In this document: in pieces, positions 1 through 64,000 of the stretch | How the letters are laid out: each line of letters begins with the position of its first letter | How positions within the stretch are numbered: the stretch's first letter is position 1 | Assembly (NCBI RefSeq): GCF_902729405.1 | Contig: NZ_LR746496.1 | Coordinates: forward strand, 2,790,001-2,854,000 | DNA from: Acididesulfobacillus acetoxydans | GTDB taxonomy: Bacteria; Bacillota; Desulfitobacteriia; Desulfitobacteriales; Desulfitobacteriaceae | DNA length: 64,000 nucleotides | Direction of reading: 5' to 3' | The notes under the pieces: model-generated | The model's database searches: none | Told to the model about the DNA's origin: nothing | Seen by the model: only the letters and a program-made list of their open reading frames with translations | Position numbers and translations under genes: made by a program

Positions 1-1154
1 GGAACCGTTCTCTCGCCAAAATGGTTCAGATCCGAACCGCGGATTTGGCCCAGGTGAATGATCGCCTGGCCCAGCTCAACAGCGAAATCATTCAAGCCCA
101 TGATTTCAAGGAAGTTATTTTAAACAGCGTTTTCAGCGGGATAATTACGCTGGACCTCAAGGGCGACATTCTCGCCATTAATCGGGCCGCGGCCCGGATT
201 CTGGGGTTGCCGCAGGAGGAGTTCCTGGGCCAACCCCTCTTGGCGATTTCCCCTTTTGATAAACTGTTGGAAGCGGGCGCGTTTGGCCAAGATCCGGTCT
301 CCGGAGACTGGGAAGAGACTGTTAACCTTTGGGGCCGGCTGCGGCGTCTCAAACTGAGCCTGTCCTCCCTGGAACCCGGAGACCATGCCAAAAGCGGCTT
401 TGTTCTCGTCATTGCGGATATCACAGACGAATGGAATATGCGCCAGCACCTGCAGCATCAGGATAAACTGGAAGCATTGGGGCAGATCGCGGCCGGCATT
501 GCCCACGAAATCCGCAATCCCTTGACTTCGATTAAAGGTTTCATCCAACTCTTGCCGACCAAATTTCAAGACGAACATTTCCGCCAAAGTCTTGTGGCCT
601 GTCTGCCGGATGAAGTGAACCGCTTGGAAGGCATCGTGTCAGAAATGCTCGATCTGGCGCGAAAGAAGACGATTGTGAGGCAGGTTTGGCCCCTGAGCGA
701 AACGGTAGGGCGTGTGGTCACCCTGGTGGAAAAGTCACCCGAAGCGCGTCAGATTGCCTTTGAAATTGACATTCCCGGGGATTTGACCGTCTACGCGGAT
801 CGGCAGCAGATGCGGCAGGTTCTCCTCAATCTCCTGCTGAACGCGGTGGCAGCCGTTAATTCCTGTCCGGCCGCCGAGGGCAGGCAAGGAAGAGTGTGGA
901 TTCGGGCCCGGCAAGCGGACCAACAAGTTTTCCTGACTCTTGAGGATAACGGTTCGGGGATTCCGCGCGAACTCATCAATAAGGTATTCGACCCGTTCTT
1001 TACCACCAAACCCAATGGGACAGGCTTGGGTCTGGCAACAGTCCATCAATACGTGACGGAGAACAACGGTGAGATCGAAATAGAAAGCTGCCCGGGGCAG
1101 GGAACCGTGATCTCGATTTCGCTGCCCGGGCAGGATGGGGCGGACTTAAGCTGA
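1..1154 (+). CDS. PAS-domain sensor histidine kinase, 5' end cut off by the window
   Basis: The reading frame is open from the first bases of the window. The first ATG (position 21) falls inside a linker-like helix, so the true start is probably upstream. About 380 residues are visible. A PAS fold comes first ([17 protein letters not shown] onwards). A HisKA dimerisation helix follows with the phospho-acceptor motif [16 protein letters not shown] HATPase_c domain then shows the N-box ([11 protein letters not shown]), the G1 box (LEDNGSGIP), the F-box (FDPFFTTK) and the G2 box (GTGLGLATV). It matches the KinA/AtoS-type kinase family and should autophosphorylate on His and pass phosphate to a response regulator. 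No regulator is visible downstream. The input signal is unknown because the N-terminus is missing. Confidence 0.93.
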
Positions 1155-1275
1155 AGCGGGCCCATGCCCCTTTTGCCTTTCATCTTAGCCGCCATTCGGA
1201 TGGTACAATCTTGAAATAGCCCGAAGCGCGGAAAGCGCGGGAATCATCAGAAATATGAGAATCCTTGCCAGGGAC

Positions 1276-1303
1276 TTGACTAAAGCCAAATTTAGAGTAT
1301 ACT
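1276..1303 (+). promoter_or_regulatory. sigma-A-type promoter of the tRNA-Lys gene
   Basis: TTGACT at 1276-1281 and TATACT at 1298-1303 are separated by 16 bp. The -10 lies about 27 bp before the mature 5' end of the tRNA, as expected for an autonomously transcribed tRNA gene. Confidence 0.7.
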
Positions 1304-1329
1304 AATTAATGTTCGCTCGCAAATGACAA

Positions 1330-1405
1330 GCGCCACTAGCTCAGCTGGTAGAGCATCCGACTCTTAATCGGCAGGTCCACGGTTCGATCCCGTGGTGGCG
1401 CACCA
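1330..1405 (+). tRNA. tRNA-Lys (anticodon CTT)
   Basis: A 76-nt cloverleaf can be folded by hand. The acceptor stem is GCGCCAC/GTGGCGC, the D arm GCTC/GAGC, and the anticodon loop CTCTTAA has CTT at positions 34-36. The T arm carries the loop TTCGATC, and CCA is encoded at 1403-1405. Position 27-43 is a T:C mismatch at the base of the anticodon stem; the other four pairs are canonical. It decodes AAG. Confidence 0.95.
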
Positions 1406-1417
1406 AAGAAACCCGTT

Positions 1418-1446
1418 CCCTGCAAGGCTTGCAGGGTTTTTAATTT
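1418..1446 (+). terminator. intrinsic terminator after tRNA-Lys
   Basis: A perfect inverted repeat CCCTGCAAG-g-CTTGCAGGG is followed by TTTTTAATTTT. It starts 12 nt after the CCA end. Confidence 0.8.
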
Positions 1447-1514
1447 TATGCAGGGATTGCATAAAAGGGACATTTGGGGACATTTCAATACCCAACTCCG
1501 CAAATGATTTACAA

Positions 1515-1841
1515 TTATTTGTTTAAGATGGTCTTGTCATCACCTTGCCGACAATCTTGTATATCATCCACAAACACTTGATTGCCAATGATCTGATAAA
1601 CGATCCGATACCTTTTGTTTGATAGTATATAGCGGTATTTGCCAACTGGAAGATAGGGACGGTCATACATAGGATAACGGAACGGATCGGTTCGGAGATT
1701 CCAAATATCTTTAAGCAACGCATCCAAAAGCCCGTTTGCTGCGTTAATGCTGAGACGTGCTAAAAACTCAAAGTGGTCATACATTCTATCCTTGGCGTCG
1801 GGTGCGATAACTACCGGATATACCCTTTCGTTACGCTCCAT
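1515..1841 (-). CDS. RelE/ParE-family toxin
   Basis: The product is 108 residues with the compact RelE/ParE layout. An N-terminal strand (VYPVVIAPDAKDRM) is followed by two helices, the central strand KYRYILSNKRYRIVYQI with conserved basic and aromatic residues, and a final strand ending VFVDDIQDCRQ. Members either cleave mRNA at the ribosome (RelE) or poison gyrase (ParE); the sequence alone does not decide which. The ATG lies inside the 3' end of the upstream antitoxin gene (11-bp overlap), a typical translationally coupled toxin-antitoxin arrangement. The gene lies next to a tRNA, a common entry point for mobile DNA. Confidence 0.85.
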   Translation of the reverse strand: MERNERVYPVVIAPDAKDRMYDHFEFLARLSINAANGLLDALLKDIWNLRTDPFRYPMYDRPYLPVGKYRYILSNKRYRIVYQIIGNQVFVDDIQDCRQGDDKTILNK

Positions 1842-2133
1842 GCTCCGCTCCCTTGGCGATTGCTTCCCTCATGTTCCGTTCGAACTCATCAACCGTACAT
1901 CCTTGAGTTCCAAGCAAACGGGAATACTCCGTCGCAAACAAACGCTCGGCTGTCGCCAAATCATCCTCGCGCCGGTTGAATGTTTCCATATCCATGATAA
2001 CTGTATCGCCGACGCCATTTTTGGTTAAAAATACTGGTGCTTTTGTTTTGCGGCAAATATCAGCGATACTGTTGTAATTTTTCCGAAGCTCACTTGATGA
2101 CCTAATTATTGCGCTCGTTTTTCTCACTCCCAA
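1831..2133 (-). CDS. Phd/YefM-family antitoxin
   Basis: The product is about 100 residues. The N-terminal half has the Phd/YefM DNA-binding fold: IIRSSSELRKNYNSIAD, then PVFLTKNGVGDTVIMDM. The acidic helical C-terminus should wrap and neutralise the toxin encoded immediately downstream. The start shown is a TTG; a GTG two codons further in is also possible, and the true start is uncertain because GGGAGTG lies inside the predicted N-terminus. Like other family members it probably represses its own promoter, which is visible just upstream. Confidence 0.85.
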   Translation of the reverse strand: MGVRKTSAIIRSSSELRKNYNSIADICRKTKAPVFLTKNGVGDTVIMDMETFNRREDDLATAERLFATEYSRLLGTQGCTVDEFERNMREAIAKGAEHGA

Positions 2134-2152
2134 TAGTCAAATTTATATCAAT

Positions 2153-2181
2153 ATTATACCCTTATAAGACTAAAATAACAA
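2153..2181 (-). promoter_or_regulatory. promoter of the toxin-antitoxin operon
   Basis: On the minus strand TTGTTA (2181-2176) and TATAAT (2158-2153) are 17 bp apart. The 8-bp palindrome CTTATAAG (2161-2168) sits in the spacer and could be the antitoxin operator. Confidence 0.7.
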
Positions 2182-2318
2182 GGGCGTGCCGGTAAGACTG
2201 ATAGGTCACAGCCCGCATGAGCCATAGGGGTTTTTTGTGGGCAGGGGGTTCCGCTGGCGCGGCTGCCGGCATAGGATTTTTATAAAAAGACTATGCGGAA
2301 GAGGGAACTCGAAAAATT

Positions 2319-3245
2319 ATGATCAAGGCAGAGGGGTTGACCAAGGTCTATTCGAGCGGACAGGGGGTTCAAGGGCTTTCTTTCCGAGTCAGGGAAGGAG
2401 AAGCCTTTGCTTTTCTCGGACCTAACGGTTCGGGCAAGACGACGACGATTCGCCTGCTCATGGGTTTTATCCGACCCCAGTCCGGGAGGGCTTTCGTTCA
2501 CGGCTGGGACTCTTGGCGAGACGCTGCTAAAGTCAAAGAAGTAACCGGGTATCTCCCCGGTGAAATCAGTTTGCTGGAAACCATGTCAGGGGTAGAATTT
2601 CTGAACTTGATTCTGGGCATGCACGGCGGTCAGGCACGGGCCCGCAAAACGAAAGACCGGTTGCTGGAAAGATTGGCCGTGCCCGCGCAACAGCCAATCG
2701 GGAAAATGTCTAAAGGGATGAAACAAAAGCTGGGGGTTGTCTCCGCTTTCATGCTCGATCCCCGGATCTATATTTTAGATGAACCCACCTCCGGACTGGA
2801 CCCGTTAATGCAAAAAACTTTTGTCGAGATGATCCTGGAAGAAAAAAGCCGCGGCAAGACAATTTTCATGTCCTCTCATATGTTTCCGGAAGTCGAACGC
2901 ACTTGTGACCAGGCGGGCATTATACGGGCCGGAAAACTGGCGGCCGTGCAGAGTATGGCTCAGCTCAGGCAGTCCAGGCGGCGCCTTTTTACACTGGAAG
3001 TCGGTTCAGTGGAAGACGCCGGCAGAGTAAAAGAAGGGGTCGCCCGGATCGAAGGCCTGCGCCTGGTTGAGGACCTGGGCAGGCATATGACCTTAGCGGT
3101 TAACGGCAAGTTAAATCCGCTCCTGGAACTGCTCTCAGGCATCGATGTCAAAGAGATCGACCGGAAAGACGCGGATTTGGAAGAGATCTTCCTGGAGTTC
3201 TACCGGCATCCCGGTTCCGGGGCGGGCGATGGTGATTGTCTTTGA
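2319..3245 (+). CDS. ABC transporter ATP-binding protein, orphan
   Basis: The 308-residue ATPase has all cassette motifs. Walker A is GPNGSGKTTT (~35-44), the signature is MSKGMKQKLG (~128), Walker B is IYILDEPTSGLD (~145-156) and the switch His is in MSSHMFPEVE. A C-terminal extension of about 90 residues resembles the regulatory tail of multidrug/ABC-2 exporter ATPases (CcmA/NatA-like). Such ATPases usually precede an ABC-2 permease gene. None follows here: the next ORF is a small coiled-coil protein and then an IS remnant. The permease may be elsewhere or may have been lost. The last residues run into low-complexity Gly/Asp. Substrate unknown. Confidence 0.9.
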   Translation: MIKAEGLTKVYSSGQGVQGLSFRVREGEAFAFLGPNGSGKTTTIRLLMGFIRPQSGRAFVHGWDSWRDAAKVKEVTGYLPGEISLLETMSGVEFLNLILGMHGGQARARKTKDRLLERLAVPAQQPIGKMSKGMKQKLGVVSAFMLDPRIYILDEPTSGLDPLMQKTFVEMILEEKSRGKTIFMSSHMFPEVERTCDQAGIIRAGKLAAVQSMAQLRQSRRRLFTLEVGSVEDAGRVKEGVARIEGLRLVEDLGRHMTLAVNGKLNPLLELLSGIDVKEIDRKDADLEEIFLEFYRHPGSGAGDGDCL

Positions 3246-3400
3246 ACAGCAGGCGGCAGCGGCGTCAGGGTCTGCTTTCTGTATATGCTTACTCTATGGA
3301 AACGACACAAAAAAGCAATGGATCTTTTCGGAAGAATTCGTATATAATAAATTTAACCGCGGACGTGAGTGGTAGGACAGTTCGAGGGGTGTCCGCGACC

Positions 3401-3646
3401 ATGGAGACAGAGAGAGGGGTTGCTGAGGTGGAGGATTTGGCCAAATTTGACCGGGCCGCGTTGGAGAGAAGGCTTAAAAACCTGGAAGAGGAACTGGACG
3501 AACTGGAAGAGGAAAAGAGTTTTGTCTTAAGGCAAACAGGGCTGCACGTGGGCGGCGGTAAAGTCAAGCAGTATGATGCTCAAACGAAAGCCTTGCAGGA
3601 GTCGATCGCCGAGCTTCGCGCCGAACTAGCATCCCGCGCTTCTTGA
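3401..3646 (+). CDS. small coiled-coil protein of unknown function
   Basis: The product is about 81 residues from ATG 3401. The middle is an acidic/basic heptad helix (LERRLKNLEEELDELEEEK), then RQTGLHVGGGKVKQYD, then a second helix (ALQESIAELRAELAS). This looks like a helical hairpin. A GTG at 3428 preceded by GAGGGG at 8 bp is an equally good start and would give 72 residues. An upstream in-frame ATG (3236) overlaps the ABC ATPase and is unlikely. No known domain is recognised. Confidence 0.6.
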   Translation: METERGVAEVEDLAKFDRAALERRLKNLEEELDELEEEKSFVLRQTGLHVGGGKVKQYDAQTKALQESIAELRAELASRAS

Positions 3647-3801
3647 AGGACGTGCGCAAAGCGGAAAGCAAAGTTTGTCTCACATGTGGCATGAGGGTTC
3701 CGGACTTTTTAACATGACTTGCGAGAAGTCCCCCGTCCTCTATAGGCGGGGGATGAATCGCTATATGGACATTCACAAAAAAGCGTATAGTATTTGGCAA
3801 A

Positions 3802-3831
3802 TTGTTCTGGTATAAGTTGTTCTGGTATAAT
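3802..3831 (+). promoter_or_regulatory. possible promoter inside the IS remnant, made of a 15-bp tandem duplication
   Basis: TTGTTC (3802-3807) and TATAAT (3826-3831) are 18 bp apart. The 15-bp unit TTGTTCTGGTATAAG is repeated at 3802 and 3817 (second copy 14 of 15 bases). It could transcribe the remaining omega-RNA-like segment. Confidence 0.45.
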
Positions 3832-3922
3832 ATAATCAGTCGTATATAGAGTAGAGGGCTGATTTCTAGTGAGTGCTAAACTCATCTTAGAGCGTGGACT
3901 TAGCGCCATGGCCCAAACATAG

Positions 3923-4078
3923 ATTTTCTGTAGGGCGGGAACCGCCCGAAGTTACGCCTGTGGAAATTGCGTAAGACCTAATCCAGCACTCAGAAACCTT
4001 GAGTGCTGGACGAGGGCAACGATTGATGAAACAGGAAGCCAACGCCCAAGTGTTCGCCGAGAAGCCCCCGCTTCTTAG
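3923..4078 (+). pseudogene. 3' remnant of tnpB
   Basis: An open stretch ending at TAG 4076 reads with SYACGNCVRPNPAL near the middle and EAPAS at the end. This resembles the C-terminal zinc-finger tail of TnpB proteins, whose stop lies within the right-end hairpin. It has no start and is preceded by an in-frame stop. The RuvC core is missing. Recognition is by eye. Confidence 0.5.
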
Positions 4079-4138
4079 CGAAACGTAAGCGGGGGTAGTT
4101 CACGGAATGTCCGGAAGCTATACTTTATGCCGGACAGC

Positions 4139-4170
4139 AAAAAAAACGGCCGAGACGGCTGTTTTTTTTG
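4139..4170. terminator. bidirectional intrinsic terminator
   Basis: AAAAAACGGCCG-aga-CGGCTGTTTTTT forms a long hairpin with A-run and T-run flanks. It can stop transcription from the IS remnant (+) and from the LysR gene (-). Confidence 0.75.
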
Positions 4171-4209
4171 TCCATTACTGCAACGGACAGTTTCCGCTAT
4201 GAATCCGGC

Positions 4210-5172
4210 TCAGACTTGAACTATTTTCCGGATATTCGGTGCACCCGGGCTCCGGGCACATTCACAATCAGCGAGCAGATCCTGATGGGCGGAGGTATAG
4301 CAACAGACAAAGTCCGTAAAAGCTAAGCTGGCTCGGTTGGGTTTTTTGTCCTTGTGCCAGACGACGGCAAACTGCCGCTCCATGACGAAGTCTGCCACTT
4401 GCAATACCTTAAGCCGACCGCAGGCCACCTCCCATTCCAAAGTCAGCGCGGAAGCAATTCCGAGACCGAGGCCGGAAGAAACCAGGCGCTTAATCGCCTC
4501 CGGACTTTCCAGTTCCATAAGAATTTGAATGGGCAGCCCCCTTTGGGACATGAGGGTACGGAAAACTTTGCGGGAGTTGGACCCCGGTTCACGCAGGATG
4601 AAGGGTTGGGTGGCAAGTTGGGAAGCCGTGATTTCCTGACCGACAAAAGGATGATCAGGCGCGGCGATCACGACCAGGTGATCGTTGAGAAAAGGCATCA
4701 TGCTGAAATCCGAGGCATGGGCCAGGTCCCGTTCCACCAAGGCCATGTCGACCTGATTCTTGAGAATCTGTTCTTCCGCCCACTCGGTGTTACCCATTTT
4801 AAAAGACACTTCCAGTTTCGGAAAATGCCGGCGAAATTCCGTCAAGAGTTGGGGTACGTAATACGTGCCCAGAGTCGAGGAGGTGCCAATAATGAGTTCG
4901 CCTGTGTTAAGTCCGCGATAGTCGGCCAACATGTTTTCGGCCTGTCGCTCAGCCGCAAAAATCTCTTCCGCATACCCTTTAAGCTGTGCACCTGGCTCCG
5001 TCAGGTAGAGCTTCTTGCCGATTTGCTCGATCAACTCCACGCCGGTTTCTTCTTCCAGTTTGCGAACTTGGACGGAGACCGCGGGTTGGCTGATATGCAA
5101 CTCCTCGCTCGCTTTGGAAAAGCTGAGACACTGGGCCACATAATAGAACACCTTAAGTTGATGCAAGTTCAA
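4210..5172 (-). CDS. LysR-family transcriptional regulator
   Basis: The protein is about 320 residues. The N-terminal winged helix-turn-helix reads HQLKVFYYVAQCLSFSKA then HISQPAVSVQVRKLEE. The rest is a periplasmic-binding-like effector domain (LIIGTSSTLGTYYVP, GLGLGIASALTLE), as in CysB/CbbR/CysL-type regulators. The start chosen is TTG at 5172, because GGAGTGAG lies at the right distance and MNLHQLKVFY is the usual family N-terminus; an ATG 13 codons upstream lacks a site. It is divergent from the sulfite-reductase-like ferredoxin gene, which is probably its target given normal LysR organisation (inference). Confidence 0.92.
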   Translation of the reverse strand: MNLHQLKVFYYVAQCLSFSKASEELHISQPAVSVQVRKLEEETGVELIEQIGKKLYLTEPGAQLKGYAEEIFAAERQAENMLADYRGLNTGELIIGTSSTLGTYYVPQLLTEFRRHFPKLEVSFKMGNTEWAEEQILKNQVDMALVERDLAHASDFSMMPFLNDHLVVIAAPDHPFVGQEITASQLATQPFILREPGSNSRKVFRTLMSQRGLPIQILMELESPEAIKRLVSSGLGLGIASALTLEWEVACGRLKVLQVADFVMERQFAVVWHKDKKPNRASLAFTDFVCCYTSAHQDLLADCECARSPGAPNIRKIVQV

Positions 5173-5423
5173 GGGTCTCACTCCTTCTTCAGTTATCCCG
5201 GAGACAATCAAATAATTGAACAGACCTGTTATGCGTTTTTTCGAAGTCAGTTAATTTCGCGGCGGCACTTTACCAATATCTACGCAGCCTTTGACCGGTT
5301 GAGCCGGTGAAGGCCTAAATTTGTCAGGCAGTTTCGGCGAACTTCGGATGCCATCTGTGATTGAAACCACACTTTGGCAAGATTCGGTTTGATACACTGG
5401 AATCAGCGCCGCTGCAGGAGGAC

Positions 5424-6068
5424 ATGACTAACATGACTGACATGACTATGGAAGAAAACGCCCAAAGCCATATTGCCCAGAATTATATTGTAGTACACTG
5501 CCGGCCGGGCTGTCCCAAGGCTGCCAGGTCTTGGCGGGATTTAAACGAAAGGCTGCGTCCGGCTCTGGAGGGCTTGGCAATCGAGCAGAAGCTCAAGGAA
5601 AAATTTCCGCGAATACTTTACCATCAGGTGCCCAAGATAGGGATTTCCGCTTGCCCGAACGGCTGTTCCCAGCCCCAAATCAGGGACATAGGCGTGATGG
5701 GTTTTGCGAAACCTCGCTTTGAACCGGAATTGTGCACGGATTGCCGGATTTGCGCGGGCGTTTGCCTGGAGAACGTGATCAGCTTCGAGTCCGGCAGCTT
5801 CAGCCTCGACTCCGGGACTTGCCTGGGCTGCGGGGATTGTATCCGCAGCTGCCCATCCGGAGCTTTGAGCGCAGCGGAAAGCGGGTGGAAACTGCTTCAG
5901 GGCGGAAGAGTGGGCAGGCACCCACGCTTCGGCGAGCTGAGCGGACAAGTGGCGACTGATGAGGAGGCACTCTCTTGGATTCTCGCGGTTCTGCGCCAGT
6001 ATTTTGACGACAGCGGACCGGAAGAACGCCTCAGCCATTATTTAGAACATCATCTCATCAAACCCTGA
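5424..6068 (+). CDS. small nitrite/sulfite-reductase-like 4Fe-4S ferredoxin protein
   Basis: The product is about 214 residues. The N-terminal ~110 residues resemble one sirohaem/4Fe-4S half-domain of the nitrite/sulfite reductase family, with a CRPGC motif and GISACPNGCSQPQIRDIG. A 2[4Fe-4S] ferredoxin segment follows (CTDCRICAGVC and CLGCGDCIRSCP). This arrangement is like anaerobic sulfite reductase subunit C or DsrA/B-like small proteins, but with only one half-domain and no ferrite-reductase repeat. It probably transfers electrons or binds sirohaem. The start is one of ATG 5424/5433 behind AGGAGG at 5416. The gene is divergent from a LysR regulator, suggesting substrate-induced control. 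Confidence 0.85.
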   Translation: MTNMTDMTMEENAQSHIAQNYIVVHCRPGCPKAARSWRDLNERLRPALEGLAIEQKLKEKFPRILYHQVPKIGISACPNGCSQPQIRDIGVMGFAKPRFEPELCTDCRICAGVCLENVISFESGSFSLDSGTCLGCGDCIRSCPSGALSAAESGWKLLQGGRVGRHPRFGELSGQVATDEEALSWILAVLRQYFDDSGPEERLSHYLEHHLIKP

Positions 6069-6181
6069 TTTTGCGGTCTCGGTCCCTGATTCGGGGTCTG
6101 CGGTTCCATGAGCCGGTTTCAAAGAAAAGTATTTTCAAGGAAAGATTCCTTTAAGGGCAGGTATTTTCGGGGACAGATACG

Positions 6182-6209
6182 TCCGGAGACTAACTTCCGG
6201 AGACTAACC
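6182..6209. repeat. 14-bp tandem duplication
   Basis: TCCGGAGACTAACT is followed directly by TCCGGAGACTAACC. The 6069-6290 spacer around it is otherwise featureless apart from related AAGTATTTTC/GGTATTTTC stretches. Confidence 0.7.
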
Positions 6210-6290
6210 TCCCGAGATATAGTCTGTCAAGGCAAATACGATGTCCGAGTTCAAAATAATATTTCCCTTAACGCTCGGGAACAGATACTT

Positions 6291-7016
6291 TCACAGGGAG
6301 TTTCTCTCGGCCCTGGCACGGATCCAGCCGCTTAGCACGTCCAAATCCGGAATCGTAATCTCTTTTTTCTCAACGTGAATGATTTGGCTTTGCTTCAGTT
6401 CCCCCAGAATACGGCTGACTGATTCCCGGGCCAGGCTGCACATGGCTGCCAATTCGGTGGCCGACAGCGGAATGGAAATCTGTACTCCCGCCGGGGTTTC
6501 CTGCCCGTGGGCATGGGCGAGTGCGAATAATTTAGCTCCCAGGCGCAAGCGGGCGTCACCCAGGGAAAGGTTCTTAATCTGCCGGTAACTCCTGCGCACG
6601 TCTAGAGCCAAACTCCGGTAAAACAGCCAGAGCAAAGCGGGATGGGTTTGCAGGAATTGTTTTAAGGATTCCGTGTCCAGGCTGAGCACGTCACTGTTTT
6701 CCAAAGACAGCGCCGCCTGGGGATACGGTTTGCCGTCGAGGGCGACTTCCGGAAAGAAAGTGGAGGGGCCGAGAACGCGCAGGATCTTCTCACTGAACTC
6801 AGTGGTAAGGAGAAGCTGAATGCGGCCGTTCAACAAGACAAATACGGCGTTGGGGTCATCACCCGAAAAATAAAGATACTGTTTGGCCGCATAACGGTGA
6901 ACTCTGCCGCGTGTCAGCCAGAAATCGAAAAACTCAGAAGGCAGACTTCCCCAGAAGGGGACCTGTTCTAACGTTTGGCGAATTTGGCTTTCGTTAAGGA
7001 CTCCGTGCCCCGACAT
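6291..7016 (-). CDS. Crp/Fnr-family transcriptional regulator
   Basis: The 241-residue protein has an N-terminal cyclic-nucleotide-binding-like beta-roll (~15-130: YLYFSGDDPNAVFVLLNGRI), a dimerisation helix, and a C-terminal HTH_Crp with recognition segment TELAAMCSLARESVSRILGE (~185-204). There is no N-terminal Cys cluster of FNR type, so any oxygen sensing would be indirect. Like CprK or RdhK it may bind a small-molecule effector (inference). GGAGG lies 7 bp before the ATG. The gene is divergent from the molybdopterin oxidoreductase operon across a 487-bp spacer, which makes it the natural candidate regulator of that operon. Confidence 0.92.
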   Translation of the reverse strand: MSGHGVLNESQIRQTLEQVPFWGSLPSEFFDFWLTRGRVHRYAAKQYLYFSGDDPNAVFVLLNGRIQLLLTTEFSEKILRVLGPSTFFPEVALDGKPYPQAALSLENSDVLSLDTESLKQFLQTHPALLWLFYRSLALDVRRSYRQIKNLSLGDARLRLGAKLFALAHAHGQETPAGVQISIPLSATELAAMCSLARESVSRILGELKQSQIIHVEKKEITIPDLDVLSGWIRARAERNSL

Positions 7017-7503
7017 TATTATACCTCCGGCGCTTGTAAGCGATGCTCCTCGGATTTGCCGAGGTTTTCAGTGCAAACTTTGGCTTCTGCCTGCGCCCGA
7101 TCGCTCTGCCGGAGCGACGGTCGTACAAGCGGGTCTTCCCGATTCCGTTTCTGTTACTGTTTTAATTTCTGTTTCTGTTTTAATTCCTACTTTCTATTTC
7201 GTGCTGAGTCCGGAAATTCCTGCCCAGTCCAGGCGGAAGAGCACATCTTTTTGCGGGGTCACCTAAGCAAATAATTGAATGCTTTTTGTTTTTCTTACTC
7301 GTCCAGTCTGGTAAAGACAGGCTTTGCCTACGCATACCCACCCATGGTATAGGGGTAAATCTAAGAAAAATGACAAGTTCTTAACCATATTAAAGCTCCT
7401 TTACGCAGAAAGCGGCAAATGCCCCGATTTGTCATTCGCATAAATTCAAGAAAAACTATATGCTTACTATAATAAAGAAAATGTGTACAAAGGGGGTAGG
7501 GAT
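7017..7503. other. divergent regulatory spacer between the Crp/Fnr gene and the molybdoenzyme operon
   Basis: No gene was found. The spacer holds an 18-bp tandem repeat in a T-rich tract (TGTTACTGTTTTAATTTC at 7152, TGTTTCTGTTTTAATTCC at 7170). It also has a 13-bp palindrome TTAACCATATTAA at 7381-7393, resembling a Crp/Fnr-type box with shortened spacing, and the imperfect FNR-like TTGTCATTCGCATAA at 7429-7443. The downstream promoter is annotated separately. Confidence 0.5.
7445..7473 (+). promoter_or_regulatory. promoter of the molybdopterin oxidoreductase operon
   Basis: A perfect TATAAT lies at 7468-7473 with a poor -35 (TTCAAG, 7445-7450) at 17 bp. A weak -35 with a good -10 is typical of activator-dependent promoters. 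The FNR-like half-palindrome centred about 7436 would sit near position -44. Confidence 0.5.
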
Positions 7504-10173
7504 ATGAGCTCTCAGAAAGAACGCAAAGTTGCGGCCAGACAGACGACCTCTTCCCGCGATGTGGAGTGGGTGCCGAGCATTTGTAATTTTTGCTCAACGG
7601 TCTGCAACGTTCGTGTAGGTGTAAAGACGATTGACGGGAAGAAAACGGCGGTCAAGATCGAAGGAAATGCGAACAGTCCCTTGAACCGGGGCAAGACCTG
7701 TGCCCGCGGTCAGGCGGGCTTGCGCCAGACCTATGATGCTCAACGCCTGACAACCCCCCTGATTCGGGTTCCCGGCTCGAAAAGGGGGGAGTGGAACTTC
7801 CGTCCCGCTTCCTGGGAGGAAGCTTATGGCTACGTCATGCGCAAGCTGGAGGAGTATCAGGTTCAACCGTGGGAGATGAGTATGGTCGGCGGCTGGACTT
7901 CCTGTGTCTTCTATATGCCTTTGGCTTTATCTTTCGTATTTTCCACCGGTATTCCCAATATTGTCGCTTCGCCGATGCAGCAGTGTGTCGCGGCCGGGCA
8001 TTTCGGCAATGACCTAGTCACAGGCAATTTCAACTTTCACGACGAGGTCCTGGCCGATTTCGAAAATGCCAAATATATTATTTTATCGATGACCAACTCC
8101 GGCGTGGCCGCTGCTTCCACCAGCCGTTTAGTCCGTTTTGCCGAAGCCAAAAAACGAGGGGCGAAGGTGGTCGTCCTCGATCCCCGCCTTTCCGAAACGG
8201 CCGCCAAAGCGGACGAATGGCTGCCGATCAAACCCGGTACAGACGGTGCCTTTTTTCTCGCTCTCATTCACGTCATGCTGCGCCAAGGCTTGTATGATGA
8301 AGAGTTCCTCATCAAGCACACGAACATGCCTTTCTTGGCGCTGGAAAATCAAGGGATGGTCGTGCCCCTGACGGAGAGTGACGAACAAGGCTTTCCCACA
8401 TCCTTCCGGGTTCTGGATCGGATCAGCGGCGAAGTGCACCGGCTCCCGGGTTACAGCAACACGAATGCCCTCGATACGGAAGGGAAGAACCTCGTGCCGG
8501 CTCTGGAAGTACCTCAGGGATTTGCGCTTGACGGCAATAAGGCCAAGACGATCTTTCAGTATATGTTGGAACAGACGGCGAAATTCACTCCCGCTTGGGC
8601 TGAACAGGAAACCGGTCTGCCGGCGGCGACCATTGAGCGCATTGCCCTGGAATTCGGCCAAACTCGCCCCGCCTTAGTGGATCCGGGTTGGCATGGCGCC
8701 CGTTACGAAAACATTCTCAACACCCGGAGGCTGCAGTCTGTCCTCCAAGCTCTGGTGGGTGGATTTGACACACCGGGAGGCTGGCTGATGTCCGGGGAAT
8801 ATCACGAAAAACTGTTGGCTTTCCTCAAAGCCAGGCAAGAGGGGAAAGAAGTCCCGGTTCTGAGTCTGCCCGGCTTGCAGTTTCCCCTGACGGCCGCGGG
8901 AAAGTTCTTTAACCCAGCCGAATGGTCCCATGGTCACCCTTCTTTTGCCATGGCCAAATCGATTGCTGATAAAGCGGAGGGCAAACCCGGTGTTATTTTC
9001 CCGGCCTTTTCTGATTACGGTTTGGAGGAGGCGGTGGAAGGGAAGCTCATGTTCAACGGGGAGCCCTATCGAATCAAGGCCCTTTTGATGAATGCCGCCA
9101 ATCCTGTGCGCCATTTCTATCCGGATACTCGTTGGAAAAACATCCTCACCCATCCCAACATGGGTCTCGTCGTGGCTATTGATATTGTTCCATCCGATAC
9201 GGCGGCTTATGCCGATGTAATCCTGCCCAATCAAAATTATATTGAGCGAGACGAGCCGTTCCTTTACGGCGCCGGTCCCGCCACAGATCTCGCTCTCACG
9301 ACCCGGTTCAGTGCCGTGGAGCCTCAGCCGGAGACTAAGGGCACCGCTGACATCCTGTTCGAGTTTGCTGTCGGTTTCGGTGCCCTGGACAAATTCATGG
9401 AGACGATTTCCGCTTTCACAGGCTATGACTTGGCCGAAATTAAGGAGGAGGTCGGCAAGGCGACTAAAGGTGAACAAACCTTCACCCAAGCGATTCGCCG
9501 CGTATCGTTCAAACATCACGCCCGGGCGCTCGGACAGAGTCCGGAGCAACTGGAGAAGACTCTGCGCGAAAAAGGTGTCCTGGTGGTGGAGTCCAAAGAG
9601 AAACTAATGGAACACGCAGCGATCTGCCGGTGTCTCCCCGTCCCGACCCCGTCCGGCCGCATCGAAATCTACTCTCTTCTTTTGGCCGGGTTTGTCCGGC
9701 AGGAGGGCTACCGGATCAACTGGGACCCGGGGTTGGTCTATATGCCGCCTCAATTGAATCAGGAAAAGAAGCCGGATGAGTTTTTCTTCACGTACGGGAA
9801 AACGCCGACCGTTTCCTACGCCTCGACCAATTCCAACAACCCCATTCTCATGGCCTTGTCCAAAGCCAAAGAGGACGAATTCATGGGGCTGTGGATTAAC
9901 CCCCAAAGAGCGAGCCTCTTGAACATTATGACCGGCGACACAGTGACCGTGGAAAACTGTCTCAGCGGGCAAAGCGTCCGGATTAATGCTTTTGTCACGG
10001 AAATGATCCGGCCGGATACGGTGTTCATGTCCTCTTCCTTCGGCACGGAAAATCCCTTGCTCAAGTACAGTTCAGGTGTAGGTACGGCTCTCAACCGGCT
10101 CGTTCCCTATCAAGTCGAGCCGATCGTCAGTGCTTTCAAGACCCAGGAATTCACCGTACGCGTTACGAAGTAA
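7504..10173 (+). CDS. molybdopterin oxidoreductase catalytic subunit (CISM/DMSO-reductase superfamily)
   Basis: The product is about 889 residues. It has an N-terminal [4Fe-4S] motif (CNFCSTVC...GKTCARG, ~25-70), the molybdopterin core with probable Mo-ligand Cys in SPMQQCVAAG, pterin-binding LDPRLSETAAKADEWLPIKPGTDG, DVILPNQNYIERDEP, and a C-terminal molydop-binding domain (WINPQRASLLNIMTGDTV). The overall type is PsrA/PhsA/thiosulfate-polysulfide reductase, but the substrate cannot be told. The start is ATG 7504 behind AAAGGGGGTAGGG. The N-terminus has no twin-arginine signal, so the enzyme should be cytoplasmic, unlike most PsrA relatives. It begins an operon with an FeS subunit and an NrfD-like anchor. 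Confidence 0.93.
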   Translation: MSSQKERKVAARQTTSSRDVEWVPSICNFCSTVCNVRVGVKTIDGKKTAVKIEGNANSPLNRGKTCARGQAGLRQTYDAQRLTTPLIRVPGSKRGEWNFRPASWEEAYGYVMRKLEEYQVQPWEMSMVGGWTSCVFYMPLALSFVFSTGIPNIVASPMQQCVAAGHFGNDLVTGNFNFHDEVLADFENAKYIILSMTNSGVAAASTSRLVRFAEAKKRGAKVVVLDPRLSETAAKADEWLPIKPGTDGAFFLALIHVMLRQGLYDEEFLIKHTNMPFLALENQGMVVPLTESDEQGFPTSFRVLDRISGEVHRLPGYSNTNALDTEGKNLVPALEVPQGFALDGNKAKTIFQYMLEQTAKFTPAWAEQETGLPAATIERIALEFGQTRPALVDPGWHGARYENILNTRRLQSVLQALVGGFDTPGGWLMSGEYHEKLLAFLKARQEGKEVPVLSLPGLQFPLTAAGKFFNPAEWSHGHPSFAMAKSIADKAEGKPGVIFPAFSDYGLEEAVEGKLMFNGEPYRIKALLMNAANPVRHFYPDTRWKNILTHPNMGLVVAIDIVPSDTAAYADVILPNQNYIERDEPFLYGAGPATDLALTTRFSAVEPQPETKGTADILFEFAVGFGALDKFMETISAFTGYDLAEIKEEVGKATKGEQTFTQAIRRVSFKHHARALGQSPEQLEKTLREKGVLVVESKEKLMEHAAICRCLPVPTPSGRIEIYSLLLAGFVRQEGYRINWDPGLVYMPPQLNQEKKPDEFFFTYGKTPTVSYASTNSNNPILMALSKAKEDEFMGLWINPQRASLLNIMTGDTVTVENCLSGQSVRINAFVTEMIRPDTVFMSSSFGTENPLLKYSSGVGTALNRLVPYQVEPIVSAFKTQEFTVRVTK

Positions 10174-10192
10174 GGGAAAGGGGGAAAAGAGC

Positions 10193-10789
10193 ATGTCACG
10201 TTATGGCATGGTGATCGATTTGCGCTCCTGTGTCGGCTGTCAGGCCTGCAGCGCAGCCTGTGCCCTGGAAAATCAGACACCCTATTGGTCTAACAAATGG
10301 CGGACCAAAGTGATGGATATACAGAAAGGCGAGTATCCCAGTACCGGCCGCTATTTCGTTCCCACGATTTGCATGCACTGTGAGGAGCCGGCCTGTATGA
10401 CTGTCTGCCCGTCCAAAGCGACTTTTAAAAGTGACGAAGGTTTCGTTTTGGTCAATTATGACACTTGCTTGGGTTGCAAGGCCTGCATGGCCGCCTGTCC
10501 TTACGGTGCCCGCTACGTCTACGACAAGAAAGACGTAGCCCAGGAAAAAGAAGTTTACGGTGAGGTGAGCCAGCATAAAAAAGTGCACGTGGATAAGTGC
10601 ACGCTTTGCCAAGACCGCGTCAGCCGCGGCCTGGAACCGGCCTGTGTCGCAACCTGCCCCACGCTTTCGCGCCAGTTTGGCGACCTGGATGATCCCACAA
10701 GTACGGTAGGCAAAGCGGTCTCCAGCGGGCTGGCCAAACCTTTGCGCCCGGATTTGGGGACCAAGCCGCGCGTCTATTATATCTATTGA
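10193..10789 (+). CDS. four-cluster 4Fe-4S electron-transfer subunit (DmsB/PsrB-like)
   Basis: The product is about 198 residues with sixteen cysteines in the classic order: CVGCQACSAAC, CMHCEEPACMTVCP, CLGCKACMAACPYG and CTLCQDRVSRGLEPACVATCP. These bind four [4Fe-4S] clusters relaying electrons between the membrane quinone site and the molybdenum subunit. The ATG at 10193 follows GGGGGAAAAGAGC, 20 bp after the catalytic gene. A longer in-frame start at 10130 overlaps the upstream gene and is rejected. Neighbours give a PsrABC-type three-subunit complex. Confidence 0.95.
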   Translation: MSRYGMVIDLRSCVGCQACSAACALENQTPYWSNKWRTKVMDIQKGEYPSTGRYFVPTICMHCEEPACMTVCPSKATFKSDEGFVLVNYDTCLGCKACMAACPYGARYVYDKKDVAQEKEVYGEVSQHKKVHVDKCTLCQDRVSRGLEPACVATCPTLSRQFGDLDDPTSTVGKAVSSGLAKPLRPDLGTKPRVYYIY

Positions 10790-10854
10790 TCCTAATGTTT
10801 ACTTTCCCGATATCTGTCCGGTGTGCAAAAGAAATTCGAAGGAGGGATTGATCT

Positions 10855-11742
10855 ATGGCCCAGCCTATGCATGTTGAACGGCAAGAAGCCTATGAGTGGC
10901 CGGTGTCCGTCTATTTGTTCTTCGGCGGTTTGGGGGGAGCCCTCATGGCCCTGGCTTTCATCTTTCACTTCTTTGCGGCGACCCAAGTGATGATTCCCCT
11001 GACCGTGGTCTCTGCTCTGGTCTTGTTTGCTCTGGCCGGTGCCTTTCTGGTCTTCTTTGACCTGGAGAGGCCAATCAACGCGGTTTTTTCCTTAAATAAT
11101 TTCACCAAGTCAGGAGTCTCCTGGGACGTCATTCTCATCGGTTTTAATTATGTGGCCGGAATCCTGTTCGTCCTGCCTCAATTTGCCTATGTCCCGGTTC
11201 TCAGCGGAATCAGCCAGGCTCTGACTCCTTACCAGGTCTTCTTCGGTGCCATAGCCGCGCTGGCGGGGTTCTTGTTCCCGATCATTTCGGGCGGGCTCTT
11301 GGCGGCCCCCGCTTCCATTCCCCTCTGGCATACCCCGGCTTTGCCTTTGCTCTTTCTGATTACGAGCTTTGAATTGGCCCTGGCTTTTCTCGGCAGCCTC
11401 TTTCCCGTCTCAGGCACGCTCTACACCGTGTTCGCCGGGGGCATTTTCGCCTTTTCACTCCTGGCCTTCGGGATTTCCCTGGCCTACCTTGAGCATACGC
11501 ATAACGGCCCCGTGGAAGCCACGGAGGGAATGCACCGCATGTTAAAAACCCCCCGTTTTCTTCTGCTCTATCCGCTCGTCGGCCTGCTTTTCCCGCTCGT
11601 GCTCAGCGCTTACCTCGTTTTCGGCGGTTTAGAGAGCACCTGGGCCATGCTGGCACTGACGGTGGCCCTCTTCCTGGGTGGCTTCGCCCTGCGCAACTGC
11701 CTGATCCTCAACGGCATTGAGACCTATCCCTGGCCGTATTAG
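10855..11742 (+). CDS. NrfD/PsrC-family membrane anchor subunit
   Basis: The product is 295 residues with about eight hydrophobic membrane spans, e.g. WPVSVYLFFGGLGGALMALA, SGVSWDVILIGFNYVAGILF and PLLFLITSFELALAFLGSLF. NrfD/PsrC proteins carry a menaquinone site and dock the FeS subunit. AAGGAGGGATTGATCT precedes the ATG. It is the third gene of the molybdoenzyme operon and is followed by a strong terminator, so the complex is transcribed as abc. Confidence 0.92.
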   Translation: MAQPMHVERQEAYEWPVSVYLFFGGLGGALMALAFIFHFFAATQVMIPLTVVSALVLFALAGAFLVFFDLERPINAVFSLNNFTKSGVSWDVILIGFNYVAGILFVLPQFAYVPVLSGISQALTPYQVFFGAIAALAGFLFPIISGGLLAAPASIPLWHTPALPLLFLITSFELALAFLGSLFPVSGTLYTVFAGGIFAFSLLAFGISLAYLEHTHNGPVEATEGMHRMLKTPRFLLLYPLVGLLFPLVLSAYLVFGGLESTWAMLALTVALFLGGFALRNCLILNGIETYPWPY

Positions 11743-11781
11743 GGCAGGGGAATGTCCAAGCCCTTGTGACGCCATCCGGTA

Positions 11782-11824
11782 CAGGCAGGTCGGTCTGCAC
11801 CCCAGAACGACCTGCCTGACTTTT
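11782..11824 (+). terminator. intrinsic terminator after the molybdoenzyme operon
   Basis: The 11-bp stem CAGGCAGGTCG/CGACCTGCCTG with a 16-nt loop is followed by ACTTTT. It lies 40 bp after the NrfD-like gene. Confidence 0.75.
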
Positions 11825-11962
11825 GAGTCTGACGACTATTTGGTGAGATTCTATGTATTGAGATATTGAGGGTGGCTTGCTTGATTTGTCCCCTAAATTG
11901 CGATAACATGCAAGGGAGAACCAGGGAGGGTTTCTCCCTTGCTTAAATTGGAGTGGTTAAGA

Positions 11963-12562
11963 ATGCCCCAGCAAACGGCCTACGGTTGTCTCTATTGTCA
12001 GACGGCGGCGAGTTTCAAAGGGGACACGGCCCGTATGCCCAAAACCTGTCCGACGCTCACTCATGAAGAGATCGCGAAGGACATTCAGGGCTACCGGGAG
12101 GAACCCTTAAAGACACTGATGCAGAAGGCCGATCGGACTCCTTTTACGCCGGACGGAGTCTTGCGCAACCGGGTGGAGGAACTCATCTTCTTCGCTCAGG
12201 AGATGGGATACCACAAGATCGGCATCGCTTTTTGTGTCACGCTCATGCCGGAGGCGCAGACCTTGGCTAAACTCTTGCGAGAGGAGGGTCTGGAAGCGAT
12301 CCCCGTCTGTTGTCGGGTGGGCGCCGTTGATTACAGCGAAATCGACTTGCCCAAAGCTCACCCGGAGCGCTTCGCGGCCATTTGTAACCCGGTGGCCCAG
12401 GCTAAACTGCTCAACCTGGCGCAGTGTGACCTGGTCGTGCAAGTGGGGCTGTGCCTGGGTCACGATATCATTTTACAGCAAACATGTCAGGCACCCGTCA
12501 CGACCCTGGTGGTCAAAGACCGAGTTCTGGACCACAACCCGGTGCGGGCCTTGCGCGGATAA
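11963..12562 (+). CDS. DUF1847 (metal-binding) protein
   Basis: The product is 199 residues and rich in cysteines, with YGCLYCQTAASF at the N-terminus, FCVTLMPEA, VCCRVGAVDYSEI, CNPVAQAKLLN, VQVGLCLGHDI and PVTTLVVKDRVLDHNPV. This is the conserved pattern of DUF1847, a predicted metal-binding family common in anaerobes with molybdoenzymes. No reaction is known. The start ATG 11963 has TTGGAGTGG upstream; an in-frame TTG at 11939 is less likely. It sits alone between the molybdoenzyme operon and a MoeA-like gene, which suggests a role in cofactor handling (inference). Confidence 0.85.
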   Translation: MPQQTAYGCLYCQTAASFKGDTARMPKTCPTLTHEEIAKDIQGYREEPLKTLMQKADRTPFTPDGVLRNRVEELIFFAQEMGYHKIGIAFCVTLMPEAQTLAKLLREEGLEAIPVCCRVGAVDYSEIDLPKAHPERFAAICNPVAQAKLLNLAQCDLVVQVGLCLGHDIILQQTCQAPVTTLVVKDRVLDHNPVRALRG

Positions 12563-12914
12563 AGCGAAGCGTTGCCCGGCGCGCCGCGGACCATTCCCGC
12601 GGCCCGTTGGAGATACGGCGGCACCGCTGTGAGCCTGCCGTGCGGGTAACAGATGACCCGCTGCGGACTATTTTTCGAGACAGACCCCGATGACCGCTGC
12701 GCAGCGCCTGTAGAGGGCGAATCGCGCAGACCGCGCGACTCCGTAAGGCGGCAGAAAACGTTTCCCCGGGCATGCGTGCAGAGACACGCGGATTCCGAGC
12801 CCCGCTTCCTAAAGGTCTCCAAACCCATGGAACAGGGCCGTTTCAGAGATGAAACCGGGGTTTGCTTAGAAATGAGCACACCTTCCGAACCAGAAAAGGA
12901 GGCTATACCCAGCT
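12563..12914 (+). other. 352-bp leader/spacer with a nested hairpin upstream of the MoeA-like gene
   Basis: No gene was recognised. AAACCC (12821-12826) pairs with GGGTTT (12858-12863), and inside it GTTTC (12840-12844) pairs with GAAAC (12851-12855), giving a two-tier hairpin about 50 bp before the start codon. No T-run follows, so it is not a standard terminator. A Moco riboswitch was considered but could not be confirmed by eye. Confidence 0.4.
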
Positions 12915-13937
12915 ATGCAAAAAATTCGAGTAGAAGATGCCGTCGGTTCCGTTCTCCTTCACGATTTGACCCAAATTCTCCCGGGTGAGAGCAAAGGACC
13001 GCGTTTCAAGAAAGGACATATCGTGCGGGAGGAAGACATTCCCGTCCTCCTCAGCATGGGCAAGGAAAACCTTTATGTCTGGGACCGGACGGAAGGGCTC
13101 GTCCATGAAAATGAGGCCGCCGAGCGGCTGGCCCGGGCGGTAACCGGACCCGGGCTGCATTTGAGTGAGCCCAGCGAGGGAAAAATCACCCTTACGGCCG
13201 AGTATTCCGGGTTGCTGTATGTGGCGGAAGAGGCGGTTTATGACTTAAATTCGTTGGAGTATATCGTCCTGGCCACCCTGCACAGTCACCGCCCCGTGGA
13301 AAAAGGGGCTAAAGTGGCGGGGACGAGGGTAGTGCCCCTGATGATTGAGGAAAACATTTTAGCGGAAGCAGAACGAGTAGCTCAGTCTCATAACGGCCCG
13401 ATTTTGGAGGTGAAAGCGCTGCGTTCCTGGAAAGTGGGTGTCGTCACGACCGGGAGCGAAGTCTATCACGGCCGGATCAAGGACAAATTCGGCCCGGTGG
13501 TCCGGGCCAAGATCGAAGGCTGGGGTTCGACGGTAATAGGCCAAAGCTTTGCCGACGACGACATTCCTATGATCCAGGGACGCATTCGCGAACACCTGGA
13601 TAAAGGCGCGGAAATGGTTCTGGTAACCGGCGGCATGTCGGTCGATCCGGATGATGTGACACCTACGGCCATCCGGGAGCTGGGCGGAGAATTGGTCACC
13701 TACGGTTCTCCTGTTCTCCCCGGGGCCATGTTCTTGCTGGCTTATTTGGGCGATATTCCCATCATGGGGCTGCCCGGCTGTGTCATGTATTCCAAAACGA
13801 CGGTCTTCGACCTTGTGGCACCTCGGGTCTTGGCCGGAGAACACCTGACTAAGCGCGATATTGCCAAGCTCGGTCACGGCGGGCTCTGCCTGGAGTGCAA
13901 AGTCTGCACTTATCCTCACTGCCCGTTCGGAAAGTGA
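12915..13937 (+). CDS. MoeA/MogA-like molybdopterin-binding protein
   Basis: The product is 340 residues. The N-terminal region resembles MoeA (MQKIRVEDAVGSVLLHDLTQI, FKKGHIVREEDIPVLLSMGK). A MoCF_biosynth (MogA-fold) domain occupies ~170-320 with VGVVTTGSEVYHGRIKDKF, VLVTGGMSVDPDDVTPTAIR and GLPGCVMYSKTTVFDLV. It lacks the full four-domain length of MoeA (~400), fitting the shorter molybdopterin-binding group. The C-terminus ends with four Cys in CLECKVCTYPHCPFGK, a possible metal site. It may insert or transfer Mo for the upstream oxidoreductase (inference). AAAAGGAGG precedes the ATG. Confidence 0.88.
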   Translation: MQKIRVEDAVGSVLLHDLTQILPGESKGPRFKKGHIVREEDIPVLLSMGKENLYVWDRTEGLVHENEAAERLARAVTGPGLHLSEPSEGKITLTAEYSGLLYVAEEAVYDLNSLEYIVLATLHSHRPVEKGAKVAGTRVVPLMIEENILAEAERVAQSHNGPILEVKALRSWKVGVVTTGSEVYHGRIKDKFGPVVRAKIEGWGSTVIGQSFADDDIPMIQGRIREHLDKGAEMVLVTGGMSVDPDDVTPTAIRELGGELVTYGSPVLPGAMFLLAYLGDIPIMGLPGCVMYSKTTVFDLVAPRVLAGEHLTKRDIAKLGHGGLCLECKVCTYPHCPFGK

Positions 13938-13987
13938 ATTTTACAAAATCCGAACAGGATGTAGTATATCCAGGTCGAACTTCTACT

Positions 13988-14602
13988 CTAAGCCATATGC
14001 GACACTTTAGCGGCTTTGAGGAGGACATGGCCGGGCGCGAGCGGTTGGAACCAGATGTTACCGAAACCGGCGGCTTCGAGGAGAGAACTCCACTCTTGCG
14101 CAGACTTACGGTCAGCCAACGGAGGACCCATGGGGGTCTCCTTTTTTTGCCATTCGATAATCCAAATCCGGCCCCCGGCTGAGAGAATCCGCCACGCTTC
14201 CCGCAGGTAGGCCAACGGATCCCCAAGCTCGTGCAAGACGCCCGCAATCAGGACAATCGCTACGGATTCCGCCGGCAGGGGAACGCTTTCGTCTTCAGCC
14301 TGATGAATATGGATCCGCTCTCTGACCTGCCGTTCCTCTGCTCGGGCCGCCAAAACCTTCAGCCGTTCCGGCTCTACATCCACAGCCTCGATCTTTCCCC
14401 GGGGGCCCACCATCTCCGCGGCCCTGAGGGCAAAGAAACCGAAACCGCAGCCCAGGTCCGCCAGGGAATCGCCCGGCTTGAGGCCGAAATGCTCGAGGAT
14501 CTGCCGGGAGGGAAGGAGTTTCTCTCTCTCGGCAAAGTTCATCAAATGGTTAGAATTATGGTGCTCATGGCTGTCCACGTGATCGTGGCTGTTTACAGGC
14601 AC
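13988..14602 (-). CDS. class I SAM-dependent methyltransferase (UbiE/COQ5-like)
   Basis: The product is 204 residues. SAM motif I is LADLGCGFGFFALRAAE (~47-63), motif II is KIEAVDVEPERL, and the post-I region is ESVAIVLIAGVLHEL. The Methyltransf_11/UbiE fold is clear; the substrate is not. The N-terminus is His-rich (HDHVDSHEHHNSNHLMNF), a possible metal-binding tag, and a second Met lies at residue 21. It is convergent with the MoeA-like gene. Confidence 0.88.
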   Translation of the reverse strand: MPVNSHDHVDSHEHHNSNHLMNFAEREKLLPSRQILEHFGLKPGDSLADLGCGFGFFALRAAEMVGPRGKIEAVDVEPERLKVLAARAEERQVRERIHIHQAEDESVPLPAESVAIVLIAGVLHELGDPLAYLREAWRILSAGGRIWIIEWQKKETPMGPPLADRKSAQEWSSLLEAAGFGNIWFQPLAPGHVLLKAAKVSHMA

Positions 14603-14731
14603 TGTAAAAACCTCCCAATGTCTAATCTCTCAGGTAATATCTCATTGTCAGATATCTTTTGCCCTGAAACACGAGCCCGCTCTGAATGGGGCCGTGCCGA
14701 AGATGCGACCGTGCACTTTCAACAGGCTTTA

Positions 14732-16057
14732 TCACCTGAGCAGTGCCCCGGCGATGAGGTGAAGGTCCTGCACCGTCCGGCAGCGGTACACGGCCCGGCA
14801 ATAGGGGCGATAAGATGGCAGGGCATTGTCTCTGGCCAGCCATTCCTCTGGATTGAGGGGGTTGAGCCAGAGAATGCTGCGCACGTTCTGTTCAATCTCC
14901 GCTAAGTACTCAGCTTGAGCGGGCCGGAAATTATTCCTGCCGTCGCCGAGGATGAGGAGAGTGGAAAGCGCGGAGATCTCAGGCAAAACGTTTTCCGCCA
15001 GCTGCCGGAAAACCCGGCCGTAATCCGAAAAACCGGAACTGGCCTTCCCGGACCAGGATTGGATAGCCGGGGAGAGATCCTGTAAATCGTCATCCCAGAT
15101 CTCGGCGGGAACATCCCACAAAGTGTCTATAAAGAAAAAGAGACGGACGCGACGGAAGTTGGCGCGCAGGCGAGCCACCAAGAAAAGCAGAAACTCGGCG
15201 TAAGGCGCCACAGAGTTGGACACATCACAGAGAACGACAAGTTCCGGGATCCGAGGGAGCCTGCGGCGGTAATGCAGATGAAAAGCGCGGCCGTCATTGC
15301 GGGAAGCTTCGCGTACTGTTGCCCGGAGATCGAGGGCGCCCCGGCGGGTCGGGGAAAAACGCCAGCCCGGCCTGACCGCCAGCCTGCGGCCCCACTGGCG
15401 GATGGCCGTTTGCACCAGGCTTCTTTCCTCGGCCGTGAGTCCCAGAAGGGGTTTATGCTGCCAGGATTCCCGGTGCAGAGACTCCCAGCTGTTGTCCAGT
15501 TCAATGTTTCGGATTTTCAGTTCCCGGCGCAGAGCCTCTGCCAGGGATTCCAGGTGGTTCCTGGCTTCCTCGAAGTCGTCGGCGGTCGTTTGCCCCCGGC
15601 TGAAGGCCAGTTCCTGAGCGTTGAGCCAGGTGTGGGCCCCCGCTTCTCCGAGAAGCTGTCTAACCGTCTCTTCCAGGGCTACCTCGGGCACGGTCCGGTC
15701 CCAGCCTGCCAGAAGGGCGCGTACCTTCGCAAAAGAAGGCCGGCCGGCCTGGAGACTGACCCCGCCACTGCCCCGGCCCTGCCCCAGCTCACCGGGGCCT
15801 GAGGCTTGAGCCGGAGCCGAGCCCGGATTTCCTTTTCTTTCCTCGGCCAGGGGAGCCCGGTTAAAGACGGCTTGCCAAACCAGTTCGAAAGCGTTCATCT
15901 CCTGAGGCCTATGAATCAGGGTAGCCCGCAGCACCTGTTTCTCGGGTAAGTGCGGAAAACGCCGCAGCGCCTTGAGCGCCTCGCCGAGATCCTGAGTTGA
16001 GACGGGAACGACATAACGGAGGGCGCTTGTGAAGACGAGAAAGTGCCAACCGTCCAT
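14732..16057 (-). CDS. VWA-domain protein (CoxE-like)
   Basis: The product is 441 residues. The N-terminal half is helical with a Gly/Ser-rich linker (~95-130). The C-terminal half is a VWA/CoxE domain with MIDAS sequence VVLCDVSNSVAPY (DxSxS) and LLILGDGRNN. The start chosen is ATG 16057, one base after the stop of the MoxR gene; the longer frame upstream only overlaps that gene. In cox (CO dehydrogenase) clusters CoxD (MoxR) and CoxE (VWA) help mature the Mo enzyme. The pair here may act as a metal-insertion or assembly chaperone for the nearby molybdoenzyme (inference). Confidence 0.88.
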   Translation of the reverse strand: MDGWHFLVFTSALRYVVPVSTQDLGEALKALRRFPHLPEKQVLRATLIHRPQEMNAFELVWQAVFNRAPLAEERKGNPGSAPAQASGPGELGQGRGSGGVSLQAGRPSFAKVRALLAGWDRTVPEVALEETVRQLLGEAGAHTWLNAQELAFSRGQTTADDFEEARNHLESLAEALRRELKIRNIELDNSWESLHRESWQHKPLLGLTAEERSLVQTAIRQWGRRLAVRPGWRFSPTRRGALDLRATVREASRNDGRAFHLHYRRRLPRIPELVVLCDVSNSVAPYAEFLLFLVARLRANFRRVRLFFFIDTLWDVPAEIWDDDLQDLSPAIQSWSGKASSGFSDYGRVFRQLAENVLPEISALSTLLILGDGRNNFRPAQAEYLAEIEQNVRSILWLNPLNPEEWLARDNALPSYRPYCRAVYRCRTVQDLHLIAGALLR

Positions 16058-16058
16058 C

Positions 16059-16943
16059 TCACTGAACCTCGGCCGCGCGCGCAGCTTCCGTTTGCCATTG
16101 TTGCAGGCGTTCCTCCAGCTTGGCCAGATCTTTGGGATATTTGAGCAAGACGGCCAGGGTGCCGGGTAATTGGTCGAGCGCAAGTTGTTGCCGTTGCAGG
16201 GCATGCAGAGCTCGGGCAAAATCGAGGCTTTCCGAAACGCTGGGCAGTTTGCGCAGAGGGAGCTTGCGCACTTTGGCCACAAATTCCGCTACATCGTCTA
16301 ACAGGCTTTGAGCAATTTCGGGACATTGCCGGCGCAAGATGGCCACTTCCCGCTCCAAAGTAGGATATGACAGATTGAGATTGACACAGCGCCGCCGCAA
16401 AGCATCACTGAAATCCCGGGCATTGTTGCTGGTCAGGATGACGACCGGCTTGTGTTCTGCCCTTATCGTGCCCAGTTCCGGAATAGTTACTTGAAATTCC
16501 GCCAATAATTCCAGCAGGAAGCTTTCAAATTCTTCATCACTTTTGTCAAGTTCGTCGATGAGCAGCAATACGGGTTCAGAGGCCCGAATCGCCTGTAACA
16601 AAGGGCGCGCCAAGAGAAATTCCGCTCCGAACAGATCCGTCTTAATCGCATCCCAATTTTCCGTTTTCCCTGCCTGGAGGCGCAATAACTGTTTGGCGTA
16701 ATCCCAATCGTATAAGGCCTTAGCCGTATCCAACCCCTCGTAGCACTGAAGCCTGAGCAGACGCCTGCCCGCTGCTCTGGCCAAAGCCAGGGCCAGTTGA
16801 GTTTTGCCGACCCCGGCCGGACCCTCTATCAGGCAGGGCTTTTCCAGGGCCAAGGCCAGAAAGAGCGTCGTCGCCGGCTCTTCATCCAACAAGTAGCCTT
16901 CGTCGGCCAAGGCCTCGAGCAATGCCGCTGGTGAATCCCACAT
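16059..16943 (-). CDS. MoxR/CoxD-type AAA ATPase
   Basis: The product is 294 residues. Walker A is IEGPAGVGKTQLALALA (~37-53), Walker B is VLLLIDELDKSDEEF (~120), sensor 1 is VVILTSNNARDFSDALRRRC, and the C-terminal lid is helical. The start ATG 16943 has GGGGAGG 8 bp upstream; an in-frame start 14 codons earlier has none. The stop is one base from the start of the VWA gene, so the two are translationally coupled. MoxR ATPases act with VWA partners as chaperones that insert cofactors. Confidence 0.92.
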   Translation of the reverse strand: MWDSPAALLEALADEGYLLDEEPATTLFLALALEKPCLIEGPAGVGKTQLALALARAAGRRLLRLQCYEGLDTAKALYDWDYAKQLLRLQAGKTENWDAIKTDLFGAEFLLARPLLQAIRASEPVLLLIDELDKSDEEFESFLLELLAEFQVTIPELGTIRAEHKPVVILTSNNARDFSDALRRRCVNLNLSYPTLEREVAILRRQCPEIAQSLLDDVAEFVAKVRKLPLRKLPSVSESLDFARALHALQRQQLALDQLPGTLAVLLKYPKDLAKLEERLQQWQTEAARAAEVQ

Positions 16944-17189
16944 TTTGCTAACCTCCCCGGCAACCTTATCCTGTGGCGATACCAAGATTTTGCTGTGACT
17001 TCCCCGATTAAGTTCACTTGGGCCTGGGAATCATGTATCCATTGCCTAAGACTCCCGCTTCTTATTTTAGCATTGACCGGGCACAGAACCAAGCGCTCCA
17101 TAAAGCAGCCTTTTCCGGCTCACGGCGTCCGCATAGACCGGCGAGAGGGGGGGAAAATAGGTTCATCCCAAGCAAAAAAGGAGGCCAAT

Positions 17190-17315
17190 ATGGGAGCACA
17201 CAAGAAGGTTTCCCGTCCGAAATCCCCGGTGACGCTCCGGGATCCTCACTACTCGGAGTTTGATACACAGAAAGAGCGCAATATCCAGGCGGCGCATAAG
17301 CCTAACCACGAATAA
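17190..17315 (+). CDS. small basic protein, 41 residues
   Basis: ATG follows AAAAAAGGAGGCCAAT, an excellent ribosome binding site. The product begins MGAHKKVSRPKSPVTLRDP and is basic, hydrophilic and probably disordered, with HYSEFDTQKERN in the second half. No domain is recognised. It stands alone between divergent/convergent blocks, and a GGGGAGT...ACTCCCC hairpin follows at 17323-17352. The longer frame from 16995 is not supported. Confidence 0.6.
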   Translation: MGAHKKVSRPKSPVTLRDPHYSEFDTQKERNIQAAHKPNHE

Positions 17316-17604
17316 GGGGAGAGGGGAGTGTGAGCGACTGTTCATACTCCCCAAAATCACCTCACCGCCTTCGGCGAAGTGGAACACGGCATAAGGAAAT
17401 TGACGCAGGGGGTTATCATGCATGTTGTTGTCTTCTCCCAGCGGGGAAATATTCACCCCCAAATTGAGCAAAGATCAGAGATGGGTTAACACTGTAAACC
17501 GGTAGGAAAACAAAAGGACCTCGGTGAAAAGTATACGCTAAGAAGCCGCTTATTTCCAGTCCGGAGGGTGCTTGTGAATATCTTCATCTTCAGTGTGCTT
17601 GCAG

Positions 17605-17728
17605 GTATGTTCGTGCCGCTTTGATACTTCATGCGGCTGACAGCGTCCGATGCAATTTCGATTCCTCCCGGTCCTACAGGCCGGTACGTTCGTGCCGCCT
17701 TTTAATACTTCATGCGGGACAGCGTCCG
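17605..17728. repeat. imperfect 45-bp direct repeat, 79-bp period
   Basis: Copies at 17605-17649 and 17684-17728 share GTTCGTGCCGC, ATACTTCATGCGG and ACAGCGTCCG. They lie in the otherwise gene-free 17316-17749 spacer upstream of the decarboxylase locus. They could be duplicated regulator sites or decayed mobile-element ends. Confidence 0.65.
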
Positions 17729-17749
17729 GCTTAGGGGCTGCTTTGGGGT

Positions 17750-17968
17750 ATGGCCGAGTATCCTCATTACCGTGTTGATGTTGCGAGTGAAAAGAGATAT
17801 ACTGACAGGCAAGACGTGATTCTGACAGCGAAATTTCGTAAGAAGCTGTTGCTCCGAATGATAGCGTATCACTGGGGAAACATTATTTGTGAAGACGGAA
17901 AAATAGTGGTTGTGGAGAGGAAGGCAGTCGCGGAGAGAAAGTCAGTGCGGGTAATACCGGATTATTAA
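17750..17968 (+). CDS. possible small protein, 72 residues
   Basis: The ATG-initiated ORF is charged with a plausible beta-rich middle (YHWGNIICEDGKIVVVERK). No recognised family, and no clear ribosome binding site (TTGGGGT immediately before). Its composition is more A/T-rich than neighbours. It lies upstream of and in the same direction as the glutamate decarboxylase gene. It could be a real small protein or a chance ORF. Confidence 0.35.
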   Translation: MAEYPHYRVDVASEKRYTDRQDVILTAKFRKKLLLRMIAYHWGNIICEDGKIVVVERKAVAERKSVRVIPDY

Positions 17969-18044
17969 ATAGGGCAGGAGTGCCACTTTAGGTGCGGGTA
18001 ATACTTATGCGGACAATATTTGTGTGCGAAAGGTGGGATAGAAT

Positions 18045-19430
18045 ATGGCCTTGCATCGTCGCAGAACCAAAAAGGACGAGGAAGAATTTGAAGACATCTA
18101 TACTGATCCGGTGTCTCTGATGCAACTCCCCAAAAGCAAGCTGCCGGAAGACGCTTCTAATCCTCGGGTAATAAAGCAATTAATCCGTGATGAACTCTTC
18201 ATGGATGGAAATGCCCGGCAGAACTTGGCGACCTTTTGCACTACATATATTGAAGACGAAGTCCGGGAGCTTATGGATTTGTCAATTGACAAAAACATGA
18301 TAGACAAAGATGAATATCCCCAAACGGCCGAAATTGAACAACGCTGCGTAAACATCTTGGCAAACCTTTGGCACGCACCGGACAAGAAAGGCACCATCGG
18401 CTGCTCGACAACGGGATCCAGTGAAGCGGCCATGCTGGGCGGCTTGGCTCTCAAATGGCAGTGGCGCAAGCGGCGTGAGGCAGAGGGAAAACCCACGCAT
18501 AATCCTAATTTTGTCTGCGGGCCGGTCCAGATATGCTGGCACAAATTTGCGCGTTACTTTGATGTCGAGATCAGAGAAGTTCCTTTGAAGCCCGGTGAGT
18601 TGGGTATGCGGCCCGATCAGCTAAGAGATTATTGTGATGAGAACACGATTGGCGTCGTGGCGACTTTGGGCAGCACATTTACGGGGATTTACGAACCTGT
18701 GCGGGAGTTGGCGGAAGCCCTTGATGTGATTGAGAATGAAAGGGGCTGGGATATTCCCATTCATGTGGATGGGGCCAGCGGGGCTTTTATTGCGCCTTTT
18801 ATCCAAAAGGATCTCAAGTGGGACTTTAGCATTCCCAGAGTTAAATCCATTAACGCTTCGGGTCACAAATTTGGCATGGCTCCCTTGGGTGTCGGTTGGG
18901 TGATTTGGAGAAGTCTAGCCGATTTGCCCGAGGAATTGGTCTTTAACGTGGACTATTTGGGGGGACAAATGCCGACCTTTGCTTTGAATTTCTCCAGACC
19001 GGCCGGGCAGATCATCGCTCAGTACTATAAGTTCTTGCGCTTGGGCCGTGAGGGCTACACCGCCATTCAGCACGACTGTGCCCGTAGCGCCCAATACTTG
19101 GGCGAGCAGCTGAAAGGAATAGATAGGCTGGAAATATTGTATGACGGTCACGGCGGTATACCGGCAGTTTGTTATACTCTCAGAGATGAAAAGGCAACGG
19201 AATTTTCCCTGTATGATCTTTCGGAGCGTTTAAGAATGCGCGGCTGGCAGATCGCTTCCTACCCGCTCCCGGCCGAGCGGCAGAATACAACTGTCCAACG
19301 CATCTTGATCCGTCACGGGGTCAGTCGCGACATGGTATCCCTGCTCCTGAGTGATTTGCGCAGGGAATTGGAACATCTGCAGAGTAACTCCGTGGTGAGT
19401 TCGGGCGACAGGATTGGTTTCCATCACTAG
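18045..19430 (+). CDS. gadB: glutamate decarboxylase
   Basis: The 461-residue PLP enzyme converts glutamate to GABA and CO2 and consumes a cytoplasmic proton. Family motifs are present: GTIGCSTTGSSEAAMLGGLA, PIHVDGASGAFIAPF, and SINASGHKFGMAPLGVGW, in which the Lys of SGHKFG forms the PLP Schiff base. The length agrees with E. coli GadA/B (466). The C-terminal ~25 residues end RIGFHH; in E. coli the C-terminal His closes the active site at neutral pH, and a His lies near this end too. No glutamate/GABA antiporter gene is beside it. It suggests acid stress exposure. Confidence 0.95.
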   Translation: MALHRRRTKKDEEEFEDIYTDPVSLMQLPKSKLPEDASNPRVIKQLIRDELFMDGNARQNLATFCTTYIEDEVRELMDLSIDKNMIDKDEYPQTAEIEQRCVNILANLWHAPDKKGTIGCSTTGSSEAAMLGGLALKWQWRKRREAEGKPTHNPNFVCGPVQICWHKFARYFDVEIREVPLKPGELGMRPDQLRDYCDENTIGVVATLGSTFTGIYEPVRELAEALDVIENERGWDIPIHVDGASGAFIAPFIQKDLKWDFSIPRVKSINASGHKFGMAPLGVGWVIWRSLADLPEELVFNVDYLGGQMPTFALNFSRPAGQIIAQYYKFLRLGREGYTAIQHDCARSAQYLGEQLKGIDRLEILYDGHGGIPAVCYTLRDEKATEFSLYDLSERLRMRGWQIASYPLPAERQNTTVQRILIRHGVSRDMVSLLLSDLRRELEHLQSNSVVSSGDRIGFHH

Positions 19431-19660
19431 GCCTGTCCCGTCAACAGGTAATTCTCTCCATTGTCTACAGGTTCAAGGTGACTCATGTATCCCGCCACAA
19501 ACCAGAAGACCCATGGAATGGCTGTGGCTAAAGCATAAAATAGAAATGGATGCGGGTATTTCTGAATACTTACGAGAACCCTCCTTGACTTAGATAATGG
19601 AGAATATTGTTCTGAGGGACAAGAACATGAAGGCAGGGCAAGAAAGTATGAGTAAAAGCC

Positions 19661-20917
19661 ATGGGTAAAAATAAGGATCCCCACACTTGGCGACAGGGGT
19701 ATACTACCGGAAGCTGTGCGGCCGGGGCGGCCAAGGCCGGCTGCCTTCTCCTGCAAGGCATCGACGGCCGCGGGGGGCGGACAGAGGAAGCGGCAAAAGC
19801 GAAGCCGGAGAACAAGAAATCGCTGGAGACCGGTGCGCGGATGACAGATGCGCCGCCAACAGATGTGCGAAAGACTGAAGCGGAAAAGACGGGGCCTGAG
19901 AAGACAACGGTGGATATTCCCCTTCCGGATGGCGGTCGGCTCATCTTGCCGATAGCCAATCAGGACTTGCGCTTTCCGGAGGCCTGCGCGACCATCGTCA
20001 AAGATGCCGGCGACGACCCGGATGTTACGGACGGGTTGGCTATCGTCGTCACCACGCGCCTGCTCGCTCCGCAGGGAATCATCCGGGTGCAAGGCGGCAG
20101 GGGAGTCGGCCGGGTGAGCAAGCCCGGATTGCAGGTTCCGGTCGGGGAAGCGGCCATAAATCCTGTGCCCAGGCGCATGATTGAAGCCGCCGTGCGCGAA
20201 GTGTTTCCGCGGGAGGAAGTTGAAGTCACCATTGAAATTCCGCGCGGGGAAGAGGCGGCAAAGCACACTTTGAACCCGCGTCTGGGCATTAAAGGGGGAC
20301 TCTCCATCCTGGGCACCACAGGCATTGTCCGGCCCATGTCGGAGGAGGCCTTCAAAACCTCGATTTTGCCCGAATTGGATCAGGCGGTTGCTTACGGCCA
20401 TCATCGTATCATCCTGACCCCCGGCCACTATGGCTTTCGCACGGCCACCGAGCAGCTGGGCGTTCCGGCCGAGGCCGTGGTTCAGATGAGCAACTTCGTC
20501 GGCTTCCTCTTGGAGGAAGCGGCATACAGGGGTGTCCGGGAAGTCGTCCTCTTCGGGCATATTGGCAAACTGATCAAAGTTGCCGGCGGGATATTTCATA
20601 CCCATAACCGGATGGCCGATGCTCGGATGGAAATTTTGCTGGCTGAGGCCGCTCTGGCGGGACTCAGTACCGCGCGCCTGAGAGAGTTAGCCGCGCTGCC
20701 GACGCTGGAAGGGGCGGCCGGATTACTGATGGCGGCGGGAGAGGGATCTATCCTGAACGGTCTGGCCCGAAAAGCAAGCCGGCGGGCCCGAGAATATGTG
20801 CGGGACCAGATGGAGATTGGGACAGTGTTCACTTTGCTGGACGGCCGACTCATCGGTTGGGACGAGTTGGCTCCGGCCATCTTTGTCGAAGCAGGCTGGT
20901 CTTGGCCGGGTGTTTGA
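19661..20917 (+). CDS. cbiD: cobalt-precorrin-5B C1-methyltransferase
   Basis: CbiD methylates C1 of the corrin ring in the anaerobic pathway. The family signature TWRQGYTTGSCAAGAAKA is at the N-terminus, followed by GGRGVGRVSKPGLQVPVGEAAINP, LGTTGIVRPMSEEA and VLFGHIGKLIKVAGGIFHTH. The protein is 418 residues against the usual ~370. The excess is a charged, low-complexity insert at ~37-82 (rich in K, E, T, P), which resembles the insertions in cbiG, cbiJ and cbiA. The gene precedes the riboswitch, so unlike the rest of the locus it is not under that element. The spacer 19431-19660 shows no B12 box. Confidence 0.95.
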   Translation: MGKNKDPHTWRQGYTTGSCAAGAAKAGCLLLQGIDGRGGRTEEAAKAKPENKKSLETGARMTDAPPTDVRKTEAEKTGPEKTTVDIPLPDGGRLILPIANQDLRFPEACATIVKDAGDDPDVTDGLAIVVTTRLLAPQGIIRVQGGRGVGRVSKPGLQVPVGEAAINPVPRRMIEAAVREVFPREEVEVTIEIPRGEEAAKHTLNPRLGIKGGLSILGTTGIVRPMSEEAFKTSILPELDQAVAYGHHRIILTPGHYGFRTATEQLGVPAEAVVQMSNFVGFLLEEAAYRGVREVVLFGHIGKLIKVAGGIFHTHNRMADARMEILLAEAALAGLSTARLRELAALPTLEGAAGLLMAAGEGSILNGLARKASRRAREYVRDQMEIGTVFTLLDGRLIGWDELAPAIFVEAGWSWPGV

Positions 20918-21057
20918 ACGGCAAACATATAGTTACAAAGCGGTAAACTCTGGTTGCGAAAGGACCGAAGCTCCGGTCCCCTTACCAGGATTTGCTTAGA
21001 AATTTTGTCCCGCACAAGGGGTGGTCTGTCTGGCGGAAGAGGCCTAAGTGTAGTACA

Positions 21058-21097
21058 ATCTATGGTAGTGCAATGAAATCTATGGTAGTGCAATGAA
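21058..21097. repeat. perfect 20-bp tandem duplication
   Basis: ATCTATGGTAGTGCAATGAA occurs twice head to tail, in the spacer between cbiD and the riboswitch. A partial third copy precedes it (GTAGTACAATC). Confidence 0.8.
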
Positions 21098-21189
21098 AGG
21101 ATAATTACAGGCAGCGTCCATTTCTGGGTTCATCTGGGGCACTGAACCTTACCTTGACAACTGACATTGGCCCTGACAATTGAAACACA

Positions 21190-21362
21190 ATACCTTGGGG
21201 TTCCCTCTTTGAGGGATAATAGGGAAGCCGGTGTGAATCCGGCGCGGTCCCGCCACTGTGAAAGGGAGTTTTCCGTGATAACCACCGGCGTGAGCTGGGA
21301 AGGGACGTGAAAGCAATGATCTTGAGCCAGGAGACCTGCCCCGGGGTTGGCACAGACCTACG
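21190..21362 (+). promoter_or_regulatory. cobalamin (adenosylcobalamin) riboswitch
   Basis: Core elements are AGGGAAGCCGGTGTGAATCC (21231-21250), GCGGTCCCGCCACTGTGA, and the B12 box AGCCAGGAGACCTGCC (21325-21340). With coenzyme B12 bound, the downstream terminator should form and switch off cbiET onwards. The aptamer boundaries are estimated. Confidence 0.95.
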
Positions 21363-21395
21363 AGCGATGGGGGATGTGGTTGGCGGGAAACCATT

Positions 21396-21425
21396 TCGAG
21401 CTTAAGAAGTAGAAGCTCGATTTTT
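21396..21425 (+). terminator. riboswitch-controlled terminator
   Basis: TCGAGCTT-aagaagtag-AAGCTCGA is followed directly by TTTTT. It lies between the aptamer and the cbiET ribosome binding site (GGGAGG), forming the expression platform. Confidence 0.85.
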
Positions 21426-21448
21426 CGTTTTAAAAAGGGAGGTTTGGC

Positions 21449-22666
21449 ATGATTCATGTAATCGGGGTCGGCCCGGGCCGGCCGGAATGGGTTCCACAGG
21501 CGACACATGACATCGTGGCTCAGTGTGATGCCATCGTCGGCAGTTCACGCGTGCTTCACCTGTTTCCCGAACTGCGCAAAGGCAGCTACCATTTATCCGG
21601 GGATATGGTGCAAAGTTTGCAGCTGGTGGCTAATTTATTGGAAGAAAACATGGTGGTCGGTGTGCTCGTCTCGGGGGACCCCGGCTTTTTCAGCTTTCTT
21701 GCGGCCTTGCGCCGGGAGTTTACGGAAGAGGTCATCAACGCGCACCCGGGTCTGAGTGCCGTCCAGTTTGCCTTTGCCCGGGCGGGGATTCCCTGGCAAG
21801 ACGCTTCCTTCGCCAGTGTTCACGGGCGGGACCTGGCCAGTTTGCCCAGGACTATTCTTAAGCCTTTGGCCGTCCTGACGGGGGGAAACAATACTCCTCA
21901 AAAGGTAGCGCAGCTGCTGCTGGAACGCGGCATCAACCCCAGGATTTCGGTGGGTAACTCTTTGTGCTACCCGGAAGAGGTCTGGGAAACCTTGGACGCG
22001 GAACAATTGGCGCGCTATCCCCAACCGTTGAGCAACGCTATTCTCATTATTTATCCCACTTTCCCCCAAAACCCCTGGCAAGACAATGCCCTGCGCATTG
22101 GCATTCCCGACCGCGAATTTATTCGGGGCGAAGTCCCCATGACCAAAGCGGAGATTCGGGTGCAAGTGTTGGCCAAGGCTCAGATTTCCCTCCATGACCA
22201 CATCTTGGATGTGGGGGCGGGTACGGGAAGTATCGCCATTGAGGCGGCGGCTTTGGCGGGGGAGGGAATAGTCTACGCGGTGGAAAATGACCCTGAGGCT
22301 CAGGAACTGATTCGGGCTAACCAGCGTAAATTTGCCGTCAGCAATTTACAACTCGTGGCCGGGACGGCACCGGAGATTTTCGCCCGCATTCCCCCCGTGG
22401 ATGTCTGTATTATCGGGGGCAGCCGGGGCAGGCTGGCAGCGATCATCGAAAAAGCTCCCCTGGTTCAGGGCGGCCGCCTGGTTATGACGGCTGTGACTTT
22501 GGAAAACACCCTCAAAGGTTTGGAGGCCTTGGAAAGACTGAATTTCGCCGACATTGAGACCATTTCCATCCAGGCCGTGCGCTGGCCAAAGATTTCCGAT
22601 TTGCACATGGCCCAATCTCTCAACCAAATCTTTATCACTTCAGCGCGCAAAGGAGGAGAACTGTGA
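21449..22666 (+). CDS. cbiET: fused cobalt-precorrin-7 C5-methyltransferase / cobalt-precorrin-6B C15-methyltransferase (decarboxylating)
   Basis: The product is 405 residues. The N-terminal tetrapyrrole methylase is CbiE (IHVIGVGPGRPEW, VLVSGDPGFFSFLAAL). The C-terminal CbiT domain (~205-400) has the SAM loop HILDVGAGTGSIAIEAA and FIRGEVPMTKAEIR. The same fusion occurs in CobL and in many Clostridia. It is the first gene after the riboswitch, with GGGAGG 8 bp before the ATG, and overlaps cbiL by 4 bp. Confidence 0.95.
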   Translation: MIHVIGVGPGRPEWVPQATHDIVAQCDAIVGSSRVLHLFPELRKGSYHLSGDMVQSLQLVANLLEENMVVGVLVSGDPGFFSFLAALRREFTEEVINAHPGLSAVQFAFARAGIPWQDASFASVHGRDLASLPRTILKPLAVLTGGNNTPQKVAQLLLERGINPRISVGNSLCYPEEVWETLDAEQLARYPQPLSNAILIIYPTFPQNPWQDNALRIGIPDREFIRGEVPMTKAEIRVQVLAKAQISLHDHILDVGAGTGSIAIEAAALAGEGIVYAVENDPEAQELIRANQRKFAVSNLQLVAGTAPEIFARIPPVDVCIIGGSRGRLAAIIEKAPLVQGGRLVMTAVTLENTLKGLEALERLNFADIETISIQAVRWPKISDLHMAQSLNQIFITSARKGGEL

Positions 22667-23385
22667 TAAATTGGGGTGTGTTTTATGGAGTTGGGGTAGG
22701 TCCCGGGGATCCAGAACTCTTGACCCTGCGGGCGCAAAAAATCCTGCAACAGGTGGATTTTCTGGCGATTCCCAAGTCGCGTTTGGAGAGAGAAAGCGTT
22801 GCCTGGGAAATAGCCCGCCCCTACTGCCGTCAGGATGCCGGGATAATTGAGCTTGAACTGCCTATGACCTCCGAACGTGCCCGGCTGGAAGCGGCTTGGC
22901 GGGAGGGGGCGCAAAAGATTCTGGCTCATCTTGAACAGGGAGCGAGTGTGGCCTTCATCACCTTGGGAGATCCTTCTCTCTACAGTACTTACAGCTACTT
23001 GGTAGACGGCCTGAGGGCACTGGTTCCGGAAGAGTGCATCCGGACCGTTCCGGGGATCACGGCCATGTCGGCGGCCGCGGCCCTGGTCAACCTTCCTTTG
23101 GCTGCGGGAGATGAACCCCTGCTGGTTTTGCCCAGTGCCGAAACGGCGGCGGCTTATCAAGACTTTCCCAATTTGGTCTTTTTAAAAGTATCCAGACGTC
23201 TGCCGGAACTTCTCGCAACTTTTGAGCAAAGCGGCAGGCCCGCGGTCCTCCTGACCCGAGTGGGACAAAAGGGGCAGACGGTGCGCTGGCAGCCCCAGGC
23301 GGCCGATTTGGGTGAAGAGGGCATTGACTACTTGAGTTTGATGTTGGTCAAGGGAGCGAAGGAGGAGGAAAACAGTGGCCGCTGA
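22663..23385 (+). CDS. cbiL: cobalt-precorrin-2 C20-methyltransferase
   Basis: The product is 240 residues, with tetrapyrrole-methylase motifs GVFYGVGVGPGDPELLTLRA at the N-terminus, VAFITLGDPSLYSTYSYLVD (~100-120) and TVPGITAMSAAAA. CbiL/CobI adds the C20 methyl group to factor II. The GTG start overlaps the cbiET stop (GTGA) and GGAGG lies upstream. The C-terminal ~10 residues overlap cbiF. Confidence 0.95.
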   Translation: MINWGVFYGVGVGPGDPELLTLRAQKILQQVDFLAIPKSRLERESVAWEIARPYCRQDAGIIELELPMTSERARLEAAWREGAQKILAHLEQGASVAFITLGDPSLYSTYSYLVDGLRALVPEECIRTVPGITAMSAAAALVNLPLAAGDEPLLVLPSAETAAAYQDFPNLVFLKVSRRLPELLATFEQSGRPAVLLTRVGQKGQTVRWQPQAADLGEEGIDYLSLMLVKGAKEEENSGR

Positions 23386-24139
23386 AGTGGTATTTGTGGG
23401 AGCCGGCCCCGGGGACCCGGAACTTATCACCCTCAAAGGGCAGAAGGCCTTGGAGCGGGCGGAGCGGGTCATCTATGCCGGCTCCCTGGTTAATCCCGCG
23501 CTCTTGGACCATTGCCGCCCCGGCATCCCGCTCCACGACAGTTCCGCTTTGACCTTGGAAGAGGTCGTGGAAATCATGGTCTCGGGGGCAAAAAAGGGGG
23601 AATATGTGGTCCGTTTGCACACGGGGGATCCCTCACTTTATGGGGCGATTCAGGAACAGATGGACCGCTTATCCCAAGAAAAGATTCCTTTCTCCGTCAT
23701 TCCCGGTGTCAGTTCGGTTTTTGCCGCCGCCGCTGCGCTGGAGCGCGAATTCACGCTCCCGGCCGTGTCCCAGACTTTGATCCTGACCCGTTTGGCCGGC
23801 AGGACACCCGTGCCGGAAAAAGAGAATTTGGCCGCCCTGGCCCGGCATGGAGCGAGCATGGCCATTTTCCTCAGCGTGCAGGAGATCGGTCAAGTGGTCG
23901 AGAGCCTGCGCTCGGGCTACCCCGCCTCGACGCCGGCAGCCGTCGTTTATAAGGCAAGCTGGCCGGATCAGAAGATCCTGAGGGGAACTTTGGCGGACAT
24001 TGAGGAACAGGTCCAACGGGAGGGCGTACGCAAAACAGCCCAGATCTTAGTGGGGGATTTCCTGACTTCCCCTTACTCTCGCTCCAAGCTCTACGATCCT
24101 GGTTTCAGCCACGGCTATCGGCAAGGGAAGGCCGAATGA
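23375..24139 (+). CDS. cbiF: cobalt-precorrin-4 C11-methyltransferase
   Basis: The product is 254 residues. Motifs: VVFVGAGPGDPELITLKGQ, VRLHTGDPSLYGAIQEQMD and SVIPGVSSVFAAAAALEREF, with the long C-terminal part typical of CbiF/CobM (TLILTRLAGRTPVP). It methylates C11. The GTG start lies within the end of cbiL, behind AAGGAGGAGG. The stop overlaps the cbiG start (ATGA). Confidence 0.95.
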   Translation: MAAEVVFVGAGPGDPELITLKGQKALERAERVIYAGSLVNPALLDHCRPGIPLHDSSALTLEEVVEIMVSGAKKGEYVVRLHTGDPSLYGAIQEQMDRLSQEKIPFSVIPGVSSVFAAAAALEREFTLPAVSQTLILTRLAGRTPVPEKENLAALARHGASMAIFLSVQEIGQVVESLRSGYPASTPAAVVYKASWPDQKILRGTLADIEEQVQREGVRKTAQILVGDFLTSPYSRSKLYDPGFSHGYRQGKAE

Positions 24140-25458
24140 AGGCGGCCCTCATCGCCTTAACGGACCGGGGAGGGGCTGTAGCTCGAGCTCTGGCCGGAGT
24201 ATTGCCCGAGCCCGCCGATATCTTCCTGCATGTGCACTGCTCTCCTTTTCCTGCTTGGGCCCGTCCTTTCCGCCGGCTTAAGGAGTTACTGCCCGAAATT
24301 TGGCAAGAATACCGTTTGTTTGTCTTCGTCATGGCCAGCGGAATTGCCGTCCGTCAAATTGCGTCCCTGCTGCATAGCAAAGATCGGGACCCGGCGGTCC
24401 TGGTCGCAGACGAAGGAGGGAGATTCCTGATTCCGCTCCTTTCGGGGCATTTGGGCGGAGCCAATGCCTGGGCTAAGTTCTTAGAGGAAAAGACCGGCGC
24501 CCTGGCCGTGATCACCACCGCCACCGATGTCAACGGCTTGGTCGCTCCGGATGAATACGCCCGCCGCCTGGGCTGGCGGGTCACCCCGCTCGCCAATCTG
24601 CCGGCCGTCAACCGGCACCTGCTGGAGAAAGGCTATTTGACAGTCGCCACCGAGTTTGCGCTGGCTCCCGGGCACCCGCTCCGTCAGGATCCCAACTATC
24701 TCTTCCTCGGGACGGCCGGGTTGAGCCCGGGCAGTAAGTTGAGCCGGAAGACGGATAGACCGAGCCGGGAAGCGGATAACATAAATACTCTCCCTGCGGA
24801 CGCCGGCAGCGGAGGAGGAGCGCGGAACGCAGGCCGGAACAGCGCGGGTACGGGAAGAGCGGCGCAGAATGCGGGCCGGAACAACACAAGCAGGGGATGG
24901 GCACTACGGGACGCAGGCCGGGAGAACCGAAGCACGGGAGCGGCGCGGGAACTTGACCGGAGAGAAGTAACCCCCGGAGCTCAGGTGATTATTTCCGCTT
25001 TTCCGGGGACGGCAAACGGGGGTATTTACCTCGTTCCCCCGGTGATCAGTATCGGGGTGGGGTGCCGGCGGGGAATAGACAGCGCCGCCGTGCTCGAGGG
25101 GATAGAAGTGGCCCTGGAACGGGCGGGAACCTCTTCTCTCGCCGTAAAAGGACTTTACAGTATCGATTTGAAAGCCGGCGAACAAGGACTGCGGGAAGCG
25201 GCCAACCACTTGGGCCTTCCTTTCCGGACCTTTGCCGCCGAGGCAATCCAAAGAATGAATGAAGAAAAAGGACTGAGCCGCTCCGGCTTTGTTCGTAAGA
25301 TGATTGGGGTGGATGGGGTATGCGAAGCAGCGAGTCTATTGGGAACGGAGCAGGGGGTCTTGATTCTGCCCAAAGTCAAAATGGCCGGCTTGACGTTAGC
25401 TCTCAGTCTGGAAAGATCTTTGTCGTGGGTCTCGGCCCGGGAAATCCCGAACATATGA
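24136..25458 (+). CDS. cbiG: cobalt-precorrin-5A hydrolase with a tandem-repeat insertion
   Basis: CbiG opens the delta-lactone of cobalt-precorrin-5A, releasing the C20 carbon as acetaldehyde. The N-terminal domain has VFVMASGIAVRQIASLL, PAVLVADEGGRFLIPLLSGH and GGANAWAKFLEE. The C-terminal domain (~315-425) has ISIGVGCRRGIDSAAV and ILPKVKMAGLTLAL. Between them ~190-285 is a long Gly/Arg/Asn-rich linker that includes three 14-residue repeats. The protein is 440 residues against ~340-360 usual, the excess being this insert. Its last 46 codons overlap cbiH in another frame. Confidence 0.93.
   Translation: MKAALIALTDRGGAVARALAGVLPEPADIFLHVHCSPFPAWARPFRRLKELLPEIWQEYRLFVFVMASGIAVRQIASLLHSKDRDPAVLVADEGGRFLIPLLSGHLGGANAWAKFLEEKTGALAVITTATDVNGLVAPDEYARRLGWRVTPLANLPAVNRHLLEKGYLTVATEFALAPGHPLRQDPNYLFLGTAGLSPGSKLSRKTDRPSREADNINTLPADAGSGGGARNAGRNSAGTGRAAQNAGRNNTSRGWALRDAGRENRSTGAARELDRREVTPGAQVIISAFPGTANGGIYLVPPVISIGVGCRRGIDSAAVLEGIEVALERAGTSSLAVKGLYSIDLKAGEQGLREAANHLGLPFRTFAAEAIQRMNEEKGLSRSGFVRKMIGVDGVCEAASLLGTEQGVLILPKVKMAGLTLALSLERSLSWVSAREIPNI
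24820..24945 (+). repeat. 42-bp x3 in-frame minisatellite in cbiG
   Basis: Units at 24820, 24862 and 24904 encode ARNAGRNSAGTGRA, AQNAGRNNTSRGWA and LRDAGRENRSTGAA. Copies are diverged. The repeat lies in the inter-domain linker and keeps the frame. Confidence 0.8.
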
Positions 25459-26144
25459 CAGAACGGGCCAAGGAAGCTTTGGCTGAGGCGGACACGGTCG
25501 CCGGTTACAAAACTTATATTGACTTGATTCGCCCTCTCTTGCGAGAGCAGACGGTTGCGGCCACAGGCATGCGTCAAGAGGTGGAGCGCTGCCGGGAAGT
25601 CGTTCGCCTGGCTGGTAAAGGACACAGGGTTGCCTTGGTGTCGAGTGGGGACGCCGGTATTTACGGCATGGCCGGCATCCTGATCGAATGCCTGTCTGAG
25701 GCTGACCTTTTGGCAATGCCGCTGGAGATCATCCCCGGCATAACGGCCGCGAACGCCGCCGCGGCCGTCTTGGGTGCCCCTTTAATGCACGACTTTGCCG
25801 CGATCAGCCTCAGCGATCTCTTGACTCCCTGGGATGTCATTTTGCGCCGGGTGCATTTAGCGGCAGAGGGGGACTTTGTCATCGCGCTTTATAACCCGAA
25901 AAGCGCCGCCAGGACCGAACAGATCGGGGTTATCCGGGAGGTCCTGCTCCAGTACCGGGCTGCGGAAACGCCTGTGGGCATCGTGCGTGAAGCCCTGCGC
26001 GGACCGGGATCCGCAGCGGTCATACGCACCCTGGCAAACTTTACTCAGGAGAAGATCGATATGTTGAGTACCGTCATCATCGGCAATTCCCAAACCCGCC
26101 GCCTGGGTCCGTATCTTGTGACACCCCGGGGTTACAGCCTATGA
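25320..26144 (+). CDS. cbiH: cobalt-precorrin-3 C17-methyltransferase
   Basis: The catalytic domain starts around residue 31 (GKIFVVGLGPGNPEHMT) and has VALVSSGDAGIYGMAGI, EIIPGITAANAAAAVLGAPL and DFVIALYNPKSAAR, all typical of CbiH/CobJ, which makes the C17 methylation and ring contraction. The only start codon before the domain is ATG 25320, which gives a 30-residue N-terminal tail overprinted on cbiG (139-nt overlap). No closer ATG/GTG/TTG exists before the nucleotide-binding strand. A -1 frameshift yielding a CbiG-CbiH fusion is an alternative. 274 residues total; the stop overlaps cbiJ. Confidence 0.92.
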   Translation: MRSSESIGNGAGGLDSAQSQNGRLDVSSQSGKIFVVGLGPGNPEHMTERAKEALAEADTVAGYKTYIDLIRPLLREQTVAATGMRQEVERCREVVRLAGKGHRVALVSSGDAGIYGMAGILIECLSEADLLAMPLEIIPGITAANAAAAVLGAPLMHDFAAISLSDLLTPWDVILRRVHLAAEGDFVIALYNPKSAARTEQIGVIREVLLQYRAAETPVGIVREALRGPGSAAVIRTLANFTQEKIDMLSTVIIGNSQTRRLGPYLVTPRGYSL

Positions 26145-27142
26145 AGCTCCTGGTTCTGGCCGGGACCCGGGATGGCCGCTTCTTGGCCCGGGAGTTCGCC
26201 GGACGCGGACATGAAGTCCTAGTCTCCACTCTGACGGAATACGGGGCCGAGTTGGCTGAGGCCGAGGGGCTCAGGGTCCGGTACGGAGCGTTCTCGGCGG
26301 GCGAGTTGGACCGCGTTTTGGAAAGCGGGGCTTTCGACGCCGTGATCGATGCCACGCATCCCTATGCCCAGAACATCCGGGCCATCGCCCAGACGGCCTG
26401 CACGGGCAGCGGAACGGCTTATTTCCGTTGGGAACGCCCGGCGAGCGCCGGAGTTTTTTCCGGGAAGGCATCTTCCGGCAGAGAAAGACTCTCACCGGGG
26501 AAGAAGATTTACCCAGACGGCGTGGTTTCACGCAGGGGCGCAATTTCTCCGGGCGCAGTTTCTCCGGGCGCAGTTTCTCCGGACGCGGTTTCCCCGGACG
26601 CAGTTTCCCCGGAAGGTGGAATTCCCCCCGGACGCGTGGTTTCCTCTGCAGATAAATCCCCCACAAAAGAGGGTCGGCCGCAGGGGGGAATTTACTGGGC
26701 GCAAAACCTTACCGACGCGGCCGGACTCGCCGCAGGGCTGGGTGAGCGCATCCTCCTCACCACCGGCAGCAATGGCCTGCCGGAATGGCTGGGACAGGCC
26801 GTACTCAAGGACAAAACGCTGTTCGTCCGGGTCCTGCCCACAGCCAAAGTCTTGCAGCGCTGTGAAGAACTGGGCTTGAAGCCGCGCCAGATCATCGCCG
26901 CCCAGGGACCGTTTTCCCGGGAGTGGAATGAAGCTATGATGGCCCAGCTTGGGATCCAGGTGGTCGTGGCCAAAGACAGCGGACGAGAAGGAGGGACCCC
27001 GGCCAAAATCCTCGCTTGCAGCCGCAGAGGGATTCCCCTCGTTCTGCTCAAACGCCCGTCTCAGGTGAGCGCCTTTCTCTCCCCAAGCGAATTTATTGTG
27101 AAGGTGGAAGATGACTTATGGAAACGGAAATCATTCTCTTAG
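26141..27142 (+). CDS. cbiJ: cobalt-precorrin-6A reductase with a pentapeptide-repeat insertion
   Basis: CbiJ reduces the macrocycle with NAD(P)H. The Rossmann-like N-terminus is KLLVLAGTRDGRFLAREFAG, with VIDATHPYAQNIRA in the middle and RILLTTGSNGLPEW, IIAAQGPFSREWNEAM and VVAKDSGREGGTPAKI in the second half. The protein is 333 residues; the family is ~250-260. The extra ~75 residues (~105-185) include five SP(G/D)AV-type pentapeptides encoded by a 15-bp repeat. The core flanking the insert is intact, so the enzyme is probably functional. Confidence 0.93.
   Translation: MKLLVLAGTRDGRFLAREFAGRGHEVLVSTLTEYGAELAEAEGLRVRYGAFSAGELDRVLESGAFDAVIDATHPYAQNIRAIAQTACTGSGTAYFRWERPASAGVFSGKASSGRERLSPGKKIYPDGVVSRRGAISPGAVSPGAVSPDAVSPDAVSPEGGIPPGRVVSSADKSPTKEGRPQGGIYWAQNLTDAAGLAAGLGERILLTTGSNGLPEWLGQAVLKDKTLFVRVLPTAKVLQRCEELGLKPRQIIAAQGPFSREWNEAMMAQLGIQVVVAKDSGREGGTPAKILACSRRGIPLVLLKRPSQVSAFLSPSEFIVKVEDDLWKRKSFS
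26539..26613 (+). repeat. 15-bp x5 in-frame minisatellite in cbiJ
   Basis: Five consecutive units of the form CGCAGTTTCTCCGGG (26539, 26554, 26569, 26584, 26599) differ by one to a few bases. They encode AISPG/AVSPG/AVSPD/AVSPD/AVSPE. Flanking sequence carries decayed copies (GGCGTGGTTTC, GACGCGTGGTTTCC). Confidence 0.9.
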
Positions 27143-27486
27143 GCCACGGCAGCCGCCGGGCGGAAGCCAACCAAGGACTGATTGAGGTGGCGGACAAAGT
27201 GGAGGCCCTGATGGGGAGACCGGTTACGCCTGCTTTTATGTCTCACGGTTCACCGAGCCTGCCGCAAGCGGTCAGGGATAAAGCCCGCCAAGGAGCGAAG
27301 AAAGTAATCGTCATGCCTTTGTTTCTTTTTTCCGGCATGCACGTCACCGTGGATATCCACGAGGAAGTCGCGGAGGTGCGCGGGGAATTTCCCGAACTGG
27401 AAATCATCTTCAGCGAAGCCCTGGGAGCCGATGATATGATTGCGAATCTGGCCAGCTTGCGTATTAAGGAGGCAATGGGTGCATGA
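27118..27486 (+). CDS. cbiX: sirohydrochlorin cobaltochelatase, short form
   Basis: At 122 residues this matches the half-size CbiX(S) type, which works as a homodimer and inserts Co2+ into sirohydrochlorin, the first committed step. N-terminal METEIILLGHGSRRAEAN contains the catalytic His (HGSR), and VIVMPLFLFSGMHVTVDI holds the second metal-ligand region. No His-rich C-terminus is present. It overlaps both the end of cbiJ and the start of the cbiC-cbiP gene. Confidence 0.93.
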   Translation: METEIILLGHGSRRAEANQGLIEVADKVEALMGRPVTPAFMSHGSPSLPQAVRDKARQGAKKVIVMPLFLFSGMHVTVDIHEEVAEVRGEFPELEIIFSEALGADDMIANLASLRIKEAMGA

Positions 27487-29678
27487 GTGTCTTTCTCACT
27501 GACCCTCAAGCCATAGAGAGCGAGAGCATGCGTTTGATCCGTTCGCAGTTGAAGCGTAACTGGAAGGCTGAGGAACTGCCGGTGGTCGAGCGCCTCATCC
27601 ATACCAGCGGGGACCCCAGTTTGGAAGAAGTCGTCGCCCTGCGCCCCGAGGCTGTGGCGGCCGGGCTGGCGGCCCTGGAAAGGGGAGCATCCGTGATTAC
27701 CGATGTAGAAATGGTTCGGGCCGGCATTGCCAAGAGCGCCTTAGCCCAGCTCGGCGGCCGGGTCGAGTGTTTTCTGCATGATCCCGAGGTGCCGGAGAAG
27801 GCCAAAGCTTGGGGGCTCACCCGGAGTATGACCGCCTTGCGCCTGCACGCGTCGAGCCTGGCCGGGGCCATCGTCGCCATCGGTAACGCCCCCACGGCTT
27901 TGTTGGAAGTTCTGCGTCTGACCGAGGACCCGAGCCTGCGGCCGGCCCTGATCATCGGTATGCCGGTGGGATTTGTCGGAGCTGCGGAAGCCAAGGAAAT
28001 CCTCTGGCAGAACCGGGAAATACCCTGCCTGACGGTGCGGGGGACACGGGGTGGAAGCCCGCTGGCCGCCGCGGCTGTCAACGCCCTCATCTACCAGGCT
28101 GCAGCGAAGCGACAGCGGCAGGCCCGCACCTTAATGTTCCAAGGCACTTCCTCCAATGTGGGCAAGAGCGTCTTGACTGCGGCCTTTTGCCGGATTTTTT
28201 ACCAGGAAGGGTACCTGACGGCGCCCTTTAAGGCCCAGAACATGGCTTTAAATTCCTTTGTCACGGCGGCGGGGGGGGAAATGGGACGGGCTCAGGTTGT
28301 CCAAGCTCAGGCGGCCGGCCGGGAACCGGATGTCCGCATGAACCCAATTTTGCTCAAACCGACGGGACAAGCCAATTCTCAGGTCATTCTCCTGGGCAAA
28401 GCCCAAGGCACTTTTCCGGCCCGGGATTATCACGGAGAATACCAAAAAACGGCTTGGCCGGCCGTGGAAACCTGCCTGCGTCAGCTGAGGGATGAGAATG
28501 AGGTCCTGGTCATTGAGGGGGCGGGAAGTCCGGCTGAAGTAAATCTGAAGGCCAACGATATTGTCAACATGCGGGTGGCGCGCGCGCTCCAGTCCCCGGT
28601 GCTGCTGATTGCCGACATTGACCGGGGGGGTGCCCTGGCCTCGGTGGTTGGCACTCTGGAGCTCCTTGAGCCGGAAGAACGCGCTCTGGTGAAAGGAATT
28701 ATCCTCAACAAGTTTCGGGGGGATATCCGGCTGTTGCAACCGGCTCTCGACTTCTTGCGGGAGAAGACCGGGATCCCGGTTCTGGGGGTTGTGCCCTATT
28801 TCTCCGAATTCTCGATCCCGGAGGAGGATTCGGTGGTTTTGGAACAGGAAAAGACGCGACTGGCTAAACAGGCGCAACCATTGAGGCCGGGGCACGAAAC
28901 TGACGCAGGTGAAGCAGCCGGACGGCTGGACATTGCGGTCATCCGTCTGCCTTACATTTCTAATTTCACAGACTTTGACGCTCTGCGCGACGAAGAGGAT
29001 GCGGCGGTGCGCTATGTGGCCGACCCGGATGCCTTAGGCAGTCCCGATTTGGTCGTCATTCCGGGCAGCAAAAATACTTTGGCTGATCTGCGCTTTCTGC
29101 ACGACAGCGGCCTGGCGGCCCGCCTGCGGGAGGACTGGCAACGGGGATTGCCTATCATCGGGATCTGCGGCGGCTATCAGATGCTGGGACGGGTGGTTCG
29201 GGATCCCCTGCACCTGGAATCAGCCCTGGAAGTTACCCCCGGACTCAATATCCTGCCTTTGGAGACGGAGATTTTACCGGAAAAGCACACCGTGCAAAGT
29301 CGGGGCAGCATCCTGGCCGGTTCTCTGTTCTTTGAACAATGCCGGGGCCAGGCCGTGTCCGGCTACGAGATTCATATGGGCTCCTCCCGGGCGGATGAGA
29401 ATCAACCGCCGCTGTTTGAACTGGAAGCGGGGGGAGCCCCTTACGGGGACGGTTTGCAAGCGGGCACAGCCGTGGGCACTTACCTGCACGGCCTTTTTGA
29501 CAACGATTCCCTGCGCCGGGCACTTCTGGCCTGGCTCTGGCAGAGGCGCGGGCAGAGCCGCCCCCCTGTCCGTTCCCTTTCTCAGGCGGCCATGCGGGAA
29601 CAAGCTTTCAACCGGCTGGCCGACCTGGTCCGTAAGAGCGTGGATCTGGCGGCGATCCGGGCTTTGATGGGGCTCTGA
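27483..29678 (+). CDS. cbiC-cbiP: fusion of cobalt-precorrin-8 methylmutase (CbiC) and cobyric acid synthase (CbiP)
   Basis: One 731-residue frame covers two enzymes. Residues ~1-210 are CbiC: LPVVERLIHTSGDPSLEEVV contains the catalytic His, and IIGMPVGFVGAAEAKE and GTRGGSPLAAAAVNALIY end it. Residues ~215-731 are CbiP/CobQ: ATPase loop MFQGTSSNVGKSVLTAAFC, AQNMALNSFVT, then a class-I glutaminase with GICGGYQMLG (catalytic Cys) and GTYLHGLFDN. CbiC makes cobyrinate; CbiP amidates four side chains later in the pathway. No stop or start separates them. The two act at non-consecutive steps, so a fused protein is unusual. Confidence 0.93.
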   Translation: MSVFLTDPQAIESESMRLIRSQLKRNWKAEELPVVERLIHTSGDPSLEEVVALRPEAVAAGLAALERGASVITDVEMVRAGIAKSALAQLGGRVECFLHDPEVPEKAKAWGLTRSMTALRLHASSLAGAIVAIGNAPTALLEVLRLTEDPSLRPALIIGMPVGFVGAAEAKEILWQNREIPCLTVRGTRGGSPLAAAAVNALIYQAAAKRQRQARTLMFQGTSSNVGKSVLTAAFCRIFYQEGYLTAPFKAQNMALNSFVTAAGGEMGRAQVVQAQAAGREPDVRMNPILLKPTGQANSQVILLGKAQGTFPARDYHGEYQKTAWPAVETCLRQLRDENEVLVIEGAGSPAEVNLKANDIVNMRVARALQSPVLLIADIDRGGALASVVGTLELLEPEERALVKGIILNKFRGDIRLLQPALDFLREKTGIPVLGVVPYFSEFSIPEEDSVVLEQEKTRLAKQAQPLRPGHETDAGEAAGRLDIAVIRLPYISNFTDFDALRDEEDAAVRYVADPDALGSPDLVVIPGSKNTLADLRFLHDSGLAARLREDWQRGLPIIGICGGYQMLGRVVRDPLHLESALEVTPGLNILPLETEILPEKHTVQSRGSILAGSLFFEQCRGQAVSGYEIHMGSSRADENQPPLFELEAGGAPYGDGLQAGTAVGTYLHGLFDNDSLRRALLAWLWQRRGQSRPPVRSLSQAAMREQAFNRLADLVRKSVDLAAIRALMGL

Positions 29679-29681
29679 GCT

Positions 29682-30722
29682 ATGGGCAGCCTGGCCGGCT
29701 ATATCCCCGTCTCTTTCCTGGGCAAAATGCCCGGCTTCCACCTGAGCCGGCCGCTGGCGTTTTTGCCCGGGGTCGTTCTCACCCCGGGGTGCGTCTTGCT
29801 GCTGGGGTTTATTTTGGACCGCATTCTGGGAGACCCAGTAGGTTGGCCCCATCCGGTCATTTGGCTGGGAAGGGCCGCAGCCTGGGGCGAGAAGCGCCTC
29901 AATCGGGGAACGGCTCGGGCCCGCAAGCGCAAAGGGATCCTGCTGGCCGTCCTCCTCATCGGGGGCACGTACGGTTTGACTTGGGGTTTGCTTAAACTGG
30001 CCGCCCTGATTCACCCTCTTGTGGGGCTGGCCTTGCAGGTTTGCCTCATCGCCTCGGCTCTGGCGGGGAAATCCCTCTTAGAGGCGGGAAAAAGTGTCTA
30101 CCTGCCCCTGAAGATGGGGGACCTTCCTCAAGCGCGCCGGACTCTGGCCGGGTTTGTCAGCCGGGACACCTCACGCTTAAGCGAAGGGGAAGTCGTCCGG
30201 GCAACGGTGGAAACTCTGGCCGAGAATTTTGTGGACGGGATCCTTTCGCCCCTTCTTTTCGCTGCCGTAGGCGGAGCCCCGCTGGCCTGGGCTTTTAAGG
30301 CCGTGAGCACGCTGGATTCCATGGTGGGCTACCGCAATGAGCGCTACCGCTCTTTCGGCTGGTTTTCCGCCCGCGCGGACGATTGGGCCAATTTCCTTCC
30401 CGCCCGGCTCTCCGTACCTCTTTTCTTGCTGGCGGGCTCGGGCCAGGGGTTGGACGTGCGCTCGGCCTTACGCATTTGGCGGCGGGACGCCAAGTCACAC
30501 CCCAGCCCTAACGGCGGCAACCCCGAGAGCGTGACCGCCGGACTCCTGGGCATTCAACTGGGAGGAATGAACATCTATCAGGGGGAGCTTTCCCACCGTG
30601 CGGAAATGGGAGATGCCCTCCGCCCTTTGCAAAGCGCTGATATTCGGACGACCCTGGCCCTGGTCCGCTTAGCTGCTTGGCTCTCCCTGCTCCCCGCTCT
30701 TGTGCTCGCTCTCGTGCTTTGA
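29682..30722 (+). CDS. cbiB: adenosylcobinamide-phosphate synthase
   Basis: This is a membrane protein of 346 residues. Family motifs are ILDRILGDPVGWPHPVIWLG, LAGFVSRDTSRLSEGEVVRA, ATVETLAENFVDGILSPLLF, STLDSMVGYRNERYRSFGWF, DDWANFLPARL and AKSHPSPNGGNPESVTAGLL. It joins cobyric acid to aminopropanol phosphate (the CobD product). The N-terminal ~35 residues precede the usual family start, and a later start is possible. It directly follows the cbiC-cbiP gene (3-bp gap). Confidence 0.94.
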   Translation: MGSLAGYIPVSFLGKMPGFHLSRPLAFLPGVVLTPGCVLLLGFILDRILGDPVGWPHPVIWLGRAAAWGEKRLNRGTARARKRKGILLAVLLIGGTYGLTWGLLKLAALIHPLVGLALQVCLIASALAGKSLLEAGKSVYLPLKMGDLPQARRTLAGFVSRDTSRLSEGEVVRATVETLAENFVDGILSPLLFAAVGGAPLAWAFKAVSTLDSMVGYRNERYRSFGWFSARADDWANFLPARLSVPLFLLAGSGQGLDVRSALRIWRRDAKSHPSPNGGNPESVTAGLLGIQLGGMNIYQGELSHRAEMGDALRPLQSADIRTTLALVRLAAWLSLLPALVLALVL

Positions 30723-30899
30723 CCGAGAGGCTTAGCCGCATGCCCCTGGCTTTAGACAGGCTTTAGCCATGGGGAGATTCAGGATTGGTGCCATCGCGCA
30801 TTGACCTTTGTCGCTCTTACGCTATGACCTTGGTCTCGCACGGCAGGCAACCTTTGCAGGCAGCTTAATAGGATATTGCAACGGAGGAAGGTTTCATAG

Positions 30900-32477
30900 A
30901 TGAGGATTCCCCGGATCGTAGTTGCCGGAACACACAGCGGGGCCGGTAAGACTACCTTGGCAACCGGAATCATGGCGGCTTTGGCAAGCCGGGGCCGGCC
31001 GGTTCAGGGCTACAAAGTGGGCCCCGATTATATTGATCCGAGTTATCACGCGGCAGCGACCGGACGCCCCGGGCGCAACCTGGATCGTTGGCTGCTCGGG
31101 TCGGAGCTGCCGCGTTTATTCATCCGGAGCGCCGCCGGATCGTGGGCCGTGGTAGAAGGGGTGATGGGCCTCTTTGACGGAATGAGTGGAAGCAAAGGTT
31201 TCGGGAGTACGGCGGACATTGCCAAATTGATTAAGGCGCCGGTCGTTTTGGTGATCGACGCGGTTTCTCTGGCTCAAAGCGCCGCGGCGCTGCTCTTTGG
31301 CTTTGACCGCTATGATCCGGATCTGCGCCTGCAGGGCGTGATCTTTAACCGGGTCAAGAGCGCGGCCCAGGAAAGCATGCTGCGTGAAGCGATCCGGGAG
31401 CAGGGGATTCCGGTCCTGGGCTGTATCCCTCAAGAAGATCGGGTGCGCCTGCCGGAACGTCACTTGGGTCTGGTCCCGGTGGGTGAGGAAGGACTGGCCC
31501 CGGACTATCTGGAGCGCTTGGCCGCCCGGATGGAAAAATATGTCGATTTGAGTCTGGTGGAAGACATCATGCAAGGGGCCCCACCGGCGGAGGAGGATGC
31601 CATGCCTGAGGCGACCGCAGCTGCCGGTGCGGCCGGCATGTCGGAGGCCGGTGTGTCAGAGACCGATGTGTCGGAGGCGAGTATGTCGGGGGCTGGTGTG
31701 TCCGCCGTTAGTGCACCTTTTCCCTCTGTGTTCCCGGCCTCTGCCTCCTCACCCGGTGCGGCTTCTCCGGCGGGAGCGTCCGGATCAGGGCCTAAGCGAG
31801 GAATCCGCCTGGGTCTGGCTTGGGATGAGGCCTTTTTGTTTTATTACCGGGACGCTTTGGAAACCCTGGCGGCAAAAGGTTTTGAACTCGTTCCGTTCAG
31901 TCCTCTGCACGATACCGCTCTTCCCCCTAAACTGGACGGTTTGTTCCTGGGCGGGGGATTTCCCGAACTGCATTTGTCCCAGTTGAGCCTCAATCATGCT
32001 TTTTTGCGTTCCCTTCGTACCTTTGCCCAGTCGGAAAAACCTATCTATGCGGAATGCGGCGGCTATATGTATTTGGGGCGCGGGATCCGCGACTTTCAAG
32101 GAAAACGCTTTCCGCTGGCCGGGGTTATCCCTGCCGAAGCGGAAATGACCCCGCATTTGCAGGGGATGGGCTACCGGGAAGGAAGGCTTGCTCTGGACAC
32201 TTTCCTCGGTCCCATCGGTACAGTTGTGCACGGACACGAGTTTCATTACTCACGTGTCCTGCCCCCAAGCGGAGAAGCACCGGCTTGGCAATTGTACAAG
32301 AGCGGAAGTTTCCTTCGCTCGGACGGTTATGCTCGGGGCAGCCTCTTCGCGTCCTACCTTCATCTCAATTTTGCTGGGCAGCCGGAAATATTGGATCACT
32401 GGCTGAACTATTCTCAGCACCCCGTTCCGAGCGGCAGGCAGGAAAGCAGCAAGGCGGCGGACCTGAGCCGGGTATGA
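30900..32477 (+). CDS. cbiA: cobyrinate a,c-diamide synthase with a pentapeptide-repeat insertion
   Basis: The product is 525 residues (family ~455-460). The N-terminal P-loop is VVAGTHSGAGKTTLATGIMA, followed by YKVGPDYIDPSYHAAATG and EGVMGLFDGMSG. The C-terminal glutaminase has LFLGGGFPELHLS, YAECGGYMYLGRGI (catalytic Cys) and YLHLNFAG. It amidates the a and c side chains with glutamine and ATP. An insert at ~230-300 rich in Ala/Ser/Met/Val contains five 15-bp-encoded pentapeptides and separates the two domains. GGAGGAAGG lies before the ATG. Confidence 0.94.
   Translation: MRIPRIVVAGTHSGAGKTTLATGIMAALASRGRPVQGYKVGPDYIDPSYHAAATGRPGRNLDRWLLGSELPRLFIRSAAGSWAVVEGVMGLFDGMSGSKGFGSTADIAKLIKAPVVLVIDAVSLAQSAAALLFGFDRYDPDLRLQGVIFNRVKSAAQESMLREAIREQGIPVLGCIPQEDRVRLPERHLGLVPVGEEGLAPDYLERLAARMEKYVDLSLVEDIMQGAPPAEEDAMPEATAAAGAAGMSEAGVSETDVSEASMSGAGVSAVSAPFPSVFPASASSPGAASPAGASGSGPKRGIRLGLAWDEAFLFYYRDALETLAAKGFELVPFSPLHDTALPPKLDGLFLGGGFPELHLSQLSLNHAFLRSLRTFAQSEKPIYAECGGYMYLGRGIRDFQGKRFPLAGVIPAEAEMTPHLQGMGYREGRLALDTFLGPIGTVVHGHEFHYSRVLPPSGEAPAWQLYKSGSFLRSDGYARGSLFASYLHLNFAGQPEILDHWLNYSQHPVPSGRQESSKAADLSRV
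31635..31709 (+). repeat. 15-bp x5 in-frame minisatellite in cbiA
   Basis: Units at 31635, 31650, 31665, 31680 and 31695 (for example GGCATGTCGGAGGCC, GGTGTGTCAGAGACC) encode GMSEA/GVSET/DVSEA/SMSGA/GVSAV. The copy number and unit length match the cbiJ repeat, but the sequence is unrelated. Confidence 0.85.
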
Positions 32478-32514
32478 GTACGGCAGCGGGTTTAGTATTC
32501 CGGGGGGCGAACTT

Positions 32515-33063
32515 ATGATTACCGTTTATACGGGAAACGGCAAAGGAAAGACCACTTCCGCCCTGGGCGCGGCCCTCGCGGCCCGGGGAAATGGGAAAAA
32601 GGTGATCATGCTTCAGTTTCTCAAAGGGAGTACCTACAGCGGGGAGTTAACCGGGCTTTACCGGTTGGGTATTCCCCTGCTTCAGTTTGGCGTGGGATGC
32701 CGCTGGGCGGCCATGATCCGCAGCGGTTTCAGGCACTGCTCGGGCTGCGGGGAGTGCTTTCGGGACAACCGCAACCCGGCCCTGGCCACTGAATTCGTTC
32801 AAACAGCTCTTCGCTTTTTGTCCGGACTGACACCCGCTGAATACGACCTTATCATCCTCGATGAAGTCAGCCATGCTCTCAACTATGGTTTCTTGCCCAT
32901 GGATGAGTTGCGGCACCTTCTGACCGGGCCCGGGGACTGGATTCTGACGGGGCGCAGAATGCCGGAAGAGCTCATGCCCTGGGCGGATGAATGGTGGGAG
33001 TTCCGAGCCAAGAAACATCCCCTGACGCGCGGAATCCAAAGCCGAAGGGGGATCGAGTACTGA
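32515..33063 (+). CDS. cobO: cob(I)yrinic acid a,c-diamide adenosyltransferase (CobA/BtuR type)
   Basis: The 182-residue P-loop enzyme transfers the 5'-deoxyadenosyl group from ATP to Co(I). Motifs: VYTGNGKGKTTSALGAALA at the N-terminus, MLQFLKGSTYSGEL, and the Walker B-like YDLIILDEVSHALNYGFL. The loop HCSGCGECFRD adds three cysteines, seen in some clostridial relatives. Its stop overlaps the pduX start (TGATG). Confidence 0.95.
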   Translation: MITVYTGNGKGKTTSALGAALAARGNGKKVIMLQFLKGSTYSGELTGLYRLGIPLLQFGVGCRWAAMIRSGFRHCSGCGECFRDNRNPALATEFVQTALRFLSGLTPAEYDLIILDEVSHALNYGFLPMDELRHLLTGPGDWILTGRRMPEELMPWADEWWEFRAKKHPLTRGIQSRRGIEY

Positions 33064-33971
33064 TGGCTCTGACGGCTTGGGCGCGATGTCCCGGCACCTG
33101 CGGGGAATGGGTGCAAGGAGCGCAATCCGGGGTTCCTTTCTTGGTGGACTGTCCTATTGATCGATACGCGGAAGCCGTCGTTGAAATGGGGAAAGACGAC
33201 GGGATCTGGCTTGTACCCAGAGAGAAGGAAAAGGTGAGAAAGGCTTTGCTCCTAATGCGGGAGGAGCGCAGTTTTTCCGGCGGCGGAATTCTCCGCTTCC
33301 GCCGCGAACTGCCGACCGGCAAAGGAATGGCCAGTTCAACCGCAGACATTGTCTCGGCCTGCGCGGCCGTCGCCGCGGCCTCGGGTGAAACAGTGTCCGG
33401 CCGAAGTCTGGCCCGCTGGGCTTTCGGTATAGAACCCAGTGACAGTGTCATGTTCCCGGGCCTGACGGAGATTAACCATATCCGGGGAAGCTATCATCGG
33501 ACACTCGGAGCCGCGGTCCCGGCCGGGTTTCTGGCTCTGGACTGGGGCGGGGAAGTGGATACTCTCCGTTTCAATGCCCGGGCGGATCTTTACGGCCATT
33601 ACCGTAAATACGAGTTCACCATTGGCAAGGCTCTGGCTTTAGTCAGAGAAGGGATCAGAGGCAGGGACTTGGAAAAGATGGCGGCCGGATCCACTTTGAG
33701 TGCCGCATGCAATCTGGAGGTTAACCCCAAGCCCTGGTTCGGGCAGTTCAAGGCATGGGTCAGATCCCAGGGTGGCTTGGGGTTAGTCACAGCCCACAGC
33801 GGCACCCTGATCGCGGGAGTATTTCCGCCGGACTATGCCTTGGACGGTTTACTGGCGGAAGCGAAAGAACGCTTCAGGCCGGTCTTTGCCGAGACTTTTC
33901 GGGCCAGAGACGGAGGAGTGGAATACGCTTTCGCCCATTGCGGACAGGCGGTTTCGTCTTCGGAAGGGTAG
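33063..33971 (+). CDS. pduX: GHMP-family L-threonine kinase (PduX-like)
   Basis: The product is about 302 residues, starting at ATG 33063 that overlaps the cobO stop. GHMP-kinase motifs: WARCPGTCGEWVQGA at the N-terminus, PTGKGMASSTADIVSACAA (ATP loop, ~85-103) and GGLGLVTAHSGTLIAGVF (motif 3). PduX makes L-threonine phosphate, which CobD converts to aminopropanol phosphate. Its place between cobO and cobD supports this role. Confidence 0.92.
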   Translation: MALTAWARCPGTCGEWVQGAQSGVPFLVDCPIDRYAEAVVEMGKDDGIWLVPREKEKVRKALLLMREERSFSGGGILRFRRELPTGKGMASSTADIVSACAAVAAASGETVSGRSLARWAFGIEPSDSVMFPGLTEINHIRGSYHRTLGAAVPAGFLALDWGGEVDTLRFNARADLYGHYRKYEFTIGKALALVREGIRGRDLEKMAAGSTLSAACNLEVNPKPWFGQFKAWVRSQGGLGLVTAHSGTLIAGVFPPDYALDGLLAEAKERFRPVFAETFRARDGGVEYAFAHCGQAVSSSEG

Positions 33972-33972
33972 C

Positions 33973-34080
33973 GTGCCTAGCACAGCGGTCTTCCGGAAGC
34001 CGGTGCAGCCGCAACAGGCCAAGGACCATTTTGCTCAGTTCGCGGAGCGCGAAGAATCTCAAGAAAAAATCAGAGCTTGA
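33973..34080 (+). CDS. possible 35-residue protein between pduX and cobD
   Basis: A GTG one base after the pduX stop is preceded by GGAAGGG at 4 bp. The product is short and charged (AKDHFAQFAEREESQEKIRA at the end) with helical propensity. No family is recognised. Alternatively it is a decayed C-terminal extension of pduX in a shifted frame. Confidence 0.35.
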   Translation: MPSTAVFRKPVQPQQAKDHFAQFAEREESQEKIRA

Positions 34081-34121
34081 AAAATCCTAAAGCAAGTGAA
34101 TAGGAGCAGAGAGGAAACGAA

Positions 34122-35243
34122 ATGCACGGAGGGAACATATACCAAGCCAAAGAGCGTTACGGGCGTACCCGGTTTATCGATTTGTCCGCCAACATCAATC
34201 CTTTCGGCCCACCGGACGGGGTGTTGGAGCGTTTAGCCGGGAAGCTCGGCAGCATCGTCCATTATCCCGATCCGGAGAGTGTCAGCTTGCGCGCCCGTAT
34301 GAGCGAGCTCTATGATCTGCCTTTTGAGAACATTATCTTGGGTAACGGTGCGGGGGAACTCCTCTTTACCATCCTCCAGGCCTTAAAACCCCGTCGGGTC
34401 CTGATCCCGCTGCCCGCGTTCAGTGAGTACCGGCGGGCCGCAGAGGCTGTCGGGGCCGCCGTGACCCCCTTTTTTCTGGGGGCCAAGGGATGGGCCCGCC
34501 TGCCCCTTCCGGAATCTGCCCGGGAAACGGAGCGGTTTGCCGGGGAGTGGCGCGGGCTTTTGTCCGGGCAAGACATCCTTTTTCTCTGCTCGCCGCATAA
34601 CCCCACCGGTACACTGTTGAAGCGCAAGCAATTTGAAATTCTCCTGGAAGTCGCGCACACCTGCGGCTGCCGGGTGATTTTCGACGAATCGTTTGTCGAT
34701 TTCCTGCCGGATGAAAAGCGCTGGTCCGCCCGCGAGTACTTGGCCGGCTACTCCAACCTGACAATCGTCTATTCTTTGACCAAGTTTTACAGTTTACCCG
34801 GGCTTCGCTTGGGAGCCGCCTTTGGCCGGGCGAGCGATCTGAAACGTTTCCTGCAGGCGCGCGATCCCTGGTCGGTGAATGTACTGGCTCAGGAGGCCGG
34901 TTTGGCCGCTTTGGAGAACAAAACTTACGCTGAGGACGTGCGCGAGAAGCTAACGCAATCACGGAATTTCTTGTACTCTGGGTTTGAACGGCAGAGGTTT
35001 CGGAGTTGGCGGCTCAGGCCGACATGGGTGAACTTCGCCCTGCTGGAACTGCTAACAGGGAAAGCGGACCGTTTGACCGAATCTTTGGGGAAACGGGGCA
35101 TCCTCGTTCGCGATTGTTCGAACTTTCCGGGACTCGAAGGGGAATTTGTCCGTATCGCCGTCAAGACAGAGTCCGACATGGCGCAGCTGCTCTCGGCACT
35201 CCGGGAAATAGAGGACGAAGAGAGCTTTCTTGGGGGCAGATGA
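34122..35243 (+). CDS. cobD: L-threonine-O-3-phosphate decarboxylase
   Basis: The 373-residue PLP class-I aminotransferase fold makes (R)-1-amino-2-propanol O-2-phosphate. Motifs: FIDLSANINPFGPP at the N-terminus, NIILGNGAGELLF, FLCSPHNPTGTLL, RVIFDESFVDFLPDE, and PLP-lysine segment YSLTKFYSLPGLRLGAAFG. It resembles histidinol-phosphate aminotransferase, but the HGGNIYQA N-terminus and genomic context point to CobD. It is the last cobalamin gene in this window. Confidence 0.93.
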   Translation: MHGGNIYQAKERYGRTRFIDLSANINPFGPPDGVLERLAGKLGSIVHYPDPESVSLRARMSELYDLPFENIILGNGAGELLFTILQALKPRRVLIPLPAFSEYRRAAEAVGAAVTPFFLGAKGWARLPLPESARETERFAGEWRGLLSGQDILFLCSPHNPTGTLLKRKQFEILLEVAHTCGCRVIFDESFVDFLPDEKRWSAREYLAGYSNLTIVYSLTKFYSLPGLRLGAAFGRASDLKRFLQARDPWSVNVLAQEAGLAALENKTYAEDVREKLTQSRNFLYSGFERQRFRSWRLRPTWVNFALLELLTGKADRLTESLGKRGILVRDCSNFPGLEGEFVRIAVKTESDMAQLLSALREIEDEESFLGGR

Positions 35244-35401
35244 CATTTAACAAAATGGCAATTCCCATATACGGTGGTCGCTGAGGGTGCAGTGAACCCA
35301 AAACGGCCCCTTTTTGCCTTTTTTCAGACGCGGAAGGAATTCCCGCCGAAGAGCGAGACTGGATCGGGTGTTGGTGTGCAGGACCTGGCTATTTTCCCTG
35401 C

Positions 35402-35429
35402 TTGCGTAATTACCCGTATGGGGTATAAT
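35402..35429 (+). promoter_or_regulatory. promoter upstream of the TlpA-like lipoprotein gene
   Basis: TTGCGT (35402-35407) and TATAAT (35424-35429) with a 16-bp spacer. About 186 bp of leader follows. It contains GGGGGGAGCACCCC and a purine-rich repeated tract (35536-35605) and ends at the GTG start. The spacer 35244-35401 holds nothing else recognised. Confidence 0.6.
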
Positions 35430-35615
35430 ATTTAGCAGGTCGCCTAAAAAGGGCCGCGTCTGTGGGGGGAGCACCCCTAAGGCTGAAGAGATAGGATTGG
35501 CATTAATATTAGATTCGGAACAGGGATAAGAACTACGGTCGGGATGAGGCTGATGAGGATGGGGGTAAGGTTGAAGAAGTTGAAGAAGCTGATGAGGAGA
35601 AGGAAGGAAAGACAG

Positions 35616-36281
35616 GTGAACGTTTTGCGAACATCGGACAAACTACCAATCCGGCGGTTTTTGGCCGTCTCCGGTCTGGCCGTCTTGCTGGCCGTGACCG
35701 GTTGCGCGGCCCAGGCTCCGAACCGGACCCAGACGACGAAAAACTCCCCGGGCCAAGGTACTGCCTCGGTCCAACCGGCTCCGGGCAAGCCGGCGGGGTC
35801 ATCCGGCACAAGCGGCGGCACCGCAGCCGCGGGTCAGACTGCGCCGGCGGTTGTGGGCTTGGGTATTGGGGACCTGGCCCCGGACTTTTCCGTGCCCATG
35901 AGCGACGGCAACACACTGAAGCTCTCAAGCTTACGCGGGAAACCGGTTTTACTCAATTTCTGGGCCACCTGGTGCCCGCCTTGCCGGATGGAAATGCCGG
36001 ACATACAGAAGATTTTTAAAGAAAATTATCCGGTTCAGATCGTGGGAGTCAACCTGAAAGAGGAACCGATGACGGTGGAGGGTTTCCTTTCGAGAAACGG
36101 TTACACCTATCCGGTAGGTTTTGATTTGAAAGGTAAGATCGCGTCCCTTTACAATGTCAGCGGCATTCCCACGTCTTACGCCATTGATGCCAAGGGGATT
36201 ATCCGGCATGTTCAAACAGGTCCTTTAACCTATGCCGAGTTAAGCCAATGGTTCAGAGAATTAACCCAGAGCGCCAAATAA
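35616..36281 (+). CDS. TlpA/ResA-like thiol-disulfide oxidoreductase lipoprotein
   Basis: The product is about 221 residues. A lipoprotein signal LAVSGLAVLLAVTGC has its lipobox Cys at ~32. A disordered Pro/Gly/Ser/Thr linker (~35-85) is followed by an AhpC-TSA/Redoxin domain with active site WATWCPPCRMEMP and cis-Pro segment SGIPTSYAID. It would act outside the membrane in cytochrome c maturation or disulfide reduction. The GTG start 35616 follows AGGAAGGAAA; an ATG at 35544 would add a basic repeat-derived leader. It forms a pair with the Lgt-like gene. Confidence 0.9.
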   Translation: MNVLRTSDKLPIRRFLAVSGLAVLLAVTGCAAQAPNRTQTTKNSPGQGTASVQPAPGKPAGSSGTSGGTAAAGQTAPAVVGLGIGDLAPDFSVPMSDGNTLKLSSLRGKPVLLNFWATWCPPCRMEMPDIQKIFKENYPVQIVGVNLKEEPMTVEGFLSRNGYTYPVGFDLKGKIASLYNVSGIPTSYAIDAKGIIRHVQTGPLTYAELSQWFRELTQSAK

Positions 36282-36343
36282 GACCGGGCGCGGGCTCTGT
36301 ACTTGGAGCGGAGCCAGAACTATTTCAGCACGTGAGGGCGTAT

Positions 36344-37081
36344 ATGAATCCAATCTTGTTTCACTACGGCGGCTTTGCCGTTCACTACAGCGAAGTCATC
36401 TACGCGGGGTCCTTCATTGTTTCCTATTTTCTCAGCTTCAGGCGAGCGCGCACTTTAGGCTTCACGGACCCGGAATGGGAGCGGGCACTCCTATATTATG
36501 CCGCAGCGGGCTTGCTGGGGAGCCGGGGGGGATACATCCTGACTCATGTCACCATGTTTGAAGGCCGCTGGGCCGAGGTTCTGACGCCCTGGCCCGGAGC
36601 TTTCACCTTGTGGGGGGCCTTGCTCGGTTTCTTGGCAGCTGCGCAAATCCTCCGGCATATTCGCCGAGACCGCCCCGGCCGGAGCTTGGACGTTCTCGCT
36701 CCTATTTTCCCCTTGTTCCTGGGACTGGCCGAGTGGGGGCTCTTTACGGAAGGGGAAGGCTGGGGCCGGTCGGCCCGGGGATTTTTGGCTTTACAGCAGG
36801 GCGGCGTGGCCCGTTACCCGCTTTGGCTGGGATATTCTCTCTGGTTTTTGCTGACGGCGGGAGCACTGGCTTTCCGGACGCCCAAGCGCGAGGGGACAAG
36901 TTTTGCTTACTTGAGTGCAAGCTTGGGTTTGGCAACTCTTGCCTTTACCCCGTTCACGCTTCTTTACGGAAATGCAGCCGAACGCTGCGTCTGGGGCAGC
37001 CTGGCCGTCTGCGCAGGTTTGGGCTATGTCTTTTTTCAGGCGAAAAGACCTGCTGCCGCGTTGAGGGAAAGGAAATGGTAA
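36344..37081 (+). CDS. Lgt-like membrane protein, probably lacking the transferase catalytic residues
   Basis: The product is 245 residues with about seven membrane spans. The Lgt fold is recognisable by MNPILFHYGGFAVHYSEVIY, LGSRGGYILTHVTMFEGRW and GAFTLWGALLGFLAAAQI. Prolipoprotein diacylglyceryl transferase needs the His of HGALIG and the Arg/Asn of GRxGNFxNxE. Here these positions read LWGALLG and AEWGLFTEGEGWGR, so His, Arg and Asn are replaced. It may be a relative with another role, perhaps linked to the TlpA lipoprotein 62 bp upstream (inference). The start ATG has GTGAGGG before it. Confidence 0.75.
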   Translation: MNPILFHYGGFAVHYSEVIYAGSFIVSYFLSFRRARTLGFTDPEWERALLYYAAAGLLGSRGGYILTHVTMFEGRWAEVLTPWPGAFTLWGALLGFLAAAQILRHIRRDRPGRSLDVLAPIFPLFLGLAEWGLFTEGEGWGRSARGFLALQQGGVARYPLWLGYSLWFLLTAGALAFRTPKREGTSFAYLSASLGLATLAFTPFTLLYGNAAERCVWGSLAVCAGLGYVFFQAKRPAAALRERKW

Positions 37082-37157
37082 AAAACCATTTGGATGGCCG
37101 CGTATCTAGGCCGACGCGGGGCGTTATGAGGCGAACGCTCAACGGAAGAACGGTTTG

Positions 37158-37170
37158 CCCCCCCCCCCCC
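37158..37170. repeat. 13-C homopolymer
   Basis: Thirteen consecutive C's are followed by AAAAAA in the convergent spacer. Such tracts slip easily; the length may also be a sequencing uncertainty. Confidence 0.85.
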
Positions 37171-37210
37171 AAAAAATGGAGCCGAAACAGTCCTCTGGAG
37201 TGTTTCGGCT
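37171..37210 (-). terminator. terminator of the zinc-ribbon gene
   Basis: Read on the minus strand, AGCCGAAACA/TGTTTCGGCT (37210-37180) is followed by CCATTTTTT. On the plus strand the hairpin could also end the lgt-like transcript, but has no T-run. Confidence 0.75.
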
Positions 37211-37257
37211 GTGCTGACGACAACTATCCATCGCTTTCCCCGCGGGGGGAACCTATC

Positions 37258-37545
37258 TTAGAATCCCTTGAGTTTCTGGTAGCAATCACGGCAATACACC
37301 GGCTTGTCACCGGTAGGCCGGAAAGGCACTTGTGTTTCCACACCGCAATTGCTGCAAATGACTGTGAACATCTCCCGTTGGGGACGGTCTGAGCCGGCAC
37401 GCTGGCGACGGGCGGCACGGCAGGCCGGACAGCGGGAAGGCTCGTTTTCAAAACCCTTCTCGGCGAAGAATTCCTGCTCACCGGCGGAGAAAACAAACTC
37501 ATTCCCACAATCCCGGCAGACTAGTATTTTGTCTTGAAAAGCCAT
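37258..37545 (-). CDS. zinc-ribbon protein
   Basis: The product is 95 residues with two Cys4 units. The first is LVCRDCGNEFVFSAGEQEFF...CPACRAARR, the probable zinc-binding domain (zinc-ribbon family) common in Firmicutes. The second is VICSNCGVETQVPF...YCRDCYQKLKGF, a CxxC-ribbon (PF23477-type). Likely a nucleic-acid- or protein-binding factor; no specific function known. TAGGAGGTAGTTGACCC precedes the ATG on the minus strand. Confidence 0.9.
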   Translation of the reverse strand: MAFQDKILVCRDCGNEFVFSAGEQEFFAEKGFENEPSRCPACRAARRQRAGSDRPQREMFTVICSNCGVETQVPFRPTGDKPVYCRDCYQKLKGF

Positions 37546-37985
37546 GGGTCAACTACCTCCTTTTTCTCAGATTTGCCTTCTGAGTGGAAGCAGCAGCGAG
37601 CGTCAACCTGTGAGGGACACAACAAACGTACTTACACCGGAGGCATCTGTCTGAATTATAGCGTAGATCCTGCAATTATGGCAATAGGCGCTAAGCCCTT
37701 GACGACTTCAGAAGATGCTTCAGGCAGGCTGTATGCGTCAAATTGAGGGTAACGCTTAAGCGCATGGCTTCACTGACCCTGCAGCGGAGAGAATTGACAG
37801 GAGAAAATTGCTCGGGAGAGAATTAGCGGCTGAAAGAATGTCCTCTACGGGAGCGAATCCTTCACCGAAGAAGGATTTCGCCATACGGGGGTCGAACTTG
37901 TCTGAAATAGGGACTGCGGGACTGGGTGCAGCTTTCTGATAGGACAAAATAGGGCAGGACGAAAAAAGGGGGAATTAATTTAATT
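37546..37985. other. 440-bp spacer without a recognised gene
   Basis: Contains repeated GAGAGAATT/GAGAAAATT/GAGAGAATT (37787-37826) and no good promoter or hairpin that I can support. Short ORFs here look like chance. Confidence 0.5.
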
Positions 37986-38771
37986 ATGGCAGAATACCAA
38001 AACATTGTGCTGGAGCGGCAAGAATACATTGCCATCCTCAAAATCAATCGTCCCAAATCTCTCAACGCCTTGAACACTGCGACTCTGGCGGAACTGTCCC
38101 AGGCTCTGACTGCTTTGGCTGAGGACCGGGCGGTTCGGGTGGTCATCCTGACAGGCAGTGGGGAAAAGGCCTTTGTGGCTGGGGCGGACATCGCCGAGAT
38201 GCGCGGGTTTAATCCCTTGGAAGCCCGGCGCTTCAGCCTTTTGGGGCAAAGTGTCATGAACCTGATCGAGAGTCTGCCTCAACCCGTCATCGCCGCGGTC
38301 AACGGCTTCGCCTTAGGCGGAGGAACGGAACTGGCCCTGGCCTGTGATTTTCGTCTTGCCAGTGATAAGGCCAAATTCGGCCAACCCGAGGTGACGCTCG
38401 GCCTGCTGGCGGGATTTGGCGGGACCCAACGCCTGCCCCGCCTCGTCGGAAGCGGCAGGGCAGCGGAATTGCTCTGTACCGGCGACATGATCGATGCCGA
38501 GGAAGCTTATAGGATCGGCCTCGTCAACCATGTCTATCCTTCAAGCGCTCTTCTCGATGAAGCACTGGCTCTGGCCGGGCGGATCGCCGCGAGGGGTCCT
38601 GTGGCGGTCCAGTTGACCAAGAGTGCAATTCAACACGGCAAAAATATGGATCTCGTCAGCGGTCAGGCCTATGAAGCGGCTGTTTTTGCCCAGACTTTCA
38701 GCACCGCCGATCAAAAGGAAGGTTGCTCGGCCTTCCTGGACAAACGCCAAGCGCAGTTTAAGGGTGAATAA
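37986..38771 (+). CDS. enoyl-CoA hydratase / crotonase family protein
   Basis: The product is 261 residues. Oxyanion-hole motifs are KAFVAGADIAEM and AVNGFALGGGTELALACDF; the catalytic Glu pair aligns with GGGTELALAC and FGQPEVTLGLLAGFGGTQRL. This matches short-chain enoyl-CoA hydratases (Crt/FadB-like) that hydrate crotonyl-CoA, for fatty acid or butanoate metabolism. No other beta-oxidation genes are nearby. The start ATG has AAGGGGG about 14 bp upstream. Confidence 0.93.
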   Translation: MAEYQNIVLERQEYIAILKINRPKSLNALNTATLAELSQALTALAEDRAVRVVILTGSGEKAFVAGADIAEMRGFNPLEARRFSLLGQSVMNLIESLPQPVIAAVNGFALGGGTELALACDFRLASDKAKFGQPEVTLGLLAGFGGTQRLPRLVGSGRAAELLCTGDMIDAEEAYRIGLVNHVYPSSALLDEALALAGRIAARGPVAVQLTKSAIQHGKNMDLVSGQAYEAAVFAQTFSTADQKEGCSAFLDKRQAQFKGE

Positions 38772-38795
38772 TGAAGGTTTTGGAGGGCAACCGTC

Positions 38796-39671
38796 ATGAA
38801 AACGATTTTGGGCTTAGTGAGTTCTCAGAGAAAACTGGCCAACGGTGAGATCTTGGTCAAAGCAGTGGCGGCCGCCGCCGGCACAGAGTATGTGCTCAAG
38901 CTGATCCGGCTGCCGGATCTGAAGCTGGAACCGTGCCGGGGCTGTTACACCTGTCTGGTGCCCGGCAAATCCTGTCCTATTGAAGATGATTTATACTTTG
39001 CCGCCAATGCGATCAAAGAAGCCGACGGCATCATCCTGTCCGCTCCCTGCTATGCGTTGGGCCCCGCCGCGGTCACCAAACTTTTGGGGGACCGTGTCAT
39101 CGCCTTGTCCCAGATGATCAATGATTTCTGGGGCAAACCCTGCGTGGTCATCGCCACGGCGGGTATCAGAGGCTGGGAGGGCTATACCCTGTCCGCTCTC
39201 ACGGGCGCCGCCCGCTTCCTCGGCTTCCGGGTCAAAGACGCCCATATGTTTGTTGGGGCTTTGCCCGGGGAATCGATTGAGCAGGAGGAAAATATCTCCA
39301 GGGTAAAGGAAATGGGCCAAGCCCTCTTTGGCCCGGGGCGCGAGGCCCGTCCGGGAGAATGCCCCAACTGCTGGTCGGAACTTTGGAAGTTTCCCGAACC
39401 CGGGCGCGCCGTCTGCCCTTTCTGCGGGCAAGAAGCCGCTTTGACCGCGGAAAACGGCAACGTGCGCTGGGCGTTCGGCCCGGCGACAACCCGCTTCGGG
39501 CGGGAGCAGCTGGAAGAACATTTTCATAACTGGTTGGGCGGAAAAGTTCAGGAGTATCTGCTCCGTCGCAAAGAACTGGCGAAAGTCCGAGCCCCTTATA
39601 AGGGAGGCGATCTCTGGCTCCGGCCCGGCTCGGGATCGGACCGGGACGAAGCACCAAGCACCTCAGTTTGA
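38796..39671 (+). CDS. NAD(P)H-dependent FMN reductase-like flavoprotein with a C-terminal zinc ribbon
   Basis: The product is 291 residues. The N-terminal flavodoxin-like fold (~1-180) has the iron-sulfur-flavoprotein style segment CRGCYTCLVPGKSCPIEDDL and ADGIILSAPCYALGPAAVTK. A Cys4 ribbon follows (CPNCWSELW...VCPFCGQEA). The C-terminal ~60 residues are basic. It may reduce quinones or metals, or be an electron carrier. GGAGGG lies before the ATG. Confidence 0.82.
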   Translation: MKTILGLVSSQRKLANGEILVKAVAAAAGTEYVLKLIRLPDLKLEPCRGCYTCLVPGKSCPIEDDLYFAANAIKEADGIILSAPCYALGPAAVTKLLGDRVIALSQMINDFWGKPCVVIATAGIRGWEGYTLSALTGAARFLGFRVKDAHMFVGALPGESIEQEENISRVKEMGQALFGPGREARPGECPNCWSELWKFPEPGRAVCPFCGQEAALTAENGNVRWAFGPATTRFGREQLEEHFHNWLGGKVQEYLLRRKELAKVRAPYKGGDLWLRPGSGSDRDEAPSTSV

Positions 39672-39708
39672 AGCACAGCTGCACACATTCTCCCTCAAAT
39701 GCTCACGG

Positions 39709-39743
39709 GTAAAACTTGCAGAGAAATTCTTTGCAAGTTTTAC
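39709..39743. terminator. long hairpin after the flavoprotein gene
   Basis: GTAAAACTTGCA pairs with TGCAAGTTTTAC (12 bp, 11-nt loop). The T's are inside the stem, so termination efficiency is uncertain. It is followed by a duplicated GGAAACGCTA. Confidence 0.55.
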
Positions 39744-39930
39744 GCTTCCTTGGGAAACGCTAGTCACATGGAAACGCTAAACATAGGCTATTTATCCAAA
39801 GCGTAAGATTCCCACTTCTGCAAGTGGGAGCAGGACCCACATATCCCGCCTCGGTAGGGGTATCTCCAGCCTTCGCCGCGAAGTATCCTTTTGGGATAAG
39901 CGGCTTCGGCGAAATCCATCCTTCGTGACC
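39744..39930. other. structured spacer, possible decayed IS200/IS605 end
   Basis: Hairpins CCCACTT...AAGTGGG (39811-39828), TATCCC...GGGTAT and TTCGCCG...CGGCGAA with inner TATCC...GGGATA are stacked within 120 bp. The style resembles the end hairpins of the element at 3715-4103, but no tnpA or tnpB remnant is visible. Confidence 0.35.
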
Positions 39931-40030
39931 GTAATCATCACTGGCGGAACACAAATGAGCAAACGATTAAAAAAGATTTTTTTCGAGCGGATTTTCCGGC
40001 AGGAATCTGTGCGGTTGCGCAGAATACTAT

Positions 40031-40042
40031 GTTCATATGAAC
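40031..40042. promoter_or_regulatory. 12-bp palindrome upstream of gap
   Basis: GTTCATATGAAC is perfectly symmetric and lies 76 bp before the gap start codon. It is a candidate operator, possibly for the DeoR-family regulator encoded at the end of the gap-pyk cluster. Confidence 0.4.
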
Positions 40043-40117
40043 AAATAACCCCCTGGAAAGACCCCTCATCAACCCGGAGGGGAACAAAAATTGCTGGATT
40101 AAGGAGGAATCGTTTCA

Positions 40118-41128
40118 ATGACCATCAGAGTGGCAATCAATGGCTTCGGCCGCATCGGCAGACTGACTTTAAGGGCGGCGTTAAAAAAGGAGACTCCCCT
40201 GGAGTTTGTGGCCGTCAATGATTTGGGCAGCCCGGACCTTCTCGCCCATCTCTTTAAGTATGACTCTGTTCACGGTATTCTGGAGGATGACGTTAAAGTC
40301 GACGGCAGCAACATGATCGTCAACGGCAAGACGGTGAAAATCCTGGCGGAAAAAGATCCGGCTAAACTGCCCTGGAAAGAGCTGGGCGTCGATATTGTGA
40401 TCGAGTCCACCGGCAGGTTCACCAAAAGAGAAGGTGCGAGCCAGCACCTGGCCGCGGGCGCGAAAAAAGTCATCATCTCCGCCCCGGCTAAGGAAGAAGA
40501 CATCACGATTGTCATGGGGGTCAACGAAGAGAAATACAACCCCAAAGAGCACCATATCCTTTCCAACGCTTCCTGTACAACCAACTGTCTGTCCCCTGTG
40601 GCGAAAGTCCTGCTGGAAGAGTATGGTATTGAGTATGGTATGATGACCACGACTCACTCCGTCACAAACGATCAGCGTATTCTGGACCTGGAACACAAGG
40701 ACTGGCGTCGGGCGCGCGCCGCTTACCAATCCATGATTCCCACGACCACCGGAGCCGCCAAAGCCGTCGCCTTGGTGCTGCCGGAATTGAAAGGCCGTCT
40801 GAACGGCTTGGCCGTCCGCGTGCCGACCCCGAATGTGTCCTTGGTGGACTTGGTGGCCATTTTGAAAAAATCCACTACCGCGGAAGAAGTGAATGCCAAA
40901 TTCCGGGAAGCTGCGGCGGGTAAGCTCAAAGGGTATCTGGAATATACGGACCTTCCGCTCGTATCCCATGATTTCAACGGCAACCAAGCGAGTTCGATCG
41001 TGGACGGCCTCTCCACCATTATGCTGGGAGATAAAATGGTGAAGGTCCTGGCCTGGTATGACAATGAATGGGGCTATTCCAACCGGGTGGTCGACCTTGC
41101 GGCCTACGTGGCGGAACGGGGACTTTAA
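40118..41128 (+). CDS. gap: glyceraldehyde-3-phosphate dehydrogenase, type I
   Basis: The product is 336 residues. NAD-binding [18 protein letters not shown] is N-terminal, the catalytic Cys lies in [16 protein letters not shown] (~150), and [15 protein letters not shown] is C-terminal. It is a glycolytic/gluconeogenic enzyme. AAGGAGG precedes the ATG by 11 bp. The pyruvate kinase gene follows after 13 bp; the usual pgk-tpi neighbours are absent. Confidence 0.97.
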
Positions 41129-41141
41129 ACCCGGGGAGGGT

Positions 41142-42878
41142 ATGATGAGAAGGACGAAGATCGTTTGTACGATAGGACCGGCCAGCGAATCAACCGCCAA
41201 AGTGCAGGAACTCTTGGCGGCCGGTATGGATGTGGCCCGCTTGAATTTTTCCCACGGCACCCATGAGGAACACGGTGCGCGCATTGCCGTCCTCAAAGAA
41301 GCAGCGGAAAAAATCGGGAAGCACCTAGCCTTAATCCTGGACACCAAAGGACCGGAAATCCGCACGGGCATCGTTCCCGATCCGGGTGTGGAGTTGGTCG
41401 ACGGCTCCGGCTATGTGCTGGATACGAATCTGACTCAGGCAGGGAATGCGGAAAGAGTAGGAATTACTTATACCAACCTTTGGCGTGAAGTCAAAGCAGG
41501 GGAACACATCTTAATTGATGACGGACAATTGGACTTGGAGGTCGTCAGTGCGCAAGATTCCGTCATCAAAACTGTCATACGCCACGGCGGCATCTTGAAG
41601 TCCCAAAAAGGAGTCAATGTTCCGGAGAGTCCCATTGAACTGCCGGCGGTTACGGAACGGGATATTGACGACATCCGCTTCGGCATCGAGCAGGGGGTTG
41701 ACTTTATCGCGGCCTCCTTCACCCGCAAAGCCGAGGACATTTTTGCCGTGCGGCGCATTTTGGAAGACAACGGGGCTCCAATCAAGATCATCGCCAAGAT
41801 CGAAAGCCGGGAAGGGATCAAAAACCTGGATGCCATTTTGGAAGCCGCCGACGGGCTTATGGTGGCCAGGGGGGATTTGGGCGTCGAGATTCCGGTAGAA
41901 GAAGTCCCGCTTTATCAGAAAGAAATGATTCACAAATGCAACCTGCAGGGCAAGCCGGTCATTGTCGCGACGCAAATGCTGGATTCGATGATCCGTCAGC
42001 CCCGGCCAACCCGGGCCGAGGCCAGCGACGTCGCCAACGCCATCCTGGACGGCGCGGACGCCGTTATGCTTTCGGGTGAGACCGCTGCCGGGCGTTTTCC
42101 CGTTGAAGCCGTGCGAATGATGGATAAGATAGCCCGCAAAACGGAAGGAGCGCACTGGCAAAACCGTTCCAGCCGGCATCCTCAACTCAATGTAGCCGAA
42201 GCCATCAGCTATGCCAGCTACACCATTGCCGAGGATCTGGAGGCAGCCGCTATTCTCACACCCACCCAATCGGGTTTAACCCCGCGCATGATTTCCAAAT
42301 ACCGGCCCAAAGCCGTGGTTCTGGGGGCCACGCCTTTCCCCAGGGTAGCCCGTCAACTCAGTTTGCAATGGGGAGTCTATCCTTTGCTCGTAAGCCAGAG
42401 TTCCGGAACCGACCAACTTTTGTCTATTTCCCTGAACGCCGCTATGGAGAAAAATTGGGTCCGCAGCGGAGATGTCGTTGTGGTCACGGCCGGAGTTCCG
42501 GTCGGGAAGGCTGGGACGACAAACATGGTGAAAGTGCAGGTCGTAGGCAATGTCTTGGCCAAAGGGGTTGGTTTGGGGCGCAAAGCCTATTCCGCCAAGG
42601 CTCGCCTTGTGGTTGATCCGCAGGATGATTTCGCTGACGGGGAAATTCTGGTGACCAAGATGACTGACGCCACTTTGATTCCTTTGATTGCCAAAGCGGG
42701 AGCCGTGGTAGTGGAAGAAGGAGGCCTCACTTCACACGCCGCGATAGCCGCCCTGCAGTATGGGATACCGGCCATCGTCGGGGCCAAAGGCATCTTGCGA
42801 GCCGTCAAATCGGGGGAACCTTTGACGGTGGATGCCTTAGCCGGAGTGGTCTATGAAGGAACCGTCAGTATTTTGTAG
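41142..42878 (+). CDS. pyk: pyruvate kinase with C-terminal PEP-utilising domain
   Basis: The product is about 578 residues. The (beta/alpha)8 barrel has KIVCTIGPASESTAKVQELL, DTKGPEIRTG, signature IIAKIESREGIKNLD and MVARGDLGVEIP. The last ~100 residues are the PEP-utiliser swivelling domain (GEILVTKMTDATLIPL, EGGLTSHAAIAALQYGIPAI), as in Bacillus Pyk. It makes ATP and pyruvate from PEP. Tandem ATGs at 41142 and 41145 sit just after GGGGAGGG, and the second has better spacing. Coupled to gap. Confidence 0.97.
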   Translation: MMRRTKIVCTIGPASESTAKVQELLAAGMDVARLNFSHGTHEEHGARIAVLKEAAEKIGKHLALILDTKGPEIRTGIVPDPGVELVDGSGYVLDTNLTQAGNAERVGITYTNLWREVKAGEHILIDDGQLDLEVVSAQDSVIKTVIRHGGILKSQKGVNVPESPIELPAVTERDIDDIRFGIEQGVDFIAASFTRKAEDIFAVRRILEDNGAPIKIIAKIESREGIKNLDAILEAADGLMVARGDLGVEIPVEEVPLYQKEMIHKCNLQGKPVIVATQMLDSMIRQPRPTRAEASDVANAILDGADAVMLSGETAAGRFPVEAVRMMDKIARKTEGAHWQNRSSRHPQLNVAEAISYASYTIAEDLEAAAILTPTQSGLTPRMISKYRPKAVVLGATPFPRVARQLSLQWGVYPLLVSQSSGTDQLLSISLNAAMEKNWVRSGDVVVVTAGVPVGKAGTTNMVKVQVVGNVLAKGVGLGRKAYSAKARLVVDPQDDFADGEILVTKMTDATLIPLIAKAGAVVVEEGGLTSHAAIAALQYGIPAIVGAKGILRAVKSGEPLTVDALAGVVYEGTVSIL

Positions 42879-42914
42879 AGAGCGGAACTTTGAATCTTTG
42901 GGAGCGAAGGTTGT

Positions 42915-43694
42915 ATGACAAATGAGCGGCAGGAAGAGATACGCCTCTTGCTGCAACAGCACGGACATTTGACAGTGGCGGAATTGGCTAAGAGCTTCGG
43001 TGTCTCCGACATGACGATCCGTCGTGACCTCAAACATCTGGCGGGCTTGGGACTCGTTCGCCGCGAACACGGCAAAGCCTCCTACCTGCAGTCGGCCGGC
43101 CCGGACACCCTCTTTCTCAGCCGTTTGGGCGAATTCGAACGGGAGAAGACGGCCATAGGCGCGATGGCTGCCTCTCTCATCGCCGAGGGGGAGCCGGTTA
43201 TCTTTGACGCGGGAACGACCACTCTGGCGGTGGCTCAGTTTGTCAGCGCCGGTTGTGTGGCTATCACCAATTCTCTGCCCATTGCCGGGGTACTCGGCGA
43301 GCGGGCGGGAGTTACCGTTCTCGTGACAGGAGGGGAATTGAGGGGTACCACTTTTGCCCTGGTGGGCCCGCTTACGCGCTCGACGGTTTCCGGCTTCAAC
43401 GCGGAAAAACTGTTCCTGGCCGCATCCGGCATGGACTTGGAACGCGGCCTGTCGACGACAAGCATGTTGGAATCAGAGGTGAAACAGGAAATGCTGAGCT
43501 CGGCCAAGAAGGTCATTCTGGTCGCTCATAGTCAAAAAATGGGACGGGTGTATTATCACACGTTTGCCCATTGGGACCGGGTGGATATCCTAGTTACAGA
43601 CAGCGGTCTTACGGAACCGGCCAGGCGCTCTTTGACTGACCGCGGAGTTGAGGTCCTCATCGCGAACCCTGCCCGGCGGATCCTGCCAAAATAA
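42915..43694 (+). CDS. DeoR/GlpR-family transcriptional regulator
   Basis: The product is 259 residues. The N-terminal HTH_DeoR is RQEEIRLLLQQHGHLTVAEL then FGVSDMTIRRDLKHL. The DeoRC sensor domain has IFDAGTTTLAVAQF, VTGGELRGTTFALVGPL and KVILVAHSQKMGR. Such regulators usually bind a phosphosugar. It lies 36 bp after pyk in the same direction and is followed by a terminator, so gap-pyk-deoR may be autoregulated. Confidence 0.92.
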   Translation: MTNERQEEIRLLLQQHGHLTVAELAKSFGVSDMTIRRDLKHLAGLGLVRREHGKASYLQSAGPDTLFLSRLGEFEREKTAIGAMAASLIAEGEPVIFDAGTTTLAVAQFVSAGCVAITNSLPIAGVLGERAGVTVLVTGGELRGTTFALVGPLTRSTVSGFNAEKLFLAASGMDLERGLSTTSMLESEVKQEMLSSAKKVILVAHSQKMGRVYYHTFAHWDRVDILVTDSGLTEPARRSLTDRGVEVLIANPARRILPK

Positions 43695-43710
43695 AGACAC
43701 TATCAAGATT

Positions 43711-43748
43711 GGGGGGCCCGGTTTTTGCCGCCGGGCCCCCCCTCTTTA
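43711..43748. terminator. bidirectional terminator
   Basis: GGGGGGCCCGG/CCGGGCCCCCC, 11-bp stem, between the convergent deoR-like gene and the small minus-strand gene; followed by CTCTTT. Confidence 0.75.
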
Positions 43749-43958
43749 CAGTTGGTCATCCACCGTATCCCGGTCTATCGTGCTCTGATCCCGCCCCTCA
43801 AGAAGCTTAATCAAGCCGGCCTGCCGCAGTTCCGTGGCGATTTCGAACAGGGAATCCTTCCTCTCTTCGGGTAGGTTCTGGACAAAACGGTTAATCTTAA
43901 CGGGGGGAACCATGTTACGTATCTTGGCCCCGCCAAATTTGAGCACCCGTTCCGGCAA
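43746..43958 (-). CDS. small conserved-looking protein, 70 residues
   Basis: A TTG start sits 8 bp after AGGAGG on the minus strand (GGAGGAGATAACG). The sequence is helical and charged (NRFVQNLPEERKDSLFEIA then LRQAGLIKLLEGRDQST), with basic N- and acidic C-ends. No named family recognised. It ends in the shared terminator. Confidence 0.6.
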   Translation of the reverse strand: MPERVLKFGGAKIRNMVPPVKINRFVQNLPEERKDSLFEIATELRQAGLIKLLEGRDQSTIDRDTVDDQL

Positions 43959-44356
43959 CGTTATCTCCTCCTTTTGCTGTCCTTTGTCGGTTGTTTCGAC
44001 GCGAAATCCCCGGGTCGCGGGGACAGAGCAACATCACTGCGCTCCGTTTTCCCGAGTTCGGATTTAGTATGTACCTGAGGGACCGTTAAACATGCGCGGT
44101 TCGGAAAAACCGGTGAAAAGCCGGTGAAAGAAAACCCGGGCGCGAGAAAATGAGCAGGAATTCTTTTTGGCGTTGTCGAATTATGCGGTACGTGCAACGG
44201 CTGAGCCGCTTGATCGTAGGAACCGGTTAGCAGTAGGGATGGCGGGCGAGTGGTGCGACACTTCGTATTAATCCCGTCAAAGGAGAACATATCTTGATTA
44301 CAGATGGATGGTTACGCGCGCGAAAGCGGGGCTGTCAGACAGTCGAAGGAGAACAT
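43959..44356. other. spacer with a duplicated translation start region
   Basis: No independent gene seen in 43959-44278. At 44281-44306 AGGAGAACATATCTTGATTA duplicates the start region of the following gene at 44347-44372 with a 66-bp offset. Confidence 0.6.
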
Positions 44357-45001
44357 ATGTTGATTACAGATGAAGTGCATCAAGTGGACGGAGTGAAGGG
44401 TGCCCATGTTTACTTGGTGGCGAGTCAGGAGCCGTTCTTGGTCGATACCGGGATGCCCGGGCAGGAAAGAAGGATTATTGAATATATTCGGAGTGTCGGA
44501 CTGAACCCCCGCCATCTGACGGGGATCATTCTGACTCATTTTGATCTCGACCATATCGGCAGTGTACAAAATTTAGCTTCTGCCCTGCAGTGTCCCGTCT
44601 ATGCGCAGGAAGCGGAGATCCCGTATATCCGGGGGCAGAAACCGAGACCCGGGATGAAACGCTTCCTGCCCCATCTTGTTTCGCCCATCTATGGCTCGCT
44701 GCGGGCACCTGAGGAGGTTCGCCCGTGCGCCGAGATGTTTCACGACTGGGAGGTGTTGCCGACCCCGGGGCATACACCCGGCCATATCGTTCTCTACCGC
44801 AACGGAATTGCCATCGTAGGTGATCTTTTGCAGGGAGGAAGAATTCGCCCGGCTCCCCCGTATCTGACCTGGAATTCCGGTCAGCTCAAAGAATCGATCC
44901 GCCAACTTATCTCGCGTCCGCTGCGCTGGATTTTACCGGGTCACGGTCCCGCGACTCCCGCTTCGAACCACTGGCTGGACAGGTTGGAACGCACCTTATA
45001 A
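44357..45001 (+). CDS. metallo-beta-lactamase-fold hydrolase
   Basis: The product is 214 residues from ATG 44357. The metal-binding motif is GIILTHFDLDHIGSV (THxDxDHxG), with further ligands in LPTPGHTPGHIVLY, IVGDLLQG and WILPGHGPA. The family includes glyoxalase-II and lactonase-like enzymes; the substrate is not determined. AAGGAGAACAT precedes the ATG. An in-frame TTG at 44294 has its own copy of the same ribosome binding site and would add 21 residues, so two protein forms are possible. Confidence 0.92.
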   Translation: MLITDEVHQVDGVKGAHVYLVASQEPFLVDTGMPGQERRIIEYIRSVGLNPRHLTGIILTHFDLDHIGSVQNLASALQCPVYAQEAEIPYIRGQKPRPGMKRFLPHLVSPIYGSLRAPEEVRPCAEMFHDWEVLPTPGHTPGHIVLYRNGIAIVGDLLQGGRIRPAPPYLTWNSGQLKESIRQLISRPLRWILPGHGPATPASNHWLDRLERTL

Positions 45002-45034
45002 GATTCGCTCCCAGCATGTCCCGCTGTTTTTCCC

Positions 45035-45302
45035 AAGACAAGGTGTCGGCCCACTCGGCCACTGCCACCGAATCGTGAATTTGAGCCGAAATCTCGGCCA
45101 TCGCCATACTTCCGCGTTCTGGCAAGCCGGAGAAGGACTAGTTCTTGGCGCTCACTTCCGGATAGCCCTCACGGCAAGCAACACGAACAAAGATCACCGG
45201 AATTCCCGCACGACGCGCGACGTTTACGGCATGCCGAAAGGGAGCCATGACTTCAGGGGTTTTTGCAAAGCGCCTGACAATGCCATTTTGCTCGGTTGAA
45301 AC
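45035..45302 (-). pseudogene. broken isochorismatase-family cysteine hydrolase gene
   Basis: On the minus strand FRHAVNVARRAGIPVIFVRV then CREGYPEVSAKN, an in-frame TAG (45140-45138), then SFSGLPERGSMAMAEISAQIHDSVAV in the same frame. This resembles isochorismatase-like hydrolases (GIPVIFVRVAFRPGYPEVSPRN-type region). The N-terminal catalytic Asp region and the C-terminal catalytic Cys are missing. The real gene has therefore been truncated at both ends and stopped. Family recognition is by eye. Confidence 0.5.
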
Positions 45303-45324
45303 AGGGAGCTGCCCGTGGTATAAT
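45296..45324 (+). promoter_or_regulatory. strong sigma-A promoter
   Basis: TTGAAA (45296-45301) and TATAAT (45319-45324) with a 17-bp spacer. It drives the small ORF at 45389. The promoter overlaps the 5' end of the pseudogene on the other strand. Confidence 0.8.
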
Positions 45325-45388
45325 GTATACAAAGAACAGTGTGCAATTATCTTATGCATGTATCACGATTGAAGGGAAGGTGGCTTCT

Positions 45389-45514
45389 ATGTTTCTCGTC
45401 ACTTGGATCGAAGGAGAAGAAGTCAAATACCGGTTGGTCAACGATGTTGAAGTTTTGAGGCCTCTGGTTTTTTCCCTGGGACAACACGTGATAGTCCAAG
45501 CTCTCGAGCCCTGA
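45389..45514 (+). CDS. small protein, 41 residues
   Basis: The product starts MFLVTWIEGEEVKYRLVNDV, then a short amphipathic strand-rich segment ending VIVQALEP. GGAAGGTGGCTTCT before the ATG is a good ribosome binding site. A consensus promoter upstream and a terminator downstream make a monocistronic unit. No family recognised. Confidence 0.55.
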   Translation: MFLVTWIEGEEVKYRLVNDVEVLRPLVFSLGQHVIVQALEP

Positions 45515-45594
45515 TACCCAGCCTTTCACGGCTTGCCACAGGTGCTTAGTCCCTGGCTTTAAGCTGCTGGCTCAGAGTACTGGGCCAGGGTCGC

Positions 45595-45625
45595 GATGGG
45601 ATTGAGATGGGATTGAGATGAGATT
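45595..45625. repeat. 11-bp tandem repeat, about 2.8 copies
   Basis: GATGGGATTGA at 45595 and 45606, then GATGAGATT. It lies between the small ORF and its terminator. Confidence 0.75.
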
Positions 45626-45643
45626 TACATGGGGTTTATATGA

Positions 45644-45675
45644 CAGCAGTTAAAAACTGCTGCCTTTATTTTTTT
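45644..45675 (+). terminator. intrinsic terminator
   Basis: CAGCAGTT-aaa-AACTGCTG followed by CCTTTATTTTTTT. It ends the unit starting at the 45296 promoter. Confidence 0.8.
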
Positions 45676-45831
45676 CACTTCGATATTCAGCATCTGCTGA
45701 GCGAGTTCACTTTTTATCCGGAAAGAGAAACTCTTGGCGGGCATTTTTTGTTTCTGCCGCCGCATACTAGCAGGAGAAAGAGAAGTTGTCCCCGAATAAA
45801 TAAACATACACACTGTTGAGGAGGGCGGAAG

Positions 45832-46689
45832 ATGTCACTGGTTATACTGGTGGACAGTTCAGCCGACATTCCCAGGGAACGCGCTGAGGCAGCCGGTATT
45901 GAGGTCGTGCCGATGCCGGTAACTATTGGCGGTAAGACGTTTTTTGAAGGGGTAGACCTCTCCGCGGCGGAATTTTACGCCCAATTCCGGGCCCTGCCGG
46001 AGTTGCCCAAGACTTCGCAGCCCAATCCGCAATCCCTGCTGGAACGCTACAATAAGATTCTGGCGCAGGGCGACGAAGTTGTGGCCATTCATCTTTCTTC
46101 CCGGCTGAGTTCAACCTGGAGCACCGCGTCGATGGTCAGGGAGATGACCGCATCACCTGACAAAGTGCACATTGTCGACAGCCGGGGGGCATCCTTCGGT
46201 TACGGACTTTTGGCCTTGCTGGCCGCCGAAAGGGCCAAGTCCTGCCTGACGTGGGAGGAACTGGAGCCACAGGTCCACGACTTAAGAGACCGCATGCGTT
46301 ATATATTTACTCCTGACACGTTGGAATTTCTGGTTAAAGGAGGGCGTGTGAGCCGAGCAGCCGGGATGGTGGGTAATCTACTGGATTTGAAGCCTCTGAT
46401 GCGGGTGACGGCGGCGGGAAGCATCGAAGCGTTTGCCAAAGTGCGAACCCGGCGAGCGGCCCTGCAGCGCCTGGTACAGGTCATGGCGCAGGAAGCTGAA
46501 TACCCGGAAGAACAAGTTATCGGGATCTCTCATTCCGATTGTCGCGGGGACGCGGAGTTGCTGGCTGAAGAAGTCCGCCGGCGCCTTCCCATCAAGGATG
46601 TCTGGTTCAGCGATATCGGCTGTGTTATCGGCAGCCACACCGGTCCGGGAACTTTGGCGCTCTTCTACTTGAGTAACCCGGGCAACTGA
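45832..46689 (+). CDS. DegV-family fatty-acid-binding protein
   Basis: The product is 285 residues. Signature segments: VILVDSSADIPRERAEAAGI, PKTSQPNPQSLLERYNKIL, HLSSRLSSTWSTA and VKGGRVSRAAGMVGNLLDLK, and HTGPGTLALFY at the end. DegV/FakB proteins bind a fatty acid and present it to the FakA kinase; no fakA is adjacent. GGAGGGCGG precedes the ATG. Confidence 0.95.
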   Translation: MSLVILVDSSADIPRERAEAAGIEVVPMPVTIGGKTFFEGVDLSAAEFYAQFRALPELPKTSQPNPQSLLERYNKILAQGDEVVAIHLSSRLSSTWSTASMVREMTASPDKVHIVDSRGASFGYGLLALLAAERAKSCLTWEELEPQVHDLRDRMRYIFTPDTLEFLVKGGRVSRAAGMVGNLLDLKPLMRVTAAGSIEAFAKVRTRRAALQRLVQVMAQEAEYPEEQVIGISHSDCRGDAELLAEEVRRRLPIKDVWFSDIGCVIGSHTGPGTLALFYLSNPGN

Positions 46690-46714
46690 GAGGAGGCTGG
46701 CTTTCAGCAGAAGC

Positions 46715-47986
46715 ATGAGACATAAGAAAAAGACATTAAAACTCATCGCCATAACTATACTCGTTCTGACCTTACTGGTCGCAAACTCGGGGTCTCCTGC
46801 CTCTGCCCAAACCGCCAATATCCCGCCTCAGGTACAAGGAGAGGCGGCTTACCTGATGGACATGCAGTCGGGACAGGTTTTGTATGCCAAAAACCCGGAT
46901 GAGAAATTGGCGCCTGCCAGCACGACTAAGATTATGACGGCCCTTTTGGCCCTTCAATTAGGCAACCTCAATGATTCGGTCACGGCCAGTAAAACGATGC
47001 TGAACCGGAAAATCGTCTACGGCACCCAGATCTATCTGACACCGGGAGAAACGATGCCCTTGAAGGACCTTCTCTATGCAGTCCTGCTCAATTCGGCCAA
47101 TGATGCGGCGGTGGACGTAGCGGAATACGTGGGCGGGGACTTGCCGCACTTCGTAGATTTGATGAACGAGAAGGCTAAAGAGCTCGGCATGGTCAACACG
47201 CATTTTATGAATCCAACCGGGCTGACTGAAGAAGGTCATTTTACGACAGCCCACGATTTAGCCATTCTCGCTCGGGCTGCTTACCGGAATCCGGTGTTTC
47301 GCCGCTACATTGCGACAAAAACTCACACCATTCCCCGGGCACAGGCCAATGTTCCCAAGTTAATGGTCAACGAGAACAAACTCTTGTGGCGGGATCCCGA
47401 TGTGGACGGGATGAAGACCGGCTATACCGCTGCAGCCGGCAACTGTTTAGTCGCCACCGCCGAGCGGGGAGGGCGTCAGCTCGTGGGTGTCATTTTGAAA
47501 TCTCCGGGTGGGGAAATGTTCGGCGATATGGAGAGGCTCCTGAATTACGGTTTTTCCTCCTCTACGACCACGGCCTACCGGCCGGCGGGTGCCGTCGCGG
47601 CAACCACCACGGTCGGAAAGCAGCAAGTAAATCTGGTTCTGGCCCAACCCATCTATGTCACCCAAAAGAGCGGCGAACCGATGCCGGACTTGCGTTTGAC
47701 CCTGGCCCACAGCCAGCAGGGGTTGAAATCTGTGCGTAAAGGCGATATCCTGGCTCAACTGGAGGTGTGGGAAGGGACGGATTTGTTGGACACAATCAAT
47801 CTTTTGGCAGATCGTTCGGTTGCGCCGCCCGTCCCGGCTGAGGTTCCCGCCGCAGCGGGTTACCTTTATTTCACCGCCTTAGGGATCCTGTCTTTATTCG
47901 TCCTGTACCTTGGCACACGTTGGGCCCAGATGGTTAAGACGGAAAGAAAACGAGACGCCCACAGAAGAAGGGAGTCCAACCCGTGA
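46715..47986 (+). CDS. D-alanyl-D-alanine carboxypeptidase (penicillin-binding protein 5/DacF type)
   Basis: The product is 423 residues. A Sec signal peptide is at 1-31 (LIAITILVLTLLVANSG...ASA). Serine-peptidase S11 motifs: SxxK in LAPASTTKIM (Ser ~69), SxN in LLNSANDAAVDVA, and KTG in VDGMKTGYTAAAGN. A PBP5-C-like domain follows (~290-375), then a C-terminal membrane anchor (GYLYFTALGILSLFVLYLGT) and basic tail. It trims pentapeptide stems; DacF-type enzymes act in the spore cortex. AGGAGG lies 20 bp upstream. It overlaps the next gene by 4 bp. Confidence 0.95.
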   Translation: MRHKKKTLKLIAITILVLTLLVANSGSPASAQTANIPPQVQGEAAYLMDMQSGQVLYAKNPDEKLAPASTTKIMTALLALQLGNLNDSVTASKTMLNRKIVYGTQIYLTPGETMPLKDLLYAVLLNSANDAAVDVAEYVGGDLPHFVDLMNEKAKELGMVNTHFMNPTGLTEEGHFTTAHDLAILARAAYRNPVFRRYIATKTHTIPRAQANVPKLMVNENKLLWRDPDVDGMKTGYTAAAGNCLVATAERGGRQLVGVILKSPGGEMFGDMERLLNYGFSSSTTTAYRPAGAVAATTTVGKQQVNLVLAQPIYVTQKSGEPMPDLRLTLAHSQQGLKSVRKGDILAQLEVWEGTDLLDTINLLADRSVAPPVPAEVPAAAGYLYFTALGILSLFVLYLGTRWAQMVKTERKRDAHRRRESNP

Positions 47987-49032
47987 ACGCAGTCACGAAG
48001 AACTTTCTTGTCCGCGCTCTGAAGTTTATCGGGTTCTGGATCGTCGTCGGAACTCTTATCTATTTGGTAGGAAAATTCTCCTATTTATTTTTACCTTTTA
48101 TCCTGGCTTTCATCTTCACTTCCATCATCAACCCTCTCAAGAAGTTTTTAATTCGGCGCTTACACTGTCCCCCAACCGTCGCTGTTCTCGCGGCCATGGT
48201 GGCCGAGATAGGCGCCTTCGCTTTGTTGGTTACCTTTCTGATCACCAGGGCCGTGCGGGAAGCCCACGATATCATCGTCCACTGGCCCTTTTACAGCGAG
48301 TTGCTCGAACGCGTCTTTTCCCATTGGCTCAATACCGTGCAAACCGCTTACTTCAACCTTCCCGGCAATTACACAGGGTACCTCAACAACACCTTGAACG
48401 GCTTGCTCAAACCCGTACCGAGCCTGCTGACGCGTGGTTTCTCGTTGGCGGCCGCGGTTCCGGAATGGATGATCATCATCGTGGTCAGCCTTGTGGCCAC
48501 TTTCTTTATGTCCAAGAACAGTCAACGCTATATTTCCGCCTTCGTCCGCATTTTTCCCTGGGAATGGCAAGATAACCTGCGCGCGCTGGGCCGCGATTTC
48601 GCCGGTGCTTTCAGCGGTTTCATTAAAGCGGAGTTCATCGTTTTCCTGCTGATCCTTGTCATGTCGATCGGCGGCTTACTCCTGATCCACGCTCGTTACG
48701 CCCTTGTTCTCGGCACGATCACCGGCATCGTCGGTATCCTGCCGGTTCTGGGTGTCGGCCTGGTCCTCGTGCCTTGGGCGGCTGTGTCTTTACTCATGGG
48801 GCACACTTGGTTTGCCGTTGAGCTCCTCCTGATAACGACCGCCGTTACGATTATGCGCCACATTGTTGAACCCAAAATACTCGGAGATAATGTGGGACTT
48901 GATCCCCTTCTTGTTCTAATCAGCATGTATGTCGGCCTGGCGGCGACAGGGATCATCGGTTTGATTCTCGGTCCGTTTATCCTCATCGCCTACAATTCTC
49001 TGAAAAGAGCGGGCGTCTTCCGCAGCCTCTGA
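47983..49032 (+). CDS. AI-2E-family transporter (UPF0118)
   Basis: The product is 349 residues with about eight membrane spans. Family segments: LFLPFILAFIFTSIINPLKK (~45), a long middle loop, GIVGILPVLGVGLVLVPWA and VEPKILGDNVGLDPLLVLIS, both typical C-terminal motifs. Members export AI-2, or Na+/H+ in other cases; which applies is unknown. GTG start overlaps the carboxypeptidase stop. In Bacillus and clostridia some relatives (YtvI) are sporulation-expressed. Confidence 0.92.
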   Translation: MNAVTKNFLVRALKFIGFWIVVGTLIYLVGKFSYLFLPFILAFIFTSIINPLKKFLIRRLHCPPTVAVLAAMVAEIGAFALLVTFLITRAVREAHDIIVHWPFYSELLERVFSHWLNTVQTAYFNLPGNYTGYLNNTLNGLLKPVPSLLTRGFSLAAAVPEWMIIIVVSLVATFFMSKNSQRYISAFVRIFPWEWQDNLRALGRDFAGAFSGFIKAEFIVFLLILVMSIGGLLLIHARYALVLGTITGIVGILPVLGVGLVLVPWAAVSLLMGHTWFAVELLLITTAVTIMRHIVEPKILGDNVGLDPLLVLISMYVGLAATGIIGLILGPFILIAYNSLKRAGVFRSL

Positions 49033-49136
49033 AAGGAGGCCCCCCTGTCAAAGCCTAGGCCCGCCTGTGAACTCCTGCCTTTTCACCATTTCGCCGTTTC
49101 TTGATACGATCCGGCCGGACTGTGGGCTTGTTTACT

Positions 49137-49163
49137 AAAAAGCCGGAGATTCGCGTCTCCGGC
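49137..49163 (-). terminator. terminator of the DUF1540 gene
   Basis: Minus-strand GCCGGAGA/TCTCCGGC stem followed by TTTTT (plus-strand A-run 49137-49141). Confidence 0.75.
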
Positions 49164-49168
49164 CTCCA

Positions 49169-49198
49169 CTTGTTTAGCCTCTGCTTGTTTAGCCTCTG
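49169..49198. repeat. perfect 15-bp tandem duplication at the 3' end of the DUF1540 gene
   Basis: CTTGTTTAGCCTCTG occurs at 49169 and 49184. On the minus strand the unit contains the stop codon (AGAGGCTAA), so the stop region is duplicated. Confidence 0.85.
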
Positions 49199-49344
49199 GC
49201 CCTGAATGTACCGCAGTCTGTCGCTTCGACCGAAGCGACGTCCGCATGGTGCCGGGTGATCTGGATGCTGTCTGCTTTACAGATCTTGGCCTTTTCGTTG
49301 TAAATACAGTCTGTCACATTGCAGCGGACTTCGGGATTTTCCAT
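49189..49344 (-). CDS. DUF1540 domain protein
   Basis: The product is 51 residues: VRCNVTDCIYNEKAKICKAD then TDCGTFRARG, the compact four-Cys DUF1540 domain, probably metal-binding, common in spore formers. CGGAGGTGAGAGCGCA precedes the ATG on the minus strand; the long upstream frame is not coding. Confidence 0.88.
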   Translation of the reverse strand: MENPEVRCNVTDCIYNEKAKICKADSIQITRHHADVASVEATDCGTFRARG

Positions 49345-49548
49345 TGCGCTCTCACCTCCGGCTTTATATTTCCCAGTGTGGGGAAGTTTATCCTCTCGTG
49401 AGACCTTATGCCAAGTGCAAAGCCTCTCCCGGACGAGAAGAGAGAGCATTGGGGCCGCCGGATGAGGAAAAACCGCACGTTCGGCGACGATGAGGGCCGG
49501 CATCCCGTGAAGATCCGTTTCCGTCTGTGTTTTCCCCTTCGGGATGGT

Positions 49549-49577
49549 TTGTTCTCGCAGGCGAAATCCGCTATAAT
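49549..49577 (+). promoter_or_regulatory. promoter upstream of miaB
   Basis: TTGTTC (49549-49554) and TATAAT (49572-49577) with a 17-bp spacer. The 258-bp leader contains the direct repeats. Confidence 0.7.
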
Positions 49578-49670
49578 AGAGCCTGGCACGGGGCAGCGGT
49601 CCGAATAGGCCCGCGCGCTGCCGAGGCGGCGGGCAAACAAGCGGATAAGGCGGCGAAGCTGCCGAGCCGA

Positions 49671-49768
49671 TAAGCCCGCGTGGTACTAGAGCGGCCGGGC
49701 GGTCTCGGCCGGGTGACAGAGCCACGGGCCCAGCGCTAAGCCCGCGTGGTACTAGAGCGGCCGGGCGG
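49671..49768. repeat. 32-bp perfect direct repeats 66 bp apart in the miaB leader
   Basis: TAAGCCCGCGTGGTACTAGA plus GCGGCCGGGCGG occurs at 49671-49702 and 49737-49768, separated by 34 unrelated bases. The region is G+C-rich with further partial copies (GCGGATAAGGCGGCG). Confidence 0.85.
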
Positions 49769-49834
49769 ACAAGGAGATGCACAACTGAAGCAACGGGCAG
49801 CCGCACTTTGAGAAACGGTGAGGGATGAAAGAAC

Positions 49835-51160
49835 GTGTGCGTTATAGATAAAAAAGTAGTAACTCTGGTCTACGGCTGTCAGATGTCTGAGCGCGACGCG
49901 CAAACGCTGAGGGAGATCTCCGTGCGTGAGGGGTATACGAGTTCGGAGGACCCCAATACGGCCGACCTGATCATCATCAACACCTGCTGTGTCAGGGAGA
50001 GCGCCGAGAACAAGATACTCGGCAAAATCGGGGAATTGAAAAAGCTGAAAGAGAAAAACCCCAACCTTAAGATAGCAATCACCGGTTGCATGGTCCAGCA
50101 ACCGGGAGCATTGGAGCGTTTACGCAAACGCGCTCCGCACGTGGATATTTGGACCGGGACCCACAATCTGCACGATTTCGCCCGTCAATTGAAAACGGCG
50201 GAGCGTTCAGGCAAGTCCGCCGAGGTTTGGCCTGAAGCCGGAGGGACGACCGAGTCCGTACCTTTGGCCGAGAAAGGCAAGCTCAAAGCCAACGTGAACA
50301 TCATGTACGGGTGTGACAATTACTGCACCTACTGTATTGTGCCCTATGTGCGAGGAAGGGAACGCAGCCGGCCCGCCGAGGAAATCCTGGCGGAAATAGA
50401 GGCTTTGGCGGAGAGCGGCTGCCGCGAAGTGACCTTGTTGGGACAGAACGTTAACTCCTACGGCCGAGACCTAGCCTCCGGCCCGGACTTTTCCGCCTTA
50501 TTGAGGGAGGCAGACAAAATTTCCGGCTTACTCAGAGTTCGTTTCACCACCTCACATCCCAAAGATCTCTCCGATGACTTGATTGATACCCTGGCGGGCG
50601 GCCGGCATCTCTGCCACCATATTCATCTGCCCGTACAGGCAGGAAGCGACAGGATTTTACGGCGCATGAACCGCAAATATACCAGGGAATACTATTTGAA
50701 CAGGGTGCGGGCGATCCGGGAACGCCTGCCGGGAAGCAGCCTTTCCACCGACATCATCGTAGGCTTTCCGGGAGAGACGGAGGAAGACTTTAGCCAGACT
50801 TTGGCGGTGGTGCGCCAAGTCCATTACAGCCAAGCTTTTACTTTTATGTTTTCCCGGCGTTCCGGGACTCCCGCCTTCGCTCTGCCCGACCAGGTTCCCC
50901 TCGAAGTCAAAAAGCGCCGTCTGCAGGAGTTGATGCGAGTACAAAATGAGGAAAGCCTGAAGTGGCGGCAAAACATGCTCGGCAAAACCTGGGAGGTCTT
51001 GGTCGAAGGGCCCAGTAAATCAAACCCGGAACGTCTGGTGGGACGGACACGGGGCAATGAGGTCGTGGTTTTTTCCGGGACGCGGGATCTGAGCGGACAA
51101 CTGGTTTCCGTGAAAGCAGAGGAAGCCAATTCCTGGACCCTCTTCGGAGAACTGGCCTGA
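49835..51160 (+). CDS. miaB: tRNA-2-methylthio-N6-dimethylallyladenosine synthase
   Basis: The product is 441 residues. The N-terminal UPF0004 domain has three cysteines for the auxiliary cluster: VYGCQMSERDAQTL, INTCCVRESAE and ITGCMVQQ. The radical-SAM motif is YGCDNYCTYCIVPYVRGRER (~152-171), and a C-terminal TRAM domain is present. It methylthiolates i6A37, the product of MiaA encoded 10 kb downstream. GTG start; no strong ribosome binding site (GATGAAAGAAC). Confidence 0.95.
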   Translation: MCVIDKKVVTLVYGCQMSERDAQTLREISVREGYTSSEDPNTADLIIINTCCVRESAENKILGKIGELKKLKEKNPNLKIAITGCMVQQPGALERLRKRAPHVDIWTGTHNLHDFARQLKTAERSGKSAEVWPEAGGTTESVPLAEKGKLKANVNIMYGCDNYCTYCIVPYVRGRERSRPAEEILAEIEALAESGCREVTLLGQNVNSYGRDLASGPDFSALLREADKISGLLRVRFTTSHPKDLSDDLIDTLAGGRHLCHHIHLPVQAGSDRILRRMNRKYTREYYLNRVRAIRERLPGSSLSTDIIVGFPGETEEDFSQTLAVVRQVHYSQAFTFMFSRRSGTPAFALPDQVPLEVKKRRLQELMRVQNEESLKWRQNMLGKTWEVLVEGPSKSNPERLVGRTRGNEVVVFSGTRDLSGQLVSVKAEEANSWTLFGELA

Positions 51161-51300
51161 GTACCGGCGTCAAAGAGTCGTTTTCGTCGTTTTCCTAAAC
51201 TTTTCAAGCGGTGAATAGTTGCGGTTAGGGCGGGAAGCGGCAGAAAATCCCGGGGAAAAGGATGGAAGGAATCGAAGAATTGGTGTAGAATCTATTAGGT

Positions 51301-51759
51301 GTGGATTCGCCGGCCGGAGACATCCGGCTGAGAGAAGGGCAGGAGGTGTTAAACATCGACGCAGAAATCTATGACAGAGCTCAAAGCCTGGCCGAGGCCA
51401 TAGGCGCCAGCTTGGAACTCCGTGATCTCAGGGAAACCGAGCGCATTATGCTGGCCAATGAAGAAGCTCAAAAAATCATTGCCGAGTTTCAAAGTATGCA
51501 GCACCGTTTGCAGGAGCGCCAGGAACAAGGCCAGGAAATCTCCGAAGAGGATAAAAAAGCGGTGGCGTTAATTGAGGAAACCGTGGAAAACAATCCGTTC
51601 ATTTCTCCTTACCTGCAGGCCCAGGACAGATTCACTGAGATGCTCGATTCAGTGAATTCGATTTTGGCGGGCGCAATCGCTTCCGGGGATACCGAAGCGG
51701 ATGATGGCTGTGCTTCATGTGGTACGGGCGGCTGCAGCAGCTGCCAGGGTGGTTGTTAG
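51301..51759 (+). CDS. YlbF-family protein with a cysteine-rich tail
   Basis: The product is up to 152 residues. A YlbF/YmcA helical core (DAEIYDRAQSLAEAIGASLE, ANEEAQKIIAEFQSMQHRL, NPFISPYLQAQDRF) is followed by CASCGTGGCSSCQGGC, as in a clostridial YlbF subgroup. Bacillus YlbF/YmcA/YaaT bind Fe-S clusters and help RNase Y. The start is unclear: GTG 51301 lacks a ribosome binding site, whereas AGGAGG at 51341 sits 8 bp before an in-frame ATC (51355), with a GTG at 51346 between. Terminator follows. Confidence 0.85.
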   Translation: MDSPAGDIRLREGQEVLNIDAEIYDRAQSLAEAIGASLELRDLRETERIMLANEEAQKIIAEFQSMQHRLQERQEQGQEISEEDKKAVALIEETVENNPFISPYLQAQDRFTEMLDSVNSILAGAIASGDTEADDGCASCGTGGCSSCQGGC

Positions 51760-51792
51760 GCTGCGACGACAAACCATGCATCCGGACTCGGG

Positions 51793-51825
51793 AAGGAAGA
51801 GCTCGTGAACAGGCTCTTCCTTTTT
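51793..51825 (+). terminator. intrinsic terminator before mutS
   Basis: AAGGAAGAGC-tcgtgaacag-GCTCTTCC followed by TTTTT. Confidence 0.8.
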
Positions 51826-51861
51826 GCAAGGAAGGTTTGACGGAAAAGGGGATATTTTGGT

Positions 51862-54408
51862 ATGAGTACTCCCATGATGCAACAGTATCAGGAAATCAAG
51901 GCCCGGGTTGGGGATGCGATCCTTTTCTTCCGTCTCGGCGATTTTTATGAAATGTTTGGGGCGGATGCCGAACTGGCGGCACCGATCCTGGAAATTGCGC
52001 TCACCGGGCGGGAAGCCGGTGAGGCGCGACGCATTCCTATGTGTGGGGTACCTTATCACTCCGTCGAGCACTACCTGCCTAAGCTGATCGCCGCCGGCCA
52101 TAAAGTGGCCATATGTGAACAAGTGGAAGATCCGAGGTTGGCCAAGGGGATCGTGAAAAGGGAGATTGTCCGGCTCGTTTCTCCGGGCACACTGACAGAT
52201 GGTTTGCTCTCCGGCCAGGACAACAATTTCCTGGCCGGCGTCTGGCACGATGGTGCCTGGGGACTGGCTTTCCTGGACATGACGACCGGTGAGTTCACCA
52301 TCTTTGAGACAGAGTCCTTCGACATCCTGCAGGCTGAGCTGGCTCATGTCCGGCCGGCCGAACTGCTCTTGCCTAAAGAACTTCTCAAGCAAGCCAAGCC
52401 TTGGCAGCCTTATTATTGCACTGTGCGGGAGCGCCGCGATTACGTCGGTACGGAAGATTTGCGTGAACACTTTGCCGGACAAGCGGCTCTCTTGGAGGAG
52501 CATCCGGCAGCCGCGGGGGCTGCCGCAGCCCTCTGGCGCTATGTTTTGGCCAGCGTGCCGGGCACGACTCCCTCACATGTTCTGGAAATCAAGCTCTATA
52601 ATCAGGATCGCTGGATGGTTCTTGACTCCTGGACCCGGCGGAATCTGGAACTCAGCGAGAGTCTGCGCGGGAAAGGGAAGAAAGGAACCCTGTTTTCCGT
52701 GCTGGATTTGACTAAAACCGCGGCCGGGGGAAGGCTTCTCAAACGTTGGCTGGAACAGCCGCTCCTTTCCGTCGCTGAGATTGAAACGCGTTTAGCCGCC
52801 GTCGAGGGACTCTACCGGGACGAATTCCTACGTTCGGATGTGCAAAAACTGTTGGACGAAGTTTATGACCTCGAGCGTCTGATGGGAAAAGTCTCGTACG
52901 GAAGTGCCCAAGCCAGGGATCTCCTGGCTCTGGCCCAGACTTTGAATGTTCCTCCTTTACTGCGCGCTTTGTTGGCTCCCCAGGCCGAACCGTTGGCAAA
53001 CTACTTGCGGCGGGGGGACGATCTCGCCCTCCTGAAAGAAAAACTGACAGATGCGCTCAATCCGGACATATTGAGCGGTTCCGCTCAGACCTCCCTGATC
53101 CGGGCCGGCTATTCGGCCGAGGTCGATGAACTTAGAGCTGTCGTTTCCGGCGGGCGGGATTGGATAGCCGCTTTGGAAACCTCTGAAAAGGAAAGAACGG
53201 GAATTCGCTCCCTCAAAATCGGCTATAACAAAGTATTCGGTTACTATATTGAGGTCACTCATGCCAACGCCGGACTGGTTCCGGCAGATTATCAGCGCAA
53301 GCAGACCCTGGCCAACGCGGAACGCTTCGTGACCCCGGAACTGAAGGAATACGAGCAGAAAATTCTGACGGCCGAAACCCGTCTCGGGCAGTTGGAGTAT
53401 GATATTTTCGCGGCTTTGCGCGAGGAGGTGCGCAGCCATACCGAGGAGATTCTCCAACTGGCCCAAGAACTGGCGCAGATCGACGTCTTTGCCGGCCTGG
53501 CCGAAGCCGCCGTGCGATACAACTATGTCCGCCCCGAAATTTCAGCCGCCAAAGAGATCAGAATCAGCGAGGGCAGGCATCCGGTGGTGGAACAAATGCT
53601 GGGAACACAGGCCTTTGTTCCGAACGACACTTCTTTAACCCCGGAAAAACACCTTGGCATCATTACAGGCCCCAACATGGCCGGGAAATCGACCTACATG
53701 AGACAAGTGGCTTTGATCGTCCTCATGGCCCAGATCGGCTCCTTTGTTCCTGCCCAAAAGGCCAAAATCTCCCCGGTGGACCGGATTTTCACGCGGGTCG
53801 GAGCTGCCGACGATCTGGCCGCGGGACAGAGCACTTTCATGGTGGAAATGCAAGAGGTCGCTTACATCCTGCGCCATGCCACCTCCGCAAGCCTGATCAT
53901 TTTGGATGAAGTGGGGCGCGGAACGGCTACATTCGACGGTCTAAGCATTGCCTGGGCCTTGGTGGAACATTTGCAGCGACATCCTGCTCTTAAGCCTAAA
54001 ACTCTCTTTGCCACTCATTACCACGAACTGACCCAGTTGGGGGAATTGCCCGGATCTTTCAACCTGCATGTCAGTGTCAAGGAAAAAGGGGAAGACATCG
54101 TCTTTCTGCATAAGATTCTGCCCGGCAAAGCGGACCGCAGCTACGGTATCCAAGTGGCTCGGCTGGCCGGTGTCCCGGCGGAGCTCTTGCAAAGGGCAAA
54201 AGTCCTTCTTCGCACCCTGGAAGAATCCTCTCAGCAGGAAACGCTCATGGAGGAGGCGGCGGTCACCCAGTTGGCCCTCTTTGCAGAACCGGAAACTCAT
54301 CCTCTGCTCGACGAAATCGGCGCTTTGCCGCTCGAAGATATGAGCCCGCGTCAAGCCCTTGAGTATTTGTTTGACCTCCGGACCAGACTCAAGGCGACGG
54401 ATGCTTAG
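51862..54408 (+). CDS. mutS: DNA mismatch repair protein MutS
   Basis: The product is 848 residues. The N-terminal mismatch-binding wedge is FFRLGDFYEMFG (Phe-x-Glu, ~30). The core and clamp domains follow. The ATPase has TGPNMAGKSTYMRQVALI (Walker A, ~600), STFMVEMQEVAYIL, LIILDEVGRGTATFDGLSIA (Walker B) and ATHYHELTQL. It recognises mispairs and recruits MutL, encoded 3.3 kb downstream with two intervening genes. Confidence 0.98.
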   Translation: MSTPMMQQYQEIKARVGDAILFFRLGDFYEMFGADAELAAPILEIALTGREAGEARRIPMCGVPYHSVEHYLPKLIAAGHKVAICEQVEDPRLAKGIVKREIVRLVSPGTLTDGLLSGQDNNFLAGVWHDGAWGLAFLDMTTGEFTIFETESFDILQAELAHVRPAELLLPKELLKQAKPWQPYYCTVRERRDYVGTEDLREHFAGQAALLEEHPAAAGAAAALWRYVLASVPGTTPSHVLEIKLYNQDRWMVLDSWTRRNLELSESLRGKGKKGTLFSVLDLTKTAAGGRLLKRWLEQPLLSVAEIETRLAAVEGLYRDEFLRSDVQKLLDEVYDLERLMGKVSYGSAQARDLLALAQTLNVPPLLRALLAPQAEPLANYLRRGDDLALLKEKLTDALNPDILSGSAQTSLIRAGYSAEVDELRAVVSGGRDWIAALETSEKERTGIRSLKIGYNKVFGYYIEVTHANAGLVPADYQRKQTLANAERFVTPELKEYEQKILTAETRLGQLEYDIFAALREEVRSHTEEILQLAQELAQIDVFAGLAEAAVRYNYVRPEISAAKEIRISEGRHPVVEQMLGTQAFVPNDTSLTPEKHLGIITGPNMAGKSTYMRQVALIVLMAQIGSFVPAQKAKISPVDRIFTRVGAADDLAAGQSTFMVEMQEVAYILRHATSASLIILDEVGRGTATFDGLSIAWALVEHLQRHPALKPKTLFATHYHELTQLGELPGSFNLHVSVKEKGEDIVFLHKILPGKADRSYGIQVARLAGVPAELLQRAKVLLRTLEESSQQETLMEEAAVTQLALFAEPETHPLLDEIGALPLEDMSPRQALEYLFDLRTRLKATDA

Positions 54409-54440
54409 GCTTGTTCAGCTGAAAAATGGGAGGGGATATC

Positions 54441-56144
54441 TTGCGCAGACATGTTGGAATTGATGTGGGGGGGACATTTACGGACGCGGTCCTGATCAAT
54501 CAGGAGGAGATTGAGAACAAAACCAAGGTCCCAACCGATCAGGACAATCTTCTGCATACCCTGCTCAGCGCGCTTGATCGTCTGGGCCTTGACGGGGGTA
54601 ACCCCGTCGATGAGATCACGGTCAGCACAACTTTGGTCACCAACGCGATTCTGCAAGGGCGCTTTCCGCCGGTTGAGCTCTATCTGCTTCCGGGCACAGG
54701 TATGAAACTGGAGTCTCTGTCCTGGCCCGTTCCGTACAAAATCATGTCCGGAACTATCGACTACCGCGGCCGGGAAGTTCTGCCCCCCGACGAACTTCAG
54801 TGGCGGCGGATTCTCCAGGAGCGCAAGCTGAACCCGTCGAAGTCGGATCATGTGGCCATCGTCGGTAAATTCTCCCACCGGAACCAATTGCACGAAGAAC
54901 AGTTGGCTGCTTATTGGCGGCAGGCCGAGCCCGGAGTGAACCTTGCTCTCGGACACGAGTGGGGCCAAGCCAATTTTTACCGCCGCAGCCTTACGACCTA
55001 TCTCAACTTGGCCAGTCAAGATCTCTGGCAAGAATTTGCCCGGGAACTTGAACGGGCTGTTTGCGAGCGCGGCTGTCACGCTCCGATCAAAGTGCTGAAA
55101 ACGGACGGGGGAGTTTTGCCGCTGGACCGGGTCCGGCCTGTGGAGACCATTTATTCCGGGCCGACCGCCGGGGTGCTCGGGGCTATGGCTCAAAACCCGG
55201 ATGCCTCGTACGTTGTGGTTGACATCGGAGGAACGACCACTGACCTGGGGATCGTTCTGTCCGGCTCCCCGCTTGTGAGCGTTCGCGGAGCCAAGATCGG
55301 CCCCTACAAGACGCTGGTCCGCTCCCTGGCGGTCCGTTCCGTTGCGGTGGGGGCGGATTCCGCTATTGTGCGGGAGGCGGGCAGCCTGTCTTTAGCCCGC
55401 TATCGCCTTGGCCCGGCCTATTGCCTGGGCGGTCCGGCTCCGACGCCCACCGATGCTATGTGCTACCTGGGAGTGGTGCCGTACGGCGACAGGGTGCGAG
55501 CCGAAGAAGCTTTAGCCTCGCTCCTGCCTGATGAACATCGTCTGCCGGCGGACCTGACAAGGCTGGCAAAGTCCCTGCTCGAAGAGATGGCCGGCCGGCT
55601 GGCAGTGGAAATAAGAGCCATGGAACAGGAGTGGCAAGATGAACCCGCCTACAAGATTTGGGGGGTTTTGCATCCCCAGGAAGCGCGGCAGTTTTATGTC
55701 TGGGCCAGCGGGGGCGGGGCCCGGGGACTGCGGGACTTTCTGCAAAGAAAACTGCATACCGAAGTGCGCGTGGGCCAATTTCCGGAAGTCTCCAATGCAG
55801 TGGGGGCCGCCCTGGCCAGGCCGACTTTTTCCTGCACGCTTCATCTCGATACGGTACTGGGGCGGTTCAGCGTGGAAGAGGCCGGGGAACAGGGGAAGTG
55901 GCAAGGAGCGAAACGCCCGCACGCGGAAGTGGACAGTTTTCTCGAAAAAACCGCCGAACGCCTGGCCGGCGCCAAGAGCATTGATCTTACCGGGGCGGAA
56001 AAAGAGCCGTTTGACTTTTTCCCCGTTGTCCAAGGGTACCGGACCGTCGGGCAGATCGTGCGCGGTCGTCTCTACGTTCCCCCGGGTGTATGGGGGCACC
56101 TGCACCAGAGGCCGGAGGGCGGAAGCCGGAGGGCCGAGACCTGA
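54441..56144 (+). CDS. hydantoinase/oxoprolinase-family protein
   Basis: The product is about 567 residues. ASKHA-like HyuA domains: HVGIDVGGTFTDAVLI at the N-terminus, VSTTLVTNAILQGRFPPVEL, and VVDIGGTTTDLGIVLSGSPL (~260). It is shorter than HyuA (~680) and has no HyuB partner. The TTG start 54441 sits 5 bp after GGGAGGGG; an ATG at 54426 lies inside that site. Its position between mutS and mutL recurs in related clostridia, as far as I recall; function unknown. Confidence 0.88.
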   Translation: MRRHVGIDVGGTFTDAVLINQEEIENKTKVPTDQDNLLHTLLSALDRLGLDGGNPVDEITVSTTLVTNAILQGRFPPVELYLLPGTGMKLESLSWPVPYKIMSGTIDYRGREVLPPDELQWRRILQERKLNPSKSDHVAIVGKFSHRNQLHEEQLAAYWRQAEPGVNLALGHEWGQANFYRRSLTTYLNLASQDLWQEFARELERAVCERGCHAPIKVLKTDGGVLPLDRVRPVETIYSGPTAGVLGAMAQNPDASYVVVDIGGTTTDLGIVLSGSPLVSVRGAKIGPYKTLVRSLAVRSVAVGADSAIVREAGSLSLARYRLGPAYCLGGPAPTPTDAMCYLGVVPYGDRVRAEEALASLLPDEHRLPADLTRLAKSLLEEMAGRLAVEIRAMEQEWQDEPAYKIWGVLHPQEARQFYVWASGGGARGLRDFLQRKLHTEVRVGQFPEVSNAVGAALARPTFSCTLHLDTVLGRFSVEEAGEQGKWQGAKRPHAEVDSFLEKTAERLAGAKSIDLTGAEKEPFDFFPVVQGYRTVGQIVRGRLYVPPGVWGHLHQRPEGGSRRAET

Positions 56145-56390
56145 GTATCCGGTATCCCGGCTCTCTTGCGCGGCCTGGGGTGGCTCCGCGGGAGGAAGGC
56201 CGGGCGTTGGTTCCGCCTTGTGGTGCCGACGGCCCAGGCCTAACTGCAACCGGGGGCGGTGGTCGCAAGCCGGATGTCAGGGGTCAGAAGTCGGAGCTCA
56301 GAGCGTGAGTACCCGGTGTTTTAGTGCCGATGGCGGCATAGGAATTCATCGTGCGGGCAGGGCGGCGCACGTGGGAGGGAGGTACAGGCA
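56145..56390. other. spacer upstream of the HDAC-like gene
   Basis: G+C-rich, with two loosely repeated GTGAGTA(T/C)CCGGT stretches. No gene or terminator that I can support. Confidence 0.4.
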
Positions 56391-57731
56391 GTGAACAAGA
56401 CAGGTATTTTGTTTTTCCCGGCTTTCGACTGGTCATTGGGCGAAACTCACCCGGAGAGGGAAGAACGCCTGCTTTACACTCAAGAGCAGCTGTTCGAGGA
56501 GGGGGTTTTCGATCTCCCGCAAATCAGGCAGTTTGCACCAGGCATGGCTCCTTTAAGCCAAGCTCTCCTCACTCAGGGGATCTTCCCGCATCCGGCTAAG
56601 CATGACCTTACAGCCCATCTCATCGCCGCGGGGAGTACTCTCGTTCTCGGTGAGGCCCTGGCCGAAGGGCAAATTCAAAACGGTTTCGCCCTGGTGCGTC
56701 CGCCCGGGCATCATGCGGGGGCGACCGTCCTGGGCAACCGCGGCTTTTGCACCTTGAACAACGAAGCGATTCTCATCAACCACTTACGCAGCAAATATGG
56801 GGTTAAGAAAGTTGCTGTGGTCGACACCGATGTTCACCACGGCGACGGAACCCAGGATATTTTTTACCATGATCCCGGCGTTTTATTTATCTCTTTGCAC
56901 CAAGACGGGAGAACTCTCTATCCGGGGACAGGGTTTGCCTCGGAAAAAGGAGGTCCCAACGCTTGGGGGATGAATTTGGACATTCCTCTCCCGCCCGGCA
57001 CGGGTGATGAAGGGATTCATTATGTTTTGGAAAACTGGGTTTTGCCGCGCCTGGACGAATTCAAACCCGATATCGTTATTAACTCCGCCGGGCAAGACAA
57101 CCATTTCAGCGACCCTCTGGCTTCAATGAACGTTACGGCTCGGGGTTACGGCCGCATCACCGAACTGGTGAAACCGGATCTTGCCGTTCTCGAAGGCGGA
57201 TATTCCATTGAAGCCGCCCTGCCCTATGTAAATCTGGCCATTCTGCTCGCTTTGGCCGGAGAGGATTATAACGGAGTCATGGAGGCAGAAAAACCCAATC
57301 GCCCGCAGGTGAGCTTCACCGGCTTGGTTTCCCGGGTTAAGGAGTTGAAAGCGGAATACGCGCAGGCTCAACCCAATTGGGTCTGGCGGTCGCAGCCTTA
57401 TTTGCCGGACGGCACTTGGGCTTACATCCCGCGTATGATTTATTACGATACCGAGGGGTTCCAGGAAGTTCGCTTCGACAGGGTGCGCAAGTGTGCGCAC
57501 TGCGGGGGAACCGTTTTCATCGAAAGCCGGCGTCCTCCTTCCCGGGGCCGCTATGCCCTGGTCCGAATTCCTTTCGGGGCTTGCCCCGAATGCAGCCAAG
57601 CCGGATATGACCTCTGGGAATACCTGATCGGCCGCGCGGAAACGGTGCAGCTCCAAGACCAGGCGGGCGCCCAAGTCCTCTTTTGGCACTTGGACGAAGG
57701 TGTAACCCGCTTTTCGACAGTGCAGGAGTGA
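56391..57731 (+). CDS. histone-deacetylase-superfamily protein with a C-terminal zinc ribbon
   Basis: The product is 446 residues. HDAC/AcuC/APAH fold: ALVRPPGHHAGATVLGN, KVAVVDTDVHHGDGTQDIFY (metal ligands), SAGQDNHFSDPLASMNVT and AVLEGGYSIEAALPYVN. The extra C-terminal ~100 residues carry a Cys4 ribbon (CAHCGGTVF...GACPECSQAGYD). Bacterial members deacetylate polyamines, acetoin-related substrates or acetyl-lysine; the target here is unknown. GTG start with GGGAGGGAGG upstream. Confidence 0.92.
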   Translation: MNKTGILFFPAFDWSLGETHPEREERLLYTQEQLFEEGVFDLPQIRQFAPGMAPLSQALLTQGIFPHPAKHDLTAHLIAAGSTLVLGEALAEGQIQNGFALVRPPGHHAGATVLGNRGFCTLNNEAILINHLRSKYGVKKVAVVDTDVHHGDGTQDIFYHDPGVLFISLHQDGRTLYPGTGFASEKGGPNAWGMNLDIPLPPGTGDEGIHYVLENWVLPRLDEFKPDIVINSAGQDNHFSDPLASMNVTARGYGRITELVKPDLAVLEGGYSIEAALPYVNLAILLALAGEDYNGVMEAEKPNRPQVSFTGLVSRVKELKAEYAQAQPNWVWRSQPYLPDGTWAYIPRMIYYDTEGFQEVRFDRVRKCAHCGGTVFIESRRPPSRGRYALVRIPFGACPECSQAGYDLWEYLIGRAETVQLQDQAGAQVLFWHLDEGVTRFSTVQE

Positions 57732-57754
57732 ACGGTTTGAAGGAGTGACACGCT

Positions 57755-59683
57755 TTGGCCTCTCTGATCCGGGTCCTTGATCCACAGTCCGCCAACCGCA
57801 TCGCTGCCGGTGAGGTGGTGGAAAGGCCTGTCTCTGTCATCAAAGAATTAGTGGAAAACTCCCTGGACGCCGGGGCCAAGCATATCGAGATCGCAGTGGA
57901 GGGAAGAGGGACCTCCCTCATCAGGGTGCAGGATGACGGCTCGGGTATCCCCGCCGCCGAAATGCCGCTGGCCGTCTTACGGCATGCGACGAGCAAAATC
58001 CGCCGGGTGGAGGATTTGGATACACTCAGTACTTTGGGCTTTCGGGGGGAGGCCCTGCCCAGCATCGCTTCGGTTTCGCGCCTGGCGCTGACCTCGCGGC
58101 CCCCGGGAGAAATCAGCGGCAGGATCTTGCGCCTGGAGGGCGGACAGCGCGTGAGTTTTGATGAGATCGGGGCCCCTGTCGGCACCACGGTTTCTGTGGA
58201 AAATCTTTTTTATAATGCCCCCGCCAGGCTGAAGTTCCTGCGCTCGGACAACACGGAATTCGGTTTGATCAGCGATGTCGTGGGCAGAATAGCCTTGGCA
58301 CACCCGGAAGTCGCTTTCAAATTAACCCACCCCGAGCAGACGGTTCTGCAGACGGCGGGCCGGGGCCGGTTGCTGGAAAGCATCGGCACGGTCTTGGGCA
58401 AAGAGCTGGCCAGACGTCTTCTTCCCCTCTCCCTCGAGCAAGGGATCTGGTCGTTGGCGGGATACTTAAGCCCCCCGGATTTGGTCCGCTCCTCGCGCCA
58501 AGCCGTAACCTTCATTGTCAACGGGCGCTGCGTCCGCTCCCCGGTCTTGATGCGAGCCCTTGAGGAAGGTTACCACACCTTGATCCCTGTCAAGTTGCAT
58601 CCCCTGGCCGTCTTGCACCTGAAGCTGCCGGCTTCGGAATATGACGTAAATGTGCACCCCGCCAAGATGGAGGTAAAATTCGCCCATGAGCAAGCCTTAG
58701 CCGATTTTCTCACCGCTGCGGTGCGCCGGACCCTGCTGGATGCGGGCCGGGGCCGGCGCAATTCGCACTGTCAGCGGCAAGAGGCGGAGACGGCCGCCGG
58801 TCAATCGGGAAGCCCTCCAGCCCCGGGGATGGCCGCTGCCGGACAAGAAAACCCTTCGTCTGACGTGGTAGCGGCCATCTCCGAACAGCCCGGACTCTTG
58901 TCCCTTGATGTTTCCTCACGAGACAGTTCGGGCTTTCGCCAGACGACCCCGGCTGCGGACATGGTCGCGGAAACCGTTCAACCTTCGACTATCCGACTTC
59001 CGACCGAACCGGACCCCATGCACCCGCCCGTCGCTTTCCTGTCCGCTCCGGCAGAGGAGCCGTCCCCGACTCCCGCCTTGTTCGCCGAGGCGACGGGGCT
59101 GACCGGTTCCAATCTCTGGCCGTTGGCTCAGGTCTTAAACACGTATATTTTGGCCACTGACGGTCGCAGCTTGGTCATCGTCGACCAGCACGCGGCTCAC
59201 GAACGCATTAATTATGAGCGTCTTCTGCGCGAGATCCGCGGCAGAAAAACAGTCAGCCAATCCCTTTTGGTGCCCGTTTCGTTGGAACTCAGTTTGCGGG
59301 AAGAACAGGCACTTTTGGAGCATCTCCTGGACTTGGCAAAGATCGGTTTTATCCTGGAGTATTTCGGACCGCAAACCTATTTGCTCAGAGCCGTACCTGC
59401 CGAGACCCCGCCGGATGCCGCCGAACACCTTCTGCGCCGCTTTTTGGAAGAGATCCTGCAGACCGGTGTCCAACCGGGTTACGAGCGGTTGTTTGAGACC
59501 TGGATTTATCTCTTGGCTTGCCGGGAATCGGTCAAAGCCCGGGAAAGTTTGTCCATCCCGGAAATGGAACAGCTCTTGGCGCGGTTGGCGGAGACGGAGA
59601 ACCCGCAAACGTGCCCCCACGGACGCCCGACGATGATCCAAATCAGCCGCGGCGAGTTGGAACGCCGCTTTTACCGTCGCTGA
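57755..59683 (+). CDS. mutL: DNA mismatch repair protein MutL
   Basis: The product is 642 residues. The N-terminal GHKL ATPase has NRIAAGEVVERPVSVIKELV, ENSLDAGAKHIEI, VQDDGSGI and TLGFRGEALPSIASV. A disordered linker (~340-445) rich in Pro/Ala/Ser follows. The C-terminal dimerisation domain has LVIVDQHAAHERINYERLL and ACRESVKARESL and CPHGRPTMIQIS, matching the endonuclease-type MutL (QHAAHERINYE, ACR, CPHGRP). TTG start; GAAGGAGTG upstream. Confidence 0.97.
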   Translation: MASLIRVLDPQSANRIAAGEVVERPVSVIKELVENSLDAGAKHIEIAVEGRGTSLIRVQDDGSGIPAAEMPLAVLRHATSKIRRVEDLDTLSTLGFRGEALPSIASVSRLALTSRPPGEISGRILRLEGGQRVSFDEIGAPVGTTVSVENLFYNAPARLKFLRSDNTEFGLISDVVGRIALAHPEVAFKLTHPEQTVLQTAGRGRLLESIGTVLGKELARRLLPLSLEQGIWSLAGYLSPPDLVRSSRQAVTFIVNGRCVRSPVLMRALEEGYHTLIPVKLHPLAVLHLKLPASEYDVNVHPAKMEVKFAHEQALADFLTAAVRRTLLDAGRGRRNSHCQRQEAETAAGQSGSPPAPGMAAAGQENPSSDVVAAISEQPGLLSLDVSSRDSSGFRQTTPAADMVAETVQPSTIRLPTEPDPMHPPVAFLSAPAEEPSPTPALFAEATGLTGSNLWPLAQVLNTYILATDGRSLVIVDQHAAHERINYERLLREIRGRKTVSQSLLVPVSLELSLREEQALLEHLLDLAKIGFILEYFGPQTYLLRAVPAETPPDAAEHLLRRFLEEILQTGVQPGYERLFETWIYLLACRESVKARESLSIPEMEQLLARLAETENPQTCPHGRPTMIQISRGELERRFYRR

Positions 59684-59765
59684 ACAAGCCGGGCCGCATG
59701 CTCCCGGCTGCTTTAGCCGGCCTTGGCCAACGGGAGGTTACGATAGGTGGAGGAGTGAAGCGGGC

Positions 59766-60701
59766 GTGGCCCTGGAAGAAATGTCCGTTCTGATTCATAC
59801 CGTACATCCGGATCAAAGACTTGCGGAAAAAGCCCGCTGGTTTCAAAGGCAGCCCGGAATCCGCTGGCTGGAGCGTCCCGCCCGGAGGGCAGAGCGCGCG
59901 GGACTTACGGCTGTACCGGGAGCAAATCCGTCCGGCCCAGGGGAAACTCCGTGCGGCCCGAGAGCAAATTCGTCCGGCCCCAGGGAAACTCCGTGCGGCC
60001 CGGGAGCAACTCCCTCCGACCCGGCGGAGCTGAAAATTACCCGGACCGGAGTTTTTCTGACAGTGTCGGGAGAAAGTCTGTATTTCCACCCCAGTATGGC
60101 TTTGCTTCGTCTTTTGAACATCGAACGGGGTGAGCCGGATCGCTTTCTTGAAGCCTGCGGCCTGGGAAGGGGGGATTCCCTCTTTGATGCGACTCTGGGC
60201 CTGGGCAGTGACGCCCTTGTCGGAGCTTGGGCCGTCGGCAGCACGGGTTCGGTCCGGGCGGTGGAACGTTCCGGCATTTTGGCCGCCCTGGTCGGGGACG
60301 GCCTCAATGACTTAAGAAGAACAACGGCAGGACTCAGAAAAAGTCCCGAAAAAGAACGGGCCTGGGCCCATTTGCGCGAAGCGGCGGGCAGGATTGAGGC
60401 GCACTGGGGCGACCACTTGGAAGAATTGCGCAAGATGCCTGCGCAAGCTGTGGATGTCGTGTATTTCGATCCGATGTTTCGCCATACCCGCAGCCGTTCG
60501 GCCGCTATACAGCCCTTACAGCGCTGGGCCGAGAAAGAGCCCCTCAGCCGCGACAGCGTACGGGAAGCCTGCCGCGTGGCCCGGAAAAGAGTCGTCATGA
60601 AAGAGCGGAAAGGCAGCCCGGAGTTCGAACGTCTCGGTTTTGAGGTTTTCCCGGGCGGCAGGTATAGTTCCGTGGATTTTGGCATAGTGGACTTGAGGTG
60701 A
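59766..60701 (+). CDS. RsmJ-like SAM-dependent methyltransferase with a repeat insertion
   Basis: The product is 311 residues. The Rossmann core has DSLFDATLGLGSDALVGAWA (motif I), VRAVERSGILAAL, VDVVYFDPMFRH (catalytic DPMF) and KRVVMKERKGSPEF. RsmJ methylates G1516 of 16S rRNA in E. coli; the clostridial group is less studied. Residues ~52-88 are a Pro/Gly-rich insert encoded by a 42-bp tandem repeat. GTG start behind GGAGGAGTG. It overlaps miaA by 4 bp. Confidence 0.87.
   Translation: MALEEMSVLIHTVHPDQRLAEKARWFQRQPGIRWLERPARRAERAGLTAVPGANPSGPGETPCGPRANSSGPRETPCGPGATPSDPAELKITRTGVFLTVSGESLYFHPSMALLRLLNIERGEPDRFLEACGLGRGDSLFDATLGLGSDALVGAWAVGSTGSVRAVERSGILAALVGDGLNDLRRTTAGLRKSPEKERAWAHLREAAGRIEAHWGDHLEELRKMPAQAVDVVYFDPMFRHTRSRSAAIQPLQRWAEKEPLSRDSVREACRVARKRVVMKERKGSPEFERLGFEVFPGGRYSSVDFGIVDLR
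59922..60032 (+). repeat. 42-bp x2.6 in-frame minisatellite
   Basis: Units at 59922, 59964 and 60006 (partial) encode ANPSGPGETPCGPR, ANSSGPRETPCGPG and ATPSDPAEL. The first two differ at few bases, so the duplication is recent. Period equals that of the cbiG repeat. Confidence 0.9.
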
Positions 60702-61651
60702 AAGCAGTGCGTCCCTTTGTGGTCATCGTCGGGCCGACGGCAGTCGGAAAATCCGCTCTGGGTTTGGACTTGGCCCGGGCGGTCCGGGGAGAGATTATCT
60801 CGGGTGATTCCGTCCAGGTCTATAGAAAACTGGATATCGGCTCCGCCAAGACACCTCCGGGCGAAAGGGAGGGGGTCCCGCATCACTTGTTTGACTTCCT
60901 GGATCCCCGCGAACCTTATAGTGCAGCCCAATTTCAGGAAGCTGCCTCCCGGCTGATCTCAGAAATCCAGGCCAGGGACCATGTTCCCATCTTGGTCGGA
61001 GGTACGGGACTCTATGTCCGCTCCCTCCTGGACCCTTATCGCTTCAGTGAAAAAGGCTCGGGAGCAATCCGCCAAAAGTGGCTCAGCTTTCTGGCGCAAG
61101 AAGGGAAGGAGGCCCTCCACCGGGCGTTAGCAGAACGTGATCCACTGACAGCGGCCCGGCTCCATGTCAATGACCGGGTTCGGGTCATTCGCGCCCTGGA
61201 AGTGTTTGAATTAACCGGGCGGCCTCTCTCCGGGACGAGAACCGCCTCAGATAAGGTGTACGCCCCACTGGCTCCCAACACAATCTACATCGGCCTGGAA
61301 GCGCCGCGCGAGATTCTCTACCGCCGCATCGATGAGCGCTGCGCGGAAATGATCCGGGAGGGCTTGGTCGAGGAGACGGCAGACCTCCTGCATAGCGGCT
61401 ATAGTCGTGAACTCAAACCCCTTCAGAGTCTGGGTTACCGGCATGTCCTCTGGTACCTCCGGGGACTGGCCACCCTGCCCGAAGCGCTGCGCTTAATGCA
61501 AAGGGATACCAGGCATTTTGCCAAACGTCAATTTACCTGGTTTCGACGCGACCCGCGTATCACCTGGTATGACATCTCACGCTTCTCGCCAAATCGTATA
61601 CTCGCAGACGTGATCTGCACTTGCAGAGCTTTGGAAACTCGTGTAGAATGA
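60698..61651 (+). CDS. miaA: tRNA dimethylallyltransferase
   Basis: The product is 317 residues. P-loop: [36 protein letters not shown] and [20 protein letters not shown] are the DSxQ and substrate regions, with [12 protein letters not shown] and [14 protein letters not shown] at the C-terminus. It makes i6A37 in tRNAs reading UNN codons. The GTG start overlaps the previous stop; a second GTG is at 60707. It is followed by hfq, the usual order. Confidence 0.97.
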
Positions 61652-61698
61652 ATGTGTGGAACAGCGATTTAGTAAACAATGGTGATGGAGGGAGAAAT

Positions 61699-61953
61699 AT
61701 GAATAAGTCGTCCATCAATTTGCAGGATGGTTTTCTCAATCAGGTGCGCAAAGAAAACTTGCCCGTGACGATTTACCTCGTCAACGGATTTCAGCTGAAG
61801 GGAATCGTTCGCGGATTTGATAATTTTACGGTTGTCATAGAATTCGAGGGAAAACAGCAGATGGTCTACAAACATGCCATTTCTACGGTCATGCCGATTC
61901 GCCCGATCAATTTGGCTCAAGCTACCGCTCAACCTGAAGAGCCTCACGAATAG
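61699..61953 (+). CDS. hfq: RNA chaperone Hfq
   Basis: The product is 84 residues. Sm1 motif: [20 protein letters not shown] with [20 protein letters not shown]. Sm2 motif: [17 protein letters not shown] (YKHA). The length suits Gram-positive Hfq with a short tail. The ATG follows GATGGAGGGAGAAAT. An intrinsic terminator follows. Hfq forms hexamers binding U-rich and A-rich RNA. Confidence 0.98.
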
Positions 61954-61966
61954 GAGCTTTAGCTTA

Positions 61967-61994
61967 GAAAATCCGGCCGTTGGCCGGATTTTTT
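61967..61994 (+). terminator. intrinsic terminator after hfq
   Basis: AATCCGGCC-gtt-GGCCGGATT followed by TTTT, with AAAA/TTTT extending the stem. Confidence 0.85.
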
Positions 61995-62010
61995 CTCGCC
62001 TATCGGAATC

Positions 62011-62097
62011 TCACTCGCAGCGCGCAAGGGGTCGGTGGGCCCAGACGCTCGCTTAGCCATAAAACCAAAAGAGCCGCTCACTCGCAGCGCGCAAGGG
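62011..62097. repeat. 20-bp direct repeats 67 bp apart in the hfq-typA spacer
   Basis: TCACTCGCAGCGCGCAAGGG occurs at 62011-62030 and 62078-62097. The rest of the spacer (61995-62376) is G+C-rich. TATAAT at 62306-62311 with TTGTTG 15 bp before it is the best promoter candidate for typA. Confidence 0.8.
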
Positions 62098-62376
62098 TAA
62101 GGTCGGTGCGCGTCCGCGGCAGGCGGAGTGGCCGGACGGGCAGAGCGCGCTCCGTCTGTATACGGCCGCAGCTTGAGCCGGGAACTCCGACCGGGCGCAA
62201 ACGCCGCTGATGGCCGTCGAAAGCAGTCGAACGCCTCTGAGCGCCGCTGACAGCCGTTTAGAAAGTGCAAAAAGTGCCAAACTGTTGTTGCCTTTTGATG
62301 ATCTGTATAATATACTGAAAGGTAGTGCATTTTTTGACGAATAGGCACAGCATAACCAAGAAGAAGGGGAAATTCA

Positions 62377-64000
62377 GTGGAGACTGCCAATTTACGCAAT
62401 ATCGCAATCATAGCTCACGTTGACCACGGGAAAACGACACTCGTCGACGCGATGCTGAAACAAAGCGGAACTTTCCGGGCTAACCAGCAGGTCATGGAGC
62501 GGGTCATGGACTCCAATGACCTGGAACGGGAACGCGGCATCACGATTCTGTCAAAGAACACCTCCGTGCATTGGCGAGGAACGAAAATCAACATCGTGGA
62601 CACACCCGGCCATGCGGATTTCGGCGGAGAAGTGGAACGGGTGCTGAAAATGGTTAACGGCGTCCTCTTAATCGTGGATGCCTTCGAGGGGCCGATGCCG
62701 CAGACGAGGTTTGTGCTGCGAAAAGCGCTGGAGCTGAAACTCACTCCGATTGTCGTGGTCAATAAAATAGATCGCGCCGATGCGCGCCCGGAGGAAGTGG
62801 TGGATGAAGTTCTTGATCTCTTCATCGAACTGGGCGCGGACGAGGATCAACTGGATTTTCCGGTGATTTATGCATCCGCCCGGCAAGGATCTACCGGGAC
62901 GGCACCGGACCGGATCGAGCCGACCCTGGAACCTCTTTTTAACATGATCATGGCCCACATTCCCGCACCCCAAGTCGACCTCGAGGCCCCGGTGCAGCTT
63001 CTGGTAACCACACTGGATTATGACGACTATGTGGGAAAAATCGTCGTAGGGCGGATTGTGCGCGGTGCGATTCATCAAGGAGAGCAGGTTACCTTGATCA
63101 AGCGGGACGAAACTTATGAGAAAGCCAAGATCGGCAAAGTCTATGTCTTTGAAGGGCTGCAGCGTGTTGATGTTCCCGTGGCCGCGGCCGGGGAAATCGT
63201 GGCATTGACCGGCTTGACCACGGCCAACATCGGAGAAACTGTGGCCTGTGCCCTAAACCCCGAGGCTTTGCCGACGATCGAAGTGGATGAGCCGACCCTG
63301 AGCATGAATTTTATCGTCAACGACAGCCCCTTCGCAGGACTGGAGGGGGAATTTGTCACTTCGCGCAAACTCAGGGAACGCCTTTTCAAAGAGGTTGAAA
63401 CCAATGTCAGTTTGCAGGTCGAGGAAACCGATTCCGCGGACAGCTTCAAGGTATCCGGCCGGGGAGAACTCCACCTGTCCATTTTGATTGAAAACATGCG
63501 CCGGGAAGGGTACGAACTCCAGGTCTCGAAACCCGAAGTGATCTACAGGACGATTAACGGTGAAAAATGCGAACCCATCGAGTTCCTGATTGCCGACGTG
63601 CCGGAGAACTCCGTGGGGGCGGTGATGGAACTTTTGGGTCGGCGCAAGGCCGAGATGGTCAATATGATAACACTTTCCCCAACTCAAGTCCGGCTGGAAT
63701 TCAAGGTGCCTGCCCGCGGGCTGATCGGTTTCCGTAACGAATTTCTCACGGAGACGCGTGGGGAAGGCATGATGAGCCATGTCTTTCACGGCTATGAGCC
63801 CTACAAAGGGGAGATTTCCGGGCGCAACCGCGGGGCTCTGATCGCCTTTGAAAACGGAGAAGCCACAACTTACGGCCTTTACCAAGCGCAAGAGAGGGGC
63901 CGGATCTTCATTGAGCCGGGAATCAAAGTTTATGAGGGAATGATTGTGGGAGAAAACAGCCGGGAACAGGATATTGAAGTCAACGTGGCCAAAAAGAAAC
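62377..64000 (+). CDS. typA: translational GTPase TypA/BipA, 3' end beyond the window
   Basis: The visible 541 residues start at GTG 62377 (AAGAAGGGGAAATTCA upstream). GTPase motifs: [17 protein letters not shown] (G1), ERERGITI (G2), [19 protein letters not shown] (G3), [13 protein letters not shown] (G4) and [10 protein letters not shown] (G5). EF-G-like domains II and III and the TypA C-terminal region ([37 protein letters not shown]) follow. It binds ribosomes and supports growth and stress adaptation. Total family length is ~605, so about 65 residues are missing. Confidence 0.97.

Follow-up and report, generated by a model that had tools for sequence, protein, structure and literature searches.

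The window, a stretch of 64,000 nucleotides of Acididesulfobacillus acetoxydans DNA, carries a molybdopterin oxidoreductase (CISM) operon followed by a mixed group of smaller genes (Table 1). ORF listing and Pfam scan place the CISM, iron-sulfur (FeS) and NrfD genes together on the plus strand, so that the enzyme is a CISM with NrfD. The first-pass annotation had named five genes beyond this operon (DUF1847, MoeA-like, methyltransferase, MoxR and VWA), and ORF listing and Pfam scans show that both the genes and their order are real. The features that it described are also there: the DUF1847 protein is Cys-rich (10 Cys counted by reading; PF08901 at E 4.7e-43, 146.9 bits with a cut-off of 25); the MoeA-like protein is short (340 aa) and ends in the four-Cys tail CLECKVCTYPHC; the methyltransferase has six His within its first 19 residues; and MoxR and VWA are coupled, with one base between the MoxR stop codon and the VWA ATG at 16057. 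The His-rich start of the methyltransferase is kept in both close orthologs found, those of the genus-mate CEB3 (L037) and of Paradesulfitobacterium (L039).

Table 1. Features of the region, in positions of the window
Feature	Position	Strand	Evidence and remarks
Half sulfite/nitrite-reductase 4Fe-4S domain + ferredoxin protein (half-SirFeS)	5361..6068	+	PF01077, PF12838; syntenic with MoxR block
Crp/Fnr regulator	6291..7016	-	PF13545, PF00027; syntenic with MoxR block
CISM catalytic subunit (molybdopterin oxidoreductase)	7483..10173	+	PF00384, PF04879, PF01568 over cut-offs; best solved match 2vpw, 'thiosulfate reductase'
Iron-sulfur subunit	10130..10789	+	PF13247 and other Fer4 families
NrfD membrane subunit	10855..11742	+	PF03916
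DUF1847 protein, Cys-rich	11963..12562	+	PF08901; ATG 11963, longest ORF from TTG 11939
MoeA-like protein, MoCF domain + CX2CX2CX4C tail	12915..13937	+	PF00994 only; N-terminal half without Pfam match
Class I methyltransferase, His-rich N-terminus	13988..14602	-	PF01209, PF08241
VWA (CoxE-like) protein, 441 aa	14732..16057	-	PF05762; ATG 16057; start and MIDAS DxSxS from alignment
MoxR-class AAA+ ATPase	16059..16985	-	AAA families
23-residue remnant of the start of a 745-aa regulator	17355..17423	-	tblastn 78%, E 4.6e-7

The plus-strand run comprises five genes, from CISM to MoeA-like, with gaps of ∼200 and ∼350 bp around DUF1847. The methyltransferase, VWA and MoxR genes converge on this run, the stop codons of the MoeA-like and methyltransferase genes being 50 bp apart; this arrangement suggests at least two transcription units. 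Operons were not drawn from promoter-like sites (5 versus 4.8 in shuffles, no excess) or from terminator-like sites (24 versus 14.7, sd 3.9, an excess). In the CEB3 genome (L037), the 745-aa regulator of which the window keeps a remnant lies upstream of MoxR.

The encoded proteins

The AAA domain of MoxR exceeds the Pfam cut-offs of PF07728 (40.2 bits; 22) and PF00004 (46.4 bits; 21.2), and narrowly misses that of PF07726 (26.8 bits; 27). Its Walker A motif, GPAGVGKT, and an acidic Walker B were read by eye. The VWA protein matches PF05762 (VWA_CoxE) with 102.8 bits (cut-off 26.4), and its MIDAS DxSxS is DVSNS in the alignment. An ORF of 516 aa from a TTG start was discarded for this protein as an overlap artefact, because the homologs start at ATG 16057. 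The two genes are close partners at the loci compared: for all 45 MoxR ORFs in 41 loci, paralogs counted, a VWA gene lies at most two ORFs away on the same strand. In a midpoint-rooted tree of 45 MoxR sequences, those from other families group with the window's, and a seven-member paralog clade falls outside (100/100).

The MoeA-like protein has PF00994 (80.4 bits) and no match to MoeA_N or MoeA_C, so that it is not a MoeA; the MoeA of locus L070 has MoeA_N, MoCF and MoeA_C. In an alignment of 49 homologs (9 from MoxR-linked loci, the window's included, and 40 from chosen loci with family or phylum matches), the tail residues Cys325, 328, 331 and 336 never vary, and neither do G239, G240, S242 and D247. 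A structure predicted from a five-row alignment was poor (mean pLDDT 49.9) and was not used.

Distribution among related genomes

Forty-five same-family genomes were compared. Orthologs were called at ≥64% identity for MoxR, E 1e-60 for the MoeA-like protein, E 1e-150 for CISM and ≥75% for DUF1847; CISM was sought in these genomes and in a named genome collection, and in CISM-rich family genomes 20 of up to 119 catalytic-subunit candidates were scored. MoxR occurs in 38 genomes (in one of them in two pieces), the MoeA-like protein in 40, the CISM catalytic subunit, among the candidates scored, in six, all of which have MoxR, and a close DUF1847 ortholog in four. Within 15 kb on one contig, MoxR and CISM are found in 5/6 genomes with both, CISM and MoeA-like in 5/6, DUF1847 and MoeA-like in 4/4, MoxR and DUF1847 in 3/4, and MoxR and MoeA-like in 9/37.

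The whole run is intact in five genomes of three genera. In g6 and g8, MoxR, MoeA-like and CISM are 75–85% identical to those of the window, VWA just 47–49%. A block of MoxR, VWA, MoeA-like, Crp and half-SirFeS is kept in the nine linked genomes above, which span five genera; in g2 (three genomes read) and g3 (one) no CISM part lies between its genes, and G002, G003 and G005 keep it with CISM absent. In G006, ∼390 kb separate the CISM operon (at 1,106,004) from the MoxR block (near 1,495,000); a LysR gene was considered as a companion of CISM and dropped, being only 35% identical in this genome. In G042, a 3.9-kb contig carries the CISM C-terminus, FeS, NrfD, DUF1847 and MoeA-like genes, and MoxR is on a separate contig that breaks off at the VWA gene. 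At the ten g4 loci and the one g7 locus read, MoxR-VWA has neither a MoeA-like gene nor CISM as a neighbor; in g4, a DEAD helicase, a metallo-beta-lactamase-fold protein and a phospholipase-D-type enzyme are among the genes nearby. Among 20 family MoxR loci, the window excluded, CISM is present in four, and cbiD/cbiET/cbiF also in four. The cobalamin linkage is thus as conserved as that of CISM, and this speaks for ordinary synteny among closely related genera.

Five named genomes have CISM: CEB3, a Desulfosporosinus MAG, two Bacillota MAGs and Paradesulfitobacterium ferrireducens. The MoxR block is present in four; in the exception, the MAG SKS1.bin126 (L140), the CISM operon adjoins what look, by eye, like nad genes, and no MoxR, VWA or MoeA-like match occurs in the 20 kb examined.

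Outside the family, 17 MoxR loci were picked by hand from the higher-scoring matches of 299 phylum genomes, a small and partly related set. IMP dehydrogenase is a neighbor in 13 of them, cobalamin genes in nine and feoB in five; CISM, MoeA-like and DUF1847 clusters are found in none. In the phylum tables, read by eye, MoeA-like and MoxR matches lie at most 15 kb apart only in G000 and G006.

The MoeA-like protein occurs in 107/299 phylum genomes at E 1e-40. Of 40 loci, 22 have molybdenum-cofactor-biosynthesis clusters at most six ORFs away (a MoeA cluster in 16), 18 have xanthine-dehydrogenase-group clusters, and five have neither. These labels derive from one scanned member per cluster: the Pfam scan bore out MoeA, MobA-like, MobB, MoaA, MoCoBD and XdhC, showed n25 to be an Fe-S/NAD-binding protein and returned nothing for n07 or n17; it covered the clusters other than n20 and n26. 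On the strength of the 22 loci near biosynthesis clusters, the MoeA-like protein is molybdenum-linked, yet it is not tied to CISM.

PF08901 exceeds its cut-off in 64/299 phylum genomes (67 with weaker matches). No MoeA-like, MoxR or CISM gene was seen at the 20 DUF1847 loci read (at L126 the DUF1847 ORF itself was missed); generic ABC ATPases are neighbors in nine, and any other neighbor cluster is common to at most three. The only genera in which DUF1847 and MoeA-like were seen as direct neighbors are g1 and g8. In G149, the two lie ∼12 kb apart on one contig, as judged by eye. Corrinoid-type genes, also recognized by eye, occur near DUF1847 at L117, L118 and L120. The literature search returned no paper on DUF1847.

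Separate modules or one system

How, then, should this region be read? Probably, it is a place where separate modules have met, with no single maturation system, and where MoxR-VWA is self-contained and has a client that is not specifically CISM. The first module would be the CISM-FeS-NrfD operon, apparently nitrate-induced in the strain. The second would be the MoxR-VWA pair, a putative remodeling chaperone by analogy with NorQ-NorD: MoxR may form a hexameric ring in whose pore a finger of the VWA domain sits as a plug, and the ring would act on the client via the VWA protein. The MoeA-like protein would be a general molybdenum-cofactor-associated protein of the lineage, with DUF1847 and the methyltransferase as presumably optional neighbors. 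The contexts of the pair point away from CISM, towards a role common to many genomes that lack it. What the comparisons show directly is the gene content, the independence of the modules across genomes and the pairing of MoxR with VWA; the biochemical roles are predictions. Counting against separate modules, the whole run is intact in three genera, and the synteny of MoxR, VWA, MoeA-like, Crp and half-SirFeS in five genera could reflect a shared role.

Published expression data bear on this question. In the portion of PMC10949509 available, DEACI_2560-2564, an NrfD-containing molybdopterin oxidoreductase cluster, is ∼13-fold up with nitrate. We infer that the window genes correspond to these A. 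acetoxydans INE tags, and the inference is a close one: the DsrAB, NarG, DEACI_1836, NorBC and AsrC tags given there are collinear with the genome matches (987 to 1109 bases per tag, r 0.9995). In the accessible text of PMC8982180, DEACI_2571 is glutamate decarboxylase and DEACI_2591-2592 are among Embden-Meyerhof enzymes; in the window, a pyridoxal-dependent decarboxylase gene lies at 18045-19430, and 40118-42878 holds GAPDH and, after it, pyruvate kinase. The PF00384 match of the window is the only one of the genome within ∼330 kb of the expected place of DEACI_2560-2564, and this cluster, as excerpted, should contain the window's CISM operon. Since its five tags include the catalytic, FeS and NrfD genes, it would reach the MoeA-like gene at most; with glutamate decarboxylase as DEACI_2571, the methyltransferase, VWA and MoxR genes would fall outside it, within DEACI_2565-2570. 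The simplest count, which puts a single small gene between MoxR and the decarboxylase, gives a cluster of half-SirFeS, Crp, CISM, FeS and NrfD; under two further possible assignments, the cluster would end at DUF1847 or at MoeA-like. On the co-expression that the first-pass annotation had proposed as a check, the CISM operon would belong to the induced cluster, and the cluster as reported would stop before MoxR-VWA.

Compatible with separate modules, and a tentative possibility, is that, in these genera, DUF1847 and MoeA-like genuinely belong to the CISM operon and help to supply its cofactor, independently of MoxR-VWA. The five consecutive same-strand genes argue for this, as do the one tag assignment, among the three that the published cluster allows, that runs from CISM to MoeA-like and the placing of DUF1847 beside both MoeA-like and the CISM operon in 4/4 genomes (in G042, beside the CISM C-terminus only). 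However, gaps of ∼200 and ∼350 bp flank DUF1847, G038 and G039 have no DUF1847 beside CISM, MoeA-like occurs in 40/45 family genomes versus 6/45 for CISM (20 of up to 119 candidates scored), and the most economical tag count for the excerpted cluster leaves both genes out. The CISM operon may include MoeA-like and, in two genera, DUF1847.

Could the pair, MoeA-like, Crp and half-SirFeS instead form one unit for some Mo or Fe-S protein, with CISM arriving later or lost in places? This is unlikely, and partly compatible with separate modules. The block persists in nine genomes and five genera with or without CISM, and a NifX-like gene (PF02579) lies near MoxR at 7/20 family loci. However, the pair and MoeA-like never come as close as 15 kb on a single contig in any g4 genome, linkage of this kind was not observed outside the family (17 loci, and the phylum tables by eye), and synteny by itself may suffice as an explanation.

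Action of MoxR-VWA in trans on an enzyme of the xanthine-oxidase family, to which the known clients of CoxD/CoxE belong, is distinctly unlikely, although again compatible with separate modules. Ten MoCoBD_1 matches in the genome exceed the cut-off; however, none lies in the window, and the nearest, at 2,924,025 of the genome, is ∼117 kb from MoxR.

The first-pass annotation had placed all of these genes in a maturation neighborhood of the oxidoreductase. What survives of this is the molybdenum link of the MoeA-like protein and its closeness to DUF1847 in 4/4 genomes; MoxR-VWA serving CISM does not. A dedicated CISM chaperone, like CoxD/CoxE for CO dehydrogenase, is very unlikely, even though the pair adjoins CISM in five genomes of three genera and CoxD/CoxE provide the precedent of a Mo-Cu-S site (PMC4240915, as far as its text was available). 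A linked CISM is missing in 33/38 MoxR-bearing genomes, and 32 genomes lack any CISM match at E 1e-150 (20 of up to 119 candidates scored; G042, among them, has the CISM C-terminus); the pair is transcribed convergently to the CISM run; and the nitrate-induced cluster, as excerpted, ends short of it. Conversely, G006 and SKS1.bin126 have CISM without a nearby pair. The genes other than the pair, DUF1847 and MoeA-like among them, occur at dispersed sites in relatives, and elsewhere the pair stands beside unrelated genes, e.g., IMP dehydrogenase; these are the two outcomes that the first-pass annotation itself had said would refute its reading. With linkage in 5/38 family genomes and 0/17 other-family loci, the proposed association with a DMSO-reductase-type enzyme is not supported, and there is no conserved MoxR/VWA-CISM linkage of the kind that marks a dedicated maturation neighborhood. 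Among the titles and abstract beginnings of the literature matches listed, none ties MoxR-VWA to a DMSO-reductase-family enzyme. It is highly improbable that a few genera related to Desulfitobacterium have recruited CISM as a client that the MoxR-VWA ring opens and to which the four-Cys MoeA-like protein gives finished cofactor; if true, a MoxR-VWA system would serve a DMSO-reductase-family enzyme.

Read as separate modules, the region shows how local synteny can mimic a convincing maturation neighborhood. It also redirects the question: which client do the MoxR-VWA pairs of this phylum serve, so often beside IMP dehydrogenase and cobalamin genes?

Comparison with known systems

The operon shares its catalytic, FeS and NrfD subunits with PhsA/PsrA-type reductases, 2vpw being its best solved match; it differs in that CISM stays under the PhsA equivalog cut-off (320 of 694 bits). 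Like MoeA, the MoeA-like protein has a MoCF domain, and it scores 31-38 bits to solved MoeA chains. Unlike MoeA, it has another N-terminal half, for which, as for the invariant tail, the Pfam and PDB comparisons gave no match, widespread and molybdenum-linked though this family is.

For the pair, the best NCBIfam matches are MadB (NF047784) and MadC (NF047783), yet the scores are far under the curated cut-offs (296.3 of 475 bits for MadB, 109.9 of 600 bits for MadC), so that the pair falls outside both families; the literature search returned no paper combining three of MadB, MadC, MoxR and VWA. With CoxD-CoxE of aerobic CO dehydrogenase, which act on the Mo-Cu-S site (available part of PMC4240915), both protein classes are shared, and the window VWA matches Pfam VWA_CoxE. 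However, no Mo hydroxylase is linked to the pair in the window (no PF02738 match), and the pair adjoins a DMSO-reductase-family enzyme, in some genomes only.

In MoxR-VWA couples such as NorQ-NorD, the client is remodeled for metal insertion and a VWA finger enters the ring pore (accessible portions of PMC9976466 and PMC13036017). NorQ is among the seven solved sequences matched by MoxR (E 2.6e-4), and the VWA protein has no relative among solved structures at E 0.01. Unlike NorQ-NorD, the window pair has no adjacent nitric oxide reductase, the sole COX1-family match being ∼270 kb away. In both, a MoxR-class ATPase gene is directly followed by a VWA gene with a MIDAS DxSxS, and the Walker A, acidic Walker B and MIDAS motifs suggest that the window pair is equipped for remodeling of the NorQ-NorD kind.

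Neighbours of the MoxR-VWA block

Upstream of MoxR (a MoxR-class AAA+ ATPase gene) and divergent from it, a gene for a small PF02579 (NifX-like) protein, an assignment for which one member was scanned, occurs in 7 of the 20 same-family loci besides the window (L038, L039, L040, L041, L046, L050 and L051); this protein has no match in the window. In the genus-mate CEB3 (L037), the upstream gene encodes a regulator, by eye of the sigma-54 type, and a short remnant is all that was found of such a gene in the window. Among the 17 loci of other families, picked from the higher-scoring MoxR matches of the phylum, IMP dehydrogenase lies near MoxR-VWA in 13, and cobalamin genes or feoB are often also nearby.

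Molybdoenzymes and other window genes

The same-family genome G006 carries a DUF1638 protein gene ahead of its CISM (molybdopterin oxidoreductase) operon, and the MoxR block is not near that operon. In the window, two short overlapping minus-strand ORFs look, by eye, like a candidate toxin-antitoxin pair.

The MoeA-like protein belongs to a widespread family; its N-terminal half has no Pfam match, and the four cysteines of its CX2CX2CX4C tail are invariant in all 49 homologs compared. The whole genome containing the window holds 10 MoCoBD_1 and 11 PF00384 matches above the cut-off and is rich in molybdoenzymes.

Coordinates of the features discussed
Feature	Location	Strand	Size
Two short overlapping ORFs	window 1515-2133	minus	
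MoeA-like protein	window 12915-13937		
Regulator remnant	window 17355-17423		23 residues
Regulator gene, CEB3	L037:11983-14217		745 aa
DUF1638 protein gene, G006	L097:7606-8253
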